Below, piece by piece: positions 1 to 64,000 of a DNA stretch of 64,000 bases. Both the position numbers and the translations under genes were made by a program. Each line of letters starts with the position of its first letter. Position 1 is the first letter of the stretch. Source of the stretch: Fimbriimonas ginsengisoli Gsoil 348. Lineage in GTDB: Bacteria; Armatimonadota; Fimbriimonadia; Fimbriimonadales; Fimbriimonadaceae. The notes under the pieces are model-generated. The model did not search any database, had not been told where the DNA came from, and saw only the letters and a list, made by a program, of their open reading frames with translations. The DNA lies in the NCBI RefSeq assembly GCF_000724625.1, contig NZ_CP007139.1, forward strand, positions 1,426,001-1,490,000, read 5' to 3'.

Positions 1-86
1 CATCAGACCCATCAAAAACCAAACGCTCCGGTCCCAGCGCCAGACGCCCGCCGACGGTACCCTTTAGGCGAACGGAGAACAAGATC

Positions 87-497
87 ATGATTAGAACCGC
101 GCATGCCGTCTGGGACGGGGGATTGAAGGATGGGAAGGGGGTCGTTTCGACCCAAAGCACCGCGCTGAACGGGATGCAATACAGCTTCCGGACGCGTTTT
201 GAAGACGGAGTGGGTGTCAACCCCGAGGAGTTGATCGCCGCCGCCCACGCCTCGTGCTTCAGCATGGCGCTTAGCGCTCAGCTTGGCGATCGCGGCATCA
301 GCGGGAAGGTGGATACCACGGCCGCGGTGACGATGGAGAATCTCGCCATTACGAAATCGGCGCTGACGACGACCGTCACCGCGCCCGGAGCGGACCGCGC
401 GAAGATCGAAGAAGCCGCCCATGCGGCCAAGGAAGGGTGCCCGATCTCGAAAGTCCTCAATGCCGAGATCACCCTCGACCTAACAATCGACGCCTGA
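87..497 (+). CDS. osmC: OsmC-type organic hydroperoxide reductase
   Basis: This 136-residue protein matches the full length of OsmC peroxiredoxins, which use two cysteines to reduce organic hydroperoxides in the cytoplasm. The family signature NPEELIAAAHASCFSM is present with Cys57, and the second redox Cys118 lies in EGCPISKVL, followed by the usual C-terminal AEITLDL strand. The ATG at 87 follows a GGAGAA ribosome-binding site. It is a single gene, convergent with the GNAT gene downstream. Closest in pattern to classical OsmC rather than Ohr. Family assignment is firm; the physiological inducer is not visible. Confidence 0.93.
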   Translation: MIRTAHAVWDGGLKDGKGVVSTQSTALNGMQYSFRTRFEDGVGVNPEELIAAAHASCFSMALSAQLGDRGISGKVDTTAAVTMENLAITKSALTTTVTAPGADRAKIEEAAHAAKEGCPISKVLNAEITLDLTIDA

Positions 498-521
498 AGC
501 CGCTCCCCGTAGCGCCGGCGT

Positions 522-564
522 CCCCGCCGATGATCCCGGTGAACATCGGGATCATCGGGCGGGG
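522..564. terminator. Bidirectional hairpin between convergent genes
   Basis: A 17-bp arm (522-538) pairs with 547-564, with one bulged base and an 8-nt loop. It sits between the convergent ends of osmC (497) and the GNAT gene (566). There is no clear T-run, so it is terminator-like by position and strength only. Confidence 0.5.
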
Positions 565-565
565 C

Positions 566-1036
566 CTAAAGGTCGAAGCGGCAGACGCGCCAGTCCGGGA
601 GGACGGTGGCCGACATCGACCCGTAAAAGAGGATCGCAGGTTCATTCCAATCTAGGACCGACCACTCGAGGCGGCCGTCACCGCGTTCGCGGGACCGGTC
701 GATTAGGTTTTGGAGAAGCGCCTTTCCGTATCCTTTTCCTCGGCACTCCGGGGTGACGTAAAGATCCTCCAGCCAAGTTCCGGGCTGGGTACGGAAGGTT
801 GAGAACGTGCGATACGAAATCGTGTATCCCACGATCTCGCCCGGCTCCTCAATCACGAAGATCTCGATGAGGCGGTCGTCGAATGCGTTCCGCTCTAGTG
901 CCGAGGCGTCGCCGACGACCGTATGGGTAAGCCGCTCGTACTCGGCAAGCTCGAGCACGAGCTCCCAGACGCGGCCGATATCGGCACGGGTGGCGGGGCG
1001 GATGGCGTTAGCGGCGGCCGCGGAAGAACTTGGCAT
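566..1036 (-). CDS. GNAT family N-acetyltransferase
   Basis: A 156-residue acetyl-CoA-dependent N-acetyltransferase of unknown substrate. The GNAT fold shows in IRPATRADI at the N-terminus, the acetyl-CoA motif A region WLEDLYVTPECRGKGYG (R/Q-x-x-G-x-G/A pattern as RGKGYG) and motif B near LDWNEPAILFY. The frame stays open well upstream of 1036, but the upstream part lies inside doxX, so the ATG at 1034-1036 is preferred; it overlaps the 3' end of doxX by 29 bp, which suggests translational coupling. The LDWN-xx-A-xx-FY pattern resembles diamine/spermidine acetyltransferases, but I would not name a substrate. Confidence 0.82.
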   Translation of the reverse strand: MPSSSAAAANAIRPATRADIGRVWELVLELAEYERLTHTVVGDASALERNAFDDRLIEIFVIEEPGEIVGYTISYRTFSTFRTQPGTWLEDLYVTPECRGKGYGKALLQNLIDRSRERGDGRLEWSVLDWNEPAILFYGSMSATVLPDWRVCRFDL

Positions 1037-1457
1037 CGAGGGAGTACTTACCCGCTCCCATGATGAGTAGTGCCACCGACATGAAAAAAAGCGCGGTGGG
1101 ATAGAGGACGTTCGACATCTTGGCCGGGTCGCCAGATGAGAAAACGCCGGCCACGGCGCCCGGCGCCCGTAAGTTGATGTAAGTCGCCACGGCAAAGTTG
1201 CAGGCGAGACCGAAGGCGGCAACGGGGGTCACGATCCCCAGAATGAGGCAAATCGAACCGAAGAATTCGGTGAGGATCGCGAGAATTCCAAGCACCTCGG
1301 GTATGCCGAAGGTTCCCGAGAAGAACTCCAGCGTCTTGGCAAACCCGTGTCCGCCGAAGATGCCGAGCATCTTCTGGCAGCCATAGATCAGCACGATCGA
1401 ACCTAGTGCGATCCGTAGGATCAGCAACCCGACATCGATTCGCGAATTGCCCTTCAT
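1008..1457 (-). CDS. DoxX family membrane protein
   Basis: A 149-residue DoxX-type integral membrane protein with about four hydrophobic helices: LLILRIALGSIVLIYG near the start, then an EVLGILAILTEFFGSICLILG segment, a third around VAAFGLACNFAVATY, and a last around LYPTALFFMSVALLIMG. The GxxKMLGIFGGHGF loop after helix 1 is typical of the family. DoxX proteins are linked to redox and thiol stress (in some bacteria with superoxide dismutase), but the exact reaction is unsettled. The ATG at 1457 is followed by MKGNSRIDVG. It forms a two-gene unit with the overlapping GNAT gene. Confidence 0.85.
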   Translation of the reverse strand: MKGNSRIDVGLLILRIALGSIVLIYGCQKMLGIFGGHGFAKTLEFFSGTFGIPEVLGILAILTEFFGSICLILGIVTPVAAFGLACNFAVATYINLRAPGAVAGVFSSGDPAKMSNVLYPTALFFMSVALLIMGAGKYSLDAKFFRGRR

Positions 1458-1558
1458 CGGTCACGAGTGTACAACCGATTGTGTATCGGGTGATATCTTA
1501 AGATGGCCAGCAATCGCTTAACACCGTTTCCAACGGGCCGGCGGCCCGGGAAACGTTG

Positions 1559-1798
1559 CTATTCGGAGCTGTCGGCGGCCGGAGCCGCAACGGCAGCTTC
1601 TTCGGTTCCGAAGAATTCGGCCATTCTCTCTTGCGCCACGAAACGGCGGTGACCAAGCTTATTCGTCAGAACGAAAACCCACGTCTGGATTGGCTTGCCA
1701 CCCGGCCCACCATCGCGGTCTTGTCCGCGGGTGCGACGCTCAATACGCCACTCGGTTCCAGTCTCTTTACAAACGACGGTCGATTGGTTTTTTAGCAC
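1559..1798 (-). CDS. Small conserved-looking hypothetical protein
   Basis: A 79-residue protein starting at a GTG (1796-1798) with a GAGAG stretch about 7 nt upstream. I do not recognise a family. It is basic and hydrophilic in the first half (ERRTRGQDRDGG), then has a core WVFVLTNKLGHRRFVAQE and an Ala/acid tail. The regular polar/hydrophobic pattern and the high-GC codon use fit a real gene, but the opposite strand in the same interval is open too, so the call is tentative. It lies alone between doxX and GH20, with a perfect palindrome (1836-1851) in its upstream region. Confidence 0.4.
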   Translation of the reverse strand: MLKNQSTVVCKETGTEWRIERRTRGQDRDGGPGGKPIQTWVFVLTNKLGHRRFVAQERMAEFFGTEEAAVAAPAADSSE

Positions 1799-1835
1799 GG
1801 GTAATCTCTCGATCTATACAAGGGCGGGACGCCGC

Positions 1836-1851
1836 GCAGGATATATCCTGC
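1836..1851. promoter_or_regulatory. Perfect 16-bp palindrome upstream of the small gene
   Basis: GCAGGATATATCCTGC is a perfect dyad 38 bp upstream of the GTG at 1798. Its AT-rich centre could overlap a -10 region on the minus strand, with TTGAAA about a dozen bases further upstream. It is a candidate operator; no binding protein can be assigned from sequence. Confidence 0.35.
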
Positions 1852-1900
1852 ATAGGTTTTCAAGCCAGAGCGGCCTCAGCGAGCCACACCCGTAGGTACA

Positions 1901-3502
1901 TCATACCAGATTTGAAGCCAACTCAGGTTCTAAATCGTTCAAGGGGTGTGGCTGGGGGCTCAGCGGACGGTACTTCACGTCCTTTGCTTCCAACCTTTCG
2001 AGATGTTTCTGCAGCCTCGTAACGAACCCGTCGAAGCACTTTTTATCTACCGGCGACCAGACCACCTCCGCTAGCGCCGATAGGCGTGGGAACGCCATAT
2101 ACTCGACCGCTTTTGGCGTTGCGATGTACTCCGTCCAGACCTGCCCTTGAGCGCCGAGGACGTGCTCAGCCTCGTCCGGCGTGAGGTCCGGCGGGATCGG
2201 ATCGTACTCGTAAACCTTTTGCAGGGGCAAGAATCCGCCGATCGCGTGCGGCTCGCTCGCGTGGTCCCGCGATTGATAATGGTCGAAGTAGGTCCACTGG
2301 TTCGGCGCCATCACCACGTCGTGCCCGGCTTTGGCGGCGGCGATTCCACCCTCCTCACCACGCCAACTCATCACCGTCGCGCCAGGGGCGAGTCCGCCCT
2401 CGAGGATTTCATCCCACCCGACCAATCTCCGGCCCTGCTCGGCGAGAAAGGTGTCCATTTGCCGGACGAACCAGCTTTGGAGCTCGTCTTCGTCTCGGAG
2501 GCCGAGCTCCTTAATCCTCGCCTGCGCGGCCTTGCTCGCTTTCCACTGGGTCTTGGGAACCTCGTCGCCTCCGATGTGGATGAATTTCGAAGGGAAGACC
2601 TCCATCACCTCGGCGAGCACGTCCTTGTTGAATTGGATCGTCGCTTCGTCGACGCTGTAGACGTTCTCGTTGACTCCCCAAGTAACGCCCACCGGCAACG
2701 GAAGACCGGAGTTCCCAAGCTCCGGATAGGCGGCGATCGCGGCCTGCGCGTGTCCGGGCATTTCGATCTCCGGAACGACGGTTATGAACCGCTCTTTGGC
2801 GTACGCCACGATCTCCCGCAAGTCTTCCTGCGTGTAAAAACCGCCGTGCGGCTTCCCATCGTGGGTGGGGGGATCGTAGGTGAGCATCGAGTCGCTCCGC
2901 CAGGCCCCCACCTCGGTCAGCTTCGGATATTTCTTGATCTCCATCCGCCACCCTTGGTCGTCCGTGAGGTGAAGGTGAAAGGTGTTGAGCTTGTGGAGCG
3001 CCAGCAGGTCGATAAACTTGAGGAGGAACTCCTTCGGCATGAAGTACCGGGAGACGTCGAGGTGCGCCCCCCTCCAACCGAAACGGGGAGAATCCTTAAT
3101 GCTTGCGGATGGGACGCTCCACTCCACCCCCTCCTGACGTCCCTGCCGAAACACCGCCGCCGGGAGCATCTGCTTGAGCGTCTGGATTCCGTAGAAGAGT
3201 CCCGCGGGTTCGACGGCACGGATGTCGATCTGGTCGGCGGCCGCCTCGATCTGGTATCCCTCCGGACCGAGTTTTAGGCTTCTATCAAGTCCGAGGGAGA
3301 TCGTATCTTTGCCGCCGCGCCCGGTCAGTTCAAGCGAGAATCCCATCGCCGGACGAAGCTCGCTTCGAAGCCGCTCCCCAAGTTCCCGACTATCCAGGCT
3401 GACCGCAATCCGCGTCTGCGGACCGAAGACGAACGATCCTTCCCGAGGCTCGATAACGGCAGGCAGGGGGATGATCGCAAGAGATTGGGCAAGCTGGGAC
3501 AT
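1901..3502 (-). CDS. Beta-N-acetylhexosaminidase, GH20
   Basis: A 533-residue glycoside hydrolase family 20 enzyme that removes terminal N-acetylglucosamine or N-acetylgalactosamine by substrate-assisted catalysis. The N-terminal GH20b domain (about residues 10-140) ends before the TIM barrel, which begins at FGWRGAHLDVSRYFMP. The catalytic pair Asp313-Glu314 is in HIGGDEVPK, and the barrel also shows HLHLTDDQGWRME and EIEMPGHAQA. No signal peptide is obvious: the protein begins MSQLAQSLAIIPLP, so it may be cytoplasmic or use a non-classical route. It is a single gene 54 bp downstream of the saccharopine-dehydrogenase-like gene. Confidence 0.95.
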   Translation of the reverse strand: MSQLAQSLAIIPLPAVIEPREGSFVFGPQTRIAVSLDSRELGERLRSELRPAMGFSLELTGRGGKDTISLGLDRSLKLGPEGYQIEAAADQIDIRAVEPAGLFYGIQTLKQMLPAAVFRQGRQEGVEWSVPSASIKDSPRFGWRGAHLDVSRYFMPKEFLLKFIDLLALHKLNTFHLHLTDDQGWRMEIKKYPKLTEVGAWRSDSMLTYDPPTHDGKPHGGFYTQEDLREIVAYAKERFITVVPEIEMPGHAQAAIAAYPELGNSGLPLPVGVTWGVNENVYSVDEATIQFNKDVLAEVMEVFPSKFIHIGGDEVPKTQWKASKAAQARIKELGLRDEDELQSWFVRQMDTFLAEQGRRLVGWDEILEGGLAPGATVMSWRGEEGGIAAAKAGHDVVMAPNQWTYFDHYQSRDHASEPHAIGGFLPLQKVYEYDPIPPDLTPDEAEHVLGAQGQVWTEYIATPKAVEYMAFPRLSALAEVVWSPVDKKCFDGFVTRLQKHLERLEAKDVKYRPLSPQPHPLNDLEPELASNLV

Positions 3503-3556
3503 GGCTGGTGGAGTATCGGAACCCCATAACCTTAGCAGGATGGGGTTCCGATATGT

Positions 3557-4744
3557 TCACACCGCCAAGCGTACGTTGCCAAGTCTCTCTTCAGAGAACT
3601 TAAACGTAATTCCCCGCCGTTGGATCTCCTCCATGAATCGGGCGCCGGTGATTGCGTTTTCGTAACGGATGGCTCCAGGCGGCACTTCTCCGGCGGCGAT
3701 GGCGGCGGCGTGGATCGAGATGGAGAAGCCGGTCGTCCGCTCCATGCTCGTGAAACCGGTGGCTTCGCACTGACGGTCGTGGATGTCGACCTGTAGCCGA
3801 ACTCGCTCACCATTACGGATCCCTTCACCCACCCCCCGCACGATGCATTGGTCGGTATCTTGGATCGCCGCCAACCGGTCGCCGAAGACCTTGTAGAACA
3901 GATCGCGGGGGCGCACCACCGAACCCTTGATATCGACCGGCTCCTCGCCCCAAAAACCAAAATCCTTGAAGATCCGCATCTTTTCACAGTGCCCGGGAAA
4001 ACGGATCGTCTTGTACTGATAGCTCGTCACACGGTCTTGGAACGTGTACGGCGCGGTGCTGGTACCACCCGAAGTGGTGAACGCTTCCATCCGGCCCAGC
4101 CCTTCCACGTCGATCTCCTCCAACTCGGAGAGGGTGTCGACCATGACGATTTCGCCGTCGCGCAGCACCACGGCCTTGTAGTCGTACTCGGTGAGCAGGC
4201 CTTCGATGTTGAACGTGAGCTTGTAGTTGAACGGAGGGATCGGATGCTGCGGGAGCACGCCGCAGTAAAGGCAGACCGATTCGGCCTCATCGAGCTTTTC
4301 GATGAGGAACTTGCCGACCGAATTAACCAATCCGGGGGCGAGACCGGTATCGGGGATGAGGGTGACCCCGGCGGCTTTGGCGGCTTCGTCAAGCTGGAGT
4401 GTCTCCATCGTAATCTCGGTGTTCCCACCGAGATCGCACATGTTCGTCCCGGTTTCGATCGCGACCTTGGCGATGCGGGGGTGCATCCAGTACGGTACGC
4501 AGCTCAGAAGCACGTCCACCGGCTGAAGGAATGCCGCGAGCGCTTCGGGATCCAACGCGTCCACCTGCATCGGCCTGCAGATTGTCCTTCCGACCAACGC
4601 ATTGACCCTTTGGGCACTGCGGTCGGCTTGTTCGATCCGCGCGTCGGCGAGCAGGATCGTGGCGGGGTCGGCGAATTTGGCGAGGTCGTAGGCAGCGGCG
4701 GTGCCCTGCATCCCAGCACCGAGAATCGCGAAAGTCTTATCCAT
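3557..4744 (-). CDS. Saccharopine dehydrogenase family oxidoreductase
   Basis: A 395-residue NAD(P)-dependent enzyme of the saccharopine dehydrogenase/homospermidine synthase-like superfamily. The N-terminal Rossmann fold begins FAILGAGMQGTAAAYDL (GAGMQG dinucleotide loop), followed by LSCVPYWMHPRIAKVAIETG and GLAPGLVNSVGKFL, which are characteristic of this group. The C-terminal half carries the substrate and dimerisation domain. The family includes L-lysine 6-dehydrogenase and saccharopine reductases; the exact substrate (lysine-like amino acid) cannot be fixed. The ATG at 4744 is preceded by a structured repeat region (4818-4960). Confidence 0.85.
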   Translation of the reverse strand: MDKTFAILGAGMQGTAAAYDLAKFADPATILLADARIEQADRSAQRVNALVGRTICRPMQVDALDPEALAAFLQPVDVLLSCVPYWMHPRIAKVAIETGTNMCDLGGNTEITMETLQLDEAAKAAGVTLIPDTGLAPGLVNSVGKFLIEKLDEAESVCLYCGVLPQHPIPPFNYKLTFNIEGLLTEYDYKAVVLRDGEIVMVDTLSELEEIDVEGLGRMEAFTTSGGTSTAPYTFQDRVTSYQYKTIRFPGHCEKMRIFKDFGFWGEEPVDIKGSVVRPRDLFYKVFGDRLAAIQDTDQCIVRGVGEGIRNGERVRLQVDIHDRQCEATGFTSMERTTGFSISIHAAAIAAGEVPPGAIRYENAITGARFMEEIQRRGITFKFSEERLGNVRLAV

Positions 4745-4817
4745 TTTTGAGTCCTGAAACTCCCTTGTTCCGGGGGAGGCCGGCGACGGCCTTCGTCCTA
4801 CATTCTAGCCGCCCGCC

Positions 4818-4960
4818 GTGCCACCGGCTTTTAGCCAATGGGTCCCAAGGGCATCTTGCCGTTGGCGGATTATCACGACCACCCGTGGCACTGGCTTCCA
4901 GCCAGTGGGTCCCAAGGGCATCCTGCCCCTGGCCTCATTCCCACGACCAGGATGGTCGTG
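4818..4960. repeat. Two 43-bp direct repeats plus a hairpin
   Basis: Bases 4818-4860 and 4885-4927 are imperfect direct copies (37 of 43 identical), each holding a GGCTTNNAGCC core followed by GGGTCCCAAGGGCATC. A perfect 8-bp hairpin CACGACCA/TGGTCGTG follows at 4942-4960. The region 4745-4988 between two minus-strand genes holds no open gene and belongs to the extragenic palindrome type seen elsewhere in the window. Confidence 0.75.
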
Positions 4961-4988
4961 ATACACGCGGGCTGGAAGCGCCGTGCCA

Positions 4989-5639
4989 CTAATAGCCCAG
5001 CATGCGTTCGGCTTCAGCTTCCAGGCGGTGGATCTCTTCCTGGAGCTTTAGGCGGACGCGCTCGACTTCCGCTTCGTCGGCGTCCTTCTCCACGGTCAGG
5101 GGCTCGCCGAAGATGAAGATTCCTCGGCCGAACGGGAGAGGGAACATGTACCGGTCCCAAGATTTAATAAAGATTCGAGGCCGCGCGGAGATCCCCATCG
5201 GCACCAGTTTCGCGCCGCTCTTTTGAGCCATCAGCATCACGCCGCCCTGCACCACCCCGCTGGGGCCGCGTGGGCCGTCCGGGGTGATCGCCATGGTCCC
5301 GCCATCTTTCAGCGCCCTGATCGCCTCCACCGCCGCCCGCACGCCGCCGCGCCCGGTGCTGCCACGAATGATCTGGAATCCCAGCTTTCGAAAGATCCGG
5401 GTCTGCATCTCGCCGTCGTTGCTCTGCGAGATGATTACCCACCAGCCCCGTCCGCGATACCGGTTGGCGAAGAGCAGAGACCGGCCGTGCCAGCCGCAGA
5501 AGATCGTTCGAGCTTCGTCTTCGGGCTCGTCGATCAGTCGCATCCGGATCGTAGCGCCGAGAAATCGGAGGATGCCGTAGAGCACCCCGCTGATCAGCCT
5601 CGGACGCACGGCGCGCCAGCCGTACTTCAGCCGATCCAT
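4989..5639 (-). CDS. DUF374 lysophospholipid acyltransferase family protein
   Basis: A 216-residue membrane-associated acyltransferase of the DUF374 group, related to lipid A and glycerophospholipid acyltransferases. It shows IFCGWHGRSLLF (modified acyl-acceptor His motif), QSNDGEMQTRIFRKLGF, then RGSTGRGG and the TPDGPRGP motif that is nearly diagnostic. The frame stays open upstream, but ATG 5637-5639 (MDRLKYGWR) is preferred because anything longer runs deeply into the rhomboid gene; this start leaves a 13-bp overlap with it. The likely job is acyl transfer during envelope lipid (possibly lipid A-like) synthesis. Confidence 0.85.
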   Translation of the reverse strand: MDRLKYGWRAVRPRLISGVLYGILRFLGATIRMRLIDEPEDEARTIFCGWHGRSLLFANRYRGRGWWVIISQSNDGEMQTRIFRKLGFQIIRGSTGRGGVRAAVEAIRALKDGGTMAITPDGPRGPSGVVQGGVMLMAQKSGAKLVPMGISARPRIFIKSWDRYMFPLPFGRGIFIFGEPLTVEKDADEAEVERVRLKLQEEIHRLEAEAERMLGY

Positions 5640-6718
5640 CCACGCTTCCTTGCCAATTCGGCTGCTGGGTGCATTGGGTATTCGGAGCTTAGCTCGCCAA
5701 GGAGCTCTTCGGCACGGACGGGGCTCTCGTCCCGCTCGAGAGTCGCTAGCGACAAGATCGCATCGGGCCGTTGCGGCTCCGATCGCTCGCCCTCGACGAC
5801 GCTTCGCAGCAACGCTTTTGCGATCGCCGGCGATGAAAGGCGTATCCGGTCGGCAAGCTGCAGGCGGCGAAGGGTCGGAAGTCGCGTTACTCGCCCGGCT
5901 TGGCAAAGCCGCCGCAAGACCTCTGGAACCTCTTCCTCGCTTTCGATCTCCAAAAGGCGCAGAAGGACGTCGGCCTCCGCCTCCCCTTCGCCAAGCAACC
6001 GCTGGGCGTTTGCCAACTCCCAAAGCGCCTTAAGATCGCGCGGGTGCTTTTCCAGGTGGCGGGTCGCCGCCGTAACGACCGCTCCCGGCCCACGGTCGTT
6101 CATCTGCTCCAAAACTTCGTGGCCGAGCCGGATCTGTCCCAGGTCGGGCGCTCGAAAAAGCAGGCTGAGCAGAACGCCGCCCGCGAAGCCGCCCAGGTGA
6201 GCCCAGTAGGAGGTTCCCCCCTCTGTCTGCCCTACTCGGACGAACGCGCCCACTACCTGTAAGATCACCCAGATTCCGGTCACCGCCGCCACGCTCAGCG
6301 CGCGATGCGGGGCAAATGCGACTTTGAGTCCGGTGTAGCGAACCGAGTAGTACGCGGCGCACCCGGCGATCGCGCCGCTCGCTCCGACGAGCGAAGCCGG
6401 ACTTTGGGTTCCACGGGTCACCAGATAGTGCACGGCCACTCCGCAAAGTCCGGCAAAAAAATAGACCAGAGCAAAGCGCAACGACCCGGTAGCCAGTTCG
6501 ACCGCCGCGCCGACCGCGGCCAGAAAGACCATGTTGCCGAGCAGGTGAAAGAGGTTCGCGTGGAGAAAAAGCCCGGTTACGGCGGAGGACAGGCGAGGGC
6601 GCGCGGGATTGAACCCTAGCTCCTCGGCGAGGCTAGGGGAAATGATCAGGGCGAACGCCGCAACGAGGTTCGCCCCAATCAGGATCAGCGTCACGATCGG
6701 GACGCGTCGCTCGATCAC
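5627..6718 (-). CDS. Rhomboid family intramembrane serine protease
   Basis: A 363-residue protein with an N-terminal rhomboid domain (about residues 1-200) and a soluble helical C-terminal extension with TPR-like character. The Ser nucleophile is in GASGAIAG, the His partner in YWAHLGGFAGG, and the HANLFHLLGNMVFL loop matches rhomboid L1/TM2. The start is GTG at 6718, whose GTGA overlaps the yebC stop by two bases, implying coupled translation. The C-terminal region (about 205-363) is rich in Leu/Ala/Glu helices and may bind substrates or partners. Substrate unknown. Confidence 0.9.
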   Translation of the reverse strand: MIERRVPIVTLILIGANLVAAFALIISPSLAEELGFNPARPRLSSAVTGLFLHANLFHLLGNMVFLAAVGAAVELATGSLRFALVYFFAGLCGVAVHYLVTRGTQSPASLVGASGAIAGCAAYYSVRYTGLKVAFAPHRALSVAAVTGIWVILQVVGAFVRVGQTEGGTSYWAHLGGFAGGVLLSLLFRAPDLGQIRLGHEVLEQMNDRGPGAVVTAATRHLEKHPRDLKALWELANAQRLLGEGEAEADVLLRLLEIESEEEVPEVLRRLCQAGRVTRLPTLRRLQLADRIRLSSPAIAKALLRSVVEGERSEPQRPDAILSLATLERDESPVRAEELLGELSSEYPMHPAAELARKRGWIG

Positions 6719-7455
6719 GCCTCCAGTGCTTCGTCGTCGATATCGACGTTGACGTAAGTTTCCTGAACGTCGTCCAAGTCGTCGAGGGCGTCGAGCAACT
6801 TAAGCAGCTTGATCTGGTCGGCTTCGGAAAGAGTTGCCTTGTTCGTAGGTATGTAGGTCAGGTTCACGTCCTGGGGCTTGAACCCGGCTTTCTCCATCGC
6901 CTCATTCACTTTGTGGAGCTCTTCCATCGCTGTGTAGACAGTAAAGCTCTCCTCGTCTACGACCACGTCTTCGGCTCCGGCTTCGAGAGCGGCCAACGTA
7001 AACTCGTCTTCGTCGAGGCTCCCGCGTTCGACGACGATCTGGCCGAGGTGCTTGAATTGCCAGCTCACCGAGCCGTTCTCGGCCATATTGCCGCCGTGCT
7101 TGGCGAACGCGTGCCGCACTTCGCTCACGGTGCGGTTTCGGTTCTCGCTGTAGCACTCGAGCATGATCGCGGCGCCGCTTGGCCCGTATCCCTCGTATAC
7201 GATCTCTTCGTAATCGGCCCCTTCGATCTCACCGGTGCCGCGAGCGATCGCGCGCTTGATGTTGTCGACGGGCATCGAGTTCACTCGCGCCTTTTCTACC
7301 GCCACGCGAAGGCGTGGGTTCATGGAAACATCTCCGCCGCCCATCTTCGCCGCGACGATGATCTCTTTGCTCATCTTCGTGAACATCTTTCCGCGGATCG
7401 CATCTTGCTTTCCCTTGCGGATCTTGATGTTCTTCCATTTGGAATGGCCAGCCAT
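6715..7455 (-). CDS. yebC: YebC/PmpR family protein (TACO1-like)
   Basis: A 246-residue YebC family protein. The family is annotated as a transcriptional regulator, and recent work on the family links it to translation of difficult (proline-rich) stretches. The conserved start MAGHSKWKNIKIRKG at 7455 sets the start codon; an ATG further upstream adds a non-homologous leader. Other signatures are NPRLRVAVEKARVNSMP and the GYGPSGAAIMLEC segment. It overlaps the GTG start of the rhomboid gene. Assignment is firm. Confidence 0.95.
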   Translation of the reverse strand: MAGHSKWKNIKIRKGKQDAIRGKMFTKMSKEIIVAAKMGGGDVSMNPRLRVAVEKARVNSMPVDNIKRAIARGTGEIEGADYEEIVYEGYGPSGAAIMLECYSENRNRTVSEVRHAFAKHGGNMAENGSVSWQFKHLGQIVVERGSLDEDEFTLAALEAGAEDVVVDEESFTVYTAMEELHKVNEAMEKAGFKPQDVNLTYIPTNKATLSEADQIKLLKLLDALDDLDDVQETYVNVDIDDEALEA

Positions 7456-7512
7456 ATTCCCGAGATTGTACCGGGAGCATTGAGCATCCATAGGCTGGGA
7501 CGCCGACACGGC

Positions 7513-8100
7513 TTAGAGCCGGGCGATCCAGGCTTTGAGCACGTTGAGTTCGGCCGGGCCGAATCCATGGCCGCCGGGGTGCCAGTGGAGTTCCAAGGCC
7601 GCGCCGGCGGTCTCGAACATCGTAGCCAAAGCGAGCGCGTTCATCCGAGGGACCATTGGGTCGCGCTCGCCGCAGATCATCAGGATCGGCTTGCCGCCGA
7701 GATCGGGCAGGGTGTCGGGCTGCAATGGCACCATCGGGGCCAGCAGAGCGGCGGCGTCGAACGCCTCGGGGCGAAGCAGCAGCGTCGCGGCGGCGATGTT
7801 CGCTCCGTTGGAAAAGCCGACCGCAACCCGCTTCTTTTCGGGAAGCTTCTCCATCACGTAGTCCGCCAATTCTTCTGTCCGCATGCGCAGGTTCGGCTCG
7901 TCGAAGACTCCCTCGCCGAACCGGCGGAACCAGCGATTGACGCGCCCCTCCGGCTCTTTCCCCCTCAAGGAGAGGAAGCCAGTGCGCCGGGAGAGCTCCT
8001 TGCCGAACTGGAGCATCTCAATTTCGTCGCCCCCGGTGCCGTGCAGCATCACGAGCGTGGGATCGCCCGGCTCTTCGAGGTGAATGAAATCGCTCACCAT
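7513..8100 (-). CDS. MhqD-like alpha/beta hydrolase
   Basis: A 195-residue alpha/beta hydrolase of the phospholipase/carboxylesterase type. It has an oxyanion region MLHGTGGDE, the nucleophile elbow GFSNGA (Ser), an Asp in CGERDPMVP, and the catalytic His in HPGGHGF. Its start overlaps the end of the ring-cleaving dioxygenase gene by 7 bp, the same gene pairing as mhqO-mhqD of Firmicutes, where the pair protects against quinones and catechols. By analogy it may hydrolyse a ring-fission product, but the substrate is inferred. Confidence 0.85.
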   Translation of the reverse strand: MVSDFIHLEEPGDPTLVMLHGTGGDEIEMLQFGKELSRRTGFLSLRGKEPEGRVNRWFRRFGEGVFDEPNLRMRTEELADYVMEKLPEKKRVAVGFSNGANIAAATLLLRPEAFDAAALLAPMVPLQPDTLPDLGGKPILMICGERDPMVPRMNALALATMFETAGAALELHWHPGGHGFGPAELNVLKAWIARL

Positions 8101-9047
8101 ATCTTCAACGGTGGGAGCGACCTTTCTATTTGCCGGCGGTGGTTGGCGAACTGGCTCGGGAGCCGCAAACCACCGCCCAGGTCTTCGAGCGTCTCGTCTG
8201 TTGTGAATCCGGGGCCGTCGGTGGCGATCTCCAAGAGCACCCCGCCCGGCTCGCGGAAGTAAATCGACCGGAAATAATCTCGGTCCATCACCGGGCTCAC
8301 CTGAAAGCCGGCGGCCGTCAATTCGGCCTTCGCGGCGAGCTGTTCCGCATCGTCGGCGATCCGAAACGCCACGTGATGGACGCTGCCATGGCCAGGGCGA
8401 CCGACCGGCCCCTCGGCATCGACCACTACCTCGATCGACTTTCCGGGGCCACCCTCGGCAACCTCGTATCGATGACGGTTTTCCCGCTCATCCGCAAGGC
8501 GAAACCCAAGAAGCCCGGTGAGAAGCTCGGCCGTCGGCTCCAACTGGCGCACAACCATCGTGACCGAACGAACCACGGAAATGGCGAACTCGGGCAGAAC
8601 GTCGGTATCGTCCCACTCAACTCCGGGAACATGGTCGCTAGCCGCAACTAGCTCGAGCGGCAAGCCATCCGGCGCGCGAAAGGGGAGAACATGGCCGGAG
8701 CCACGGTGAGCAACCCGGTCGAAATCGACCTCGAATTCCTTGAACCGGTCTGCCCAATAGGTCAGCGACCCGTGCGGAACCGACAGCGACGTCACCGTAA
8801 CCTGACCGCTTCCCGGACGCCCCGGATATCCGTTGGGATAAGGAAAGAAGGTCACGATGGAACCGGGCGACCCTGCCCCATCCCCGTAATAAAGGTGATA
8901 GGCGGTGGGATCGTCGAAGTTGACAGTCAGCTTGACCAACCGAAAGCCCAATACCCCCGAATAAAAATCGAAGTTCTCCTGCGCCGGACCGGAGATGGCG
9001 CTCATATGGTGGATACCAAGGATACGGGCGGGCATAAAGCTTGGCAC
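8094..9047 (-). CDS. MhqO-like ring-cleaving dioxygenase (VOC)
   Basis: A 317-residue extradiol-type dioxygenase of the vicinal-oxygen-chelate superfamily with two tandem VOC domains (about residues 5-150 and 150-300). Metal ligands are likely the His pair in ILGIHHMSAI, the His of SVHHVAFRI and the Glu of GGVLLEIATDGPGF. The protein matches the family of MhqO, MhqA and LinE-like enzymes that open hydroquinone or catechol rings. It is coupled to the hydrolase downstream. Role in quinone or aromatic detoxification is inferred from family and gene pairing. Confidence 0.88.
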   Translation of the reverse strand: MPSFMPARILGIHHMSAISGPAQENFDFYSGVLGFRLVKLTVNFDDPTAYHLYYGDGAGSPGSIVTFFPYPNGYPGRPGSGQVTVTSLSVPHGSLTYWADRFKEFEVDFDRVAHRGSGHVLPFRAPDGLPLELVAASDHVPGVEWDDTDVLPEFAISVVRSVTMVVRQLEPTAELLTGLLGFRLADERENRHRYEVAEGGPGKSIEVVVDAEGPVGRPGHGSVHHVAFRIADDAEQLAAKAELTAAGFQVSPVMDRDYFRSIYFREPGGVLLEIATDGPGFTTDETLEDLGGGLRLPSQFANHRRQIERSLPPLKIW

Positions 9048-9126
9048 CTATGATGCAACATCCAAGCGCGTAAAAGACCGCCCTTCGGTGCTTATCCGCG
9101 GGAGTAGGCACTCAGTCCGCAACAGC

Positions 9127-9489
9127 TCAATGCATCGAGACCGCGGGCATCCGCAACGAAACCATGCGAGCGCATGAATCGGCACAGGTGCGGCATTGTT
9201 CCGCACACGCCAGCATCCAAGCGTCGCCGTTCGCGCCAGCCTCGCAGTCCGTCGCGCACTCGCGGCAAACCGCCGCGCAAGCTCCGCAGGTAAGCGTGTG
9301 GCGAGGACTTTCGCGCAGCATAAACGAGAGCGCGGTGGCGCAGATATGGGCGCAATCTTGAAGGAGTCCGATGTGCTCCTTCGACGAGTGCGATCCACCA
9401 AGGTGCAGACAGTGCGGAATCAGAGAAGCGCAGGCAGCATGGCACTCCTGACAGTTCTTGATGCACTCATCCATGAGTTTCTTATCCAT
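9127..9489 (-). CDS. Cys-rich four-helix-bundle copper-binding protein
   Basis: A 120-residue protein of the DUF326/copper storage protein (Csp) type. About 16 cysteines occur in CxxxC and CxxC spacing, for example ECIKNCQECHAAC near the N-terminus, CGACAAVCRECATDC in the middle and CAEQCRTCADSC near the end. In Csp proteins such cysteines line the core of a four-helix bundle and bind many Cu(I) ions. There is no signal peptide, so it resembles the cytosolic Csp3 type. It is monocistronic by spacing. Confidence 0.88.
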   Translation of the reverse strand: MDKKLMDECIKNCQECHAACASLIPHCLHLGGSHSSKEHIGLLQDCAHICATALSFMLRESPRHTLTCGACAAVCRECATDCEAGANGDAWMLACAEQCRTCADSCARMVSLRMPAVSMH

Positions 9490-9554
9490 ATTTCGTTGGA
9501 CTCCTTGAGCTGAATACTGATCCTAATGCTAAGGAATGGCAGGGACGACTTTGG

Positions 9555-10034
9555 CTAGGCGCGGGGGAGCCGATCCGCGGCGATCTGCCGGATCGAGCCG
9601 AGGTGGTACGCCGCATGGGCGAGCAAGGCTTGGACGCTCTTGGAGTAGATCGGATTCGACCAGTCAGTATTCGCCGCGACGATGCCCCGCACATCCAGAT
9701 ATGCCCGCTCCAGGCGGTCGCAGATCTCTTCCCAGGCGGCTTGGGTTAGCGGCCTCGGAAATTCCCAGCTTTTCTCCCAGTCGACTGCATAAGGACCTCC
9801 CCGCATGGCAATCGCGGCCCCCTCCAAAGAAGTGGCAAGGTGCACCGCGTGCCCGGCGACCGCATTTCGCCCAACGACCGGCTTTCGCTCCGCATCCTCC
9901 GCGGTAAGGGAGCGAAAACTAGGAATGAGACTCGAGTCCGGATCGTTGTCCTTGAACCAGGTGTGCTCGTACTCGGGTGAGACGTACGCTTCATCCAAGA
10001 GATCAATGGCGCTTTGTTTCCACAGCTCGTCCAT
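9555..10034 (-). CDS. DinB family protein
   Basis: A 159-residue four-helix DinB-like protein; the family contains metal-dependent thiol S-transferases. Histidines fitting the metal triad are in VAGHAVHLAT near the middle and in AHAAYHLGSIRQI at the end, the latter a strong family signature. ATG 10032-10034 (MDELWKQSAID) is chosen over the longer open frame, because the leader overlaps the CoA-transferase gene and is not DinB-like. It starts 2 bp after the CoA-transferase stop, so the two are probably co-transcribed. Substrate unknown. Confidence 0.82.
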   Translation of the reverse strand: MDELWKQSAIDLLDEAYVSPEYEHTWFKDNDPDSSLIPSFRSLTAEDAERKPVVGRNAVAGHAVHLATSLEGAAIAMRGGPYAVDWEKSWEFPRPLTQAAWEEICDRLERAYLDVRGIVAANTDWSNPIYSKSVQALLAHAAYHLGSIRQIAADRLPRA

Positions 10035-10036
10035 CT

Positions 10037-10738
10037 TTAGCCTCGGGGGCGGGTCGTCCTGCGTTCGATCCGCTTCTCGTAATGCGTTCCCATAAGAATT
10101 CGGTCGACGTAGATGCCGGGAGTGTGGATGTTGTCCGCGTCGAGCTCGCCGACTTCCACCAGCTCTTCCACCTCCGCGACGCACACCTTACCCGCCGTCG
10201 CCATCATCGGATTGAAGTTCCGCGCCGTCTCTTTGTAGATTAGGTTCCCCGAAGCGTCCCCTTTCCAAGCTTTAACGACTGAGAGATCTGCCTTCAATCC
10301 TCTCTCCATCACGTATATTTCGCCGCCGAAGTCCCGGGTCTCCTTCCCTTCCGCGACGAGCGTGCCGTAACCGGTCTTCGTGAAGAAGGCGGGGATGCCG
10401 GCTCCGCCCGCGCGGATTCGCTCCGCCAATGTCCCTTGCGGGTTGAATTCAAGCTCCAGTTCGCCGGCTAGGAACTGCCGCTCAAACTCCGCGTTCTCCC
10501 CGACGTACGAGGAGACCATCTTTTTGATTTGCCGGGTCTGCAGCAGGAGCCCCATGCCGAAGTCGTCCACGCCGCAGTTGTTGCTGATGACGGTGATCTC
10601 CTTCACTCCGGAATCGCGGAGGGCGAGGATCAGGTGTTCCGGGATCCCGCAGAGGCCGAACCCTCCCGACATAATCGTCATACCGTCGAACAGCAACCCT
10701 TCGAGCGCCGACGTCGCGTCCGGAAAAACCTTGTTCAT
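10037..10738 (-). CDS. 3-oxoacid CoA-transferase subunit A, orphan
   Basis: A 233-residue alpha subunit of a family I CoA-transferase (ScoA/AtoD type), which with a beta subunit moves CoA between succinyl-CoA or acetyl-CoA and a 3-oxo acid. The signature GGFGLCGIPEHLI is near the N-terminus, followed by NNCGVDDFGMGLLL and GGAGIPAFFTKTGYGT. In most genomes the beta-subunit gene follows directly; here a DinB gene follows instead and no beta subunit is present nearby. The catalytic Glu is on the beta subunit, so this gene alone should not be active. Confidence 0.9.
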   Translation of the reverse strand: MNKVFPDATSALEGLLFDGMTIMSGGFGLCGIPEHLILALRDSGVKEITVISNNCGVDDFGMGLLLQTRQIKKMVSSYVGENAEFERQFLAGELELEFNPQGTLAERIRAGGAGIPAFFTKTGYGTLVAEGKETRDFGGEIYVMERGLKADLSVVKAWKGDASGNLIYKETARNFNPMMATAGKVCVAEVEELVEVGELDADNIHTPGIYVDRILMGTHYEKRIERRTTRPRG

Positions 10739-10822
10739 AGAGCTTCAACCACGGTGGAGGAAAGCCCAACGGCCAACCTCGCCCGCCTCAGAAGTCTACA
10801 TCGTCCGGAGAGCGCCTATATG

Positions 10823-10847
10823 AAAAAAGGGCTCCTAAGAGGAGCCC
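10823..10847 (-). terminator. Rho-independent terminator
   Basis: A perfect 8-bp stem GGGCTCCT/AGGAGCCC (10829-10836 with 10840-10847, loop AAG) is followed on the minus strand by six U residues (A-run 10823-10828). It lies 92 bp past the stop of the receiver-like gene and upstream of the CoA-transferase gene, so it should end transcription of the former. The rest of 10739-10938 has no gene. Confidence 0.8.
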
Positions 10848-10938
10848 AAAGTCACGTCGGTTGTCCTTTTTCGGATAAGCCACCCCGAGGACCGGATGGC
10901 GGCGGCCCATCGTTCGCGTTTTGTTGGCCGCTAGGTCT

Positions 10939-11274
10939 TTAGTCCCGGCCGAAGGAGTCGAGGAGGGCAGGCAATTTGAAGGTCAACTCGCTGTTTGTCG
11001 CCAGCCGGTCGGCCCCGGCCGCTCGTCCCAAGTCCATCAGCTCCTTTTCCCGATGTCCGGCGTGGGCGAGCACTTTCACTCCGAGCTCGTGCAGCTTCGC
11101 CACCAGTTCTTTCGGATCGGGAGAGGCGGAGCCGAGGTTGATGACGGCCACCGACGCGCCTTCGGATTCGCTCGGAATTCCCATTCTCAGTAGCGGCTCG
11201 TGCCCATGCCCCCGGAGCGTTTGAACCAATCGGGAGCTCCACATCAGGTTGTCTTCGAAAAGCAGAACGCGCAT
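10939..11274 (-). CDS. Degenerate response-regulator receiver-like protein
   Basis: A 111-residue single-domain protein with the alternating beta/alpha pattern of a CheY-like receiver: RVLLFEDNLMWSSRLVQTL resembles beta1/alpha1 with its acidic ED pair, and GVKVLAHAGHRE resembles beta4. The usual phospho-acceptor Asp at the end of beta3 appears replaced (VAVINLGS), so phosphorylation is doubtful. There is no output domain. It could be a pseudo-receiver or a related flavodoxin-like fold; function unknown. A rho-independent terminator follows at 10823-10847. Confidence 0.6.
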   Translation of the reverse strand: MRVLLFEDNLMWSSRLVQTLRGHGHEPLLRMGIPSESEGASVAVINLGSASPDPKELVAKLHELGVKVLAHAGHREKELMDLGRAAGADRLATNSELTFKLPALLDSFGRD

Positions 11275-11310
11275 TTCCCCTTAGGATGGTTCATCTACGC
11301 TTCGCGCCGG

Positions 11311-12201
11311 TTAACCCAAGGCAAAGAGCGCCGACTGGGGAGCCGCCGCCGTTACCGCATCTCCGAGATCGCATGGGGTGGAAAGGGGAACCCCGCCAAG
11401 CCCGATAAGCGCGCGGTGAGCCACCGACGTCGCGTCGACGCGAACGAGGAGACGCGTCAGCCGCCGGCGAAGGGCGTCCGTGGCGCCGTGCCAGGTGCCC
11501 CCGGTGCGAAGCCGGGCTTGGGCCACGACGGTGGCCCCCGAAGCGGCGTAGATAAGCGCGTTTCGCTCCATCGCGGCGGCGGTCGAGAAAGGCTCGTCCG
11601 GTGCGCATACGGAGAGCTCGAGACCAAGACCGGCCTCCCGGCGGCAAGAGAGGCCGCACGGCAAGACGGTAACGACCGAACCGCCGGCTCCAACCGCGCC
11701 CTGCGCCGCGGCCGCGTCGCAGCCTTCCGCGCCGCCCGAAACAACGCCGAACCCCAACCGGACCGCCTCGCGTGCCGCTTCGTGAGCAAACCGGGCTACC
11801 CGGGGACCGACGTCCCGGCTCCCCACTACCCCGATCAGGCGGCCGCCTCCGCTAGACCTAGCCCCGCGAGCCCAAACTACGGGAGGCGCCGCCGCCCCAA
11901 GTACGTCTCGCCAACGAGCCGGATACCCTTGCGACATCACGCTAAGAGAGGACGAAGCCGCCGACGCCGCCCACGTCCAGAGTGAAGGCTCCTCCACCAG
12001 CCATGCCTCGCGCCCAAGACCCTTGGCGCGGAGCGCGGACGGAATTTGCCCGGGGACGCCGGATTCACGGATGGCGCTCACCACCTGGGGCCACAGGCGA
12101 GGACTGGGGGTGAACGGACGGGGGGCGCCCCGTAGGTATAGCGCCACGAGCGCGACGTGCGCTTCTTCCAAGCAGGGCTCGACATCGCATAAAGTACCCA
12201 T
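11311..12201 (-). CDS. dprA: DprA/Smf-like DNA-processing protein
   Basis: A 296-residue protein of the DprA (DNA-processing A) family, which loads RecA on incoming single-stranded DNA during transformation. The Rossmann-like domain shows IGVVGSRDVGPRVARFAHEAAR, then VSGGAEGCDAAAAQGA and VTVLPCGL, matching the family nucleotide-binding motifs, and MERNALIYAASGATVV. The C-terminal winged helix typical of full DprA is not apparent, so it is a short version. A TATAAT on the minus strand (plus 12212-12217) lies only about 10 bp before the ATG, which would give an almost leaderless mRNA. Confidence 0.82.
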   Translation of the reverse strand: MGTLCDVEPCLEEAHVALVALYLRGAPRPFTPSPRLWPQVVSAIRESGVPGQIPSALRAKGLGREAWLVEEPSLWTWAASAASSSLSVMSQGYPARWRDVLGAAAPPVVWARGARSSGGGRLIGVVGSRDVGPRVARFAHEAAREAVRLGFGVVSGGAEGCDAAAAQGAVGAGGSVVTVLPCGLSCRREAGLGLELSVCAPDEPFSTAAAMERNALIYAASGATVVAQARLRTGGTWHGATDALRRRLTRLLVRVDATSVAHRALIGLGGVPLSTPCDLGDAVTAAAPQSALFALG

Positions 12202-12274
12202 CGATTAGTACATTATATCGTACATCGGCAAACCCTCCGGGCCATCCGCCACAGGTAAGCTCTCTGCTCCTCCG

Positions 12275-15200
12275 ATGCTTAAGCACTCCGACCTCACCCG
12301 CCGGCGCATCGCGTCTTTCCTCCGGTACGAATTGCGCCCGCGGCTTTATAGCGATCGCGCTCCCCTTCGTATCGAGATCAACGAAAGCGGCGCTGCCAAT
12401 CAAACCGAAGCCATGAAAGGCCCCTGGAAGGAGGTCGCCAAGGGCTATGCCTACGGACCTGCCTACACCACGTTCTGGTTCAGATTGTCGGGCACGATGC
12501 CGGAGAGCTTCAAGGACAAGCCAGTAGCGGTCATCGCCGAATTAGGCGGCGAGCGCACGGTCTGGAAGGACGGCTCCCCCTGGTGCGGCGTCGACGTCGA
12601 ACACTCCGACTTTGGCTGGCTCGAGGGAAGCGCCATGTCCGGGTCGGCGCTTGCTAAAGGCGGGGAAAAGGTCGAGTATCTCGTTCAGTCGTACACCCGC
12701 AACTCCGAGGTTGTCGTGCACGGCAAGGAAGCCCCGCGATCGGCGACCACCGAAACCGTCGACAAAGCCGAGTTCGTCGTCGTCGATCCGGAAACAAAGG
12801 ATCTGTACTACGACGTCGACTTCGCCATTGGGCTGCTGGGGACGATCGACGAGAACGATCCCGCCCATATCACGATCTTGCGCGCCCTTAACGAGGTCGT
12901 GAATACGTACTCCCCTGAAAATCGCGAGACGATTAGCCGGTGCCGGAAACTGATTCGCGACGCCATGGGCTCGCTAAATGGCGAGTTCAAGCACACCATC
13001 GTCCCGGTCGGCCACGCCCACCTCGACACGGCTTGGCTCTGGCCGATCGAGATCACCAAAAAGAAGATGGCCCACACCACCTCCACGCAGCTCGGGCTGA
13101 TGGAGCGGTATCCGGAGTACGTCTTCGCCCACTCGCAGGCGAGCCAGTATGAGTGGTTGGAAAAGGAGTATCCGGCCCTTTTCGAACGGGTGAAAGCGGC
13201 GATCGACCGCGGCCAGTGGGAGCCGGTCGGCTCCATGTGGGTCGAAGCAGACTGCAACCTCACGGGCGCCGAATCCCTGATTCGGCAGTTCCTATACGGG
13301 CGGCGCTACTTCCGCGACAAGCTCGGCTACGAGACGCAGGATATGTGGCTCCCGGATGTTTTCGGCTACTCGGCCGCCCTTCCGCAGATCCTGGCGAAGT
13401 TCAACATCAAGTACTTCCTCACGCAGAAAATCTCCTGGAATCAGTTCAACAAATTCCCGCACCACACGTTCTGGTGGCAAGGGATCGATGGGACGCGGGT
13501 TTGGACCCACTTCCCACCCGCCGACACCTACAACGCCAGTTCCGAGCCGAAGGAGATCGTCGCTTCGGTCAAGAACTACAAGGACCATGGCCGAAGCGAT
13601 CAATCGCTCTATCTCTTCGGATTTGGCGACGGCGGCGGCGGTCCGACGGAACGACATCTGGAGTTCTTGCGCCGCGGACGGCTTGCGCCGAGTTTCCCCG
13701 ATGTCGCCATCGGCAAGCGGGCGATCGACTTCTTCCGCGACGCGAAGGCGCGCTCCAAGGACCTGATGACTTGGGTCGGCGAACTCTATCTAGAGCTTCA
13801 CCGAGGCACCTACACCAGCCAAGCCGCCAATAAGCGAGACAACCGCAAGTGCGAGTTCCTACTGCGCGACGCCGAGCTGCTCGCCTGTTTCGATCCCGGC
13901 TTTCCTGCAACCTATCCGCAAGGCGAATTGGAAGAGGCATGGAAGCTGGTGCTTCTTAATCAGTTCCACGACATCATTCCGGGCTCCTCCGTTCGCGAGG
14001 TTTACGTCGACAGCGACCGGGAGTACCGCAAGGTCATCGAAGCGGGCGACCGGATCGTGGAGGAGCGGCTAACGCAGATCGCGGGCGCCTTCGACACCAG
14101 CGGAATGACTCGCCCGGTGGCGCTTTTCCAAAACGCCTCGATGGTCGGTCAAGCCTCGATCCCTTGGATCGAAGACGCAGCGCCGACCGCCTTGGTAACG
14201 ACCGAAGAGAACGCTCCGGTTCAGCTCGTCGAAGAATTCGGCGAACGAAAGCTGATCTTCGCGACCCCGGCGGCCGCCCTCGGCGCCGTCACCGTCGCTG
14301 ACCTCTCGGACGCCGCGCCCACGGTCAAAACTCGGCTCAAAGCGAGCAACCGGCGAATCGAAAACGGCGAGATCGCGGTGCGGTTCGACCCCCACGGGAA
14401 CCTCACTTCGATCCAGAGCCTCGAAGACAGCACCGAGTTTTTGGAGCCGGGGCGCCTCGGCAACGTCTTCCAACTCTTTGAAGACAAGCCGCTCTTCTGG
14501 TCGGCCTGGGACATCGACGTTTACGCCTACGAAACGGGCCAGGAGCTGCTGCGAAGCGAGAGCTTCGAGATCGTGGAGCGCGGTCCGGTACGCGTCGCCG
14601 CCGAGATCGTCAAGCGATTCGGCAAGTCGACGATCCGCCAACGAATCTCGCTTGGCCCTACGCCGGGCATCCGGTTCGACACCGAAATCGACTGGCAGGA
14701 GGAGGACAAGCTCCTCAAGGTGGCGTTCCCGGTCAATGTGAACTCCGGCCGCGCGACGTACGAGATCCAGTTCGGCAACGTCGAGCGCGCCACCCACTAC
14801 AACACGTCGTGGGACATGGCCAAGTTCGAAGTCTGCGCTCAGAAGTGGGCCGACCTTAGCGAAGGGGACCAAGGCGTCGCCTTGATCAACGACGGTAAGT
14901 ACGGTTACGACATCCACGGCAACGTGATGCGGCTGACCCTGCTCCGCGCGCCGAAGGCGCCGGACCCGACTTGTGACATGGGCCGCCACCGGTTCAGCTA
15001 CTCGCTAGTTCCCCATTACGGACCGTACAACTACGCCGGCATCGTTCAGGCCGCCTACGCGTTCAACGCCCCTCTCCGCACCGCTTGGCTTCAACCGCAA
15101 GTCGGAGAGGCGGGGACGCTGCCCGCATTCGTCGCTTGCGAGGACCGAAACATCGTAATCGAGGCGGTGAAGAAGGCGGAGGACTCCGACGCCCTCATCG

Positions 15201-15382
15201 TCCGTCTGTACGAGTGCCACAACGCCCGCGGCCGGGCCGAGCTCGCCTGCGCGAGGCCGTTCGCGACCGCGATGCTGTGCGACCTCGAAGAAAACGAGAT
15301 CGCCGAAATGGAAGTCCAAGACGGCCTCGTCGAGTTCGACTACAAACCGTTCGAAATCCTAACGATCAAACTCAAGTCGTAA
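12275..15382 (+). CDS. Alpha-mannosidase, GH38
   Basis: A 1035-residue glycoside hydrolase family 38 alpha-mannosidase, the usual length for the bacterial type. It has an N-terminal beta domain (about 1-230), then the catalytic domain starting at HAHLDTAWLWP (zinc ligand His247 and Asp), the nucleophile Asp361 in WLPDVFGYSAALPQI, and the FGDGGGGPT loop. The middle helical domain includes LNQFHDIIPGSS, and C-terminal beta domains follow. No signal peptide, so it probably acts in the cytoplasm on imported mannosides. It is followed by a binding protein and two sugar permeases, so it likely belongs to one uptake-and-hydrolysis unit. Confidence 0.96.
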   Translation: MLKHSDLTRRRIASFLRYELRPRLYSDRAPLRIEINESGAANQTEAMKGPWKEVAKGYAYGPAYTTFWFRLSGTMPESFKDKPVAVIAELGGERTVWKDGSPWCGVDVEHSDFGWLEGSAMSGSALAKGGEKVEYLVQSYTRNSEVVVHGKEAPRSATTETVDKAEFVVVDPETKDLYYDVDFAIGLLGTIDENDPAHITILRALNEVVNTYSPENRETISRCRKLIRDAMGSLNGEFKHTIVPVGHAHLDTAWLWPIEITKKKMAHTTSTQLGLMERYPEYVFAHSQASQYEWLEKEYPALFERVKAAIDRGQWEPVGSMWVEADCNLTGAESLIRQFLYGRRYFRDKLGYETQDMWLPDVFGYSAALPQILAKFNIKYFLTQKISWNQFNKFPHHTFWWQGIDGTRVWTHFPPADTYNASSEPKEIVASVKNYKDHGRSDQSLYLFGFGDGGGGPTERHLEFLRRGRLAPSFPDVAIGKRAIDFFRDAKARSKDLMTWVGELYLELHRGTYTSQAANKRDNRKCEFLLRDAELLACFDPGFPATYPQGELEEAWKLVLLNQFHDIIPGSSVREVYVDSDREYRKVIEAGDRIVEERLTQIAGAFDTSGMTRPVALFQNASMVGQASIPWIEDAAPTALVTTEENAPVQLVEEFGERKLIFATPAAALGAVTVADLSDAAPTVKTRLKASNRRIENGEIAVRFDPHGNLTSIQSLEDSTEFLEPGRLGNVFQLFEDKPLFWSAWDIDVYAYETGQELLRSESFEIVERGPVRVAAEIVKRFGKSTIRQRISLGPTPGIRFDTEIDWQEEDKLLKVAFPVNVNSGRATYEIQFGNVERATHYNTSWDMAKFEVCAQKWADLSEGDQGVALINDGKYGYDIHGNVMRLTLLRAPKAPDPTCDMGRHRFSYSLVPHYGPYNYAGIVQAAYAFNAPLRTAWLQPQVGEAGTLPAFVACEDRNIVIEAVKKAEDSDALIVRLYECHNARGRAELACARPFATAMLCDLEENEIAEMEVQDGLVEFDYKPFEILTIKLKS

Positions 15383-15479
15383 GTGGCGCCGGCTTCCAGC
15401 CGGTAGCCCAAGTTCCGCCTTCCGCCAATGATTGGTCGGTCCGCGAACATTTGGGCTACCGGCTGGAAGCCGGCGCCAC
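15383..15479. repeat. Perfect 29-bp inverted repeat
   Basis: Bases 15383-15411 and 15451-15479 are exact reverse complements, separated by a 39-bp loop that itself holds CCAATGATTGG. The left arm begins right after the mannosidase stop codon. As RNA it would form a very stable stem, and could stabilise the mannosidase mRNA end or attenuate read-through to the transporter genes. The core GGCTTCCAGCC/GGCTGGAAGCC recurs elsewhere in the window. Confidence 0.9.
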
Positions 15480-15496
15480 ATATACTGGTCATCCAA

Positions 15497-16786
15497 ATGA
15501 CCGTTCGTCTGGCGATCGCGATCCTGGCCGGCTTGACCGTTGTCGGCTGTCGGACGAATGCGGGTTGCCCGCCGGATAAGGCGTGCCTGCGATACATGGC
15601 CTGGGGAAACCCGGAGCAGCTTGCGGCCGAGCAGAACGTAGTCGACAAGTTCAACCGGCAGAACCCGGACCTGTTCGTCTCGCTCTTCACCGTGCCCAGC
15701 AGCAGCTACCAGCAGAAGGCGGTTCTAATGCTCGCTTCTCGCACGGCGCCGGACGTCATGCGGATCGACCACTACAACTACCCGATGATGCAGCCGAAGG
15801 GGTACTTCCGCGACCTCACGGACTTCGCGAAGAACGACCCTACCTTTCACGAGAGCGACTACTTTCCAACCGCCATCGCCGAGTGCAAGATCGGCAACCG
15901 TCTCTATGGGCTTAGCACCCTGTACGGGGGGATCATCCTGTACTACAACAAGACCCTCATGCGCCAGGCCGGCCTCGAGGACCCGTACGAGGTGTACAAG
16001 CGGGGGGACTGGACCTGGAACCGGATGCGGGAGTACGCGAAGAAGCTCACCCACTTCGAGAACGGACGCGCCAAGACGTTCGGACTCAACGTTCCCAGCT
16101 TTCCCGCCAACGCGGTCGCCATCTGGAATATGGGCGGCGATTTTCTGTCGCCGGACATGAAACACTGCGTGGTTGACAGCGAAGGGACGGTCCGCGGCTA
16201 TCAGTTTCTAGCCGACTTAATTTGGAAAGACCACGTGGCCCCCTCCCCGTCTCAAGCCGCGAACTCGGCATTCGCGTTCGAGAGCGGAAAGGTCGGGATG
16301 ACGTTCGATTTTATGGGGATGGTGCCCAGCTACCGCCAGAAAGCTAAGGATTTCGAGTGGGATGTCTGTCCGCCTCCCCGGGGCGACGGTCCGCTCGTCG
16401 ACGTGGTCAAGGGGAACCAGCTCATCATGTCGGCCAATTGTCCCAACCCGAAGGCCGCGTGGCGGTTCATGCGCTTCTACACCGGGGTCGAAGCGGAGAC
16501 GGAGTTGTACGCGAAGATCCGACGATGTTTTCCCACCCGGATCGCGGTGGCCAAGTCGCCGATCTACCTCGATGGCTCGCTCCCTCCCGCCCACCCGATC
16601 GCCTTCGTCCAGGCCGCCGAGGCGGGCCGTATCTTGCCGATTAACTCCCGTTGGGGGGAATGGACCCAACTTCTGAACGCCGAGACCGATAACCTGATGG
16701 CCGGCCGGGAGCGAGATGCCCGCGCGGTCTTGCGCCGAGCGAAAGAAAAGATCGACGCCGTCTTGGCGGAGGATCCCGGCTATTGA
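15497..16786 (+). CDS. Sugar ABC transporter substrate-binding lipoprotein
   Basis: A 429-residue family 1 extracellular solute-binding protein. ATG 15497 gives a lipoprotein signal ending LTVVGC with the lipidated Cys18; the longer open frame starts inside the upstream inverted repeat. The mature protein shows YMAWGNPEQ, RTAPDVMRIDHY and GLSTLYGGIILYYNKTLM, typical of CUT1 binding proteins. Its stop overlaps the TTG start of the first permease. The ligand is inferred to be a mannoside because of the adjacent GH38 enzyme; the sequence itself does not show this. Confidence 0.93.
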   Translation: MTVRLAIAILAGLTVVGCRTNAGCPPDKACLRYMAWGNPEQLAAEQNVVDKFNRQNPDLFVSLFTVPSSSYQQKAVLMLASRTAPDVMRIDHYNYPMMQPKGYFRDLTDFAKNDPTFHESDYFPTAIAECKIGNRLYGLSTLYGGIILYYNKTLMRQAGLEDPYEVYKRGDWTWNRMREYAKKLTHFENGRAKTFGLNVPSFPANAVAIWNMGGDFLSPDMKHCVVDSEGTVRGYQFLADLIWKDHVAPSPSQAANSAFAFESGKVGMTFDFMGMVPSYRQKAKDFEWDVCPPPRGDGPLVDVVKGNQLIMSANCPNPKAAWRFMRFYTGVEAETELYAKIRRCFPTRIAVAKSPIYLDGSLPPAHPIAFVQAAEAGRILPINSRWGEWTQLLNAETDNLMAGRERDARAVLRRAKEKIDAVLAEDPGY

Positions 16787-17673
16787 AGGCGCTGACTCGA
16801 AAGCCGGCGTTCTGGGGATTCCTCTTCATCACGCCTTGGCTGCTCGGTTTCCTCCTCTTCACGGCGGGTCCGATGGTGACGTCGCTCTGGCTTTCGCTTC
16901 ATAAATACGACCTCGCGACGAGCCAATACGTTGGAGGCGAGAATTACCGACGGCTCCTGTTCGTCGATCCGATCTTCTGGAAGTCGGTCCGGATCACCGT
17001 CACCTACGCCCTCTTCTCCGTTCCGCTGGGCATCGCGGCATCGCTGGGGCTGGCGATGCTTTTGAATCAGAAGGTGCGCGGCCTAAACGTCTACCGCACC
17101 CTGTTCTATCTCCCGTCCATCGTGCCCGCGGTCGCCTCCGCGATCCTTTGGCAGTGGGTGTTCAATGCCGAAAACGGAATCTTGAATCTCCTCCTGGGCA
17201 TCTTTGGATATGCCGGACCCCAGTGGCTGCAAGACGAGCGGTACACCCTGACTGCGTTCATCCTCATGGGGCTTTGGGGGGCCGGCGGCGCGCGGATGAT
17301 CATCTTCCTCGCGGGACTCCAAGGGATCTCGGACGCGTACTACGAGGCCGCCAGTCTCGACGGTGCGACCGCCTGGCAACGATTCCGCCACGTCACCCTG
17401 CCGCTCTTATCGCCGGTGATGTTCTTCAACGTGATTCTGGGGAGCATCGGCGCTTTCCAGATATTCACTTCGGCGTACGTGATGACCAACGGGGGACCGA
17501 ATAACGCGAGCATGTTCTACGCGCTTTACATCTTCCGAAACGCCTTCGAGTACTTCAAGTTCGGCAAGGCGAGCGCCATGGCATGGCTGCTTTTCCTGCT
17601 TCTCGTAGTTATCTCCGCCGTCCAGTTCGGCCTCTCCAAGCGGTGGGTTCACTACGAAGGGGAAGCCAAATGA
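16783..17673 (+). CDS. Sugar ABC transporter permease (MalF/UgpA type)
   Basis: A 296-residue inner-membrane permease with six hydrophobic segments, starting FWGFLFITPWLLGFLLF. The cytoplasmic EAA loop that docks the ATPase is EAASLDGATAWQRFRHVTLP. The start is TTG at 16783 within a TTGA overlap with the binding-protein stop, so translation is coupled. NGGPNNASMFY near the end is common in this family. The gene pairs with the next permease to form the membrane channel; no ATPase gene is in the operon. Confidence 0.93.
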   Translation: MKALTRKPAFWGFLFITPWLLGFLLFTAGPMVTSLWLSLHKYDLATSQYVGGENYRRLLFVDPIFWKSVRITVTYALFSVPLGIAASLGLAMLLNQKVRGLNVYRTLFYLPSIVPAVASAILWQWVFNAENGILNLLLGIFGYAGPQWLQDERYTLTAFILMGLWGAGGARMIIFLAGLQGISDAYYEAASLDGATAWQRFRHVTLPLLSPVMFFNVILGSIGAFQIFTSAYVMTNGGPNNASMFYALYIFRNAFEYFKFGKASAMAWLLFLLLVVISAVQFGLSKRWVHYEGEAK

Positions 17674-18494
17674 AAGCGAGGATGTCGCTGGTCTATTTCT
17701 TGCTGGTCCTGGGCGCCGGCGTCTTCGTTATCCCGTTCCTCTGGACCGTCTCGACGGCGTTGAAGACCAGCCAGGAGATCGCCAAAGATCCGGTGCATCT
17801 CATTCCGGCCAAGCCGACGCTCGAGAATTTTCCCGGCGCTTGGCACGCGCTCCCTTTCACCACGTTCATTGGCAACACGGTGTTTGTAACGCTGCTGGCA
17901 ACCCTCGGCACCGTGCTTTCGGCGGCTTTGGTGGCGTATGGCTTTGCCCGGTTTAAGTTCAAGGGGCGAAACGCCCTCTTCTACACGATGCTCGGGACGA
18001 TGATGTTGCCGAGCCAGGTCACGATGATTCCCGTCTTCTTGATCTGGCGTCAGCTTCACGCGATCGACACGTTCATCCCGTTGATCCTTCCCGCCTTCTT
18101 CGGAGGAGGCCCGTTCAACATTTTTCTCCTGCGCCAATTTTTCCTCACGATTCCGCACGAGCTGGACGAGGCGATGCTGATCGACGGGGCAAGCTACCCA
18201 CAGATTTGGTGGCGGCTCATCTTGCCCCTGAGCCAGCCCGCGATCGCCGCCGTCGTCGTTTTCTCCTTCATAGGAAACTGGGACAACTTCGAAGGCCCGC
18301 TGATTTATCTCAACTCGCCCGAGAATTACACCGTCGCTATGGGGCTCCGTCTGTTCCAAGACAGCTTCGGTACGAACATGGGGCAACTGATGTCCGCCAG
18401 CCTCATCCAGATCGTCCCGACGATCGTCATATTCTTCCTCGCCCAGCGCTACATCATCAAAGGGGTGGCCGTGAGCGGCATGGGTGGGAGGTGA
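17670..18494 (+). CDS. Sugar ABC transporter permease (MalG/UgpE type)
   Basis: A 274-residue carbohydrate permease. ATG 17670 overlaps the previous stop as ATGA and is preferred to the longer frame. The first helix is VYFLLVLGAGVFVIPFLW, and the EAA loop is DEAMLIDGASYPQIWWRLILP. The protein ends with the conserved short tail QRYIIKGVAVSGMG. It is the second half of the transporter channel, closing the mannoside operon. Confidence 0.93.
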   Translation: MKARMSLVYFLLVLGAGVFVIPFLWTVSTALKTSQEIAKDPVHLIPAKPTLENFPGAWHALPFTTFIGNTVFVTLLATLGTVLSAALVAYGFARFKFKGRNALFYTMLGTMMLPSQVTMIPVFLIWRQLHAIDTFIPLILPAFFGGGPFNIFLLRQFFLTIPHELDEAMLIDGASYPQIWWRLILPLSQPAIAAVVVFSFIGNWDNFEGPLIYLNSPENYTVAMGLRLFQDSFGTNMGQLMSASLIQIVPTIVIFFLAQRYIIKGVAVSGMGGR

Positions 18495-18547
18495 AATTCG
18501 GTATAACCGAACGTCTCTCGGCCATGCCTTGAGACGGAGGGGAATGG

Positions 18548-19174
18548 GTGCTCAAGCTCGGTAGGGAAACGATCTTTTTTGATCTGTTGAAGAAACAGGC
18601 CGTTGTGTCCGAGCAGGCGGCGGTCGCATTTTTGGCGATGGTTCGCGACATCGAGAATCACCGCGCGCACGCCCTGAAGCTTGAAGAGATCGAGCACCAA
18701 GGCGACGAACTGACGCACCAGCTCCAAAACAAGATCGTCAGCACGTTCATTACGCCCCTCGATCAAGAGGATCTGAGCGAGATGTCGCACGCGCTTGACG
18801 ACATCACGGATTACATCGAAGCCGTCGCTGCCCGGATCGCGTTGTACCATCTCACGGAAAGCCGTCCCGACCTGGAACCGCTTGCGGTCCAATTGGTTGA
18901 GATCACTCGGTTGGTCGTTAGCGCGACTTCAGAATTGGCCGGGAACTTCCAGAAGTCGGAGAGCCTCAAGACCACCTTGAAGGAGATCCACACCGTGGAA
19001 AATGAGAGCGATAAGCTTTTCCGAGGCGCGTTGGCTACTCTTTTCGACGAGCCGGGAATCGACGCCCTCACCGTGATCAAGTGGAAAGAGGTTTACGACC
19101 GGGTGGAGAACGCGGTGGACCGTTGCGAAGACATCGCCAAGATCCTGGATAACATGATCGTCAAATATGCATGA
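18548..19174 (+). CDS. DUF47 family phosphate-transport accessory protein
   Basis: A 208-residue all-helical PhoU-like protein of the DUF47 (YkaA) family, usually encoded next to Pit transporters and thought to control phosphate uptake. It shows a helical heptad-like pattern and EEIEHQGDELTHQL, TPLDQEDLSEMSHALDDI and YDRVENAVDRCEDIAKIL, all family hallmarks. The start is GTG 18548 (MLKLGRETIFFDLL). Its end overlaps the pit start by 8 bp, so the two are coupled. Confidence 0.9.
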   Translation: MLKLGRETIFFDLLKKQAVVSEQAAVAFLAMVRDIENHRAHALKLEEIEHQGDELTHQLQNKIVSTFITPLDQEDLSEMSHALDDITDYIEAVAARIALYHLTESRPDLEPLAVQLVEITRLVVSATSELAGNFQKSESLKTTLKEIHTVENESDKLFRGALATLFDEPGIDALTVIKWKEVYDRVENAVDRCEDIAKILDNMIVKYA

Positions 19175-20168
19175 GGTCGGCCTCCTCATCGTCTTGGTCG
19201 TAGTCTTCGCACTCGCGTTCGACTACATCAACGGATTCCACGACACCGCGAACGCCATCGCCACGGTCGTTTCGACGCGCGTTCTGACGCCTCTCCAGGC
19301 GATCTTGATGGCAACCGTCCTCAATTTCGCGGGTGCCCTGATCGCGAATAGCGTGGCCAAGACCATTGCGGGAGACATTGTCGCTCAGAGTTTCGCGACC
19401 GAGCAGGTCGTGTTGGCGGCAGTCATCGGGGGAATCGTTTGGAACCTCGTGACTTGGAAGTATGGGGTGCCGAGCAGCTCCTCCCATGCCTTGATCGGTG
19501 GACTTTGTGGCGCCGCGCTCGCCCACGGCGGCTTTCAGGTGATCCAGTGGAAGGGATTAATCTTCAAGGTCTTAATCCCGTTGGTAACGTCGCCGATCGT
19601 CGGATTCATCATCGGCTTCGTCATCATGGCGCTGATCGCCAAGTTCTTCTCCAACGCCCATCCGGTGCGGGCGGGAACCGTGTTCCGGCGGCTTCAGATC
19701 CTTTCCTCCGCCGCCATGGCGTTCGCGCACGGGCAAAACGATGCGCAGAAGAGCATGGGAATCATCACCCTGGCGCTCATCGGAGGGCACTTCCTTCCCG
19801 TTAAAGCCGACGTTCCGCTTTGGGTGAAGATTGCTTGCGCCATCGCCATGGCGCTGGGGACTTCCGCCGGGGGTTGGCGGATTATCCGGACGATGGGGCA
19901 CAAGATTATTCGCCTGGAACCGGTCAACGGCTTCGCGGCCGAGACCTCCGGCGCGGCAGTTATCCTGACGGCCAGCCACTTTGGCATGCCGCTTAGCACC
20001 ACCCACGTCATTGCCGGCTCGATCTTCGGCGTCGGCGCCTCAAAACGCATCTCCGCCGTCCGATGGCAAGTGGCCCACACGATGGTCGCCGCCTGGATCA
20101 TCACCATCCCCGCCGCCGCCACCGTCGGCGCCCTAGCCTACGGGCTCGTGCGTTTGATGTTTAGGTGA
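19167..20168 (+). CDS. pit: Low-affinity inorganic phosphate transporter
   Basis: A 333-residue PiT-family symporter with about ten membrane helices. The duplicated family signatures are FDYINGFHDTANAIA near the N-terminus and AHGQNDAQKSMGIITL in the second half, with PLSTTHVIAGSI near the end. PiT proteins carry metal-phosphate with protons or Na+. It overlaps the DUF47 gene upstream. Assignment to the family is firm; whether H+ or Na+ is used is not visible. Confidence 0.94.
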   Translation: MHEVGLLIVLVVVFALAFDYINGFHDTANAIATVVSTRVLTPLQAILMATVLNFAGALIANSVAKTIAGDIVAQSFATEQVVLAAVIGGIVWNLVTWKYGVPSSSSHALIGGLCGAALAHGGFQVIQWKGLIFKVLIPLVTSPIVGFIIGFVIMALIAKFFSNAHPVRAGTVFRRLQILSSAAMAFAHGQNDAQKSMGIITLALIGGHFLPVKADVPLWVKIACAIAMALGTSAGGWRIIRTMGHKIIRLEPVNGFAAETSGAAVILTASHFGMPLSTTHVIAGSIFGVGASKRISAVRWQVAHTMVAAWIITIPAAATVGALAYGLVRLMFR

Positions 20169-20182
20169 GGGGCGAAGGCGTT

Positions 20183-20340
20183 GGGCGTTGTGGCGCTGGG
20201 CGTTAGGGATGTGGCATGTGCCCTGACGGAATACATGAGCCCCTTCAGACCCAGAAGTCCCATCCGTCCCATCAAAGAAGGTAAAGCGTCAAGTTAAGAA
20301 CGCCCAACGCCCAACGCCCAACGCCCAACGCCCAACGCCC
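20183..20340. repeat. AACGCCC heptamer array, left part, with inverted copies
   Basis: Six perfect tandem AACGCCC units occupy 20299-20340. About 100 bp before them are reverse-complement units GGGCGTT at 20183-20189 and 20198-20204, so the locus can fold into a hairpin. The array is interrupted at its right end by an IS3-family element and resumes at 21587. No gene is visible in 20169-20340. Confidence 0.9.
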
Positions 20341-20393
20341 GTAGTATCCCAGGATTCTGTACCAGTGGCTTAGAGGGAAAATAGTGAAGCCAC

Positions 20394-20681
20394 ATGTCGG
20401 AATCGAAGTCGGGAAGGCGTCGAGTATTCGCGCCGGAGTTCAAGTTGCGTTTGGTGGTTCAGATCGTCTCGGGCCAGCGCACGCTGGCGGATCTGAGCCG
20501 CGAGCACCAGATCAAAGACTCTTTGCTCGCGCGCTGGAGAGACCAGTTCTTGGAAAAGGCGCCCGAGATGTTCGGCGCCGCACCCACCGGCCAGGAGCGT
20601 CTCGCCGAGCTCGAGCGGGAGATCGGCCGCCAACACATGGAGTTGGAGATCTTAAAAAAAGCGTCGCGTCGGCTCCTCTAG
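20394..20681 (+). CDS. IS3-family transposase OrfA
   Basis: A 95-residue OrfA with the helix-turn-helix that binds the IS ends (FAPEFKLRLVVQIVSGQ, then LADLSREHQIKDSLLARWRD) and a C-terminal leucine-rich coiled coil (ERLAELEREIGRQHMELEIL). It ends just after the A7 run at 20654-20660, where a -1 frameshift leads into orfB. ATG 20394 is 54 bp inside the left end. Confidence 0.93.
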   Translation: MSESKSGRRRVFAPEFKLRLVVQIVSGQRTLADLSREHQIKDSLLARWRDQFLEKAPEMFGAAPTGQERLAELEREIGRQHMELEILKKASRRLL

Positions 20682-21532
20682 AAGGGCGTCTGAAGCAGGC
20701 CCGAGCGCTCGCGGGTAAGTATCCGTTGCGCCTGGTGTGCCGCCTGCTCGGAGTCTCCCGCAGCTCGGCGCTCTACCGGGCGAAAGAGGAGCCGGACCTG
20801 GAAAGCCTGACGGTGACGATCCTTCACCTGCGGGCGAGCTTTCCTACCGCCGGCCTTCGGCTCATGCACGCCTACCTGGCTCGCCTGAGAGTGGCGGCGA
20901 CCCGGTCGCAGGTGCGCACGGTCTACGTCCGCTTGGGGCTCCTGGGCAAACGGGCGCCGCCTCGGTCCAAGGGAACCACCGACTCCCGGCACGAGCATCC
21001 TCGCTATCCCAACCTCATACGGGATCTCGTGCCGTCGTATCCGAACCAGGTGTGGGTGGCCGACACCACCGAGCTCGTAGCCGGCGGGCGCCGGACCTTC
21101 CTCGCGCTGGTGGAAGACCTGTTCACCCGCCGAGTCGTCGGGGTTTCGCTCTCCTTTGCCAACGACTCCTGGCTGACGCTCTCGGCGCTCGATATGGCGC
21201 TTAGCCGGGAAACTCCCGCCATCCACCACTCCGACCAAGGCAAGCCCTACGCTTCGGGAGTCTATACCCGGCGCCTTCTCGCCCAGGGAGTCACCCTCAG
21301 CATGGCCCGAGTCGGATGCGCTTGGGAGAACGGACATGCCGAACGTCTGAACCGAACCTTCAAAGAAGAGGAGATCTTAAGGAGCGAGTATGAAAGCCTG
21401 AACGAGGCCAAAGAGTCCATCGCCGCCTACGCAAAGCACTACAATGAAAAGCGCATCCATATGAGCCTTGGCTACCGAACCCCTAACGAGGTGCTCCAAA
21501 GCCATCGCCAAGACCAGCCGGACGGGGAGTAA
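20654..21532 (+). CDS. IS3-family transposase OrfB (made as OrfAB by -1 frameshift)
   Basis: The orfB frame lies at -1 to orfA and is entered at AAAAAAAG (20654-20661). It holds the HTH_21 region, then the rve-type DDE integrase core: first Asp in VWVADTTEL, second Asp in IHHSDQGKPYAS, Glu in WENGHAERLNRTFK. The tail YNEKRIHMSLGYRTPNEV is a standard IS3 ending. The fused OrfAB is the active transposase; coordinates given are for the post-slip part, as no convincing independent start was seen. No frameshifts or stops, so it may be active. Confidence 0.9.
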   Translation, partial: KKSVASAPLEGRLKQARALAGKYPLRLVCRLLGVSRSSALYRAKEEPDLESLTVTILHLRASFPTAGLRLMHAYLARLRVAATRSQVRTVYVRLGLLGKRAPPRSKGTTDSRHEHPRYPNLIRDLVPSYPNQVWVADTTELVAGGRRTFLALVEDLFTRRVVGVSLSFANDSWLTLSALDMALSRETPAIHHSDQGKPYASGVYTRRLLAQGVTLSMARVGCAWENGHAERLNRTFKEEEILRSEYESLNEAKESIAAYAKHYNEKRIHMSLGYRTPNEVLQSHRQDQPDGE

Positions 21533-21586
21533 CAACCCCCATAGAAACAACGCCCGCTGGTACAGAGAATTGGGAAGCTACAGCCC

Positions 21587-21628
21587 AACGCCCAACGCCC
21601 AACGCCCAACGCCCAACGCCCAACGCCC
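21587..21628. repeat. AACGCCC heptamer array, right part
   Basis: Six perfect AACGCCC units, followed by degenerate units up to about 21645. With the six units at 20299-20340, they would form one 12-unit array before insertion of the IS. Downstream, ATCGGC/GCCGAT with GCTACTTT (about 21659-21683) is a short extragenic hairpin of the type also found at 32994. Confidence 0.9.
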
Positions 21629-21698
21629 AACGCCTCAACGCCCAAGCTCTCGGTGTTCATCGGCAAGGTGCCGATGCTACTTTCCTCGTGCATCATGA

Positions 21699-21720
21699 TA
21701 AGATGTAGCTCATGAGCTAC
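21699..21720 (+). promoter_or_regulatory. PadR start-site palindrome and -10 box
   Basis: GTAGCTCATGAGCTAC (21705-21720) is a perfect 16-bp dyad centred on the padR start codon (ATG 21712). A -10-like TAAGAT (21699-21704) ends 7 bp before the ATG, which would place the transcript start at or near the A of ATG. PadR proteins bind such dyads in their own promoters, so this is a candidate autorepression site on a leaderless mRNA. Confidence 0.5.
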
Positions 21721-22050
21721 CGTACGGATACTCGGGCGTTGGTGCTGGCGATTTTGAGCGAAGGGCCGCAGCATGGATACGGCATCTCTCGCGCGATCCG
21801 CGAGCGGTCGGCGGAGGTATTGAAGCTTGGAGAGGGGCAGCTCTATCCGGTACTCCACGGTCTCCAGGAAGCGGGCTGGATCCACGGAGAGTGGGAGATG
21901 CAGGAGGGAGATCCTCCCAAGCGCGTGTACCGGATCACCCCTGCAGGACGAGCCGAGTTGGTGACGCGGGCCCAAAAGTGGCGGGCGTTCGCCGACGCGG
22001 TCGGGCAGGTCTTACCGTCGGCTCCCAAGTTGGAGGCAGGCCATGAATGA
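21712..22050 (+). CDS. PadR family transcriptional regulator
   Basis: A 112-residue PadR regulator with a winged helix-turn-helix: ALVLAILSEGPQHGYGISRAI, EGQLYPVLHGLQEAGWI and the wing RVYRITPAGRAEL. The short C-terminal helix allows dimerisation (PadR-s2 type). It overlaps the following membrane-protein gene by 8 bp, the usual two-gene arrangement for PadR with a HAAS-domain membrane protein. A palindrome overlaps its start codon. Confidence 0.93.
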   Translation: MSYRTDTRALVLAILSEGPQHGYGISRAIRERSAEVLKLGEGQLYPVLHGLQEAGWIHGEWEMQEGDPPKRVYRITPAGRAELVTRAQKWRAFADAVGQVLPSAPKLEAGHE

Positions 22051-23050
22051 GCGGTTCGAAGCATATCTCGGCGCGGTGGACCGGCAGATGGCAGGTCAAG
22101 TCGACGCCGAGAGGCGAGCGGAGGTGCTGGCCGAACTACGCTCCCATTTGGTTCTCAGCCACCGGGCGGCGGAAGAGGAGCTTGGCATTCCGGAAACGGA
22201 GGCGACCCGGCTTGCCTTGCGCGGACTCGGAGCCGCGCAGAACGTTGCGGAGGATCTCGTTCGCCATCTAACCGGTGAGACGAGCCGTCCGATCTGGCGG
22301 GTCGCCGCCTTGACGATTACGCTCGACGCCATCGCCCACATCTTACTGCCCCTTATCCTTCCCCTTATTCCGGCCCACTACCACGGCCTGTTCGGAACGA
22401 CGGAAATGCTGTGGTCTTCCATCGCGGTTTTGGCGGCATTCATCTGGTCGGCGATTCGGAGCCGCCGTTGGCTCATCCGGCCGGTTGCGATCTCTATGGG
22501 TCTCGGCGCCCTCTTGATGTTTCTCGTTGCGCTGGTACCTGCCTATCAGTCCGGGGTCGAGGGTGCCATGAAAAGAGCGGGGATCGACGTCTCGAAAGAG
22601 ACCGCGCTGAAGCAGTTCGACCACGATTTGGCCCTGGCCGCTGCGGGTAGCGAAGGTTTCCGACGGAATCCAGCGGCCTATTACGACCCGAACTTTAAGG
22701 GCTATATGGCTCCTCAGTGGGTGAAGGTGACGACTGGAATGCAATTTCCATACCTTCCGTTCATCGTCGATATCCCCTCGTCCCCGTCGCTCGTTTACTC
22801 ACCGAATCGAACCGTGGAGGGGGCCGCCCACGATTGGGTTGCCAATGGAGCTGCGTACGTTGCCAGCTTGCGTCGGATGCGGCAAGCCGTCTTGTCCGGT
22901 GGTGATTCGTCAGTCCTAACTTTCGCCGGACAGACGCTCTCCATGTTCCTCCTCCGGGTCGTGCCTCTGGCGATCGTAAACGGCGTGATCCTCGCCCTCT
23001 TCAAACGCCAACGAAGGCGACGGATTGCCCGCGATCCGTTCTTAGCGTAG
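22043..23050 (+). CDS. HAAS-type membrane protein partner of PadR
   Basis: A 335-residue protein. The first 75 residues resemble the HAAS/permease-prefix domain (VDAERRAEVLAELRSHL, then ATRLALRGLGAAQNVAEDLV). Hydrophobic segments follow around ALTITLDAIAHILLPLIL, SIAVLAAFIWSAI, LGALLMFLVALVP and VVPLAIVNGVILAL. A soluble stretch of about 130 residues lies between the third and fourth. HAAS-domain proteins are regularly paired with PadR; function unknown, sometimes linked to envelope stress or antibiotic response. Confidence 0.75.
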   Translation: MNERFEAYLGAVDRQMAGQVDAERRAEVLAELRSHLVLSHRAAEEELGIPETEATRLALRGLGAAQNVAEDLVRHLTGETSRPIWRVAALTITLDAIAHILLPLILPLIPAHYHGLFGTTEMLWSSIAVLAAFIWSAIRSRRWLIRPVAISMGLGALLMFLVALVPAYQSGVEGAMKRAGIDVSKETALKQFDHDLALAAAGSEGFRRNPAAYYDPNFKGYMAPQWVKVTTGMQFPYLPFIVDIPSSPSLVYSPNRTVEGAAHDWVANGAAYVASLRRMRQAVLSGGDSSVLTFAGQTLSMFLLRVVPLAIVNGVILALFKRQRRRRIARDPFLA

Positions 23051-23060
23051 GCTGACGTCC

Positions 23061-24050
23061 ATGAAGCACGTTTCCGTGTTCATGGACGTCGAGGACCCGA
23101 TCAACCCGCTCGCCGACGATGCGGCGCTCGACCTGGCCAACCTCTTCACCTCCGAAGATGTCCGGGGCTCGTTCTGTCTCACCGGCGAGAAGTGCCGAAC
23201 CCTTCACGCGAGGGGGCGGCAAGACATCGCGGAGGCGTTCGCGCCGCACTGCTTGGGGCTGCACACGGACACCCACTCGTTTCACCCGACGACGATGGAG
23301 CTTCTGGCCGATCTTTCGTGGGAAGACGGATGCAAAGCCGCCTACGCGGCGGAAAGGCGCGGATTCGAAGCGTTCGTTAGCCTGTTCGCTCGCCCGCCGG
23401 TCTTCTGGGGAGGCGCAGGGAATACTTGGTCACCGGAAATTACCGACGCCCTGAAGCGGCTTGATATCGCCGCCTATTGCTACGCGCTCACGGCTCTCCC
23501 GGGCGAGGCGGTCCACCGGTTTAACGGCGTGCTGGCGCTTCCGCAGGCACTCAGTATCTCCGAGGTCGACTGGGCCGATGACGCCCGAGCCGAAGCCGCC
23601 ACCGCCCGCGTTCTCGATGGCATTCAACGGATCGATCAGCCGTGGGTCGGCCTTTTCGTCGGCCACCCGACCCGGTTTCGGTACTCGCAATTCTGGGATA
23701 CACCCTATTCCGCGGGGCGCACCTCTTCGGAGCCGGAATACACCGACCCGGTACCAGACGAGACTTACGAGAGGTCGAAAGCGAATCTGGCGAAGCTTCT
23801 CCGCCAATTGAAGCGGCAGGTCTCCGTTATCGGAGTCGACGGTTTGCTCGCGACCGCCATGTCGTTCCGCGCGCCAACTCCGGAGGAGTCGGCGTTCTTC
23901 CGAGATCAGACGTCGCGCAACCTCCGAAGCGCCTTAGGCTGGCCAATTCACCGACCGGGACTAAGTGCGGAACGCATCGTCGAAAAGACGATGGCGCTCG
24001 CGGCAACCGTCGAGCTCGCAACCAACTCCTTCCCCCGGGTTGGAAGGTAA
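23061..24050 (+). CDS. Polysaccharide-deacetylase-like (NodB-fold) protein
   Basis: A 329-residue protein with features of the NodB barrel: an acidic start VSVFMDVEDPINPL, then GSFCLTGEKCRTL, and a His pair in LGLHTDTHSFHP that matches the metal-binding HxxxH motif. LFVGHPTRFRYSQF further on could give another His. There is no signal peptide. The family includes de-N-acetylases of polysaccharides and some amidohydrolase-like enzymes; the substrate is unknown and the catalytic Asp assignment is only probable. It follows the HAAS gene by 10 bp and may share its operon. Confidence 0.65.
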   Translation: MKHVSVFMDVEDPINPLADDAALDLANLFTSEDVRGSFCLTGEKCRTLHARGRQDIAEAFAPHCLGLHTDTHSFHPTTMELLADLSWEDGCKAAYAAERRGFEAFVSLFARPPVFWGGAGNTWSPEITDALKRLDIAAYCYALTALPGEAVHRFNGVLALPQALSISEVDWADDARAEAATARVLDGIQRIDQPWVGLFVGHPTRFRYSQFWDTPYSAGRTSSEPEYTDPVPDETYERSKANLAKLLRQLKRQVSVIGVDGLLATAMSFRAPTPEESAFFRDQTSRNLRSALGWPIHRPGLSAERIVEKTMALAATVELATNSFPRVGR

Positions 24051-24149
24051 CGGAGAGCCCTCAGAACCACCTGTCTCCGTCAAACTCCAGGCTCGCGGCA
24101 GGTTCAACGACCGCCTGCCGGGGTCGGGGAAGCCTCTTTCGGATCCGTT

Positions 24150-26144
24150 CTACTTCTTGACGAGCAAGAGGTAGTCCAATCCAAACATCATCCCTGGGAG
24201 CGCCTCCGGTTGCTTTCCGAGGCAGGTCACTTCCATCACCATTTCTCCGGCCGGAAGGTCGAAGGCGCCGAGGGAGATCTTTTGCCATTCCACTCCCGTC
24301 CCGTAGAAGCTCCTCGGCGTCAGCGGGTTTCCGTTGATGCTGATCTGGTGGAGGCCGTAGTCGCGGGCGTGGCAGAAGTTGCCGATCACCTCGTACCGGC
24401 CGGCCTCCTTTACGGGAACGTGCAAAACGAGCTTGTTGCCGGGTTGGTTGTCGATCCACCAAAGCTGCTTTCCGCCGGACAGGGCGAAGAAACCGTCCTG
24501 AATCTCCACCTTGCCGCCGGTGTTTTCGTATTTAAGGCTCTCCCCCTCGATCGCACCTTCCACCGGCTTCGGCGGCTCCATCTTGGGGATCATTAGGAGG
24601 GTGCGGTCCGTTCGAACCGGCGCCGTGCCACCCGGCTTTGCGTACCAGTAAGCGGTCCGGTCGAACGCGGCCTTGACCGCCGCCCAATGCCACATCTCCA
24701 GGTCGAACTTCAGCGATTTGGTGTACGGGATGGGATCGAACAGATTCCAGCGGTGCACGTTGGTCTGCCCGAAGCTTCCGGGGCCGTCGCACCGGTTCTG
24801 ACCGTGGTAAGGGCGCTGGAACAGCATCGACGAACCCCACGCGTATCCGTAGTAGTCCTCCGTACCAGTGCCAAAGGTGCTCGGGAAGCTCTCGCCATCC
24901 ACGTACGCCTTTTCATCTCCCTCTCCCCACCAGGCCGGGTCGGGGTTCGAGACGTGGAGGTTGGATCCGATCCAGTAACCCTCGCCCCGAACGTCCAGGA
25001 GATGCATATCTCGAATCGGGCGGGTCGAGGCGTATTCCGCCGTCCACTGGGCGCAGAAGTGATACGCATCCTTGGGTGGGGCTTTCGTTTCCACCTTGGC
25101 CGCGGTCTCGACCTTAACCGGAACCGGGCCGACGTTGTTCAGCCAGATCCGGGCGTTGCGCTGGAACGGCATCGGCATCCGGCAGACGAGCCATCCGTCG
25201 TCGGTGACTTCGAATGCGAGCGACTTCAGCGGGTTGACACCAGGCGCTGTGGCGAAGAAGTCTCCCAGAGGCGCCTCGATCGTTCGCTCGCCGTCGCACT
25301 CCATTTCCAGGAGCAGGTTCCGCATCAGGTTGTGTGTGGCGTCCGGGCTATCCCAATCCGGTTCTTTGATGAATGTCTTGGTCGACATCGGCACGCGCAC
25401 GCGGAGTTCCGAGACCGTCCCCGGCTGCCCAAGCTGGAGGCATAGTTCCCTCCGGCCGGGCTCGACGGTCGATAACGCGTGACCCATCGTCGCCAGACCT
25501 CGAGGCATCGCCGGTTCGAGGCGCGTCAGGTGCTCGGCGGCGGTTTTGATCTCGCGCTCGACCTTGCTCAGACGACCAGGGTCGAATGTTTCCACCCGCG
25601 TCCCCGTCGCGTAGGTTCGGTAGTTGACGTGGTAGTAAAGGTGATCGGAATTCTCGGCGGTGACCTTTAGGCTCTTCGCATACGGAAACGGGAAGTAGAG
25701 GTCGGTCCCTTGGGCGGCGCTGTAGGCGAACGGGTCGTAAAAGGGGGCGACCTTCCCGGTCAAGAAGTCGGCCATTGTGGCTTCGATCCTCGGCTTCGAC
25801 TCGCCGTCGAAATAGAATCGGATCGTCCCCTTGGGGTTGGCGCTCCACACGCGCACGACCGTTCCAGGCCCCTTGAGATCGGCCATCACCTGCTCGGTAC
25901 GGCCGTCGTTGACTTCGGTCCGGATGAACTGCCCCGCGTCGCCATTCGCGAACGGATCGCTGTTCGGTCCTGGGTTAGATGCCCGATCGTAGCTGCTCGC
26001 CTGAGCCGCCGTGAAGGATGGCTTCGGAGGACGGCTCAGGTATCGCAGATCCCACATCTGTGGCAGCAGCGTCTTCACGCTAACCGTATCGGCGTGTCCA
26101 CCCGAGGCAACAAACAGCAGCAGCGCAGTCGAAGCAACACTCAT
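24150..26144 (-). CDS. GH172 (DUF2961) glycoside hydrolase
   Basis: A 664-residue secreted protein (hydrophobic leader ASTALLLFVASGGHA) with the DUF2961 domain now classed as GH172, whose characterised members act on alpha-fructofuranosides and arabinofuranosides. The core shows DPFANGDAGQFIRTE, YYHVNYRTY and the family signature GTGTEDYYGYAWG, where the Glu is a likely catalytic residue. Residues of about 540-664 form a beta-rich carbohydrate-binding-like tail (GGKVEIQDGFFALSGGK). It is divergent from ubiD. Exact sugar specificity is not readable. Confidence 0.88.
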   Translation of the reverse strand: MSVASTALLLFVASGGHADTVSVKTLLPQMWDLRYLSRPPKPSFTAAQASSYDRASNPGPNSDPFANGDAGQFIRTEVNDGRTEQVMADLKGPGTVVRVWSANPKGTIRFYFDGESKPRIEATMADFLTGKVAPFYDPFAYSAAQGTDLYFPFPYAKSLKVTAENSDHLYYHVNYRTYATGTRVETFDPGRLSKVEREIKTAAEHLTRLEPAMPRGLATMGHALSTVEPGRRELCLQLGQPGTVSELRVRVPMSTKTFIKEPDWDSPDATHNLMRNLLLEMECDGERTIEAPLGDFFATAPGVNPLKSLAFEVTDDGWLVCRMPMPFQRNARIWLNNVGPVPVKVETAAKVETKAPPKDAYHFCAQWTAEYASTRPIRDMHLLDVRGEGYWIGSNLHVSNPDPAWWGEGDEKAYVDGESFPSTFGTGTEDYYGYAWGSSMLFQRPYHGQNRCDGPGSFGQTNVHRWNLFDPIPYTKSLKFDLEMWHWAAVKAAFDRTAYWYAKPGGTAPVRTDRTLLMIPKMEPPKPVEGAIEGESLKYENTGGKVEIQDGFFALSGGKQLWWIDNQPGNKLVLHVPVKEAGRYEVIGNFCHARDYGLHQISINGNPLTPRSFYGTGVEWQKISLGAFDLPAGEMVMEVTCLGKQPEALPGMMFGLDYLLLVKK

Positions 26145-26171
26145 AGCTAACGGAAGGTTACCTTTGGGAGT

Positions 26172-26270
26172 GCGCGAAGCCCTTCGCGCTTTTCACGCCC
26201 GCGAAGCGTGCGCTCTCAACCGCCTGGAAGGCGGTGTCACACTGGAGAAGATGCCGGCGGGGACGCCGGC
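26172..26270. repeat. Three short palindromes in a divergent intergenic region
   Basis: GCGCGAAG/CTTCGCGC (26172-26189, then four T), CCGCCT/AGGCGG (26219-26233) and GCCGGC/GCCGGC (about 26253-26270) lie between the divergent GH172 and ubiD starts. They are extragenic palindromes of the general type seen through the window; promoters in this region could not be singled out. Confidence 0.6.
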
Positions 26271-26276
26271 ACTACT

Positions 26277-27824
26277 ATGGCGTATCGCGACTTTCAGCAT
26301 TTCCTCGACGTTCTCGAATCCAAGGGCGAGCTGCGCCGGATTCGGGAAGCGGTAAGTCCGCAGCTCGAGATTACCGAGATCGCGGACCGGGTGATGAAGG
26401 CGAACGGTCCGGCGCTGCTGTTCGAGAACGTAGTAGGCGACGACCACCGGCTGGGCACGCCCGATCCGATGAGCGCGGTGATCGGGCACAAGAGCATCCA
26501 CAGTCCACTGTCCACAAGTCATAAGCCACATCACTACCCCTTTCCCGTGGCGATCAACACGATGGGGAGCCGCAAGCGAATGTCGCTGGCACTGTCGTGC
26601 GACGACTTCGAGGAGCACGCCCAGCGGATCGAGGCGCTGCTGAAACCCGAAATCCCGAGGGGCGCGGCCGAGGCGTTGAAGAAGCTGCCGTGGCTCTTTA
26701 GCGAGCTGAAAAACATCCCGCCCAAGACGGCGTCCAGCGGAATCTGCCAGCAGATCGTGACGCAAGGCGACGAGATCGACCTTACCAAGCTTCCGATCCT
26801 CACGTGTTGGCCGGAAGACGGCGGCCCGTTCATTACGCTGCCGCTGGTCTTTACCCACGACCCGAACACCGGAAAACGAAACGTCGGCATGTACCGGGTG
26901 CAGCTCCACGGGCCGAAAACGTGCGGGATGCACTGGCAGATGCACAAGACCGGAATGCGCCAGATGGAGGATGCTGGGGCCCAAGGGAAGCGGCTGGAGG
27001 TATGCGTCGTCCTCGGCGGCGACCCGGTCTACACCTTCGCCGCCATCGCTCCGCTGCCGCCGGGGATCGACGAGATGCTCTTCGCCGGGTTCCTACGGAG
27101 GGAATCGGTACGGCTGGTGAAGGCGAAGACGGTGGACGTGATGGTCCCCGCCGACGCTGAGATCGTGATCGAGGGGTACGTCGACCCGGGCGAGCGCCGC
27201 CTCGAGGGTCCGTTCGGTGACCACACCGGCTACTACTCGCTGGCCGGAGACTTCCCGGTGCTCCACGTGACCGCGGTGACGATGCGGGAGAAAGCGGTCT
27301 ATCCGGCAACGATCGTCGGCCGTCCGCCGATGGAGGACGGGTGGATGGGTAAGGCGGTGGAGCGGGTCTTCCTGCCGATGGTGAAGCTGAGCGTGCCCGA
27401 GATCGTGGACATGAACCTGCCGGTGGAAGCGACGTTCCACAACATGGCGTTCGTCTCCATCCGCAAGAAGTACCCGGGCCACGCCTACAAAGCAATGAAC
27501 GCGATCTGGGGCCTCGGCGGCCTCGCGTTCACCAAGTTCGTTTTCATCTTCGACGAGGATTGCAACGTGCAGGACCTCGGCGAAGTCCTCTTCCGAATCG
27601 GCGCCAACTGCGACCCGATGCGAGACACGTTGATGAGCAAAGGCCCGGTCGACCAACTCGACCACGCCAGCCTAGAAGAAGGCTTCGGCGGCAAACTCGG
27701 CTTCGACTGCACCCACAAGCTGCCGGGAGAGAATGGGTTCAGCCGCCACTACCCGAAGCTCATTACAATGGCCGACGACGTCAAAGCGAGAGTCGACGCC
27801 ATGTGGCCCCGGCTCGGGCTGTGA
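26277..27824 (+). CDS. UbiD family prenyl-FMN decarboxylase
   Basis: A 515-residue UbiD-type reversible decarboxylase using prenylated FMN. ATG 26277 gives the standard start MAYRDFQHFLDVLESKGEL. Family features include NVGMYRVQLHGPKTCGMHW, the EGPFGDHTGYYS segment (Asp315-His316) that belongs to the active site, and KGPVDQLDHAS near the end. In UbiD the enzyme needs a UbiX flavin prenyltransferase, not found in this window. Substrate could be the quinone-pathway 4-hydroxybenzoate or another aromatic or acrylic acid; undecided. Confidence 0.93.
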   Translation: MAYRDFQHFLDVLESKGELRRIREAVSPQLEITEIADRVMKANGPALLFENVVGDDHRLGTPDPMSAVIGHKSIHSPLSTSHKPHHYPFPVAINTMGSRKRMSLALSCDDFEEHAQRIEALLKPEIPRGAAEALKKLPWLFSELKNIPPKTASSGICQQIVTQGDEIDLTKLPILTCWPEDGGPFITLPLVFTHDPNTGKRNVGMYRVQLHGPKTCGMHWQMHKTGMRQMEDAGAQGKRLEVCVVLGGDPVYTFAAIAPLPPGIDEMLFAGFLRRESVRLVKAKTVDVMVPADAEIVIEGYVDPGERRLEGPFGDHTGYYSLAGDFPVLHVTAVTMREKAVYPATIVGRPPMEDGWMGKAVERVFLPMVKLSVPEIVDMNLPVEATFHNMAFVSIRKKYPGHAYKAMNAIWGLGGLAFTKFVFIFDEDCNVQDLGEVLFRIGANCDPMRDTLMSKGPVDQLDHASLEEGFGGKLGFDCTHKLPGENGFSRHYPKLITMADDVKARVDAMWPRLGL

Positions 27825-27935
27825 TCCGAGACGTCTCTCGACATCGAGTCGACCCAAGGAGACACCAAGAACTTGGCGGCCGATCGCCCTTGAGAACCCG
27901 GGCTCCTAATTGAAATCCCAGTAAAATATGCCGAT

Positions 27936-29252
27936 ATGGGTCTGTATCTGCTTGCCCTAGCAATAGCGTTGCCCTTTGCCAAGCAGTCCCCCTGCGAAAT
28001 ACGACTCGTGTCGGCCAGAACCTGCGACGAAAATGGGCAGGTCACGACCCCGACCGCTGGGGACGATTACTACAACCTGAAGATCACTTGGAACGTCCTG
28101 GGGACTCCCGATAAGCCCTATCGCCTGCGCGCCACGATGGCGGACCAAGAGCTATTTCTGACGCCCGAGTTCAAAGGGCCTGGACAATATAGCTACATCG
28201 TCCGTTTTATCGGTGCTCTTGATGGACCAATCGATGTATCGGTGACCATAGATCCAGACAATGTGTCCGGAGATACAACGCCAAAGGATAACACGGGGAG
28301 CTTCTCGATCTCTCCAATTCCTCCGGCGTCCGCAATTCAATACTACGCACCAAAGAAAATAAAGGTGGCGATCCATACGACCTTGAATTGGTCAGGAACG
28401 AGACCCTACTCGTACTACTACCTCAGCGAGCCTACGAGCGAAGGATCGCAGACCGTGTTGGAATGGGCGCCGCTTCCCGGGTTCGTGAGGATGCATGCGG
28501 AACCAAGCGGACAGCCACTTCACGCGATCTTAATCGACAAACCTCAGTCGCCTCTCGAATTCGATGAAGGCGTCACGATCGAAGCACGTTCGGTTCGAGT
28601 GAACCGAAAATTGCTAGACGCGGTCTCCTGGAGAGAACTATCGAACCTGCCAGCTCAGGTTCGGTGTCACCTCGGGAGCGAGCCGAACGTCCTGCCACAG
28701 GCACCGGAAATTCAGCGCTTTGTCAAGGACTCCCTTCCCGATGACTTTCGCTCGAAGATGACGCCGGCTCAAGTAGCGCGGGCGTTATTTCTCGCCGTCG
28801 CTAAGTCGCTCACCTATCACTTACCGCCTGTTGAAAACCCACGCACGGTGCTCAAAACCGGCCAGGCCGCCTGCGGCGGGATGACCAACGTCTACATCTC
28901 TTGTCTTCGAAGCGTAGGAGTCCCAGCCCGATCGAATAAGGGCTTCGTAAATCACCCATCTAGGGGCGAGCTGGTCGGACACGCATGGAGCGAATTCTAT
29001 TTACCCGGGATCGGGTGGATACCGGAAGACGTTACCGACTGCAATAGTATGCACCCGAAAGGTGACAATGCCTACTTCTTCGGGCACATGCCAGAGCTAA
29101 ACGGTCGCCTTATCTGCCAGAGATGCGACTCATACGCGGTGCCAAAGTATACGATAACCTCTGCCATTTCCTTGACTTGCCTTGATTTCGTTATGAGCTC
29201 TAACGATAAGACGACTCGAGTAGATAAAATCACGTTTACCCCCATTGATTGA
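27936..29252 (+). CDS. Transglutaminase-like domain protein
   Basis: A 438-residue protein with an N-terminal hydrophobic leader (YLLALAIALPFA) and a C-terminal transglutaminase-like thiol-protease fold. The triad is Cys313 in AACGGMTNVY, His349 in VGHAWSEFYL and Asp365 in GWIPEDVTD. The N-terminal 200 residues are beta-rich, probably an immunoglobulin-like adhesion module. The DNA looks more AT-rich than that of neighbouring genes, which could mean transfer. The enzyme could cross-link or cleave peptides in the envelope; the substrate is unknown. The structured repeat region starts 8 bp after its stop. Confidence 0.85.
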   Translation: MGLYLLALAIALPFAKQSPCEIRLVSARTCDENGQVTTPTAGDDYYNLKITWNVLGTPDKPYRLRATMADQELFLTPEFKGPGQYSYIVRFIGALDGPIDVSVTIDPDNVSGDTTPKDNTGSFSISPIPPASAIQYYAPKKIKVAIHTTLNWSGTRPYSYYYLSEPTSEGSQTVLEWAPLPGFVRMHAEPSGQPLHAILIDKPQSPLEFDEGVTIEARSVRVNRKLLDAVSWRELSNLPAQVRCHLGSEPNVLPQAPEIQRFVKDSLPDDFRSKMTPAQVARALFLAVAKSLTYHLPPVENPRTVLKTGQAACGGMTNVYISCLRSVGVPARSNKGFVNHPSRGELVGHAWSEFYLPGIGWIPEDVTDCNSMHPKGDNAYFFGHMPELNGRLICQRCDSYAVPKYTITSAISLTCLDFVMSSNDKTTRVDKITFTPID

Positions 29253-29259
29253 AGCTCTA

Positions 29260-29604
29260 CGCTAGGGGACGAAATCCCTTCGGAATAGAGGCCGGAACTG
29301 AAGACTGGCTTCGTAGACCTCTTAAGCTTAATTAGCGCGTAAACCTTCGACCAGGCTCCAAGATCTTTTGGCCCTCCCTCATCGACGGCAAGAACGTATT
29401 AAATGACTTTCGTGGACTAATCAAGGTATCCCGAAGGGATTTCGTCCCCTAGCGAAGGGTTGCGAGGCACGAGCTACCCTGGTGGAGCGTGCGGGACCAT
29501 TTTCAACCCCAACGGGGTTGTGTCCGGAGGGGGGCGCAACCCAGTTGGGGTTGAAAGCCGTGGCTGCCGGTACCAGGGTAGCTCGTTCCTCGCAACCCTT
29601 CGCT
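29260..29604. repeat. Nested inverted-repeat cassette
   Basis: Inverted repeat 1 pairs 29260-29285 with 29429-29454 (25 of 26). Inverted repeat 2 pairs 29451-29483 with 29572-29604 (32 of 33) and encloses inverted repeat 3, 29501-29513 with 29544-29556 (perfect 13 bp). Repeat 1 carries the motif CGAAATCCCTTCGG, which recurs near 51742 and, degenerate, near 29610. No convincing gene was seen in 29253-29655. Confidence 0.88.
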
Positions 29605-29655
29605 ATTGGGTGTAATCCCTTTGGGATAGACGGATTAGGTTGCAAAGCCGTTAGG

Positions 29656-29730
29656 GACGTTCATCAGCACGGTCAGCTGATCAAGGGAGTTCGGATTAAG
29701 AATCAGTTTCTTGATCAGCCAGACCGTTAA
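29656..29730 (+). pseudogene. VapC (PIN toxin) 3' remnant
   Basis: Twenty-four codons in one frame read DVHQHGQLIKGVRIKNQFL before a stop at 29728-29730. This matches the C-terminal tail of VapC toxins; the VapC remnant at 32739 has DMQHGQTIKGIRIENPL at the same place. Nothing upstream in this frame resembles the rest of the PIN domain, so it is a fragment. It overlaps the end of the convergent BNR gene by 4 bp and abuts the repeat cassette. Confidence 0.6.
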
Positions 29731-32447
29731 TCGTCGTCGCGTTTGCCTCTGCTTACCGGCGGCAGGGGAACGTCCGAGCCTAGGTGGTAGGGCGGGACCA
29801 CGAGGTTCGTCGACTCTGATTTTCCGCCGACCGTTACCGTGACTTTGTAGGTACCGGAGGGGACCCAGACGGTGCCGGGGTCTTCACCGTGGTTCTGCAA
29901 TCGGCGCTTCGCTTCCGGCTGCAGGTCCCAAATCGCCCGGTTGAGGCCGGAGTTGGCGGGACCGGTCAGAGTGGCGATCGTCTCACCCTTGGCGTCCTCG
30001 ATCTTGATCGAGGCGGAGCCGTCCTGCTTGTCGCGAACCCAATAGGTGATCTTGGCGCCCAAAGGCGGGTTCGCCGCGCCGAAGAACCGGTCGCCCCACA
30101 TGCCGTCGAGCCCGCCGCGAAGCCGCGGGCGGGTGGCGAGGATCGGGAAGAGATGAAGATCCTTCGCCACGGTGGCGGAGGTCAGCTCACCTAATGCGGC
30201 CGCGTCGTCGAGAATCCAAATGGAACGTCCGTGAGTTGCCACGATCAAGTCCATGTCTCGCGGGTGCTGAACGATGTCGTGCACCCCGACGGTCGGCAGA
30301 CTTCCGGTGTCGAGGCGGATCCAGTGCTGGCCTCGGTCGGCGGTCATGTAGATCCCGGTCTCGGTTCCGGCGTACAGCACCGAACTGTTGTGGAGGTCTT
30401 CACGCACCACCCGGACCGACGCGCCTTTCGGCAAGTCGCCGGTGATCTCCTTCCAACTTTTGCCCCCGTCCAGGGTCATCAGGACGCACGGGTCGTAGTC
30501 GTCCGACCGGTGGCCGTCGACCGCGACATATGCCGCCTGCCGATCCCGGTGTGAAGGTTCGATCTTGGCGATGTAGCGCCCGCTTACCGCTTTCGGGGTC
30601 ACGTTCTGCCAATGGGCGCCGTCGTCGGAGGTGACCTGAATCAGGCCGTCGTCGGTGCCGGCCCATAAGAGCCCCTTCTGAACCGGCGACTCAGCCAGCG
30701 AAACCACCGTGCAATACGTCTCCGCATTCGAGCCGGTGGTATCCATCTTGTTCGGATCTCGCGTCGTCAGGTCCGGGCTGATCTTGGCGAAATCTTCGCC
30801 CTTGTTGGTGAGCTTAAAGACGTGGTTGCCGCCAAGGTACAGCACCTTGGGGTCGTGCGGCGAGACGAAGAACGGGGAGTTCCAGTTGAACCGGAGCCCG
30901 CTTTGTCCCTCCTTCACATCTGGACGGATCGTCCGATACTCGCCGGTGGCGAGATTGATCCGGCCGACGAACGCGCCCTGAGATTCGCTGTAGACGATGT
31001 TCGGATCGGTGGGATCGAATCCGACGTGGAACCCGTCGCCGCCGCCGATCACCTTCCAATCGCCGTTGGTGATGCCGGTGTTCGGCGTGCCGCCGGTTTC
31101 GATGAGGGAGGAGCTCGGACCCATCCAAGAGCCGTTGTCCTGCAGGCCGCCGGAGATTCGGTACGGATCGGACATATCGACGGCGATGTTGTAGAACTGC
31201 CCAACCGCCATCGTATTCAAGAAGTCCCAAGTCGCGCCGCGATCGTTCGATTGATAGAGTCCGCCGTCGGAACCGACGACCAGGTGGTCCGGATCTTCGG
31301 GGTCGATCGTCATCGCGTGCCAATCGACGTGCAGCTTGTCGGTCTGGCCGGCGAGGAAGGTTCGGCCCCCATCCTCGGATCGCCAGATGTCCCAGCCGAG
31401 GAGATAGACCCGTTGGTCGTTCTTCGGATCGATACGGACCTTGGCAAAGTAAAACGCCCGCGGGATCTGAGCGTTAACGCGCGTCCAGGTGTCGCCGCCG
31501 TTTTCCGACCGGAAGATGCCGCCTCTTCGCGAGCGATTATCGTCGATATTGCGCCCGCCCCCCTCGTCCGATTCCACCGCCGCCATCAGCACCTTCGGGT
31601 TGCTGGGGCTTATCGCCAGGCCGATCCGCCCGCTTTGACCGGGGAGTCCTTTGCTCAGCTTCTCCCACTTCTTTCCGCCGTCGCGGGTGCGGTAGATCCC
31701 GCCCTCGGCGCCGCCGCTCTGAAAGCTCCAAGCCGTCCGCCGTCGCTGGTACATCGCCGCGTACACGGTGTCAGGGTCCTTCGGGTCGATCGCCACGTCG
31801 ATGGCCCCGGTGTTTTCGTCGATCTGTAGCGACGGGTTCCAAGTCTTGCCGCCGTCGGTCGTTTTGTAGATTCCGCGCGTCTTGTTCGGCCCCCACAAGT
31901 GGCCGAGCGCCGCCGCGTAGCAAGTGTCGGGATCGCGAGGGTCCACGGCGAGGCGCGGGATATCGCGGCTGTCCTCGAGTCCCGTCTTCTTCCAACTCGC
32001 GCCTCCGTCGGTGGACCGGTACACGCCATCCCCCCAACTCGACGAGTTGCGGCCGTTCCCCTCTCCGGTTCCCACCCAGACGATCTTGCCTCGCCCTTTC
32101 TCCGCCCGTTGATCCGCCTTGACCTCTTTATCGTCGGCCCAACCTCGCCAGTTCGCGGGCGCATCGGCGACCACGACCGACCCAATCGAGGAGGTGCTCT
32201 CATGGTCGAAGACGGGCGAAAAGGTCGTTCCGCGGTTGGTGGTCTTCCAAAGTCCCGAGCAGCCAAAAGCGACAAAGAACGTCTTGGCGTTCCCAGGGGC
32301 GAAACAGACGTCGGAGACGCGTCCACCCATATTCGCGGGCCCGACTGAGCGCCAGGAAAGCGCCTTCAGGTCGTCTGCGCTCAGCACGCGCGGCTTGGGG
32401 TCGCCGGAGTGGGCGAGCAGGCTAAGGAGAACAGGCAGGGCAACCAT
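29727..32447 (-). CDS. Secreted BNR/sortilin-like beta-propeller protein
   Basis: A 906-residue protein with a hydrophobic leader (MVALPVLLSLLAHSG) and a long run of BNR (Asp-box) repeats of the S-x-D-x-G-x-x-W type, for example STDGGASW, TTDGGKTW, TRDGGKKW, SENGGDTW, SNDRGATW, TSDDGAHW, TLDGGKSW and TADRGQHW, about nine or ten in all. They form one or two beta-propellers of VPS10/sortilin type. The last 150 residues include IWDLQPEAKRR and a short beta domain. Such proteins are often labelled glycosyl hydrolases, but no catalytic residues can be assigned; binding or structural function is as likely. Confidence 0.88.
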   Translation of the reverse strand: MVALPVLLSLLAHSGDPKPRVLSADDLKALSWRSVGPANMGGRVSDVCFAPGNAKTFFVAFGCSGLWKTTNRGTTFSPVFDHESTSSIGSVVVADAPANWRGWADDKEVKADQRAEKGRGKIVWVGTGEGNGRNSSSWGDGVYRSTDGGASWKKTGLEDSRDIPRLAVDPRDPDTCYAAALGHLWGPNKTRGIYKTTDGGKTWNPSLQIDENTGAIDVAIDPKDPDTVYAAMYQRRRTAWSFQSGGAEGGIYRTRDGGKKWEKLSKGLPGQSGRIGLAISPSNPKVLMAAVESDEGGGRNIDDNRSRRGGIFRSENGGDTWTRVNAQIPRAFYFAKVRIDPKNDQRVYLLGWDIWRSEDGGRTFLAGQTDKLHVDWHAMTIDPEDPDHLVVGSDGGLYQSNDRGATWDFLNTMAVGQFYNIAVDMSDPYRISGGLQDNGSWMGPSSSLIETGGTPNTGITNGDWKVIGGGDGFHVGFDPTDPNIVYSESQGAFVGRINLATGEYRTIRPDVKEGQSGLRFNWNSPFFVSPHDPKVLYLGGNHVFKLTNKGEDFAKISPDLTTRDPNKMDTTGSNAETYCTVVSLAESPVQKGLLWAGTDDGLIQVTSDDGAHWQNVTPKAVSGRYIAKIEPSHRDRQAAYVAVDGHRSDDYDPCVLMTLDGGKSWKEITGDLPKGASVRVVREDLHNSSVLYAGTETGIYMTADRGQHWIRLDTGSLPTVGVHDIVQHPRDMDLIVATHGRSIWILDDAAALGELTSATVAKDLHLFPILATRPRLRGGLDGMWGDRFFGAANPPLGAKITYWVRDKQDGSASIKIEDAKGETIATLTGPANSGLNRAIWDLQPEAKRRLQNHGEDPGTVWVPSGTYKVTVTVGGKSESTNLVVPPYHLGSDVPLPPVSRGKRDDD

Positions 32448-32527
32448 ATATTGGTTGCCAGTATAGTTTGCGAGCTCAACAAGCGGCAGGGTCAGGATCA
32501 GACACAGAGTTTGTGTACATTGACCTT

Positions 32528-32755
32528 GTGAAGAACGTAACGATTTCGGTCCCCGACGATCTTTGGAGGGGGCTCAATGACGAAGCGGCGGAGAAAAGAT
32601 TGTCTCTGAACGCATATGTCCGAGAGCTTCTGGAGCGAGAAATCGGTAGGAAGGATACTATGGGCGGGAGGCTGGTCAGTTTTGCTCGCGAGCACGGGCC
32701 GGCGCCCCAGTCTTGGAATTGGAACCGGGCCGAGATTTATGAGGGCTCTCTTTGA
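32528..32755 (+). CDS. VapB-type ribbon-helix-helix antitoxin
   Basis: A 75-residue protein beginning at GTG 32528, KNVTISVPDDLWRGLNDEA, a ribbon-helix-helix DNA-binding arm, then RLSLNAYVRELLEREIG and a C-terminal PAPQSWNWNRAEIYEG toxin-binding tail typical of antitoxins paired with PIN toxins. The open frame extends upstream, but that part is not RHH-like. It overlaps a truncated toxin gene by 17 bp, so it is an antitoxin left without a complete partner. Confidence 0.8.
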   Translation: MKNVTISVPDDLWRGLNDEAAEKRLSLNAYVRELLEREIGRKDTMGGRLVSFAREHGPAPQSWNWNRAEIYEGSL

Positions 32756-32969
32756 AAAGATCGCCTTCGATCGGCAACGCGTCGTTCCTTCGTCCGCCGA
32801 GTTCGTCTTAAATGCGGTCGATCTATCGATCGTTACTTCCTATACGATCTGGGACTGCCTAATTCTGCAGGCTGCCATCGATGCCAAATGTGACCGAATC
32901 TACTCGGAAGATATGCAGCACGGGCAAACGATTAAGGGAATCCGAATCGAGAATCCGCTTACAAGTTAG
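32739..32969 (+). pseudogene. VapC PIN-domain toxin, internally deleted
   Basis: ATG 32739 opens MRALFEK, then reads RVVPSSAEFVLNAVDLS, SYTIWDCLILQAAIDAKCD and IYSEDMQHGQTIKGIRIENPL, which is the C-terminal half of a VapC toxin. The first half of the PIN domain, including the expected MxxLFDTNVLVY-like strand with the first catalytic Asp, is missing; MRALF may be its start, joined to the second half by a deletion of about 60 codons. RNase activity is unlikely. The antitoxin next to it is intact. Confidence 0.75.
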
Positions 32970-32990
32970 GCCGCGATCGGAGACGGGCGG

Positions 32991-33698
32991 TCATCGGCTG
33001 GGAGCCGATGCTACTTTTAGGGCGTTGCGGAGCTCGTCGCGGAAGCCGGAGACCGCTTGGACCTCCGCATCGCTGGGCGTAACTCGGCCCACCCCAAGGC
33101 GGAAGGCGCTCATTACGCCATGGCCGTTGTAATCGTCGGCCAAGCCGAGGAGGTGACCCAGTTCGTGCGTCATCACCCGGCCTGCTTCTACTCCGGAGAG
33201 GGTGTGGCCGTAGGCGTTATGCTTGATCTGGATTCCGCCCGAGATCTCATACCCCGCGCTTCGGTCGTCCCAGAAGAAGCGGCGGATGGCTCCGATCGCC
33301 CCCTGAACCTCGCCGCCTTCGGGCATTTTGCGAACGAATCTGACGGTAAGGTCTGCCTTCTCGCCAGGCGTCGTCATCACGAACGGCCGCTCACCGAGGG
33401 CGTTCGCCCAAATATCGAGGCTCTGCTGGATCCCCTGGCGATACTCGGCGGCGCGGCCGGCCGGAGCTGAGGAGGTATCAACCCCAATCCGTACCGCGCG
33501 GCGGAGTAGCAGCGAGTCGAGCTTTGCCTTCGCCTGCCGGGTCTGGCCGCTCTTCGCATTGGCCACCGCACTCTTGAACGTACTCACCGAATCGTCCGAA
33601 AGCATCGGCTTGAACGCTTGGGCGGATACCGCGATCCCCACCAGCGTGGCGACCGCCACGGCTCGGCTGATTCGGCGAAGAACGCCCGGGCGAGTCAT
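32991..33698 (-). CDS. Matrixin-like metalloprotease, HExxHxxGxxD type
   Basis: A 235-residue secreted metalloprotease. ATG 33698 (MTRPGVLRRISRAVAVA) gives a clean signal peptide ending near VSAQAF; an ATG at 33749 would add 17 residues and spoil it. The zinc site is HELGHLLGLADD, where the eleventh residue is Asp instead of the matrixin His, as in snapalysin-like enzymes. The motif FVRKMPEGGEVQGAIG fits the propeptide/catalytic beta sheet. A second family member lies at 44192. The 3' end of the gene carries the palindrome TCGGCTGGGAGCCGA. Confidence 0.8.
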   Translation of the reverse strand: MTRPGVLRRISRAVAVATLVGIAVSAQAFKPMLSDDSVSTFKSAVANAKSGQTRQAKAKLDSLLLRRAVRIGVDTSSAPAGRAAEYRQGIQQSLDIWANALGERPFVMTTPGEKADLTVRFVRKMPEGGEVQGAIGAIRRFFWDDRSAGYEISGGIQIKHNAYGHTLSGVEAGRVMTHELGHLLGLADDYNGHGVMSAFRLGVGRVTPSDAEVQAVSGFRDELRNALKVASAPSR

Positions 33699-33858
33699 AA
33701 GAAGGTCTACGCCCGTATTTTTACTGGCCTTGCACACAGTCGAGATCATGCTCTCTCAACCGCAATATCGATTGGGTTGGAAATGCGGCTCGGATTACTT
33801 CACATGGCCGGGATGGTCGTGCCAGCCACGGTGTGGAAGCCCGTGCCACCATCTCGTA

Positions 33859-34881
33859 ATGGTCACCGCAGAGTTTTGTCGCCGTATGCCGAAGGTCGAA
33901 TTGCACGTTCACCTCGAAGGCTCGATCCGCCCGGAAACGGTGCTCAAGCTCGCCCAAAGGCACGGGATTACTTTGCCGGCCGCCACTGCCGAAGGGCTGC
34001 GTGACTGGTATCGCTTCCGCGATTTCCCCCACTTCGTGGAGGTGTACGTAGCGGTCTCCAAGTGCATCAAGACCCCCGACGATATCGAGCTGATCGCCCG
34101 CGAGTTCCTTCAGGGTCAGGCCGAACAGAACGTCCTCCACAGCGAGGTGACCTACACCGCCTCCACGATCGAGAAGCATAACGGCATCGCCTGGCCAGAT
34201 CAGCACGCCGCCCTGAAGCGCGCCATCGAGTACGGAGAGCGGGAGCTTGGCGTCTCCATGGCGCTTATTCTCGACATCGTCCGCGGCGACCCCGCGGAGC
34301 GGGGATGTCAAGTCGCCGATTGGGCGATCGCCGCTCACGGAGACGGAGTTTGCGCTCTCGGAATCGCGGGCATCGAGGGGGCCGTTCCCGCCGATACGTA
34401 CGCGGACGCATTCCGCGCCGCCCACGAGGCGGGGTTGCCGGTCATTCCGCACGCCGGGGAGACGAAGGGGGCGCAGAGCGTGCGCGAGGCGCTCGATAAG
34501 ACCGGATGCGTCCGGATCGGGCACGGCGTCCGCTGCTTGGAAGATCCGGGGGTGGTACGCGCGCTCCGAGACCGTCAGATCCCTCTCGAAGTCTGTCCCT
34601 CCTCAAACGTTTGTCTGGGCGTGTTCCCCACCCTCGCCGAACACACCCTCCCCCGTCTTCTGGACGAAGGGCTCTACGTAACGATCAACTCGGACGACCC
34701 TCCGATGTTCGACACCACCGTCTCTAACGAATTCCACCGCTGCGCGGAGACGTTCGAGTTCGACGAAAACATCCTCTGGACCCTTTGCCTAAACGCCGCC
34801 CGCGCCTCCCTCTTACCAGAGGAAAAGAAACGTGAGCTAGTCGAAAGACTAAGAAACGGCTTCAACGCCAACACTTTATAG
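33859..34881 (+). CDS. add: Adenosine deaminase family protein
   Basis: A 340-residue metal-dependent deaminase turning adenosine to inosine (or a related nucleoside/base substrate) in purine salvage. Zinc ligands and motifs are in MPKVELHVHLEGSIRPET, the catalytic His-Gly-Glu region IPHAGETKGA, VRIGHGVRCLED and the Asp pair NSDDPPMF. The frame stays open upstream to 33328, but the ATG at 33859 with MVTAEFCRRMPKVELH is the family start. It ends in a perfect hairpin. Specificity (adenosine versus adenine) is not resolved. Confidence 0.93.
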   Translation: MVTAEFCRRMPKVELHVHLEGSIRPETVLKLAQRHGITLPAATAEGLRDWYRFRDFPHFVEVYVAVSKCIKTPDDIELIAREFLQGQAEQNVLHSEVTYTASTIEKHNGIAWPDQHAALKRAIEYGERELGVSMALILDIVRGDPAERGCQVADWAIAAHGDGVCALGIAGIEGAVPADTYADAFRAAHEAGLPVIPHAGETKGAQSVREALDKTGCVRIGHGVRCLEDPGVVRALRDRQIPLEVCPSSNVCLGVFPTLAEHTLPRLLDEGLYVTINSDDPPMFDTTVSNEFHRCAETFEFDENILWTLCLNAARASLLPEEKKRELVERLRNGFNANTL

Positions 34882-34910
34882 ACTGCGGTGACAGGTCACC
34901 GCAGTCTATA
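34877..34910. terminator. Perfect 16-bp hairpin over the add stop codon
   Basis: TATAGACTGCGGTGAC (34877-34892) pairs exactly with 34895-34910, with a 2-nt loop. It overlaps the add TAG stop (34879-34881). There is no T-run, so it may be a terminator of the non-canonical kind or a 3' mRNA-stability element. Confidence 0.6.
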
Positions 34911-34955
34911 TGGGCTTCATTGCTTAAAGAATTCTCCACTATTGCAAAGACACCC

Positions 34956-35014
34956 TTGTCAATCCTCCTTTGATCGTTTACAATAACCTTCACCAAGCTA
35001 TTAAGCTAAAGGTT
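34956..35014 (+). promoter_or_regulatory. Promoter and candidate operator of the GntR/LacI gene
   Basis: TTGTCA (34956-34961), 17 bp, TACAAT (34979-34984) is a strong sigma-70-type promoter, giving a leader of about 32 nt. AACCTT (34985-34990) and AAGGTT (35009-35014) flank an AGCTATTAAGCT core and form a dyad over the predicted transcript start, which is where an autorepressor would bind. Confidence 0.65.
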
Positions 35015-35022
35015 AATGCGCA

Positions 35023-36147
35023 ATGGGGCGAAATCAATGGGAGGCGATCGCGCAGGCGATCAAAGAGCAAATTGAGCGAGGCGAGCTCGCGGCCGGCAAT
35101 CGTGTCCGGTCTGAGTCCGAGATCGCCGAGCAGTACGGCGTCAGCCGGCCAACCGCTCACCGGGCCCTTCACGAGTTGCAACGCCAGGGTTTCCTCGTCC
35201 GCCAGCGAAGGTGGGGAACCGTGGTCGCTGACCGCAGCAAAGCCCAATCGGTCGCCTGCGGACGGGTCGCCTTCGTGGTCGACCGATTCGATCAATCGGT
35301 CAACTTTCCGCAAACCGACCTGATTCGTGGAATCCACGACGGCCTTGGAGAAGAGACCGATCTCGTCATCACCCAATGCGGCAGCGATCCTGAGCTGGAG
35401 GCGCGCCAGATCCGTAAGCTGGAAAAGAGCGCCGACGGCATTATCATCTGTCCCACCAGCGACCCACGCAACAATCCGTTGTTGCAGGGTCTCTTCGACC
35501 GCGGCTACCCCATCGTCGTTCTCGACCGTTTCCCGGAAGGGCTGCACGTCGACACCGTCGCGACCGACAACGACGGCGCCACCCTGCGGGCGATCCGCGC
35601 TCTTGAGGAACGTGGCCACCGCCGGATCGGCTTCTTCTCGTTCTACAAACCCGACTTCTCGTCGGTCGCGGAGCGGCACGCCGGATACGTCCGCGCGTTG
35701 GCGGAGGTTAATGTCAGCGAAGCCGACCTTTACACGAGATGGTTTCCTGCCACGTTGGAGTCGAATCCGGCGCACCTCGTCCAGATGGTTGCGGACGCGC
35801 TATTCGCCCTCACCCGCCAAGAGGACTCGATCACCGCTCTCTTCTGCGTGGAAGACAGCGTTGCCTCGGCGGTGCTGACCGCGGCCGACCGGCTCGGAAT
35901 CCCGATTCCGGACGGTCTCGAGCTCGCCACGTTCAACGATTGGCCTCCCATGATGCTCCGCTCCCCGTGGAGCGCCCACCGAATCGTGCAGCGCTCGCAC
36001 GAGATCGGGGCCGAGGCCGCAAAGCTTTTACTTGACCGCATCAAAAGCGGGCCGAGCGACCCCCGGGTCGTCCGCGTTCCCGCTGATTTCTTCGTCGCCG
36101 ATGCTGGAATGCAGCCAACGGCTCATTCCATGAAAACGAATTCCTAA
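35023..36147 (+). CDS. GntR-HTH / LacI-type sensor transcriptional regulator
   Basis: A 374-residue chimeric repressor. Residues about 1-75 form a GntR winged helix (QIERGELAAGNRVRSESEIAEQYGVSR, then HRALHELQRQGFLVRQ), and about 80-360 form a periplasmic-binding-protein-like sensor of LacI/GalR type (VAFVVDRFDQ, TDNDGATLRAIRALEERGHRRIGFF, FCVEDSVASAVL). AraR is the known example of this layout, binding a sugar. A promoter and dyad precede it. A pilin-like gene follows 27 bp later; the inducer is unknown but probably a sugar. Confidence 0.9.
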   Translation: MGRNQWEAIAQAIKEQIERGELAAGNRVRSESEIAEQYGVSRPTAHRALHELQRQGFLVRQRRWGTVVADRSKAQSVACGRVAFVVDRFDQSVNFPQTDLIRGIHDGLGEETDLVITQCGSDPELEARQIRKLEKSADGIIICPTSDPRNNPLLQGLFDRGYPIVVLDRFPEGLHVDTVATDNDGATLRAIRALEERGHRRIGFFSFYKPDFSSVAERHAGYVRALAEVNVSEADLYTRWFPATLESNPAHLVQMVADALFALTRQEDSITALFCVEDSVASAVLTAADRLGIPIPDGLELATFNDWPPMMLRSPWSAHRIVQRSHEIGAEAAKLLLDRIKSGPSDPRVVRVPADFFVADAGMQPTAHSMKTNS

Positions 36148-36174
36148 CGCAGACCAACGGAGGTTACGTAATCC

Positions 36175-37095
36175 ATGCACTCATCGAAGAGAAGGGCTTT
36201 TACGCTCATCGAACTCCTCGTCGTAATCGCGATCATCGCGATTCTCGCCGCCATTCTGTTCCCGGTTTTCGCCCAGGCCAAGGCCGCGGCGAAGCGGGTC
36301 TCGGATATGAGCAACGTCAAAAACATCACCCTTGGATTCCACATCTACTCGGGTGATACGGATGACTGCGCTCCCCCCATGTGGCAAGTCCAAGACTGGG
36401 GCCGGCCTCGCTACGAGCAGCGAATCTGGAAGGACAGCGTTCTTCCCTACATCAAGAACGGCGGCCGCTACCCTCAGCCGGGCGAACTGCCGTACAAAGA
36501 CAAGGGAGACGGAGGAATCTTCCAGTCGCCGCTCTTCACCGACGGCGCTTGGGCCAGCAATAACCTGCCGTCCGGCTCGTTCGGCGATGCGACCACCCGC
36601 TTCCCACGAGCCTACGTCGTCAATAACAGCGCCGGCGTTAACGAAGGAATGGGAAGCACGGAAGGGGACGGATCCGTCCACTGGTACACCGAGCAACGCA
36701 CCTTCTGGCCCAAGGTCGAGCCGATCAATGGAACGGTTCAAAACCAGGGCGGCAGCGGAAGCATGACGAGCTTGGAGAAGCCGGCCGACACGATCCTGCT
36801 CACTACGACCCGGGCTCCGTGGCCAAATGCCAAGTTCATTGAGGTCGCCTTTGAGTGCACTCAATATGGCGACGGTTGGGGCGGCACCGGCATGGCGTGC
36901 ATGCGCGGCGTCGGTAACGGGATGATCAACTTCGGGTTCTTCGACGGCCACGCCAAGGCGGTCAAGGCGAAGCAGGCGGTCGCAAACGACTACTTCGATG
37001 TGTTCAAGCCGGGGGCTCGGGTTGAGAGTCCGACCGACTTCGGCGGCCAGCAATGGACGCTGAACGAAATGAACAAGATCAAGGAGTGGAATTAG
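36175..37095 (+). CDS. Prepilin-type N-terminal domain protein (DUF1559-like)
   Basis: A 306-residue secreted protein with a type IV prepilin-like signal: basic [19 protein letters not shown] followed by [22 protein letters not shown], cleaved by a prepilin peptidase before the Phe. The mature part is soluble beta-rich and ends near [16 protein letters not shown], a DGH box common to this large family. A GGAGG ribosome site precedes the ATG at 36175. Such proteins are abundant in Armatimonadota and Planctomycetota and are often encoded beside glycan genes; their job is unknown. A small lipoprotein gene overlaps its stop. Confidence 0.9.
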
Positions 37096-37298
37096 TGAAG
37101 CTAGGGATCCTCACGGTGGCACTCCTCGCGGTAGGTTGCGCTTCGGCGCCCCCGACGGTTGCGCCTCCCGGCAAGGATCCCCTGGCCGGGCTGACGCCCA
37201 CCCAGCAGATTGAGGCCCTTCGTAGCAACCAGCGCATGAACAGCATGGAACGCGAATCGAAGATCGCCGAGATCAAGAAAGCGAACGGGATACGGTAG
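37095..37298 (+). CDS. Small predicted lipoprotein
   Basis: A 67-residue protein starting at GTG 37095, one base into the pilin stop (TAGTG), so the two genes are coupled. The signal is MKLGILTVALLAVGC with a lipobox Cys15, then a Pro/Ala-rich spacer and a helical tail TPTQQIEALRSNQRMNS. No family recognised; a small outer-membrane-anchored helper of the pilin-like protein is possible. Confidence 0.7.
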   Translation: MKLGILTVALLAVGCASAPPTVAPPGKDPLAGLTPTQQIEALRSNQRMNSMERESKIAEIKKANGIR

Positions 37299-37303
37299 GC
37301 GAT

Positions 37304-37452
37304 GGGCGTTAGGGCGTTGGGCGCTACGGCGTTGGAAATAGGGTAATGCCCACAAGCTGCTAACGCCCAACGCCCAACGCCCAACGCCCAACGCCCAACG
37401 CCCAACGCCCAACGCCCAACGCCCAACGCCCAACGCCCAACGCCCAACGCCC
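37304..37452. repeat. AACGCCC heptamer array with inverted copies
   Basis: Thirteen perfect AACGCCC units occupy 37362-37452. GGGCGTT-type reverse units lie at 37304-37310, 37312-37318 and 37319-37325, 36 bp before the array, so it can fold back. It is the uninterrupted version of the array at 20299-21628. It lies between the lipoprotein and halogenase-like genes; no gene is visible in 37299-37474. Confidence 0.95.
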
Positions 37453-37474
37453 TAACGCCTTCCCCTCTTCAACC

Positions 37475-39172
37475 ATGCAAACCCATTCCTTCGACACCGT
37501 TGTCATTGGTGGAGGTCCTGCCGGCGCGACCGTGGGGACCTTGCTTCGCAAATATGCGCCCGACCACCGCGTTCTGATCCTCGAACGTGAGCGCTTTCCT
37601 CGCGACCATGTCGGCGAGAGCCAGCTTCCCGTCATCGGCGCGATTTTGGATGAGATGGGGGTTTGGGATCAGATCGAGGCCGCCGATTTTCCGATCAAGG
37701 TCGGCGCGACCTATCGCTGGGGTACGACCCCAGACCTTTGGCATTTTAATTTTCTAGCGCACGGCGAATTGCTCTCCGAACCGCGCCCCGCCAGATACCG
37801 GGGCCAGCGAGTTGCCACCGCATTCCAAGTTGACCGAAGCGTTTACGACGAGATCTTGATCAACCATGCCGAGCACCTTGGATGCGACGTTCGTCAAGAG
37901 CATCGGGTGCTGGAGGTGCGGCGGGAAGGGGACCGGGTAACCGGGCTGGTCGTGCAACCTGCGGATGGCGAGCCTTTCATCGCCGAGGGACGGCAGTATG
38001 TCGACGCCTCCGGTGGCTCCGGCATCCTTCGCCGGGCGATGGGAGTCGAAGTCGACTCGCCGACGACGTTACGCAATATCGCGATTTGGGATTATTGGCT
38101 CAATGCCGACTGGGCGGAAGAAATCGGCGTCGGCGGAACCCGTATCCAGGTGATGTCGCTCGGCTACGGATGGATCTGGTTCATCCCGCTCGGTCCCACT
38201 AGAACCAGCGTGGGGCTCGTGGTCCCCGCTTCGTACTACAAAGAGTCGGGCGAACGCCCGGCAGATCTGTACGCGCGGGCACTCGCCGAGGACCCCCGGA
38301 TTCGCGGCCTGATGCAGAACGCGGTCAGCCAAGACAAGTTGCAGACCACCAACGACTGGAGTTTCCTCGCCGATCAGATGGCGGGTGAGAATTGGTTCCT
38401 TGCCGGCGACTCGTGCGGCTTCGCCGATCCGATCCTCTCGGCTGGCATGACGCTCGCTCACGCCGGCGCCCGCGAGGTCGCCTACTCGATCCTCGAGTTC
38501 GATCGCGGCGAGTTGGATGCGAAGTGGATTCGAGACACGTACGACGACAACCAACGCCGCCGGATCGGGCAACATATCCGCTTCGCGGATTATTGGTATA
38601 GCGTCAACGCCCAGTTCGGGGACCTCAAATCGTTCACCAGCCAGATCGCCAAAGATGCCGGCCTCGACTTAACCCCGGACCAAGCGTTCCAGTGGCTCGG
38701 CACCGGCGGATTTGTGAACGATGGAAACCCGCAAGCGTCGATCGGTACCTTCTCCGTCGCTGCCGTTAAACAGATCTCACAGATCATGTCGGATGGAGAT
38801 GCCACTTGGCAGATCGCGAAGTACAACGAGCTTCGACTCGACCTCTCGGGGGCGACGATCGAGCCGTTTGCCACCTATGAGAACGGCCGGATCGTTCAAT
38901 CCAAGTCATACGTTCGTGGAACGAAGCGTCTTCCTCTGCTCGGGCCGTTCCGGCTCGCTTTCGCCGCGCTGCAGCGCGAGAAAGAGATGCCGCGGATCAT
39001 GGGCTACCTTCGCCAAAACGTCCCCGAGCTCGCTCTGCTCGAAGCACTCCAGGCGATGGAGGCGATGCTTGCCGAAGGGTGGATCAAGGGCAAATACGAT
39101 AAGAAGAAACCGCTTGGGCTTAACCTCGTGGTGGAGCCGGAGAGTCCCATGGTCGAGTTCGCCACGAGCTAA
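37475..39172 (+). CDS. Flavin-dependent halogenase-like FAD monooxygenase
   Basis: A 565-residue FAD protein of the tryptophan-halogenase-like superfamily. The FAD-binding VVIGGGPAGAT opens the protein, followed by FPRDHVGESQLP, the WxWxIP motif as WIWFIP (residues 233-238), and LAGDSCGFADPILSAGMTLA. WxWxIP is the hallmark that separates halogenases from ordinary monooxygenases, but related non-halogenating enzymes also keep it. No flavin reductase gene is adjacent. The substrate is unknown; it could be a lipid or a small metabolite. The C-terminal 130 residues form the usual helical extension. Confidence 0.85.
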   Translation: MQTHSFDTVVIGGGPAGATVGTLLRKYAPDHRVLILERERFPRDHVGESQLPVIGAILDEMGVWDQIEAADFPIKVGATYRWGTTPDLWHFNFLAHGELLSEPRPARYRGQRVATAFQVDRSVYDEILINHAEHLGCDVRQEHRVLEVRREGDRVTGLVVQPADGEPFIAEGRQYVDASGGSGILRRAMGVEVDSPTTLRNIAIWDYWLNADWAEEIGVGGTRIQVMSLGYGWIWFIPLGPTRTSVGLVVPASYYKESGERPADLYARALAEDPRIRGLMQNAVSQDKLQTTNDWSFLADQMAGENWFLAGDSCGFADPILSAGMTLAHAGAREVAYSILEFDRGELDAKWIRDTYDDNQRRRIGQHIRFADYWYSVNAQFGDLKSFTSQIAKDAGLDLTPDQAFQWLGTGGFVNDGNPQASIGTFSVAAVKQISQIMSDGDATWQIAKYNELRLDLSGATIEPFATYENGRIVQSKSYVRGTKRLPLLGPFRLAFAALQREKEMPRIMGYLRQNVPELALLEALQAMEAMLAEGWIKGKYDKKKPLGLNLVVEPESPMVEFATS

Positions 39173-39178
39173 GAAAGG

Positions 39179-40033
39179 CTACTTGTTGAGCATGTCGCGG
39201 AGGCGACGGCGTTGGGCGAGGGCTCGAAGCTTTTTGATCGCCTGCACCTCGATCTGGCGGACTCGCTCGCGGGAGAGCTTCATCTCCTTGGCGATGTCCT
39301 CCTGAAGCGGCGGCTCGGTGCCGTCCAGCCTAAAACGGAGGCGCATTACGCGCTGCTCGCGGTCGTTCAGCTCTAGCAGGATCCGCTGGAGCTCGTTGAT
39401 CATCTCCTGGCTGAGGACCAGCGATTCCGGATCGCCGTTCGTCGTGTCGCGGATCAGACCTCCGAGCGTCATACCGCCAGAGTCGCCGACCGTCATGTCA
39501 AGCGAAAGAAGCTCTTGGGAAGATTGAAGGAGTGTAAGCAGCTTCTTAGGGCTGATCCCCATCGCCATCGCGATCTGCTCCGGCGCGGGATCGTAGCCGA
39601 GCTCGCGGGCCAGGCGCATACGCTCCTTCTCGACCCTCCGAAGCGACTGCGACACGTGGGCGGGAAGGCGGATCGCCTTCGATTTGTTGTCGATCGCGCG
39701 TCCGATCGCTTGCCGGATCCAGTGGGTGGCGTAGGTGCTAAATCGAAACCCTTTTTCGGGATCGAATCGCTCAGCCGCCTGCATTAGGCCGATGGCGCCT
39801 TCTTGGATGAGGTCTTCGAGTGGGATGGCCCGGTTTCGATACGTCTTCGCGATATTGATCACGAGGCGCATGTTCGATTCGATAAGCCGCTGACGTGCGG
39901 GTTCGCTCCCCGCCTGCACCGCACGCGTGAGGGCAATTTCCTCTTCCGGGCTGAGGAGTGGGGCCTGAGTCAGTCGACTCAGGTAACTGGGGATGCCCTC
40001 ATCGTGTTCCGACATCTGCGGTTGTGCGCTCAT
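39179..40033 (-). CDS. RpoD-like group 2 sigma-70 factor
   Basis: A 284-residue sigma-70 family factor with regions 1.2 (PSYLSRLTQAPLLSPEEEIAL), 2 (RLVINIAKTYRNRAIPLEDLIQEG, then FSTYATHWIRQAIGRAI), 3 and 4 (LNDREQRVMRLRF and SRERVRQIEVQAIKKLRA). Region 1.1 is absent, so it is a RpoD/SigA-related group 2 factor rather than the full primary factor. Region 2 binds the -10 element and region 4 the -35. It is a single gene with a long leader; the promoter candidate is at 40166-40193. Confidence 0.94.
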   Translation of the reverse strand: MSAQPQMSEHDEGIPSYLSRLTQAPLLSPEEEIALTRAVQAGSEPARQRLIESNMRLVINIAKTYRNRAIPLEDLIQEGAIGLMQAAERFDPEKGFRFSTYATHWIRQAIGRAIDNKSKAIRLPAHVSQSLRRVEKERMRLARELGYDPAPEQIAMAMGISPKKLLTLLQSSQELLSLDMTVGDSGGMTLGGLIRDTTNGDPESLVLSQEMINELQRILLELNDREQRVMRLRFRLDGTEPPLQEDIAKEMKLSRERVRQIEVQAIKKLRALAQRRRLRDMLNK

Positions 40034-40165
40034 TCAAAGGGACGGTCTCCCAAGATTTCAATTTTTGCCCATGATCGCTCAAGCGTCCCCGTCCGCCTTA
40101 TCGCCTCAAGCGTGCATCGTTCATACGATCCGAGCAAGGCAAACAGTTCGACTTTTGAGGCAATT

Positions 40166-40193
40166 AGTCTACCGTATCTCTTTCTTGCGTCAA
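40166..40193 (-). promoter_or_regulatory. Candidate promoter of the sigma factor gene
   Basis: On the minus strand TTGACG (plus 40188-40193), 16 bp, TAGACT (plus 40166-40171). It would give a leader of roughly 120 nt before the ATG at 40033. Consensus match is moderate; no gene was seen in 40034-40299. Confidence 0.4.
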
Positions 40194-40299
40194 GAATATG
40201 CCGTCCTAGACCTTTTGATGCCGTTCACAGGCTACTAGGTTCCGAATCGGGACGTATGGGAGCGACGCTCGGCTGTAGAATAAGTTCGGCGGAGACGAA

Positions 40300-41265
40300 A
40301 TGAACGAACAGGCCTTCGTAGAGAAGCGCGAGCAAGATTGGCAGCGGCTGACCCGGCTGTGCGATGTTGCCGACGCCGGCGCCTCTCGCCTCACTGGAGC
40401 CGAAGTTCGCGAATTCGTGAAGCTTTACCGGCGAGTCTCTACCGACCTCGCGCTCGCCCGCACCTCCTCGACGAACAGCGTGCTCGTCGATTTTCTTAAC
40501 GACCTTGTGGGGCGGGCGTACGCCACCTTGTATCGAGAGCCGAGGCCGAGCGTGTTGAAGTCGATCGCCCTAGGCGTGGCGCTTGCCGCTCAAACCGTCC
40601 GCCGGCGAAAGTGGTTCGTGCTTACCAGCGCGGCGATATTCTTCGGTTCCGCCTTCTTCTCGTTCTTCCTTCTGAGCGCATTTCCCGATACTCGCGACGT
40701 GCTGATTCCACCCGGCGTGGAAAAGCTGTTCGGCGGCTGGAAGAAAGGAGAGTTCGAAGAGCGCTCCACCTCGACTTCGTTCATCATGACCGGGTTCTAC
40801 GCGAACAATAATCCACGAGTCGCGGTGATCGCGGGCGCGGTTGGGGCCGGAACGTTCGGCGTTGCCAGCGTCTACATGGTGTTCGAAAACGGCGCGATGC
40901 TCGGCTCGCTCGCGCACGAGGTCAACGAGGTTGGGAACCTCGATTTTCTCGTCTCTTCGGTGGCCCCCCACGGCGTTCCCGAGCTTAGCGGGGCGATCGT
41001 GGGAGGTTCGGCGGGGCTGTTGCTTGGCTGGGCCCTGATCAATCCTGGTCGCCGCTCCCGGAGCGCCGCACTGAAAGCGGTGGGGCGCGATGCGATTGTC
41101 CTCTTGGCTACCTCGGTCATCCTCATGTTCATCGCCGCCCCGATCGAAGGGTTTTTCAGCTTCAATCCCCGAGTCCCCGGCGCTGCCAAAGTTCTCGTCG
41201 CCGTCGTCAGCCTCGCCGCCTGGCTCGTCTTCTGGAGCCGGTACGGCCGAACGGCGGAGGAGTAA
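40300..41265 (+). CDS. Stage II sporulation M (SpoIIM) family membrane protein
   Basis: A 321-residue membrane protein of the SpoIIM superfamily. Residues 1-95 are soluble and helical; hydrophobic segments follow, including FVLTSAAIFFGSAFFSFFLL, GTFGVASVYMVFENGAML, LSGAIVGGSAGLLLGWALI and VILMFIAAPIEGFFSF. The polar loop SSVAPHGVPELSG with its conserved His/Glu is a family mark. In this group it is often encoded with RDD-domain proteins and does not imply sporulation. It is divergent from the sigma factor gene; no RDD gene is nearby. Confidence 0.88.
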   Translation: MNEQAFVEKREQDWQRLTRLCDVADAGASRLTGAEVREFVKLYRRVSTDLALARTSSTNSVLVDFLNDLVGRAYATLYREPRPSVLKSIALGVALAAQTVRRRKWFVLTSAAIFFGSAFFSFFLLSAFPDTRDVLIPPGVEKLFGGWKKGEFEERSTSTSFIMTGFYANNNPRVAVIAGAVGAGTFGVASVYMVFENGAMLGSLAHEVNEVGNLDFLVSSVAPHGVPELSGAIVGGSAGLLLGWALINPGRRSRSAALKAVGRDAIVLLATSVILMFIAAPIEGFFSFNPRVPGAAKVLVAVVSLAAWLVFWSRYGRTAEE

Positions 41266-41286
41266 GTTTTCGAGCAGCCCTTCCCC

Positions 41287-41397
41287 GCGGAGCGTTCGGA
41301 GCAGCGCTTCGCTTCAGAGCTTCCGGAGCGTGCGGAGCGAGGGAGATTTAAGGTAGCTCCTAACACTATCGAAGGCTCCGAACGCTCCGAACGCTCC
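41287..41397. repeat. GCTCCGAAC repeats in inverted order
   Basis: GCGGAGCGTTCGGAGC (41287-41302) is matched in reverse complement by GCTCCGAACGCTCCGA (41375-41390, 15 of 16), the latter within tandem GCTCCGAAC units. The spacer also contains GGAGCGTGCGGAGCG. It lies between SpoIIM and ribF with no gene; same short-repeat-plus-inverse layout as the heptamer loci. Confidence 0.7.
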
Positions 41398-41420
41398 CAC
41401 GAACACAGTAACCTCTTCGC

Positions 41421-42350
41421 ATGCAAGTCCATCTCGGCGTTGGGGTTTTGAGGGCGGAGTGGGAGCGGGCGGTGGTTGTGGTCGGAACGTTCGACGGCGT
41501 TCATCTTGGCCATCAAGAGGTCATTCGGACGGCGGTGGCCGACGCCCGGAGGCAGGAGCTTCCCTGCGTGCTCGTCACATTCGACCGCCATCCCGCCGCT
41601 ATCCTGGCCCCAAGCCGCACGCCCAAATGCCTCGCTCCTCTACAGGAGAACCTCGCTCAGTTCGAGCGCCTCGGCGTTGGCGTCACCTCGGTCCTCCCGT
41701 TCGATGCGGAGCTAAGCCGTATGTCGGCCGACCGGTTCCTCTCTGAGATCCTTCTCGGCGCGACCAAAGCAAGCGAGCTCGTGGTGGGCCACGACTTCGC
41801 GATGGGCAATGGGCGGGAAGGGACGACCGAGTGGCTGACCCAGAGAATCCCGACCAAGGTAGTCCCCCCCTTCGAAATCGACGGTGAGCGCGTCAGCTCC
41901 AGCGATATCCGCCGATCCGTCTCTAGCGGAGACGTCGTCCGGGCGGCTCGTCTCCTGGGACGGCCTTATACGCTGACCGGAGTGATCGTCAGCGGACAAC
42001 GGCTCGGCCGCCAACTCGGCTTCCCCACGGCAAACCTCGCTCGCTCGATCGACCAGGCGCTCCCTGCGGATGGCGTGTACGCCGGCTGGTTCGAGTCAGC
42101 CACCGGTCGGTACGCGGCGGCGGCCGCAATCGGGACGCGGCCCGCGGTGGGAGGGGGAGCCCGGACCATCGAAGCGTATCTGCTCGATTACCCGGGCGCA
42201 TCTCTTTACGGCCTTTCGGCTCGGCTGGAGTTCGTCTCTCGACTACGTTCCGAGGCCGACTTTTCCAGCCTCGAGGCGTTAAAGGAGCAGATGGCGCGAG
42301 ACGTTGAAGAGACGCGCGGACGTCTGGCCACTCTCATGCCGTCTCAATAG
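41421..42350 (+). CDS. ribF: Bifunctional riboflavin kinase / FAD synthetase
   Basis: A 309-residue RibF making FMN and FAD from riboflavin. The N-terminal nucleotidyltransferase has VVVGTFDGVHLGHQEVI (HxGH-type site) and VGHDFAMGNGREG, then SSSDIRRSVSSGDV. The C-terminal kinase shows GRQLGFPTANL, where the PTAN motif binds ATP. Length and domain order match the usual RibF. It is likely expressed as a unit with the short-spaced gene 42353. Confidence 0.95.
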   Translation: MQVHLGVGVLRAEWERAVVVVGTFDGVHLGHQEVIRTAVADARRQELPCVLVTFDRHPAAILAPSRTPKCLAPLQENLAQFERLGVGVTSVLPFDAELSRMSADRFLSEILLGATKASELVVGHDFAMGNGREGTTEWLTQRIPTKVVPPFEIDGERVSSSDIRRSVSSGDVVRAARLLGRPYTLTGVIVSGQRLGRQLGFPTANLARSIDQALPADGVYAGWFESATGRYAAAAAIGTRPAVGGGARTIEAYLLDYPGASLYGLSARLEFVSRLRSEADFSSLEALKEQMARDVEETRGRLATLMPSQ

Positions 42351-42352
42351 AT

Positions 42353-42841
42353 GTGAACAAGACTGGCAAAACCCTTATCGGCATCGTGATCGCTATCGCG
42401 GTGGTGTTCGGAATCCGGGTAGCCCTGACCCTATCGGCAAACGGCGACGATCGAAAGATGATCTCCCAAGCTCTCGGCGAAGCTATCAAGGCGAGCCGTG
42501 AGGGACGGCCCGGAGGCGTAGTCGAGCTGCTTAGCGACAGCCTAAAGGTCAATAACATCGATGTCGGGCCGAATCAAAGGCAGATCACGCAGTTCATCCG
42601 GGAGCAAAAGCCGGATGTCGTGGTGCAAGATCCATCGCCCCAGATCACGGGGGACGAGGCAAGAATCGTCTCCCCGGTAGAACTGGATCTGGGACTCCTG
42701 GGAAAAAGGAACCTTAGCGAAGTCACTCTCATCTTTCGGAAGGAAGATTCGACGGCGTTTCTGGTCTTTCCCACCCGTAAGTGGAGGCTAACGGAAGTCC
42801 GGGCTCCCGAAAACGCCGTCACGGAGCTAATGTCAGGCTAA
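42353..42841 (+). CDS. Membrane-anchored hypothetical protein
   Basis: A 162-residue protein starting at GTG 42353, two bases after the ribF stop. One hydrophobic N-terminal segment (LIGIVIAIAVVFGIRVAL) is followed by a mixed alpha/beta domain of about 130 residues that ends FPTRKWRLTEVRAPE. The pattern could fit an NTF2-like or similar fold, but I cannot name a family. No signal cleavage site is obvious, so it is probably anchored. Function unknown. Confidence 0.65.
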   Translation: MNKTGKTLIGIVIAIAVVFGIRVALTLSANGDDRKMISQALGEAIKASREGRPGGVVELLSDSLKVNNIDVGPNQRQITQFIREQKPDVVVQDPSPQITGDEARIVSPVELDLGLLGKRNLSEVTLIFRKEDSTAFLVFPTRKWRLTEVRAPENAVTELMSG

Positions 42842-42871
42842 AAAATCTTTTCGGAGCCGATTCTCGGAACG

Positions 42872-42877
42872 TATAAT
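42872..42877 (+). promoter_or_regulatory. TATAAT -10 box for the Thr/Ala lipoprotein
   Basis: A perfect TATAAT lies 64 bp before the ATG at 42942; the matching -35 region (TTTCGG at about 42849) is weak. A GGAGA ribosome-binding site sits just ahead of the ATG. Confidence 0.4.
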
Positions 42878-42941
42878 CTCACCGATTCCTTAATTGGAAT
42901 TGTGGTTCTCGCAGGAGACCACGCTCAATCAGGAGAAAAAC

Positions 42942-43241
42942 ATGAAGAAGACTATCGGTCTATTAATTGTCACCGCCATGGCCGCTGCGATCGTCGCCGG
43001 TTGCGGCAGCAGCACGGACGAGGGCGCAACTGCCGGAGCTACCACTACGAGCGGAACGACCAGCAGCACCCCTAGCACCACGACCTCGACCGCCGCAGCG
43101 ACGGCCGGTACCGCCACCGCCGGTACTGCCACCGCTGGAACCACCACCGCAGCGACCGCCGGTGCCGCGCCGGCGACGACCACGGGCACGGCGCCTGCTA
43201 CCACGGCGGCAACCGCCGGCACGGCAACCGCAGGCAAGTAA
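42942..43241 (+). CDS. Low-complexity Thr/Ala lipoprotein
   Basis: A 99-residue lipoprotein: MKKTIGLLIVTAMAAAIVAGC with lipidated Cys21, then GSSTDEG and a run composed almost wholly of Thr, Ala, Gly, Ser and Pro with repeated TATAG units. Such a chain should be disordered or rigidly extended and could carry O-glycans on its many Thr residues. The DNA is GC-rich short repeats, so copy number may vary by slippage. It has its own -10 box and a strong rho-independent terminator. Confidence 0.75.
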   Translation: MKKTIGLLIVTAMAAAIVAGCGSSTDEGATAGATTTSGTTSSTPSTTTSTAAATAGTATAGTATAGTTTAATAGAAPATTTGTAPATTAATAGTATAGK

Positions 43242-43262
43242 GGGCAACCGCCCCCACGACCT

Positions 43263-43300
43263 AAACCGCCTCGGCGAGCAAGAGCGCCGGGCGGTTTTTT
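43263..43300 (+). terminator. Rho-independent terminator
   Basis: AAACCGCCTCGGCG pairs with CGCCGGGCGGTTT around an AGCAAGAG loop, followed by six T (43295-43300). It ends the lipoprotein transcript and lies 5 bp before the stop of the convergent HAD gene. Confidence 0.85.
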
Positions 43301-43304
43301 CGTG

Positions 43305-43955
43305 TCAAGCCGGCGTTAGCACGCCCAGGTCGACCAAGAATCCGCGCATTTGAGCCACCGTGTCGCCGCTAGGGTCGATTCGGAGAGTTCGGAATCCAAC
43401 CTCGGTGGCCGCCTCTATGTTCGCGGGAGCGTCGTCGAAATAAACGATCTCCTCCGGAGCCACTCCGTTTGTCTCCGCATGAAGGCGGAAGATCGCCGGA
43501 TCGGGCTTGTTGATCCCCACTAGGTGGGAGGCCATCTTGCTATCCAATCGGGCCACCGCCGGGAACCGGCCGCCGAAGAACGCTTGCCAGTGCGGTTCGT
43601 TCGTGTTTGAAAGGCAGGCCGTGAGCTCGCCCCGATCCTGTAACTCCGCGACCAGCTCTTCCGTTCCCGGGTAGGGCTCAACCAAGATGCCGTCGTGGAC
43701 CCGGCCCGCCTCTTCCGGAGAGCAGCCTAACCATTCGGCAAGACGTGCCAGGTAGTCGTCGAGGTCGATCGCGCCCATCTGGTAAGCGTCGAAGGCGGGG
43801 AAATCGGTAAGGGCGATCTCGGGCTGCGCCGGCCATTTGATGTCGACCCCCGCTTCTCGGGCGCACGCCTGCCACGTATGGCAGATGCGGATCAGGACTC
43901 CGCCAACATCGAACGTAACGAGCCGGTAAGGGTGCCGGGGACTTTGATTGGTCAT
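43305..43955 (-). CDS. HAD-like hydrolase (subfamily IA)
   Basis: A 216-residue HAD superfamily phosphatase-like hydrolase. Motif I is VTFDVGGVLI, where the second Asp of DxD is replaced by Gly, as in many HAD-IA enzymes; motif II is in CLSNTNEPH; the Lys is in HLVGINKPDPAIF; and motif IV is YFDDAPANIEAA. A cap domain lies between motifs I and II. Substrate unknown: phosphosugars or nucleotides are usual. Confidence 0.9.
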   Translation of the reverse strand: MTNQSPRHPYRLVTFDVGGVLIRICHTWQACAREAGVDIKWPAQPEIALTDFPAFDAYQMGAIDLDDYLARLAEWLGCSPEEAGRVHDGILVEPYPGTEELVAELQDRGELTACLSNTNEPHWQAFFGGRFPAVARLDSKMASHLVGINKPDPAIFRLHAETNGVAPEEIVYFDDAPANIEAATEVGFRTLRIDPSGDTVAQMRGFLVDLGVLTPA

Positions 43956-44102
43956 TTGATGCTATCTCCGGAGCAACGACCGCAAAGGTGGCCAAATCAT
44001 GCGCCAAAGATGGCAACCGATACCGCAACATCACCAGGGTTTTAAACCTATCCTGATATACCGCAGGGGCCGGACTCGCGACGAGATCCCGAAGCACTTA
44101 GT

Positions 44103-44132
44103 TTGACGGAATGCGCACGGATGCGCTAGGCA
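44103..44132 (+). promoter_or_regulatory. Candidate promoter of the second matrixin gene
   Basis: TTGACG (44103-44108), 18 bp, TAGGCA (44127-44132) precedes the ATG at 44192. The -35 is good, the -10 weak. The interval 43956-44191 has no other gene. Confidence 0.35.
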
Positions 44133-44191
44133 GAAGGCGAAGCGGAAAGGCGGAAAGGAATGCCGCCAGATACGGGAAGGAAAAAAACACA

Positions 44192-44926
44192 ATGGGTTTT
44201 GTCCGGTTCGCTCTTCTCTCCACCGTGGCTCTGGCTGCCTTTCAAGCTTCCGCGTTGCACCGTTCCCCTTCGGGCGCCCGGTCGCTGATCCTTCCGGAAG
44301 TTCAGCACCACCTGGACGACGCCCGGGACTGCTCCGCGAACGGGACCCCCGAAGTTGCCGCCGCTCACGCGAACCTTGTTCTCGTCGGCGATGAGGTGAA
44401 GTACAACGTTCAGTTCATTTCCGTCCCCGACCGTCTTCACGCTCGATGCCTTAAGTCGATGGAAGGCGCGTTCGACGTTTGGGAACGAGCTCTAGACGAC
44501 ACGATTACCTTCCGGGAGGTTGCCGATCCCACTCAAGCCGACGTGGTGATCCGATTCAAGCCGGGAGTTAACATGGGCAAGGAGCCGGTCGCCGGCTATG
44601 CGAACTGGAAGCGCACCCTCAAGTGCGACGGCCCCCGTGTCCAGGAAGTGACCTTCAAAGGGGACCTGCAGATCCGTACGATTAACCTCGACGGCCAGCC
44701 GATGCCGTTCGAGTGCGTGCGCCACGAAATCGCCCATGAGATGGGCCACATCCTCGGCCTCGAGGACAGCACATCCACCCGCGACCTGATGGGGCCCCTC
44801 GATATCGACCACCCGATTTCCGGTCCGCAAAGCTACGAAGTCGCCGCCGTCCGCCGGATCCGCGACGAAGCCCACCGGATCCGCACCGACTCGCTCGCCA
44901 AAACCCAGAAACTCGTAGGCGGCTAG
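44192..44926 (+). CDS. Matrixin-like metalloprotease, HExxHxxGxxD type
   Basis: A 244-residue secreted metalloprotease. ATG 44192 follows a GGAAGGA ribosome site and gives the signal peptide MGFVRFALLSTVALAAFQ; an upstream ATG at 44111 is not signal-like. The zinc site is RHEIAHEMGHILGLEDS, where the third ligand position carries Asp instead of His. WERALDDTITFREV and ADVVIRFKPG form the matrixin beta-sheet start. A pair of cysteines (CDGP and FECVRH) could form a disulfide. Paralogue of 32991-33698 in type, but with little sequence in common. Confidence 0.85.
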   Translation: MGFVRFALLSTVALAAFQASALHRSPSGARSLILPEVQHHLDDARDCSANGTPEVAAAHANLVLVGDEVKYNVQFISVPDRLHARCLKSMEGAFDVWERALDDTITFREVADPTQADVVIRFKPGVNMGKEPVAGYANWKRTLKCDGPRVQEVTFKGDLQIRTINLDGQPMPFECVRHEIAHEMGHILGLEDSTSTRDLMGPLDIDHPISGPQSYEVAAVRRIRDEAHRIRTDSLAKTQKLVGG

Positions 44927-45009
44927 TCCACACACATGGCCGGCGAAAGGCGGAGGGCGCCCGACGCCGGCCATGTTGCGTTTAGCGGTTGTAAGCTAGG
45001 CTCACCAGT

Positions 45010-45729
45010 ATGAGCGGCAGCCCGACCACCCCGCACGAGACCCTTCACCGGATTCTAGGCATCCTTGCCGCCGATCCTTCCGTGGAAGGAGTCTTCATCG
45101 GCGGCTCTTTCGCCAGAGGTGAAGAGGACGAGGTCAGCGACCTCGACCTATGGATTGTTGGGGCCAAGTGGTCGCCCGAGTCCCTGGGTTCGATTTTTCT
45201 CACCGCCGAAGTCAAACAGATGGGAGGCGTTCCGTTCCTTCACGGTGTCTCGGTCGGCGGAACGATTCTCGATATCTTGTTCGGGCCTCCGGCGTGGGAT
45301 CACTATGTCCCGCTGGAACTGCCGGAGCCGACCCCGGTTCTTCCGGCTCCCCTGCCGGGTTACGGCCTGGTGGAGGAATTTTGGCTGATGTCGCTCAAGC
45401 ATCGGAAAAGTCTCTGGCGAGGTCGGCACGGAATTCTCACTTACGGCCTGCACCACGACCGGCGCTACCTACTTCGCGCGTGGGCGCTTTACGATTCCGG
45501 AGTCGACCCCATGGATCAGGTCTTCACGATCTTCGCCCTGAAGTCACTTTACGACAAGCACATCGACGAGCGGCGGCTGGAGCTTCTCGGTCTCCCATTA
45601 CGCAATCTCGAAGAGATCCTCGCCGCGACGCAGGCCTACCGCGACGAAATGAGCCGGCTGTTCCCGGACCCCACTCCACTGGAAATCGCCGTACGCTCCT
45701 TGCCACTTGTGCCAAGTTCCTTTACTTAA
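45010..45729 (+). CDS. Nucleotidyltransferase-fold protein
   Basis: A 239-residue protein with the polymerase-beta-like nucleotidyltransferase motif GSFARGEEDEVSDLDLW (GS and the D-x-D metal site). The remainder is helical and reads like the second domain of aminoglycoside- or lincosamide-type nucleotidyltransferases (ALKSLYDKHIDERRLE). It could modify small molecules or be an unassigned minimal NTase; no HEPN partner gene is next to it, so a toxin-antitoxin role is not supported. Function unknown. Confidence 0.7.
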   Translation: MSGSPTTPHETLHRILGILAADPSVEGVFIGGSFARGEEDEVSDLDLWIVGAKWSPESLGSIFLTAEVKQMGGVPFLHGVSVGGTILDILFGPPAWDHYVPLELPEPTPVLPAPLPGYGLVEEFWLMSLKHRKSLWRGRHGILTYGLHHDRRYLLRAWALYDSGVDPMDQVFTIFALKSLYDKHIDERRLELLGLPLRNLEEILAATQAYRDEMSRLFPDPTPLEIAVRSLPLVPSSFT

Positions 45730-45767
45730 TGGTCATTGACAAATTAGGTTTCATTTCCCCGATGTGA

Positions 45768-45839
45768 TTCACCCGTAGCCCGTGGCTTTAGCCTCGGTTC
45801 AAGGTTCTACCGGGGATAAATCCCCAGGCTACGGGTGAA
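45768..45839. repeat. 13-bp inverted repeat between convergent genes
   Basis: TTCACCCGTAGCC (45768-45780) is the exact reverse complement of 45827-45839; GGCTTTAGCC and GGGGATAAATCCCC lie inside, giving nested hairpins. It sits between the NTase gene end and the DUF1206 gene end, and is an extragenic palindrome of the type seen across the window. Confidence 0.75.
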
Positions 45840-45927
45840 CCTGTATTGCCAATCTATTTTGTTGGTGACCATAAAGTAGGCGAGAAACATCTCGGCCGGA
45901 TCGGGTCTCGATCACGCCACGGGACGA

Positions 45928-46761
45928 TCAGTGCGTTGAGCCTTTTAATCCGGCTACGGGCGTCATTCTTCGGAACCGCGCTTCGACCCACATGTAGATG
46001 CCGTAACAAACGAGGCCTACCCCCATCATCGCCAGAAGGAAGGAGCCGAACGGGGCCTGTGCGACGGTTGTGAGGGCACGGTCGATCCCTCCCGCTTCCC
46101 CCGCGTTGTGATCGCTGCTCGCCCGCCACAGGAGCCAGCCGATGAGGCCGAACAAGGCCCCGCGAGCGATGAGGCCGATGCCGCCCGTCCAACGGGCGAG
46201 CGAGAACTGATCTTCGGACATTTCCTCTCGTTTCAGGGCCTTTAAGAACTTGCCGCCGAGTCCGTTCGCGATTTGAACGAACGCGCCGACGACGAAGCCC
46301 GCCGCGAGCGCCATGCCTAACTGAGCGCCGAACGGCAGTCCGAAAAGCCTCGCCGCGCTTTGCTGAGGCTGAGACCGGGCCTCATCGCCGGTGAAGGCCA
46401 CCGAAAGCGCCGCGTAGCCGAAACCTCCATAAGCAAGGGCGGAGATCACGTATCCGATCCGCTTGAGCGTGCCCTTCCCTTCCGGATCTCCGGCCGCCTC
46501 TACCAGACGCCAGACGGCATATCCTGCCAGGCCCACGCCAAGGCCAATCAGCAAGACGTTGCCGAACGGCAAGTCGCGAATACTATTGATCGCCCCGGCC
46601 TGGTTGGTTTTCTTACCCCCGTAGCCGATCGCCGCCATAAAGGCGAACGCGCCGATAAGAAGGTAAATCACACCCTTCGCCACGTACCCCAATCTAGCCA
46701 GCCGCTGAAGCCAAGGCTCCACTTCGACCGCCGCCTGATGAACCGATGTCGGTGCCGCCAT
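45928..46761 (-). CDS. DUF1206 membrane protein
   Basis: A 277-residue protein with three repeats of a pair of membrane helices, the DUF1206 pattern. Each repeat starts with an RxG-Y/L-hydrophobic motif: LARLGYVAKGVIYLLIGAFAF, LKRIGYVISALAYGGFGYAAL and WTGGIGLIARGALFGLIGWLL. GDEARSQPQQSAA is the loop between. The protein is probably an inner-membrane protein with six helices; function unknown. The ATG at 46761 is downstream of a small signal-bearing gene on the same strand. Confidence 0.85.
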   Translation of the reverse strand: MAAPTSVHQAAVEVEPWLQRLARLGYVAKGVIYLLIGAFAFMAAIGYGGKKTNQAGAINSIRDLPFGNVLLIGLGVGLAGYAVWRLVEAAGDPEGKGTLKRIGYVISALAYGGFGYAALSVAFTGDEARSQPQQSAARLFGLPFGAQLGMALAAGFVVGAFVQIANGLGGKFLKALKREEMSEDQFSLARWTGGIGLIARGALFGLIGWLLWRASSDHNAGEAGGIDRALTTVAQAPFGSFLLAMMGVGLVCYGIYMWVEARFRRMTPVAGLKGSTH

Positions 46762-46832
46762 TAATAGTCAAACTCTCCTGGCGGTTTCGACTATTGCGAC
46801 CAATCGGCGGTTCGCCCCGGCCCCAAGAGCCG

Positions 46833-47417
46833 TTACTGCGAAGCCTTGGCCGGCACGACGGCGAATCTCGCTTCGCCATCTGCCGAACCTATCCATGTCC
46901 GGGAGTATCGCCTCTTGGCCTCCGGCTCGAACTTGGGGTTTGGCTCCCCTGACCAAGATTTCGCGGCCCCGCGATGGAATGCAAAATGTGCCTTAAAGGT
47001 GTAGGCGCCACCCGGCAGCGGCCTCTTGACAAGCCTCGAGGCCTCGGATTTGAGGCTCGGCATCTTCTCGGCGTCATAGCGGCCACTGAATTTGTCCTGG
47101 TAGATCACGGCGCACTCCCCCGGTTGAAGAACGAAGAACTCGTCGGCGCGGATCCGCCAAGAGAGTATCCACTGCGCCATCCAAGGGCTGCTCTCGTCCC
47201 GCATGACCGGCCGTCCGTCGTGAACGAGGCTCGTCTTCCACTCGATTCCGATCCTCTGGTTGGGCGGAATCGCCTTCACCAGCGTAAGCGGCAGGTTCGA
47301 GACGTTCTTTGCTCGCACGACAACCGGAACAGGCTGCCCGGACACGACCTCCTTCGGTATCGAGACCTCGAGAGTAATCGGCGAGGAAAAACCGAGAAGC
47401 GCCAGTAAGGGGACCAT
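46833..47417 (-). CDS. Secreted hypothetical protein
   Basis: A 194-residue protein with a short leader (MVPLLALLGFSSPI) and an immunoglobulin-like beta-rich body: ITLEVSIPKEVVSGQPVPVVVRA, VSNLPLTLVKAI and LQPGECAVIYQDKF. It resembles the small DUF-type exported beta-sandwich proteins but matches no named family I can confirm. It may be an inhibitor or a binding module. It lies divergently from the fused transporter gene, 90 bp apart. Confidence 0.55.
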   Translation of the reverse strand: MVPLLALLGFSSPITLEVSIPKEVVSGQPVPVVVRAKNVSNLPLTLVKAIPPNQRIGIEWKTSLVHDGRPVMRDESSPWMAQWILSWRIRADEFFVLQPGECAVIYQDKFSGRYDAEKMPSLKSEASRLVKRPLPGGAYTFKAHFAFHRGAAKSWSGEPNPKFEPEAKRRYSRTWIGSADGEARFAVVPAKASQ

Positions 47418-47507
47418 GATGTAAACCAGTACGATCTGAACTGGGCCCTATGGTTCCCCACCATCTCACGGCTGGCCGATAGCATGCGATATCCTGAGAC
47501 TCGTTCG

Positions 47508-49901
47508 ATGCGGTACCGATGCACTCGCCTTGTTTGGGTTTTCTTGGCGATGTTGCTTGCCGCGGTCGCTATGGGTGAGCCGATCCATCTTCGGTTCGTC
47601 TGCTGGGATGGCGACCAGGATATGGCGGGAATCTTCGCGGCGGCTCGCCAGTTCGAGCGAGCCCACCCAAACATTACGGTTAAGGTCGAGTCGGTCGTCG
47701 CTAACTACCAGGAGAAGCTGCTGGCCCAGTTCGCTTCCGGGACCGCACCGGATGTGGCGATGATGGACCCGGCGAACTTCCAGAAGTACGCCCGACGTGG
47801 CGCGTTGCTTCCGCTGAATCCGCTCTTCAAAGAGACTCCCAAATTTCGGCTCGACGACTACTATCCAGAGATCGTCAAGCCGCACTCGTTGCACGGCACG
47901 CTCTACGTTCTGCCCCGAGACATCGCCCCTTGCGGGATCATCTACTACAACAAGAAGGCGTTCTCGGAAGCCGGAATCCCCTTTCCGGATGGCACTTGGA
48001 CCTGGGACTTCCAAGAGCGACCTGAACTTAAGGAGAAGGATTTCCTTTGGGTCATCCACCACCTCAGCCGAAGCGACGCCCTGGGCAAGGTGACCCGCTG
48101 GGGATACGCGCCGGGCTGGAAGGACCTGTGGACGTATCAGGTCTTCCAATCGACCGGCGCCCGGATCGCCGACGACTACGAATCGCCGAAGCGGATGCGG
48201 TACGACGACCCGCGCATCATCCGGGCCTACCAGTTCACTGCCGATCTCTCGATGAAGCAACGCTGGATGCCGAGCGAGACGGAGATCAACAGCGAGATGC
48301 AGACCAACACCCGGCAAATGTTCACCCAGGGGAAGGTCGCGATGTTCGAGAGCGGTATCTGGGAAGTACCGCAGCTTCGGAACGAGATGAAGAAAGGGAC
48401 GGAGGGGTACTTCGACTGGGACATCGCCATGGCCCCTGCCTATAAAGACGGCACCCGCGTCTTCCCCACCGGCGGCTCGGGCTATTGCATCATGAGCAGC
48501 ACCAAGCATCCGCGCGAGGCTTGGCTGCTCACCCAGTGGATGGCGGGCGAGCCCGGCATGCTTGAGTTGGCCAAGTCCGGCCGGGCTCAGCCGGCGATCC
48601 GCCGTCTTGCATTGAGCGAACCCTGGATTCCCGGCCCGAACACCCCGGCAGAGCAGCAGGTTCCGCACAACCGGATCGTCACCGACCAGTGCGTTCCGTA
48701 CGTCCTCTTCGGCCCCCGTTCGCCTGAGTGGCCCGAGGCAAGCGGCGTGGCGACGGCGGCGTTCGGCCGGATCTACGAAGGAACCGCAACCGCCAAAGAG
48801 ATCTTGCCGGATGGGAACCGCCAGGGGCAGGCCCGTCTGGACTACCTCCTTCAGCAGCGCTCGCTCACCCCGTTTAACTGGACACTCGGAGCGCTATTCG
48901 GGGCGCTGCTGCTAGGGCTCCTCGGTGCGTGGGTGTACTGGCCGGAGCGGAAGATCAAGCGCACGGGCCGGCAGAAACGGGAGAGCCGACTGGCCTACGT
49001 GTTCATCATGCCGTGGGTGCTGGGCTTGCTCGGCTTCACGGCGGGGCCAATGATCCTCTCGCTCCTGATGAGCTTTGCCGATTGGGACATCATCCAGCCC
49101 GCCCGCTGGCGAGGTTTCGGAAACTACGTCGAGATGGCGACCGTCGATCCCCGATTCTGGGTGTCTCTGAAAGTGACCGCGCTCTACACGATCCTGGCGG
49201 TGCCGCTTGGAGTCGCAATGTCGTTGGCGCTCGCGCTGCTGCTGAACACAAAGGTGCGCGGTATGCCGCTCTGGCGAACGTGCTACTTCCTGCCGACGGT
49301 GGCGAGCGGCGTCGCCTCGGCACTGATCTGGAAGCGGCTGTTTCAAGCCGACGGCGGTTTGATCAACACGATCATCTATGGGTCGGACGGCCACGGAAAC
49401 TTCCTCGGTCTGGCGCACATGCTGGCCCCGCTGGCGGACGTCAATGGACGCGTGAACTGGCTGGGAAGCGAAAAGACAGCGCTCGGCTCGATGGCGGTGA
49501 TGTCGATCTGGGGCGCGGGCGGAGGAATGGTGATCCTGCTCGCCGGCCTTCAAGGCGTGCCGCAGTACCTCTATGAAGCGGCCACGTTAGACGGCGCTTC
49601 GCCTTGGCGGCGCTTTCGGTCGGTGACCTTGCCCATGATCTCCCCGACCCTATTCTTCAGCCTCGTCACCGGGGTGATCGGCTCTTTTCAAGTCTTCCAA
49701 AGCGCGCTGGTGATGACGAACGGCGGCCCGAACAACGCGACCATGTTTTACATGCTCCACCTGTACTTGGACGGCTTCATCAGTCTCCGCATGGGCTACG
49801 CCAGCGCCCTCGCCTGGGTGTTATTCCTAATCGTGCTGGTCTTGACCGGCTTGCAGTTCCGGTTCTCCCGCTGGGTGCATTACGAGGGAGGGTTAAAGTG
49901 A
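47508..49901 (+). CDS. Sugar-binding protein / ABC permease fusion
   Basis: A 797-residue single frame. ATG 47508 gives a signal sequence TRLVWVFLAMLLAAVAMG; residues about 25-445 are a CUT1 solute-binding protein (HLRFVCWDGDQDMAG, SGTAPDVAMMDPANFQKYA); 458-478 are one added membrane helix (WTLGALFGALLLGLLGAWVYW); 479-494 are a basic cytoplasmic stretch (PERKIKRTGRQKRESR); and about 500-797 are a MalF-type permease with EAA loop EAATLDGASPWRRFRSVTLP. The extra helix brings the chain from outside back to the cytoplasm, so that the permease can start in its normal orientation. The second permease follows (50185). No ATPase is encoded nearby. Confidence 0.92.
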   Translation: MRYRCTRLVWVFLAMLLAAVAMGEPIHLRFVCWDGDQDMAGIFAAARQFERAHPNITVKVESVVANYQEKLLAQFASGTAPDVAMMDPANFQKYARRGALLPLNPLFKETPKFRLDDYYPEIVKPHSLHGTLYVLPRDIAPCGIIYYNKKAFSEAGIPFPDGTWTWDFQERPELKEKDFLWVIHHLSRSDALGKVTRWGYAPGWKDLWTYQVFQSTGARIADDYESPKRMRYDDPRIIRAYQFTADLSMKQRWMPSETEINSEMQTNTRQMFTQGKVAMFESGIWEVPQLRNEMKKGTEGYFDWDIAMAPAYKDGTRVFPTGGSGYCIMSSTKHPREAWLLTQWMAGEPGMLELAKSGRAQPAIRRLALSEPWIPGPNTPAEQQVPHNRIVTDQCVPYVLFGPRSPEWPEASGVATAAFGRIYEGTATAKEILPDGNRQGQARLDYLLQQRSLTPFNWTLGALFGALLLGLLGAWVYWPERKIKRTGRQKRESRLAYVFIMPWVLGLLGFTAGPMILSLLMSFADWDIIQPARWRGFGNYVEMATVDPRFWVSLKVTALYTILAVPLGVAMSLALALLLNTKVRGMPLWRTCYFLPTVASGVASALIWKRLFQADGGLINTIIYGSDGHGNFLGLAHMLAPLADVNGRVNWLGSEKTALGSMAVMSIWGAGGGMVILLAGLQGVPQYLYEAATLDGASPWRRFRSVTLPMISPTLFFSLVTGVIGSFQVFQSALVMTNGGPNNATMFYMLHLYLDGFISLRMGYASALAWVLFLIVLVLTGLQFRFSRWVHYEGGLK

Positions 49902-49924
49902 TGTCGCGCTTTCCCTCCCTACGG

Positions 49925-50151
49925 CGAAGCGTTGTAGCCGCAGGTTGGCTCGTACCTGCGTCCGGAGCCCCCTCCTCTTGCCCTGCGATGTATGTGCGCC
50001 GTGGAGGAGGAGGGGGTTGGGGGTGGCGGTTCGGGTGTACCGGTCTCCAGACCGGACACCAGCGAATGCAAGTTCGCCATCCGGACATCCCACACCATCG
50101 ACTGGCACGCCCTCGCGCAGGTACGAGCCAACCTGCGGTTACAACGCTTCG
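49925..50151. repeat. 36-bp inverted repeat with internal hairpin
   Basis: 49925-49960 and 50116-50151 are reverse complements in 35 of 36 positions, 155 bp apart. Between them CCGGTCTCCAGACCGG (50040-50055) is a perfect hairpin, flanked by GTGT/ACAC. It lies between the two permease genes of one operon and lengthens their gap to 283 bp; no separate gene is apparent. Confidence 0.88.
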
Positions 50152-50184
50152 CGTTAAGGGACGGATGGGGAAAGGAACTACCGT

Positions 50185-51051
50185 ATGAGCAAGGCTCAAA
50201 CCGCCGCCCGGCGGGCCCAGGCGGGAAGCCGGGCTTCTCGGCTCGTGGTGCTCGCGATCCTGGTTCTCGGGGCGATCGCGTTCCTCATGCCGTTCTACGT
50301 CAGCGTCGCGATGTCGCTGAAGACGCCGGCGGAGATCGCCACGACCTCGATGTGGTCGTGGCCGAAGCAGCCGACGCTGGAGAACTTCCGGCTCTTGCTG
50401 ACGAACCCGATTATTAGCTTTCCCTTGCTCCTCAAGAACACCGCGAAGATCACCTCGTTCGCTACGTTTGGAGTGTTGTTCAGCTCCAGCGTGGTGGCGT
50501 ACGGGTTCGCGCGCATGCAGTTCGCCGGACGCGACCGGTTGTTCCTTATCCTGCTCGCGACGATGATGCTGCCGGGGATCGTTACGATGATCCCGAGTTA
50601 CGTGGTGTACGCGAAGATGCACTGGGTGGACACGTTCCTCCCGCTCACCGTCCCCGCGTTCTTCGGCGGCGGCGCCTTCAACATCTTCTTGTTGCGCCAG
50701 TTCTACATGGGAATCCCGCGCGAGCTCGACGAGGCGGCATTCCTGGACGGCGCGAGCCATTGGACGATCTATCGGCGGATCACTTTGCCGCTCAGCGGAC
50801 CCGCCCTCGCGACGGTCGGGCTCTTTACCTTCATGGGGGCCTGGCGCGACTTCACTGGTCCGCTCATGATGCTGAATGACCCGGACAAACAGACCCTTGA
50901 AGTCGGGCTGCGCAGCTACCAGGCGATGAACGGCGAGAAGTGGAACATGCTCATGGCCGGCTCGGTGATGGTCAGCATCCCGCTGATCATCCTCTTCTTC
51001 ATCGGCCAACGCTGGTTCGTGAAGGGGATTGTGTTGACAGGTGGGAAGTAG
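50185..51051 (+). CDS. Sugar ABC transporter permease (MalG/UgpE type)
   Basis: A 288-residue permease, the partner of the fused gene upstream. It begins MSKAQTAARRAQAGSRASR and has a first helix VVLAILVLGAIAFLMPFYV, the EAA loop DEAAFLDGASHWTIYRRITLP, and the tail QRWFVKGIVLTGGK. Similar in pattern to the permease at 17670. It ends the transporter genes; the ATP-binding subunit must come from elsewhere. Confidence 0.92.
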   Translation: MSKAQTAARRAQAGSRASRLVVLAILVLGAIAFLMPFYVSVAMSLKTPAEIATTSMWSWPKQPTLENFRLLLTNPIISFPLLLKNTAKITSFATFGVLFSSSVVAYGFARMQFAGRDRLFLILLATMMLPGIVTMIPSYVVYAKMHWVDTFLPLTVPAFFGGGAFNIFLLRQFYMGIPRELDEAAFLDGASHWTIYRRITLPLSGPALATVGLFTFMGAWRDFTGPLMMLNDPDKQTLEVGLRSYQAMNGEKWNMLMAGSVMVSIPLIILFFIGQRWFVKGIVLTGGK

Positions 51052-51156
51052 CTCGGTGGCGGCTCCGTGATATAAACCGACGCTACAATGAGTTCTGAGT
51101 GCGACCGGTTGATAAATCGGCACGTCTTAGCGTCCAAATTCATAGGAGAAATCGGA

Positions 51157-51360
51157 TTGACAGCTCGGCAGGAAATTGAGAACGAGGTTCGTAACTGGTC
51201 GAAAGCGGAAGTGCTCGATTTGGCATCGAGGCTGATCGCCATAGCTCAGGGAAAACCGGAGCCTTCGAAGACGGGTGACCTCACTCGCTATTACGGGATC
51301 TTGAAAACAGATTTCGATCCCATGGAGTATCAACGGCAGATCCGTGCGGAGTGGGATTGA
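51157..51360 (+). CDS. VapB-like antitoxin
   Basis: A 67-residue protein. TTG 51157 is preceded by AGGAGA (51144-51149) at ideal spacing; the ATG at 51088 has no ribosome site and overlaps a -10-like TACAAT (51084-51089), so the shorter form is preferred. It reads ARQEIENEVRNWSKAEVLDLA and ends DPMEYQRQIRAEWD, a toxin-binding tail like those of PIN-toxin antitoxins. Its stop overlaps the TTG start of the vapC pseudogene as TTGA. Confidence 0.7.
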   Translation: MTARQEIENEVRNWSKAEVLDLASRLIAIAQGKPEPSKTGDLTRYYGILKTDFDPMEYQRQIRAEWD

Positions 51361-51725
51361 CCCTTCTGCTTGATACCAACGTCGCGCTCTACCATCTTGC
51401 AAGCCGTCTAGATCCTCCCTTGGGCAGCGGTAGCTTCGCCGTTTCCGTCATAACGATGATCGAAATGCTTTCATTTCCGGCGTTATCGTTGGAAGCCGAG
51501 AAAGGTATCCGGATTCTGCTCGTTCACGAGATGTAAGTGATTCCGTTAAGCAGCGCAGTCGTTGAGCGGACAGTTGCGGTGAGGCGGGCTCATAGGCTGA
51601 AGCTTCCCGATGCCGTAATCGTTGCTACAGCGTTGGAGTTCGACTTCGATCTAATGACAAACGACCAGCAGCTTTCGAAGGCCCCTGGACTCCGATGTCG
51701 ACCGGTATCCCTGAAGCCTCTGTGA
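51357..51725 (+). pseudogene. vapC: VapC PIN toxin with an in-frame stop
   Basis: From TTG 51357 the frame reads TLLLDTNVALYHLASRL (first catalytic Asp6), then VSVITMIEMLSFPALS, meets TAA at codon 60 (51534-51536), and continues in the same frame VIPLSSAVVERTVAVRRAHRLKLPDAVIVATALE and MTNDQQLSKA to the end. The full read is the normal length and the acidic active-site residues lie on both sides of the stop, so one nonsense change has broken the gene (or it is read through). The antitoxin upstream is intact. Confidence 0.85.
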
Positions 51726-51741
51726 GGCTGGGGCTACGGAA

Positions 51742-51779
51742 CGAAATCCCTTCGGGATAGGGCCGGTCTGGAGACCGGC
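51742..51779. repeat. Palindromes after vapC
   Basis: ATCCC-TTC-GGGAT (51746-51758) sits within CGAAATCCCTTCGGGA, the motif found in the cassette at 29260, and GCCGGTCTGGAGACCGGC (51762-51779) is a perfect 8-bp-arm hairpin related to the one at 50040. The gap 51726-51794 holds no gene. Confidence 0.75.
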
Positions 51780-51794
51780 GGTCCTAGGGAGAAG

Positions 51795-52502
51795 TTACGC
51801 CTTTCCGTAGATCTCCAGCGTTGCGCCGTGGATGCTCTTGGCTTGATCCGAGCAGAGGTAGAACGTGGCGTCGGCGATGTCGTCGCCGGTGACCCATTTC
51901 TTGGCCGCCTCTTCTCCCATCGCCTCCCGATTGGCGGGAGTATCGATCGTGGACGCAAGCAAGACGTTGACGTGGATATCTTCCCCGCGAAGCTCGGCCG
52001 CCATCGACTGGGTCAACGCGATCAGCGCGGCTTTACTCGCTGAGTACGCGGCCATTTGAGCCGCCGGCTGAACCGCGGTGCGGCTGGCGATACCGACGAG
52101 CCAGCCTCCGTTTCGCTCGCGGAGCGACGGGAGCATCGCTCGGTAACAGTGGAAGTTGCTGGCCGCGTTCAACGCCATCATCAGGTCCCAGTCGGCCGCC
52201 GTTTCGGGCGCATCGACCGGACCCATTCGAAAGCCGCCGACGGTGTGAATGAGCGTATCGGGTGCGCCGAATGCACTGCGGGCGAAGCGGATCATCTCCT
52301 CCGCCCCACTGGCGGTAAGGAGATCGGCCCCGGAGGTTGCCAGCCGCTCATGCGATCCGAGAACGTCGAGGTGCGATGCCGAGCGGTCGACCGCCACCAC
52401 TTTTGCCCCCGCATCCAACCAGCGCTTCGCAACCTGGCGCCCCACCCCGCCAGCGGCTCCGGTTACCACGACGACTCGATTCTCAAACCCCATGTCGTTC
52501 AC
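51795..52502 (-). CDS. Short-chain dehydrogenase/reductase
   Basis: A 235-residue classical SDR. The cofactor loop is VVVTGAAGGVGRQ (TGxxxGxG), the active site has Tyr and Lys in AYSASKAALIAL, and LNAASNFHCYRAML is the usual central helix region. The Asp at the end of beta2 (VAVDRS) suggests NAD(H) preference, an inference. The start could be MNDMGFENR or the internal Met. It is followed on the same strand, upstream, by a LacI regulator whose stop is 9 bp before this start, so they are probably one unit. Confidence 0.92.
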   Translation of the reverse strand: MNDMGFENRVVVVTGAAGGVGRQVAKRWLDAGAKVVAVDRSASHLDVLGSHERLATSGADLLTASGAEEMIRFARSAFGAPDTLIHTVGGFRMGPVDAPETAADWDLMMALNAASNFHCYRAMLPSLRERNGGWLVGIASRTAVQPAAQMAAYSASKAALIALTQSMAAELRGEDIHVNVLLASTIDTPANREAMGEEAAKKWVTGDDIADATFYLCSDQAKSIHGATLEIYGKA

Positions 52503-52511
52503 GATTGTGCC

Positions 52512-53501
52512 CTACTCCCTTTTCTTGCAAGTCCCGCGCTCCAGGATCTCCGGCGCTTCTGCTAACACCTCGCCTGGGAAATCCCGCCCTTCGATAACCT
52601 CCAACAGCCGCTCCACCCCCCGCCGACCCTGAAGGCGTGAAGGCATTTTTACGGTGGTCACCCCCGGCGGCGGCCACACCGCCACGGGGGAATCGTGGTA
52701 GCCGATGACGCTGATTTCCTCCGGCACGGCGACCCCTCGGCTCCGCAGAATGCCGACGAGGCGCGAAGCCACCAAAACGCTGGCGGCGGCAACCGCCGTC
52801 GGACGCGGCCGAAGGGCCAAAAGCTGGTCGGCGACTGCATTGCAGTCGTCCCCGCCAAAGTCGCAACGCAGCACATGAAGCTGGCTTTCCGAGCCGCGTA
52901 ATGCCTCTTCAAAGAACCCTTGGCAGATCCGGGCAACGTAACTCTGCGGTACGACCGCTACGAAGACGATCGACTTGTGTCCGAGCGAGACGAGGTGCCT
53001 CGCTTGCAGGGCGAATCCGGCTTCGTCGTTCAAAGAGACGTATCTCCGGTCCTCGGTCCCCATCCGGTTGAGGCTGATGAACGGCACTTTCTGCTCCATC
53101 AGCCGATCGAGAAACCTCGGTTCCGGCACGTCGTCGGCGAACAGCAGCCCGTCTACACGTCCTTGACCAACCACCGAGGTGAGTTGCTGCAGCGGATCGG
53201 ATCGTGACTGTTTGACAAGAAAGAGGATGTATCCGTGCTCGTCGGCGGCATCTTCCGCCCCACCGATGATCTCGGGATAGAGATAGTTGGTCGTCGTTGG
53301 AACAACCATTGCGATCGCCCCGCTTTTCCGGAGCCTCAGCCCGCGCGCCACGACGTTGGGCTGATAGTTCAGCTCCGCGGCGGTTCGGAGGATCTGGTCC
53401 CGCTTGGCATCCGACACCCGAATCGGCGCCCCCTGGAGCACCTTTGATACGGTCGATATATCCACGCCCACCTTGAGCGCAATGTCCTTCAGCGTGACCA
53501 T
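52512..53501 (-). CDS. LacI family transcriptional regulator
   Basis: A 329-residue LacI/GalR repressor. The N-terminal HTH is VTLKDIALKVGVDISTVSKVLQG with the hinge QPNVVARGLRLRKSGAIAMVV, then a PBP1-like sensor domain with ISLNRMGTEDRRYVSLND and ISVIGYHDSPVAVWPPPGVTTV. The sensor probably binds a sugar. It precedes an SDR gene on the same strand and likely controls it; no operator was identified. Confidence 0.94.
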   Translation of the reverse strand: MVTLKDIALKVGVDISTVSKVLQGAPIRVSDAKRDQILRTAAELNYQPNVVARGLRLRKSGAIAMVVPTTTNYLYPEIIGGAEDAADEHGYILFLVKQSRSDPLQQLTSVVGQGRVDGLLFADDVPEPRFLDRLMEQKVPFISLNRMGTEDRRYVSLNDEAGFALQARHLVSLGHKSIVFVAVVPQSYVARICQGFFEEALRGSESQLHVLRCDFGGDDCNAVADQLLALRPRPTAVAAASVLVASRLVGILRSRGVAVPEEISVIGYHDSPVAVWPPPGVTTVKMPSRLQGRRGVERLLEVIEGRDFPGEVLAEAPEILERGTCKKRE

Positions 53502-53546
53502 CGGTCCATATCCCGTTGCATTATGCGCCGCTACCCTGGAGAACCT

Positions 53547-54302
53547 TTAGCCGTGAGTGCATGGCCATGTGTCCGTGAGGTGGGTAAACCCCATTCTCTC
53601 GAGGATCGGGCGACTCGTCGGGAGGGCGTCGACTCGAAGATAGCGTGCGCCGAACTTTTCCGCGTCCTGGGCGCGGGTGGCTACGAGGGCTCGGTAAAAG
53701 CCCCTTCCCCGATGAGATGCGAGGGTACCGCCGCCGTAAAGCCCACCGAATCGGCTGTCAGGCATCGTATAGAGCCGGCCGATGCCGACCGGTTGGTCGC
53801 CGTCGTACGCGATGTAGCCGAGGTGGTTGGTCGAACCCAGCCCGGCCGCAAGCTCGCCGCACGTTCGAGAGTAATCCTTCTCGAAAACCGCCTCCGCGAC
53901 GCCCCGAAATTCTTCGACCTGGTCGGTGGTGGCGACACGGACGACGCGGCAGTCGACCTGGCTGAACGGAGCCAGGCCATCCTCCAAATCGTAAATCATC
54001 ACCGCCTCGCGCGGTCCGATTTCGAACCCATGGCGCGCCAGGCGCTCCTTTAGATCGGCCGGTCCGTCTGTTCCGTAGACCGTCCACTCGAATTCCTGAC
54101 CCATCTTCGCGAAGAACGCCACCTGTTCCGCGATTGCCGCATCCACATCCTTCTCCGTGAGCTCTGAATAGCCCACCTCGGCCCAGCCGTGCGCTCTATT
54201 CCCGCATCGCGTGAGATTCGGTAGCACGTCGAACCAATCGCTTTGCCCTCGAACGTGGCGCCGCTCTTCTTGAAGCTGCTTTAAGACGGTGTCGAGATCC
54301 AA
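53547..54302 (-). CDS. GNAT family N-acetyltransferase
   Basis: A 251-residue protein with a C-terminal GNAT domain: [14 protein letters not shown], then [21 protein letters not shown] (acetyl-CoA loop R-G-R-G-F) and [20 protein letters not shown]. The N-terminal 120 residues may be a partial second GNAT domain. Substrate unknown. It lies alone between the LacI gene and a pilin-like gene on the other strand. Confidence 0.85.
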
Positions 54303-54400
54303 GTCAAGAGAATGGCACGACCAAGTCTCCCTTGCGGAAAACGACCTTGTCGGGCGCTAAAGACGATAGAATGGGCTCCGCAATTCCGGCAGTTGGTCTT

Positions 54401-55234
54401 ATGGGTTTTCGTCGCGGCTTTACTCTTATCGAGCTTCTCGTCGTTATCGCGATCATCGCGATTCTCGCCGCCATCCTCTTCCCGGTTTTTGCTCAGGCGA
54501 AGGAAGCCGCTAAGAAGAGCGCCTGCCTCAATAACAACAAGCAGATCGGACTCGGCACGATGCTGTACTCTAACGACTTCGACGACACCTTGCCGATGGG
54601 CTCCTACCTCCTCGCGGGAATGCCGGCGGCCGTCACCGTTCAAGACTTGGTGGAGCCGTATCTGAAGGTGGGGAGCGGCAGCGCTGGCCGTCCCGATGCC
54701 CCGGCCGCCCGCAAAGACACCGCTTTTTGGACCTGCCCCGACATGGGGACCAATTTCATCCCCAAAACCGCCGGTGATCCCGACCCGGGTCCGTTTCCCG
54801 CGCAATTCTATAGCCGTTCCGCGTCGTACATTCCCAACGGCAATATCATGCCGACCATGCACGTGGCGGCCCTCGCCCGAGGCTGGTTTCCGGGCGCCAT
54901 CCGAGCTATAACTTCGTTAGAAGCTCCCTCTAACGTGGTTCTCTTCACCGAAGGTTGGGGTTATATCGGGACGACCGCGGGAGACGATTGGACCTCCGGG
55001 TGCAGAGGGCAGGAGGAGGGGTTCCCCACCATCCCGGGCAAGATTCTCGGCCGGGCCGACAACTACTGCGCCGGGCGCTACCGGCACAACGGCGGTGCGG
55101 TCTATGTCTTGGCCGACGGGCACACTAAGTGGTTCGCCTCCCCACAATCCTCGTGGCGCGCCCCCAGCACCTCAGGCGCCGCGTACCGGAACTCACTCGC
55201 GCCGAAAGCCGCGGCCTGGTTCCGCGAGGATTGA
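54401..55234 (+). CDS. Prepilin-type N-terminal domain protein with H-x9-DG
   Basis: A 277-residue secreted protein with the signal [17 protein letters not shown] and [19 protein letters not shown] 54401 gives the conventional short basic leader; ATG 54371 is possible. The body holds [21 protein letters not shown] and the end has [13 protein letters not shown], the H-x9-DG motif of the Planctomycetota/Armatimonadota family. Function unknown; these pseudopilins may be part of a secretion or glycan-handling system. It lies beside a LacI regulator cluster, as the one at 36175 lies beside a GntR/LacI gene. Confidence 0.9.
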
Positions 55235-55348
55235 GAAACGGCTCTCTTGGCTGGTCGGCTGGATACCTCCCACGGGCCGATTAAGTCGCAAAACGAGACT
55301 TGGGCTCAAGAACCGGCGTAGTGACGGGTGTACCATCGAGCAGTCCGA

Positions 55349-55927
55349 ATGCGACGATTTACGGATGACGGAGAGTTGGAGCGGCTGCTCGAGCGATGCC
55401 GCCGGGGCGATCACTCGGCTTGGTCGCGACTGGTAGATCGATTTCAGGTGCTCGTGTACTCGGTGGCTCGCCGGTACGGTCTCGGGCAAGACGATGCCGC
55501 CGACGTTTTCCAAACCACGTTTCAGAACCTGGTGAAGTCGCTCGATCGCATCGAGTCGGGGCAGGCGTTGCCGCGCTGGCTGGCGGTTACCGCCAGCCGG
55601 GAGAGCTTGCGGATCCGCCGCATCAAAGGGCGAACAAGCGATTTCGACACAATCGGTCTAACGCTCGACGAAGTCGTGGCCAACGAAGAATGCGACGCCG
55701 AGCAAACATCGGTGGCGATGGATCAGGCGTACCGGCTACGGCAGGCGCTGGGTGAGATCACCGGGCGATGCCGGCAGCTTCTGGAGCTGCTTTATATGGA
55801 CGAAGCGCCGTACAACGAGATCTCGGAAAAGATGTCGATGCCGGTGGGAGCCATCGGCCCGACTCGGGGACGGTGTATGGAGAAGCTCAAGGCCGTCCTC
55901 GCTAAACAGGGATTTTTCGACGAGTAA
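55349..55927 (+). CDS. ECF-type RNA polymerase sigma factor
   Basis: A 192-residue sigma-70 family factor of the extracytoplasmic-function size. Region 2: LLERCRRGDHSAWSRLVDRF and LGQDDAADVFQTTFQNLVKSL. Region 4: LYMDEAPYNEISEKMSMPVGAIGPTRGRCMEKLKAVL, a HTH with PVGAIGPTR where many ECFs have GTVKSR. ATG 55349 is preferred; an upstream Met at 55328 lacks region 2 features. It heads the operon with the zinc-finger protein, CHAT protease and subtilase. Confidence 0.92.
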   Translation: MRRFTDDGELERLLERCRRGDHSAWSRLVDRFQVLVYSVARRYGLGQDDAADVFQTTFQNLVKSLDRIESGQALPRWLAVTASRESLRIRRIKGRTSDFDTIGLTLDEVVANEECDAEQTSVAMDQAYRLRQALGEITGRCRQLLELLYMDEAPYNEISEKMSMPVGAIGPTRGRCMEKLKAVLAKQGFFDE

Positions 55928-55974
55928 AGAATCTTGTATCAGACCGGATAGCTCCGGTCTCTTAACCCACGGCG

Positions 55975-56508
55975 ATGAAAGAATCCTGTCGAAACTATCG
56001 AAGCCTCCTGATGGACGCGGCCGAAGGGCGGCCGACTCCGGAGGTCACGCGGCACCTGGAAGAGTGCAAGTCGTGCTCAGCCGCGGTGGAGCGGTACCGG
56101 GAGATCGTCGCCGCCGCCAAGGTCGCCTGGACGCCGGCCCCCGCGGATCTGATCGCGCTGGTTAAAAACCTTATTCCCGAAACCCGAAGGGTTTGGACGG
56201 CAGCCCGGCTCGGCTCCTCGCTGGCCGCCGGCGCCCGCGGTCTTGGCGACGAGTTCCAAATGTCGGTCGGGGGCGGGGATCTATCGATCCGCATCATGGC
56301 GACCCGAAGCGAAGCGGGGTGGCAGTTGATGGGCCGGTTGCCCGAAGGAGAATGGAGCATCGACGCCGAGGTGCCGGCAGTGGTGGATGCCAACGGCTTC
56401 CGCTTCACCGTCGGCGCACTGGAAGAGTCCGGATTCAATTTGATCGGACCGGACCAAATCTTGGTCGTCCCCGCGATGTCGCAGTTGTTGGGCGATGACG
56501 GCCGCTGA
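55975..56508 (+). CDS. Zinc-finger (anti-sigma-like) protein
   Basis: A 177-residue protein. The N-terminus carries HLEECKSC, the HxxxCxxC zinc motif of ZAS anti-sigma factors, with Cys5 upstream. No membrane helix is seen, so it would be a soluble anti-sigma factor. The C-terminal 100 residues are beta-rich (VGGGDLSIRIMATRSEAGWQL, WSIDAEVPAVVDANGF, IGPDQILVVPA). It starts 48 bp after the sigma gene and overlaps the CHAT gene by 14 bp. Anti-sigma role is inferred from motif and gene order. Confidence 0.72.
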   Translation: MKESCRNYRSLLMDAAEGRPTPEVTRHLEECKSCSAAVERYREIVAAAKVAWTPAPADLIALVKNLIPETRRVWTAARLGSSLAAGARGLGDEFQMSVGGGDLSIRIMATRSEAGWQLMGRLPEGEWSIDAEVPAVVDANGFRFTVGALEESGFNLIGPDQILVVPAMSQLLGDDGR

Positions 56509-59116
56509 ACTCGCCGATCGATTAATCGCCGAACCAGCAGGCGCGAAGCGACTGCTGGTGGCCCAGGAAAACTACGCCGGGCTGAGCGAGGCGTTCTTCA
56601 CACGTGTGCTACGGCTATTCGCGGCCGACCACGGGAAGCTGGTGGGACTGCCCAAGGTTGCCCGGTTGGTCGTTCGGTACGGAGACGATCCCGCACTTGG
56701 TCATCGCTGCGTCGCCATCATCGATCGGGTCAAGGGGAGGTGGATTCCCAGCGCGGAGGCGTTTATTCGTGCCGGCGACAGCGCGACCCACCCTCGGGAC
56801 CAACTGGCGTTTAAGACCGGTGCGATCGACGGATTGGCGCGAGGGGGCCGGGTGCAGGAGGCGATCGCGCTCGGACAGTCGCTCATCGAAGGGTTGACCG
56901 CCGAACACGAAGACGGGCTCGCCGCCCGCGCTTCTCTGAACGTCGCCTACGCGCTGATGCAGCAGGACCGGTATCAAGAAGCTTGGCAAACCGTTTCGGG
57001 CCTGCCAGAAAGGCTCTTGTCGGCCGGTTATGAGACGGACGCCGCTTCGGCCCGCCTCGCGCAGTCGACCAGCCTGCTCTTTGGAGGCGATGTCTCCCAA
57101 GCCCGAGAGGCCGCGGAAAGGGCGGCTTCCGAGGCCGAGGCGCTGGGCCTCGACCAGTTGGCGAACATAGCTCGCGGGAATATAGCGTACGCCGACCTTT
57201 TGGCGGGCGACCCGGACCTTGCGATATCCGCTTTGGTCGAGCTTAGGGAGAAAAATGTCGACGCTCCCGTCGAGATGGCCCGCTCGCTCGAATACCTTGG
57301 CGACGCGTTCTCGGCAATGAACCTTTGGATTGAGGCGGTTGACGCCTACCGGGAGACGCTGGCGCTCGGCTCGGTTGTCCAGCCGCTCCACCAGGCGCAT
57401 CTACACCTCGGGATCGGGCAGACGCTGATGGCGTCGGGGCAAGCCGAGGCGGGGCTTGTGGAACTGGCGAAGGCCAGCCGCCGGTATTTGGCCCTCGGAA
57501 ACCGGGTCTGGCACGCCGCTGCCGAGACCGACCGGGCGGAAGCGGAACGGTTCCTTGGGAAGAAAATCGCCAAGCCGCGCATCGAATCTGCCGTTCGAGA
57601 GGCGCGCGAAGCGGGCAGCCCTTACCACCTTTGCCGGGCCCTTATCTCGTCCGCCTCCGGCGGCGGTCCAGACTCGCATCTCGACGAAGCCGCCGCGATC
57701 TTGCGGCGCAACGCGTTTCCCCGTCTGGTATGGCGCGTCCACGCGGAACGCGCTCGGCGGGCGACCGGCGCGGGGCGGCTCAAGCACCATCGCCGGATGC
57801 TCGCGGCGGTGATCGCCGAGCAAGCGCGGATTTCTTCGTACGCTGCCCGGCTGGGTCACCTAAGGGATAAGGCAGAAGCTCTGCGGACCTATCTCGATGA
57901 CCTGCTCGCCCATCCGACGCCAGCGCACGTCAAGGAAGCAATCGGGGTCGTCTCCCGGTCGCGCGCGGTGACGCTGCTCGACGAGCTTCTCCGCGGCCGT
58001 TCGACCGAACTCCCCCCGGAGGCGGCGGAACGGCTACGGGCTTTACGCGTGGAGCTGAACGAAGGAGAGAGTGACAATCCGACCCAAGGGACCCGCCGGC
58101 GCTCCGGAACGCACGACCGCCTCGACAGGATGCAAAGGAAATGGGTGGAGGAAACGATCTCGGTCGAGCGGTCGGCGACCCTCGCCGGGCTTCTTCCCGT
58201 TTCCGACAGTCTCGTTATGGTCGAAGGCTCGACCCGGTTAAGAGCCCTCACTACGAGCGGGGTGGTGGAGTTCGGGGATCCGGATCTAGCGGGGAAGCTG
58301 GAATGGTTGGCCTATGACCTGCTATCGCCGATGCTCGACCGAAAGGCCGATCCGATCCCCGCGATGGAAGGCCTAAGGCAGCTAGGGGAGACCCTTTTGC
58401 GCCCCTTGCTACGGCATGGTCCCGCGCTGGGCATCTGCCCCGAAGGAACGCTGTGGCGGGTGCCTTGGCTCGCCTGTCTCGACGCGATAGGGGCGGAAAG
58501 CGACCTCGAATTACGGATGCATCCTGGGCTACGCGGCAAAGATCCTAGTCCCGGCGGAAAGGGCGCGATGCTGTGGGTGGCGGAGCACCAAGACCTTCCC
58601 TGGGTGGGCGAGGAGGCGAAGATGTTCCTCCGCTACTTCCCCGGAGCGCAAGTATGCCGGACGGCCGAAGAAGCGCGAAAGGGGATGGTCAACGCCGATG
58701 TTTCGATTCTACACGTCATCTCGCACGCCCGCCATCGATGGCGTCACCCCATGTTCTCGTCGCTCGATTTCACAGACGGACCGGTTCTCGCCGCCGAGAT
58801 CGCACGGTCGGGACTGCGCGCGGAACTGGTGACGCTCTCAGGGTGCGACACCGGCCGGCTCTCCGATACCAATCACCACGAGCCAGACGGCTTAGTCCGG
58901 GCGTTCTTGGCCTGCGGCGCGGGATTCGTGGTGGGAAGCGCTTGGCCACTGGACGACGAAGCGGCCGTCCACCTATACCAATCATTTTATAATTCGATAT
59001 CGAAGGACTTAAACGTGCATGTTTCCTTGCGGAAAGCTCGCCAAGACGTTCAGAATTGGCAGAGTCACCCTTATTTTTGGGCCTCCCCCCTCCTATATGG
59101 GGGGTACAGATCATGA
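56495..59116 (+). CDS. TPR-CHAT caspase-like protease
   Basis: An 873-residue protein. Residues about 100-560 form helical TPR-like repeats (ARASLNVAYALMQQDRYQEAW, ALGLDQLANIARGNIAYADLL, QAHLHLGIGQTLMASGQ); 600-870 are a CHAT domain, a caspase/separase-like peptidase. The catalytic His744 lies in VSILHVISHARHRW and Cys784 in LVTLSGCDTG, both in family positions; FVVGSAWPLDDEAA and ALLYGG-like PLLYGGYRS close the domain. No signal peptide or membrane segment, so it acts in the cytoplasm. Start overlaps the zinc-finger gene by 14 bp, and its stop overlaps the subtilase ATG (ATGA). Substrate unknown; the neighbouring anti-sigma-like protein and subtilase are candidates. Confidence 0.92.
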   Translation: MTAAELADRLIAEPAGAKRLLVAQENYAGLSEAFFTRVLRLFAADHGKLVGLPKVARLVVRYGDDPALGHRCVAIIDRVKGRWIPSAEAFIRAGDSATHPRDQLAFKTGAIDGLARGGRVQEAIALGQSLIEGLTAEHEDGLAARASLNVAYALMQQDRYQEAWQTVSGLPERLLSAGYETDAASARLAQSTSLLFGGDVSQAREAAERAASEAEALGLDQLANIARGNIAYADLLAGDPDLAISALVELREKNVDAPVEMARSLEYLGDAFSAMNLWIEAVDAYRETLALGSVVQPLHQAHLHLGIGQTLMASGQAEAGLVELAKASRRYLALGNRVWHAAAETDRAEAERFLGKKIAKPRIESAVREAREAGSPYHLCRALISSASGGGPDSHLDEAAAILRRNAFPRLVWRVHAERARRATGAGRLKHHRRMLAAVIAEQARISSYAARLGHLRDKAEALRTYLDDLLAHPTPAHVKEAIGVVSRSRAVTLLDELLRGRSTELPPEAAERLRALRVELNEGESDNPTQGTRRRSGTHDRLDRMQRKWVEETISVERSATLAGLLPVSDSLVMVEGSTRLRALTTSGVVEFGDPDLAGKLEWLAYDLLSPMLDRKADPIPAMEGLRQLGETLLRPLLRHGPALGICPEGTLWRVPWLACLDAIGAESDLELRMHPGLRGKDPSPGGKGAMLWVAEHQDLPWVGEEAKMFLRYFPGAQVCRTAEEARKGMVNADVSILHVISHARHRWRHPMFSSLDFTDGPVLAAEIARSGLRAELVTLSGCDTGRLSDTNHHEPDGLVRAFLACGAGFVVGSAWPLDDEAAVHLYQSFYNSISKDLNVHVSLRKARQDVQNWQSHPYFWASPLLYGGYRS

Positions 59117-60333
59117 CCTCGACCGTTAACCGAATCTTCTTGCTCCTCGGCATTGCCGCGGCTCTCGTTCTCCCCACCCACGCGGCGGCAGAAAGCCTTC
59201 TGATCTGTCAGCTCACCGGGAAGGGAAGTGCCGCTGGGCTCGCTAAGAAGTACGGGGTCACGCTGAAGGACACCACCGACGGCGCGCCGTTTGCGCTCTT
59301 CTCCACCCCGACTCGGGCGATGGCCGACTCGGTTCACGCCTTGATGGCGCTGGACAAGGTCAACTTCGTTTGGGCGGAAGACGACGGGAGCGTCGGATGT
59401 CCGGAGGCGCAGTCGAAATCCACCCCCAGCAAGGGTGGCGGCCTGCCGGCCGTGGGAGACCGCAAGGCGCTTCAGGCGATCAACAAGAACCTTCTCGGGC
59501 AGATCAACTGGAGCCCGGCGCTGGCCAACCTCGACGGCCGCTCGGTGCGGGTAGCGGTGCTCGATAACGGCCTTTCGCCAAAGCAGCCGGCGCTTTGGGC
59601 AAAGGTCGACGCGAGCCTCAACGCGATCGAACCGGGCAAACCGGCTTACGACCAGCCGATGGGGGTCGATTCGAACAAGAACGGGAAGAAGGACGAGGCG
59701 CTAGGGCATGGAACGATGGTCGCCGGGATCATCGACCAGATCGCGCCGAAGACCAGGTTCGTCATCGCTCGAATCGCGGATAGCGACGGCAACGCCAGCG
59801 CATGGACTCTGATCAAGGGACTCGCATTCGCGGTCACTCAAAAAGCGGAGGTCGCAAACGTATCGCTGGGTTCGCTGGCTCAGGTCGTCGCTCTCACGGA
59901 CGCGATGGACTGGTGCGAGCAGAACCGCCTGCTCGTCGTGGCCGCGATCGGCAACGATGGCCTGCGAGCGGCTTGCTTCCCAGCCCGGATTAGCAAGGTT
60001 GTCTGCGTGAGCGGCGTCGACCAAGACAACCACAAGGCCTCGTTCAGCAATTGGGAAGGGACCGCCGACGCGGCGGCGCCCGCGACCGGTTTCGCAAGTC
60101 AGTTCTGGGACGGCAGCATCGCAGTGTGGAACGGCACTTCGTTTGCGGTGCCCGTGGTTACGGCCTCGATCGCCGATTGTCTGCGAAGGATTCCGGCAAA
60201 CACGCCGAGCACTATGCGAAAGGCGCTCACCTCGTCCGGCACCAAGATCGACGGACTGAATCCGAAGTACAAAGGGGAACTCGGGATGTTGGTCAACTAT
60301 ACGAAGCTCGATCAGGCGCTGCGTAAGCCGTAG
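59113..60333 (+). CDS. Secreted S8 subtilisin-like serine protease
   Basis: A 406-residue subtilase starting at ATG 59113 (ATGA with the CHAT stop). A signal peptide (RIFLLLGIAAALVLPTHAAA) leads to a short pro-region and the S8 domain. The triad is complete: Asp151 in AVLDNGLSP, His199 in GHGTMVAGII, Ser343 in NGTSFAVPVV. It has no C-terminal extension or cell-wall motif. It is probably periplasmic or secreted, in contrast to the cytoplasmic CHAT protein it is coupled to. Substrate unknown. Confidence 0.94.
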   Translation: MTSTVNRIFLLLGIAAALVLPTHAAAESLLICQLTGKGSAAGLAKKYGVTLKDTTDGAPFALFSTPTRAMADSVHALMALDKVNFVWAEDDGSVGCPEAQSKSTPSKGGGLPAVGDRKALQAINKNLLGQINWSPALANLDGRSVRVAVLDNGLSPKQPALWAKVDASLNAIEPGKPAYDQPMGVDSNKNGKKDEALGHGTMVAGIIDQIAPKTRFVIARIADSDGNASAWTLIKGLAFAVTQKAEVANVSLGSLAQVVALTDAMDWCEQNRLLVVAAIGNDGLRAACFPARISKVVCVSGVDQDNHKASFSNWEGTADAAAPATGFASQFWDGSIAVWNGTSFAVPVVTASIADCLRRIPANTPSTMRKALTSSGTKIDGLNPKYKGELGMLVNYTKLDQALRKP

Positions 60334-60400
60334 CCGGCGCCACGACCGGAAGCGCCAGATAGACCGGGAGTTGCACCTTCTCGCGGAAGGGGCGGTCTGA

Positions 60401-60420
60401 CTCGCCATGGCGATGGCGAG
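60401..60420. terminator. Hairpin after the subtilase operon
   Basis: CTCGCCAT and ATGGCGAG form a perfect 8-bp stem (60401-60408 with 60413-60420) with a GGCG loop, 68 bp past the subtilase stop. There is no T-run. It may end the operon, but it could be an extragenic palindrome. Confidence 0.35.
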
Positions 60421-60465
60421 GGCGAAAGCGGGGACCGCATCGGCCTCTCCGGTAGAGTTGCCGCC

Positions 60466-60861
60466 ATGAATGTTCAGACTTATATTTTCTTCGACGGCGC
60501 CTGCGAGGAGGCGATCGGCTTGTACCGCGAGGCGCTTGGCGCCGAGCTCATGTTCCTAATGAAGTACAAAGACGGCCCTCCCGACTTGATCCCTTCCGGT
60601 GGGGAGGAAAAAGTGTTTCACGCGACGATAAGGATCGGTGAGACGGCGATCAATCTCTGCGACGACCTCAAGAACGAGCGAGGGCGCCTTGGCGGGTTTG
60701 CGCTCTTGGCTCACATGGACAGCGACGAGGAGGCGGAGCGGGTGTTCGCCGCATTAAAGGTCGGCGGCGCCGTATTTCTCCCGCTCGAGAAGACCTTCTG
60801 GGCGGCTCGGTACGGAATCGTGACCGACCGATTTGGAGTCACATGGAAGGTTCAATCCTGA
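60466..60861 (+). CDS. VOC family (PhnB/glyoxalase-like) protein
   Basis: A 131-residue protein of the PhnB-like VOC type: MNVQTYIFFDGACEEAIGLYREALGAEL, HATIRIGETAINLCDDL, EEAERVFAALKVGGAV and KTFWAARYGIVTDRFGVTWKV. The fold is two beta-alpha-beta-beta-beta units; bound metal residues are not obvious. PhnB-type proteins are of unclear activity and often lie beside DinB or ECF genes. It is convergent with the globin gene. Confidence 0.9.
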   Translation: MNVQTYIFFDGACEEAIGLYREALGAELMFLMKYKDGPPDLIPSGGEEKVFHATIRIGETAINLCDDLKNERGRLGGFALLAHMDSDEEAERVFAALKVGGAVFLPLEKTFWAARYGIVTDRFGVTWKVQS

Positions 60862-60873
60862 GCCAGAGAACCG

Positions 60874-61341
60874 TCAGGGCCGATACGGACCCTTCACTTC
60901 GCCCCAGCCCCATTTGGGCATCGGGGCGGACTCATCCGCGGCGGCGCCGGGCTGGGAGTTAATGACGGCGAGGCGCGAACCCCACTCGAGGTAACCGACG
61001 AGGGCCGAGCGAAATTCCGGATCATCCGGCAGCGATAGCTCGTCGGCAGTCTCCAGCAAAAGGGTGACCCAGCGGCGACGTTGGCCTTGGCTCAAATGAC
61101 GGCCGAGGTGACTCCGCACCATATGCGGATGCCCGCCACGCTCCCGCGAGTACGCCGTCGGGCCGCCTAGCACCTCGGCCAAAAACGCGGCGACGTGCTT
61201 CGGATGCTCGCTGCTCATGTGGGCGAAGACCGGGGCGAGCAGAGCATCTTCGCGAACGTGTTCGTAAAATCTTTCCGCCAGGCGATTCAGCGCGTCGATA
61301 CCGCCCAGCCATTCATATAAAGTCGGGATCGGCTCGTCCAT
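60874..61341 (-). CDS. Group II-type truncated hemoglobin
   Basis: A 155-residue 2-on-2 globin (YjbI-like). The N-terminus TLYEWLGGIDALNRLAERFYEHV, AHMSSEHPKHVAAFLAEVLGGP and the proximal-His helix region HPHMVRSHLGRHLSQGQRRRWV (His, then Trp of G8 in RRWV) are family hallmarks. The last 20 residues after the globin core (PMPKWGWGEVKGPYRP) are a short tail of the kind seen in group II. Role in oxygen or nitric-oxide handling is known for the family, inferred here. Confidence 0.9.
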   Translation of the reverse strand: MDEPIPTLYEWLGGIDALNRLAERFYEHVREDALLAPVFAHMSSEHPKHVAAFLAEVLGGPTAYSRERGGHPHMVRSHLGRHLSQGQRRRWVTLLLETADELSLPDDPEFRSALVGYLEWGSRLAVINSQPGAAADESAPMPKWGWGEVKGPYRP

Positions 61342-61425
61342 TCGCCCGGTTTTACCTTCTGGGCGGCTCCGTGGGGCTCTGGCTGAAATTTGCCGGCTGC
61401 GCCCTTAGTTGGCGTAGGAAACCCC

Positions 61426-62181
61426 ATGGCGCGGCGATCGAGTTCTTTAGGGCCGTTTCCTAAAACCCACCGGTGGGGTGAGATCGTCCAGCAGGTTTTA
61501 GACCGTCCGGACGCGGAACTATCCGATCGTATCTTGGGAAACGTTCGGAAACGACTGGCCGGGTTAACTACCGAAGAGTCCGCAACGGACGTCGTTTCGT
61601 TCTTCGCTGCGCTTCCGATCGTGACTCGCTCGGCGGACCCTCCTGACGCCCTACAAACCAGCTTTGGGATCCGCTACCGCGGATCGCTGCGGGAAACCTT
61701 GGTCGCCGTTACCGCCGCCGACGGCGCTTTGAGACGGGCGAGTCTGTCTGCGTTCGATTCCTTCACCTCCGGCCCAAGGTTCCGGCAAGCCCGTATCGGT
61801 GGAGACGAATGGACGGTGTGGCGGGAGCTGGACGGGAGCGCATTTTGCGAGCTTGGCCGAACATTCTATGCGCACCTTTGCGAAGAGCTGCTCACCTACT
61901 ACCTGCAGGCCGCCCTCCCTTCGGCCGAAATCCCGCGTGAGACGTTGAAACGCCACGCCTGGGAGCTGAGCAGAATCACCCAGGCCTTCTCCGCCCGCTG
62001 GTTCAACGCCTGCGCCTTGGACGCCACTCCGCCTCGGAGCAATATCCGCTGGTACCACGGACACTGCGTGGGCAAGCTCGACATGGAGCTTGAGCGGGAG
62101 CTCTCGACCCATGTCGAGCCGCTTCCCAACCCGTTTCGACGAAAAAAGGTGGAGCCTCCCAGCCTCGGGCTTCCGCTATAA
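61426..62181 (+). CDS. Uncharacterised protein
   Basis: A 251-residue protein starting at ATG 61426 (MARRSSSLGPFPKTHRWGE); an upstream Met at 61390 adds an unlikely leader. No family recognised. It is mostly helical with a central region TFYAHLCEELLTYYLQ and an end PNPFRRKKVEPPSLGLPL. No signal or membrane segment. Codon use and length support a real gene; function unknown. Confidence 0.6.
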   Translation: MARRSSSLGPFPKTHRWGEIVQQVLDRPDAELSDRILGNVRKRLAGLTTEESATDVVSFFAALPIVTRSADPPDALQTSFGIRYRGSLRETLVAVTAADGALRRASLSAFDSFTSGPRFRQARIGGDEWTVWRELDGSAFCELGRTFYAHLCEELLTYYLQAALPSAEIPRETLKRHAWELSRITQAFSARWFNACALDATPPRSNIRWYHGHCVGKLDMELERELSTHVEPLPNPFRRKKVEPPSLGLPL

Positions 62182-62291
62182 GTTTCACCACTCTAAGATC
62201 GCGCGAACGCGATGAAATACACGGAAGTCTAATGGCCCGATGGCGGCCAAGGCCGCGCTTTCCCTGAAATTTTTCCGTTGGTTGTGCAGTC

Positions 62292-62732
62292 ATGAGCAGT
62301 TCCGTAGATCGATGGGTCCTAGTGGTCGAGGACAATCCAGACGACGAACACTTGGTTCGCCGCGCGTTCACTTCATCGAGTCGCACGGAGACCCTTCTAG
62401 TGGCTCGGAATGGAGAGGAGGCGCTGCAAGTTCTTAGGAAGCGCCATTCACCGGCGCTCGTTCTCCTCGACCTCAAGTTGCCTCGGCTGTCTGGGGTCGA
62501 TGTGCTCATGGCGATGAAAGACGACTGTAGACTTCGCACCGTGCCCGTGGTCGTTCTCACTTCCTCAGTCGAGATGACCGACGTAGGCGCTTGCTACGAC
62601 CTCGGCTGCAGCGCCTTCGTCCGCAAGCCTATCGATTACGACCAGTTCATGAGCGTCTTTTCTTCAACCCTCGGCTTCTGGCTCGGCACAAACCTAACCC
62701 TCTGCACCCCGGCTGCCGTTGCAAGCGATTAG
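62292..62732 (+). CDS. Single-domain response regulator (Rcp1-like)
   Basis: A 146-residue CheY-like receiver: WVLVVEDNPDDEHLVRRAF (acidic pair), phospho-acceptor Asp in LVLLDLKLPRLSG, Thr/Ser in VVVLTSSVEMTD and the Lys in SAFVRKPIDY. There is no output domain. The DNPDDEHLVRRAF start is typical of the Rcp1-like group that pairs with bacteriophytochrome or hybrid histidine kinases; none is in the window. It overlaps the convergent epimerase gene by 4 bp. Confidence 0.94.
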   Translation: MSSSVDRWVLVVEDNPDDEHLVRRAFTSSSRTETLLVARNGEEALQVLRKRHSPALVLLDLKLPRLSGVDVLMAMKDDCRLRTVPVVVLTSSVEMTDVGACYDLGCSAFVRKPIDYDQFMSVFSSTLGFWLGTNLTLCTPAAVASD

Positions 62733-63634
62733 GATTGCGTGTGAAGGGACACGGAATATCGTAGATAGTCGCGGAGCGCGACCCGGGCGCTGAACTCAAA
62801 GCCAAAATCGCGTTCGATCTTTCCCACGTCGAAGTGGTTAGGAGTCTCGGAGAATCCCCGATCTTCGGCGATCACCGAGCGGTTAGATCCCACCATCGAA
62901 ACCGCCTCCAACGCGATCTCCTCCCACGTTGTGTATTCGCGGGCCACCGCAACATACACCTCTCGGTTGGCTTCGGAATGAAGCACCGCCGCATACAGCT
63001 TCGCTAGGTCGGTGGCCGCGATGAACTGCCGTCCGTCGTGTTTGGCGACCACGATCTCCTCGCCTCGAATCACTGCGTCGACGATCTCCCTGAAGCGACG
63101 ATCGCAATTCACCGGCGCGCCTTCGGCCACGGGAACGCCGACCGTGGGACCGGGGCGGATGGTATTGCAGCGCATCTCCGATTGATAGGAAAATGCCGAA
63201 AGAAAAGCCTCCCCCGCCGCTTTCGTGGCTCCGTAGAAGTCGGTGGGCGTCAGGCGTTGCGTCTCGTCCATCGCGGGCCGAAACGGGCGGTGCACCGCCG
63301 TCGACGAGGTGTAAATCAGGTGCGCGACGCCGGCCTCGGCCGCCGATTCGAAAACGTTGGCGGCCGCTCGGGTGTCCTTGAGTTGCAGCTCCGTCGGCTC
63401 CTCGTCCCAACAGATCGCGTTGTGGATGCAGGCGTCATGACCCTTAAGGGCGCTTCGAACCAGCTCGTATTCTTGAAGGTCACCCTCGACGATCGAAACC
63501 CCGCGAGTCTCGAGAAAACTCGGGATCTTTCGGCGATTTCGCGCGAGAATCGTGACCTCGTCGCCCCTACCCACCAGCTCGACGACGATATGCGAGCCGA
63601 TAAACCCCATCCCGCCGGTAACGAAAACCTTCAT
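62729..63634 (-). CDS. NAD-dependent epimerase/dehydratase
   Basis: A 301-residue extended SDR. The N-terminal VFVTGGMGFIGSHIVVEL is the GxxGxxG cofactor loop and FYGATKAAGEAFL gives the catalytic Tyr and Lys, followed by RPGPTVGVPV. Sugar-nucleotide epimerases and related 3-beta-hydroxysteroid or flavonoid reductases share this layout; substrate unknown. The ATG at 63634 lies 170 bp from the DUF1801 gene. Confidence 0.9.
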   Translation of the reverse strand: MKVFVTGGMGFIGSHIVVELVGRGDEVTILARNRRKIPSFLETRGVSIVEGDLQEYELVRSALKGHDACIHNAICWDEEPTELQLKDTRAAANVFESAAEAGVAHLIYTSSTAVHRPFRPAMDETQRLTPTDFYGATKAAGEAFLSAFSYQSEMRCNTIRPGPTVGVPVAEGAPVNCDRRFREIVDAVIRGEEIVVAKHDGRQFIAATDLAKLYAAVLHSEANREVYVAVAREYTTWEEIALEAVSMVGSNRSVIAEDRGFSETPNHFDVGKIERDFGFEFSARVALRDYLRYSVSLHTQS

Positions 63635-63639
63635 GACGT

Positions 63640-63800
63640 TCGATGATGGCCGCTCGCCAACTTCGACGAAAGGGCGAGCCGCTTCGTCTCCCGATCTTTG
63701 CGACTTCGCGCCTTTGCGTGACCCGCATTCAAATCCAACTCATCGGCAGCTTCGACGAAACCGAGCGACCTAGCCTTCGCGTGACCCGAGTGCATTTCCC
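63640..63800. repeat. Imperfect short duplicated intergenic segment
   Basis: CTTCGACGAAAGGGCGAG (about 63660) and CTTCGACGAAACCGAGCG (about 63752), and CCTTTGCGTGACCCG and CCTTCGCGTGACCCG, appear in the same order. So about 60-90 bp has been duplicated with gaps. No gene is visible in 63635-63803. Confidence 0.5.
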
Positions 63801-63803
63801 AAC

Positions 63804-64000
63804 TTACCGAGAGTTGTAAGCCACCGCCTCGCGCAGCAACTCTCGCAATGCGGATTCATCGACCGGATCTCCTTCCTTATAGTCGATCGCCCGCGTCGCC
63901 TTCGCTTCCAGCCCGGCGTTAAAGAGGCCGTTCGGGTCGGCAAGGGAAGCCCCCCTTGAAAAAGTTGATCTTCACATGATCCTTGAACGCGCCCGCCGCG
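63804..64000 (-). pseudogene. DUF1801-like protein, partial and frameshifted
   Basis: The 5' end is beyond the window. The minus strand reads AGAFKDHVKINFFKG in one frame and then GASLADPNGLFNAGLEAKATR, LREL-type LREAVAYNSR and a stop (63804-63806) in the +1 frame. This matches DUF1801 (YdhG-like) proteins, with the frame change falling at a run of six C (plus 63950-63955), where five would keep one frame. It is either a frameshift mutation or a sequencing error at the contig end. Confidence 0.65.

Follow-up and report, generated by a model that had tools for sequence, protein, structure and literature searches.

Caspase-like control of sigma factors has so far been known from side branches of CRISPR. 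In the type III-E relay (Craspase), Csx30 inhibits the sigma factor CASP-sigma, and the TPR-CHAT protease Csx29 cuts Csx30 in a flexible loop (PMC10028731). How this cut frees the sigma factor is not fully understood, and instability of the resulting fragment is suspected (PMC10028731). In type III CRISPR, the protease CalpL cuts the anti-sigma factor CalpT, leaving on the sigma factor CalpS a fragment whose degradation is presumed to follow (PMC11417357). A further relevant pair is found in Myxococcus xanthus, where DdvS, the ECF sigma partner of DdvA, controls a defence island (PMC12288465); the structure of DdvA (8rot_A) was deposited as that of a CHAT-domain protein and transmembrane anti-sigma factor. 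Here we describe a four-gene cassette encoding an ECF-type sigma factor, a soluble two-domain anti-sigma-like protein (P2), a TPR-CHAT protease, and an S8 subtilase predicted to be exported. It was analyzed in a 64,000-nucleotide stretch of DNA (the window) from Fimbriimonas ginsengisoli Gsoil 348, the genome of which is one contig of 5.23 Mb. We did not find this gene set described in the open-access literature, where Csx29, CalpL, and DdvA are the only relevant precedents.

Gene content of the cassette

The four genes occupy positions 55349-60333 of the window, on the plus strand throughout. A 47-bp gap separates the sigma factor gene (55349-55927; 192 aa) from the P2 gene (55975-56508; 177 aa), which overlaps the TPR-CHAT gene (56495-59116; 873 aa) by 14 bp, and the TPR-CHAT and S8 genes (59113-60333; 406 aa) share a 4-bp ATGA overlap. 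The first-pass annotation of this DNA had placed four head-to-tail genes at these positions with the same two overlaps, all of which we confirmed, and had given the gap as 48 bp, one more than it is. Its further statement that the catalytic residues of both proteases are intact is borne out by the conservation data given below, and its reading of the S8 protein as secreted agrees with the predicted export signals.

The sigma factor contains regions sigma2 and sigma4 only and scored above the cut-off of TIGR02937 (1.8e-20; 73.3 bits vs. a cut-off of 42.9), with Sigma70_r2 above its Pfam cut-off (1.9e-9) and r4 slightly below. Together with its family signature, GMPVGSIGPTRARCLEKLR, these matches identify it, at the level of sequence family, as an ECF sigma-70 factor. 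The TPR-CHAT protein matched the Pfam CHAT family (PF12770) (1.8e-29; 103.5 bits, cut-off 24), and its caspase-like domain (58373-59101) carries the catalytic His744 (58724-58726) and Cys784 (58844-58846), which places it among the CHAT peptidases. The TPRs fell below the Pfam cut-off, yet were clear in a profile search and in the AF2 model, in which the helices of an alpha-solenoid span residues about 66-490 (56690-57964). The fourth protein is an S8 subtilase by its match to Peptidase_S8 (PF00082; 7.7e-26 in Pfam) and its Asp/His/Ser triad (codons of Asp151 at 59563, His199 at 59707, and Ser343 at 60139), and it begins with a predicted signal peptide (about 59113-59193). The window P2 missed the Pfam cut-off of zf-HC2 (0.044; 14.3 bits vs. 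22.2), a cut-off that was passed by a relative from the Chloroflexota (28.5 bits). With PADLOC, neither the sigma factor nor P2 matched any defence family, and the matches obtained were weak or generic: BovA for the TPR-CHAT protein (0.0026) and subtilase for S8 (3.4e-17). Two genes past the cassette there is a truncated-haemoglobin-like ORF on the minus strand (60874-61341), which is unrelated.

The cassette recurs in at least six phyla

When 84,980 species genomes were scanned and the loci searched with profiles, the set of sigma factor, P2, TPR-CHAT, and secreted S8 was recovered at about 70 loci. This sample is biased: the loci were found via CHAT, and P2 or S8 sets lacking CHAT would escape it unless they lie in the relatives. 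The loci are distributed over at least six phyla (Armatimonadota, Acidobacteriota, Chloroflexota, Actinomycetota, Planctomycetota, and Eisenbacteria); one Rubrivivax MAG was also among the finds, and the named isolate Rubrobacter taiwanensis (Actinomycetota) carries a relative (locus L082). Searching 100 relatives with the CHAT protein yielded about two dozen full-length orthologs, and nearly all of those not cut by a contig end are arranged sigma>P2>CHAT>S8; orthologs at the order level have the full set of four. Two arrangements dominate the overall tally: this order, which is that of the window, at 39 loci, and sigma>CHAT>P2>S8 at 11, the form in which most Acidobacteriota cassettes occur. 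The first-pass annotation had proposed a survey of genomes for co-occurrence of the four families in this order, and conserved order is what the survey found; the refuting case named there, an order that is lost in relatives, does not apply.

When every neighboring ORF at 70 loci was clustered, the four cassette families were present in 70, 57, 57, and 49 loci, and the next commonest family was a generic ABC transporter (13/70). No other family recurs broadly among these neighbors, and a general fifth cassette gene was rejected; no cas-like family recurs there either, and no CRISPR-like repeat was detected at positions 48000-64000 of the window. Pairwise-distance correlations among the four families were 0.72-0.84, compared with null maxima of 0.10-0.17; part of this correlation comes from shared species history, so that it is a sign of common inheritance and not of physical contact. 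Two other CHAT loci inspected in the window's genome have neither P2 nor S8. The three plasmid CHAT matches that were inspected were rejected as cassette members, being in other contexts, such as CATRA. Judged by recurrence and gene order, the four genes are a conserved unit and not a local accident.

Several variants of the locus were encountered. A second, diverged subfamily exists in the same taxonomic order and is arranged sigma>CHAT>P2>S8, as in the Acidobacteriota; this order was confirmed at L169 (G013:C3:203500-212000) and L170 (G006:C4:656000-665500), and further members are found at G010:C5, G014:C3, and G040:C73. At nine loci, including L078, L084, and L085, the sigma gene of the cassette closely follows a gene for a family-5 solute-binding protein (SBP_bac_5; 2.3e-83 in L078), which in eight of the nine is itself preceded by a permease-like gene; those examined are acidobacterial. 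In locus L116 of the Eisenbacteria (374-7814), two sigma/P2 pairs, one of them divergent, flank a single CHAT and S8, which makes it a natural case for studying sigma/anti-sigma specificity. The sigma factors of L100, L103, L113, and L114 (Anaerolineae/Chloroflexota) are diverged or were missed by the cassette sigma profile. The window's genome has a further CHAT gene (G000:C1:5106387-5107182, minus strand) that is split over two overlapping frames, possibly by a frameshift.

P2 contains a predicted anti-sigma domain and a beta-sandwich

The AF2 model of P2, made with 29 sequences (pLDDT 86), consists of a helical N-terminal part (residues 3-66), a weakly predicted linker (mean pLDDT 52 at residues 81-90), and a C-terminal beta-sandwich (residues 93-165; 56251-56469). 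The helical part of the model aligned with the anti-sigma factor ChrR (2z2s_F) with Z 7.0 and rmsd 2.7 over 53 residues; because Z is below 8 for this small helical domain, the match is taken together with that of the P2 profile to RsiW (5wuq; E 0.0058) and with the linkage to sigma genes. The ChrR match stands apart from the following one, at Z 5.7, which covers another domain. The modeled beta-sandwich resembles Ig/appendage-like folds (Z 4-5.7), and CarboxypepD_reg was weakly matched in relatives. Csx30 was absent from the P2 fold matches, which is not evidence either way.

Many other proteins in 101 genomes match only the N-terminal half of P2. Fifteen of the 18 that were fetched are encoded directly behind a sigma gene, and most of these N-terminus-only relatives have a stretch more hydrophobic than that of P2, as expected of membrane anti-sigma factors. 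Full-length P2s in the same genomes are encoded beside a CHAT gene in 34 of 35 cases, the exception belonging to a fragmented genome, where it is on a separate contig. The P2 N-terminus (residues 1-54; 55975-56136) thus has the predicted ChrR/RseA-like fold of a class I anti-sigma domain, and fold and linkage of the relatives together support its assignment as such. P2 would then be a soluble anti-sigma factor, and its genomic linkage suggests that it binds the neighboring sigma factor. The anti-sigma bundle is not present in all cassettes: those of G100 have a short or degenerate P2 N-terminus, which in L059 leaves 60 aa ahead of the conserved arginine. A G100 cassette, of the same phylum as the window, is 78% identical to a named Armatimonadetes contig.

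The window P2 has H27, C31, and C34 and no transmembrane helix, and the first-pass annotation had accordingly read it as a soluble HxxxCxxC protein resembling an anti-sigma factor. Solubility and anti-sigma character stand; the zinc motif is dispensable, being kept in 24 of 69 cassette P2s, and we rejected it as a defining feature. The wider reading given there is partly supported: the anti-sigma domain, the intact protease, and the four-gene unit stand, whereas cutting of P2 by CHAT to free the sigma factor, with the subtilase as a secreted arm, is kept below as a proposal.

The TPR-CHAT protein is similar to Csx29 and separases

The AF2 model of the TPR-CHAT protein (pTM 0.87) is closest in fold to Csx29 (8eey_B; Z 30.3, 537 residues), with further matches to separases (Z about 22-26) and DdvA (8rot_A; Z 21.6, 587 residues), the rmsd being large over these long solenoids (3-14 A). 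Among PDB sequences, the CHAT profile likewise matched the type III-E TPR-CHAT protein, Csx29, best (5e-14), and with the Csx29 model NF041237 (NCBIfam) the window protein scored 19.4 bits against a cut-off of 300. Cassette members provided the top seven scores in a phmmer search with a Csx29 fragment, a ranking suggestive of descent of Csx29 from the cassette, but the groups overlap and tree support is <0.65. The best scores to the Csx29 fragment came from loci L103 and L100.

His744 and Cys784 are invariant in 69/69 cassette CHATs, as are Glu707, His740, and Trp817. We take the catalytic cysteine of Chaetomium separase to be residue 2110, which would place the separase S1 aspartate at Cys+41. 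That aspartate, Asp2151 in Chaetomium, is the reader of arginine at P1 (PMC10317155). In the window CHAT, the aligned position is Val825, as far as a sequence alignment can place it. Asp821 (Cys+37) is conserved and is common to CHATs generally, and an inference of P1-Arg specificity from Asp821 was rejected because the separase S1 aspartate would map to Cys+41. With the separase aspartate missing at the aligned place, arginine specificity is not readable from the protease sequence.

Arg88 of P2 is a candidate cleavage site

Arg88 of P2 (codon 56236-56238) lies in the flexible linker that joins the anti-sigma domain to the beta-sandwich, and it is invariant in the alignment of 69/69 cassette P2s. 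This count includes L135, which had to be shifted slightly in the alignment, and excludes two doubtful rows; the second-ranking column reaches 0.90. The context is L-A-G-[AV]-R-[GS], and the residue that follows the arginine is G, S, or A in 61 of 69 P2s (G in 28, S in 27). The arginine motif is also retained in both second-subfamily P2s that were read (GMRS and GVRA). An invariant residue within a short linear motif, placed in the flexible linker of a protein that otherwise changes fast, resembles a protease site, and Arg88 is on this basis a concrete candidate for the site at which CHAT would cut P2. The same pattern is equally expected of a docking or pseudosubstrate site, and Arg88 could alternatively be a docking or structural residue.

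We consider it somewhat probable that the four genes form a stand-alone, protease-gated sigma switch in which CHAT cuts P2 at or near Arg88 and release of the sigma factor follows. The P2 N-terminal domain would hold the neighboring ECF sigma factor inactive in the cytoplasm, and the TPR-CHAT protein, a separase/Csx29-like caspase, would by analogy with Csx29 be inactive until its TPR solenoid receives a signal. Once activated, CHAT would cut the P2 linker at Arg88 or beside it and thereby detach the anti-sigma domain from the beta-sandwich at the C-terminus, a probable docking module. The anti-sigma fragment may then be unstable or let go of the sigma factor, which would transcribe its regulon, while the exported subtilase, to judge from its constant linkage and signal peptide, would be co-expressed as an envelope or extracellular arm.

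An invariant arginine in a flexible linker suits an inhibitory loop equally well. P2 might be a pseudosubstrate inhibitor that blocks the protease by placing its Arg88 loop in the active site of CHAT; sigma factor, P2, and CHAT would form one complex that signals by binding and not by cleavage, and the freed CHAT would cut other proteins. The gingipain prodomain occupies the S1 pocket with Arg126, placed so that cleavage is disfavored (PMC4357240), securin is a pseudosubstrate of separase (PMC10317155), and the near absence of full-length P2 without CHAT (a single contig break among the 35 P2s of the 101 genomes) agrees with such an arrangement. We nevertheless regard it as unlikely, because the small residue after the arginine in most P2s resembles an ordinary P1' residue and the known precedent that links CHAT to a sigma factor is cleavage.

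The S8 subtilase and regulation of the operon

The Asp151/His199/Ser343 triad is invariant in 28 S8 orthologs. By inspection, all 28 begin with an export signal, which is lipoprotein-like in two, and the proteins have an N-terminal propeptide-like region. The S8 gene is nearly always present alongside the cassette, and it may encode the output arm of the response. Loci L052, L087, and L096, which are cassettes or cassette-like, contain two or more tandem S8 genes.

No shared -35/-10 pair was found before 58 cassette sigma genes, where the best dyad occurred at 5 loci vs. 3-4 in shuffles, and autoregulation of the cassette is unsupported because no promoter motif is shared upstream of the operons. 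This result bears on the possibility that the sigma factor and P2 only control gene expression, within the cassette or beyond it, with CHAT acting elsewhere, on the S8 precursor before export or on unrelated proteins. Co-regulation alone could explain the tight linkage of the four genes, and the near-constant presence of S8 is in keeping with it. We hold this explanation to be quite unlikely: no shared promoter motif was found, the CHAT neighborhood of full-length P2 and the invariant arginine are left unexplained, and an exported S8 would have only brief contact with a cytoplasmic CHAT. Despite the DdvA match to the CHAT model (8rot_A), it is very unlikely that the TPR-CHAT protein is a nonproteolytic part of an anti-sigma complex, as the built-in TPR-CHAT part of Myxococcus DdvA would suggest, because a scaffold would need neither the histidine nor the cysteine that all 69 cassette CHATs retain.

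Relation to known systems

If the protease-gated switch operates as proposed, caspase-sigma control would become part of mainstream bacterial signaling, since a chromosomal cassette with the logic of the CRISPR side branches occurs in at least six phyla. One of many uncharacterized CHAT proteases would also gain a natural substrate and a cut site, and the invariant arginine makes the cleavage idea directly testable with one point mutant. A broader view, possible but in our judgment doubtful, is that the cassette represents a caspase-to-sigma pathway of general occurrence in bacteria. A separase-like TPR-CHAT protease specific for arginine would sense an internal signal, cut a soluble anti-sigma factor at one universal arginine, release the sigma factor, and deploy an exported subtilase. 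The pathway, found in at least six phyla, would be independent of CRISPR and would be the stand-alone stock from which the Craspase relay was recruited.

The cassette resembles the Csx29/Csx30/CASP-sigma relay in its TPR-CHAT protein, which has N-terminal helices, a TPR solenoid, and a separase-like double caspase region, and in a partner protein that would likewise inhibit an ECF sigma factor and be cut in a flexible loop. The partners themselves differ, Csx30 being a protein of 565 aa and P2 one of 177 aa that joins a ChrR-like anti-sigma domain to a beta-sandwich, as do the P1 residues, Met427 in the type III-E relay and a candidate arginine in the cassette; the exported subtilase is an addition with no counterpart in that relay. 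With CalpL/CalpT/CalpS of type III CRISPR the cassette shares a three-gene logic (PMC11417357), whereas the protease there, CalpL, is of the Lon-SAVED type and activated by cA4, and CHAT, TPR, and subtilase are absent. The DdvA/DdvS pair of M. xanthus also has a TPR-CHAT solenoid within an ECF-sigma anti-sigma factor (8rot; PMC12288465), but DdvA is one transmembrane polypeptide, whereas in the cassette the anti-sigma protein and CHAT are separate, P2 has no transmembrane helix, and a subtilase is added. P2 is like the ChrR/RsiW-type zinc anti-sigma factors in the fold of its N-terminus and in the position of its gene directly behind that of the sigma factor; unlike them, it often lacks the zinc motif, has no transmembrane part, and carries a beta-sandwich and a linker with an invariant arginine. 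Taken together, these comparisons fit a stand-alone, non-CRISPR cassette that appears to share the logic of Csx29, CalpL, and DdvA yet is none of them.
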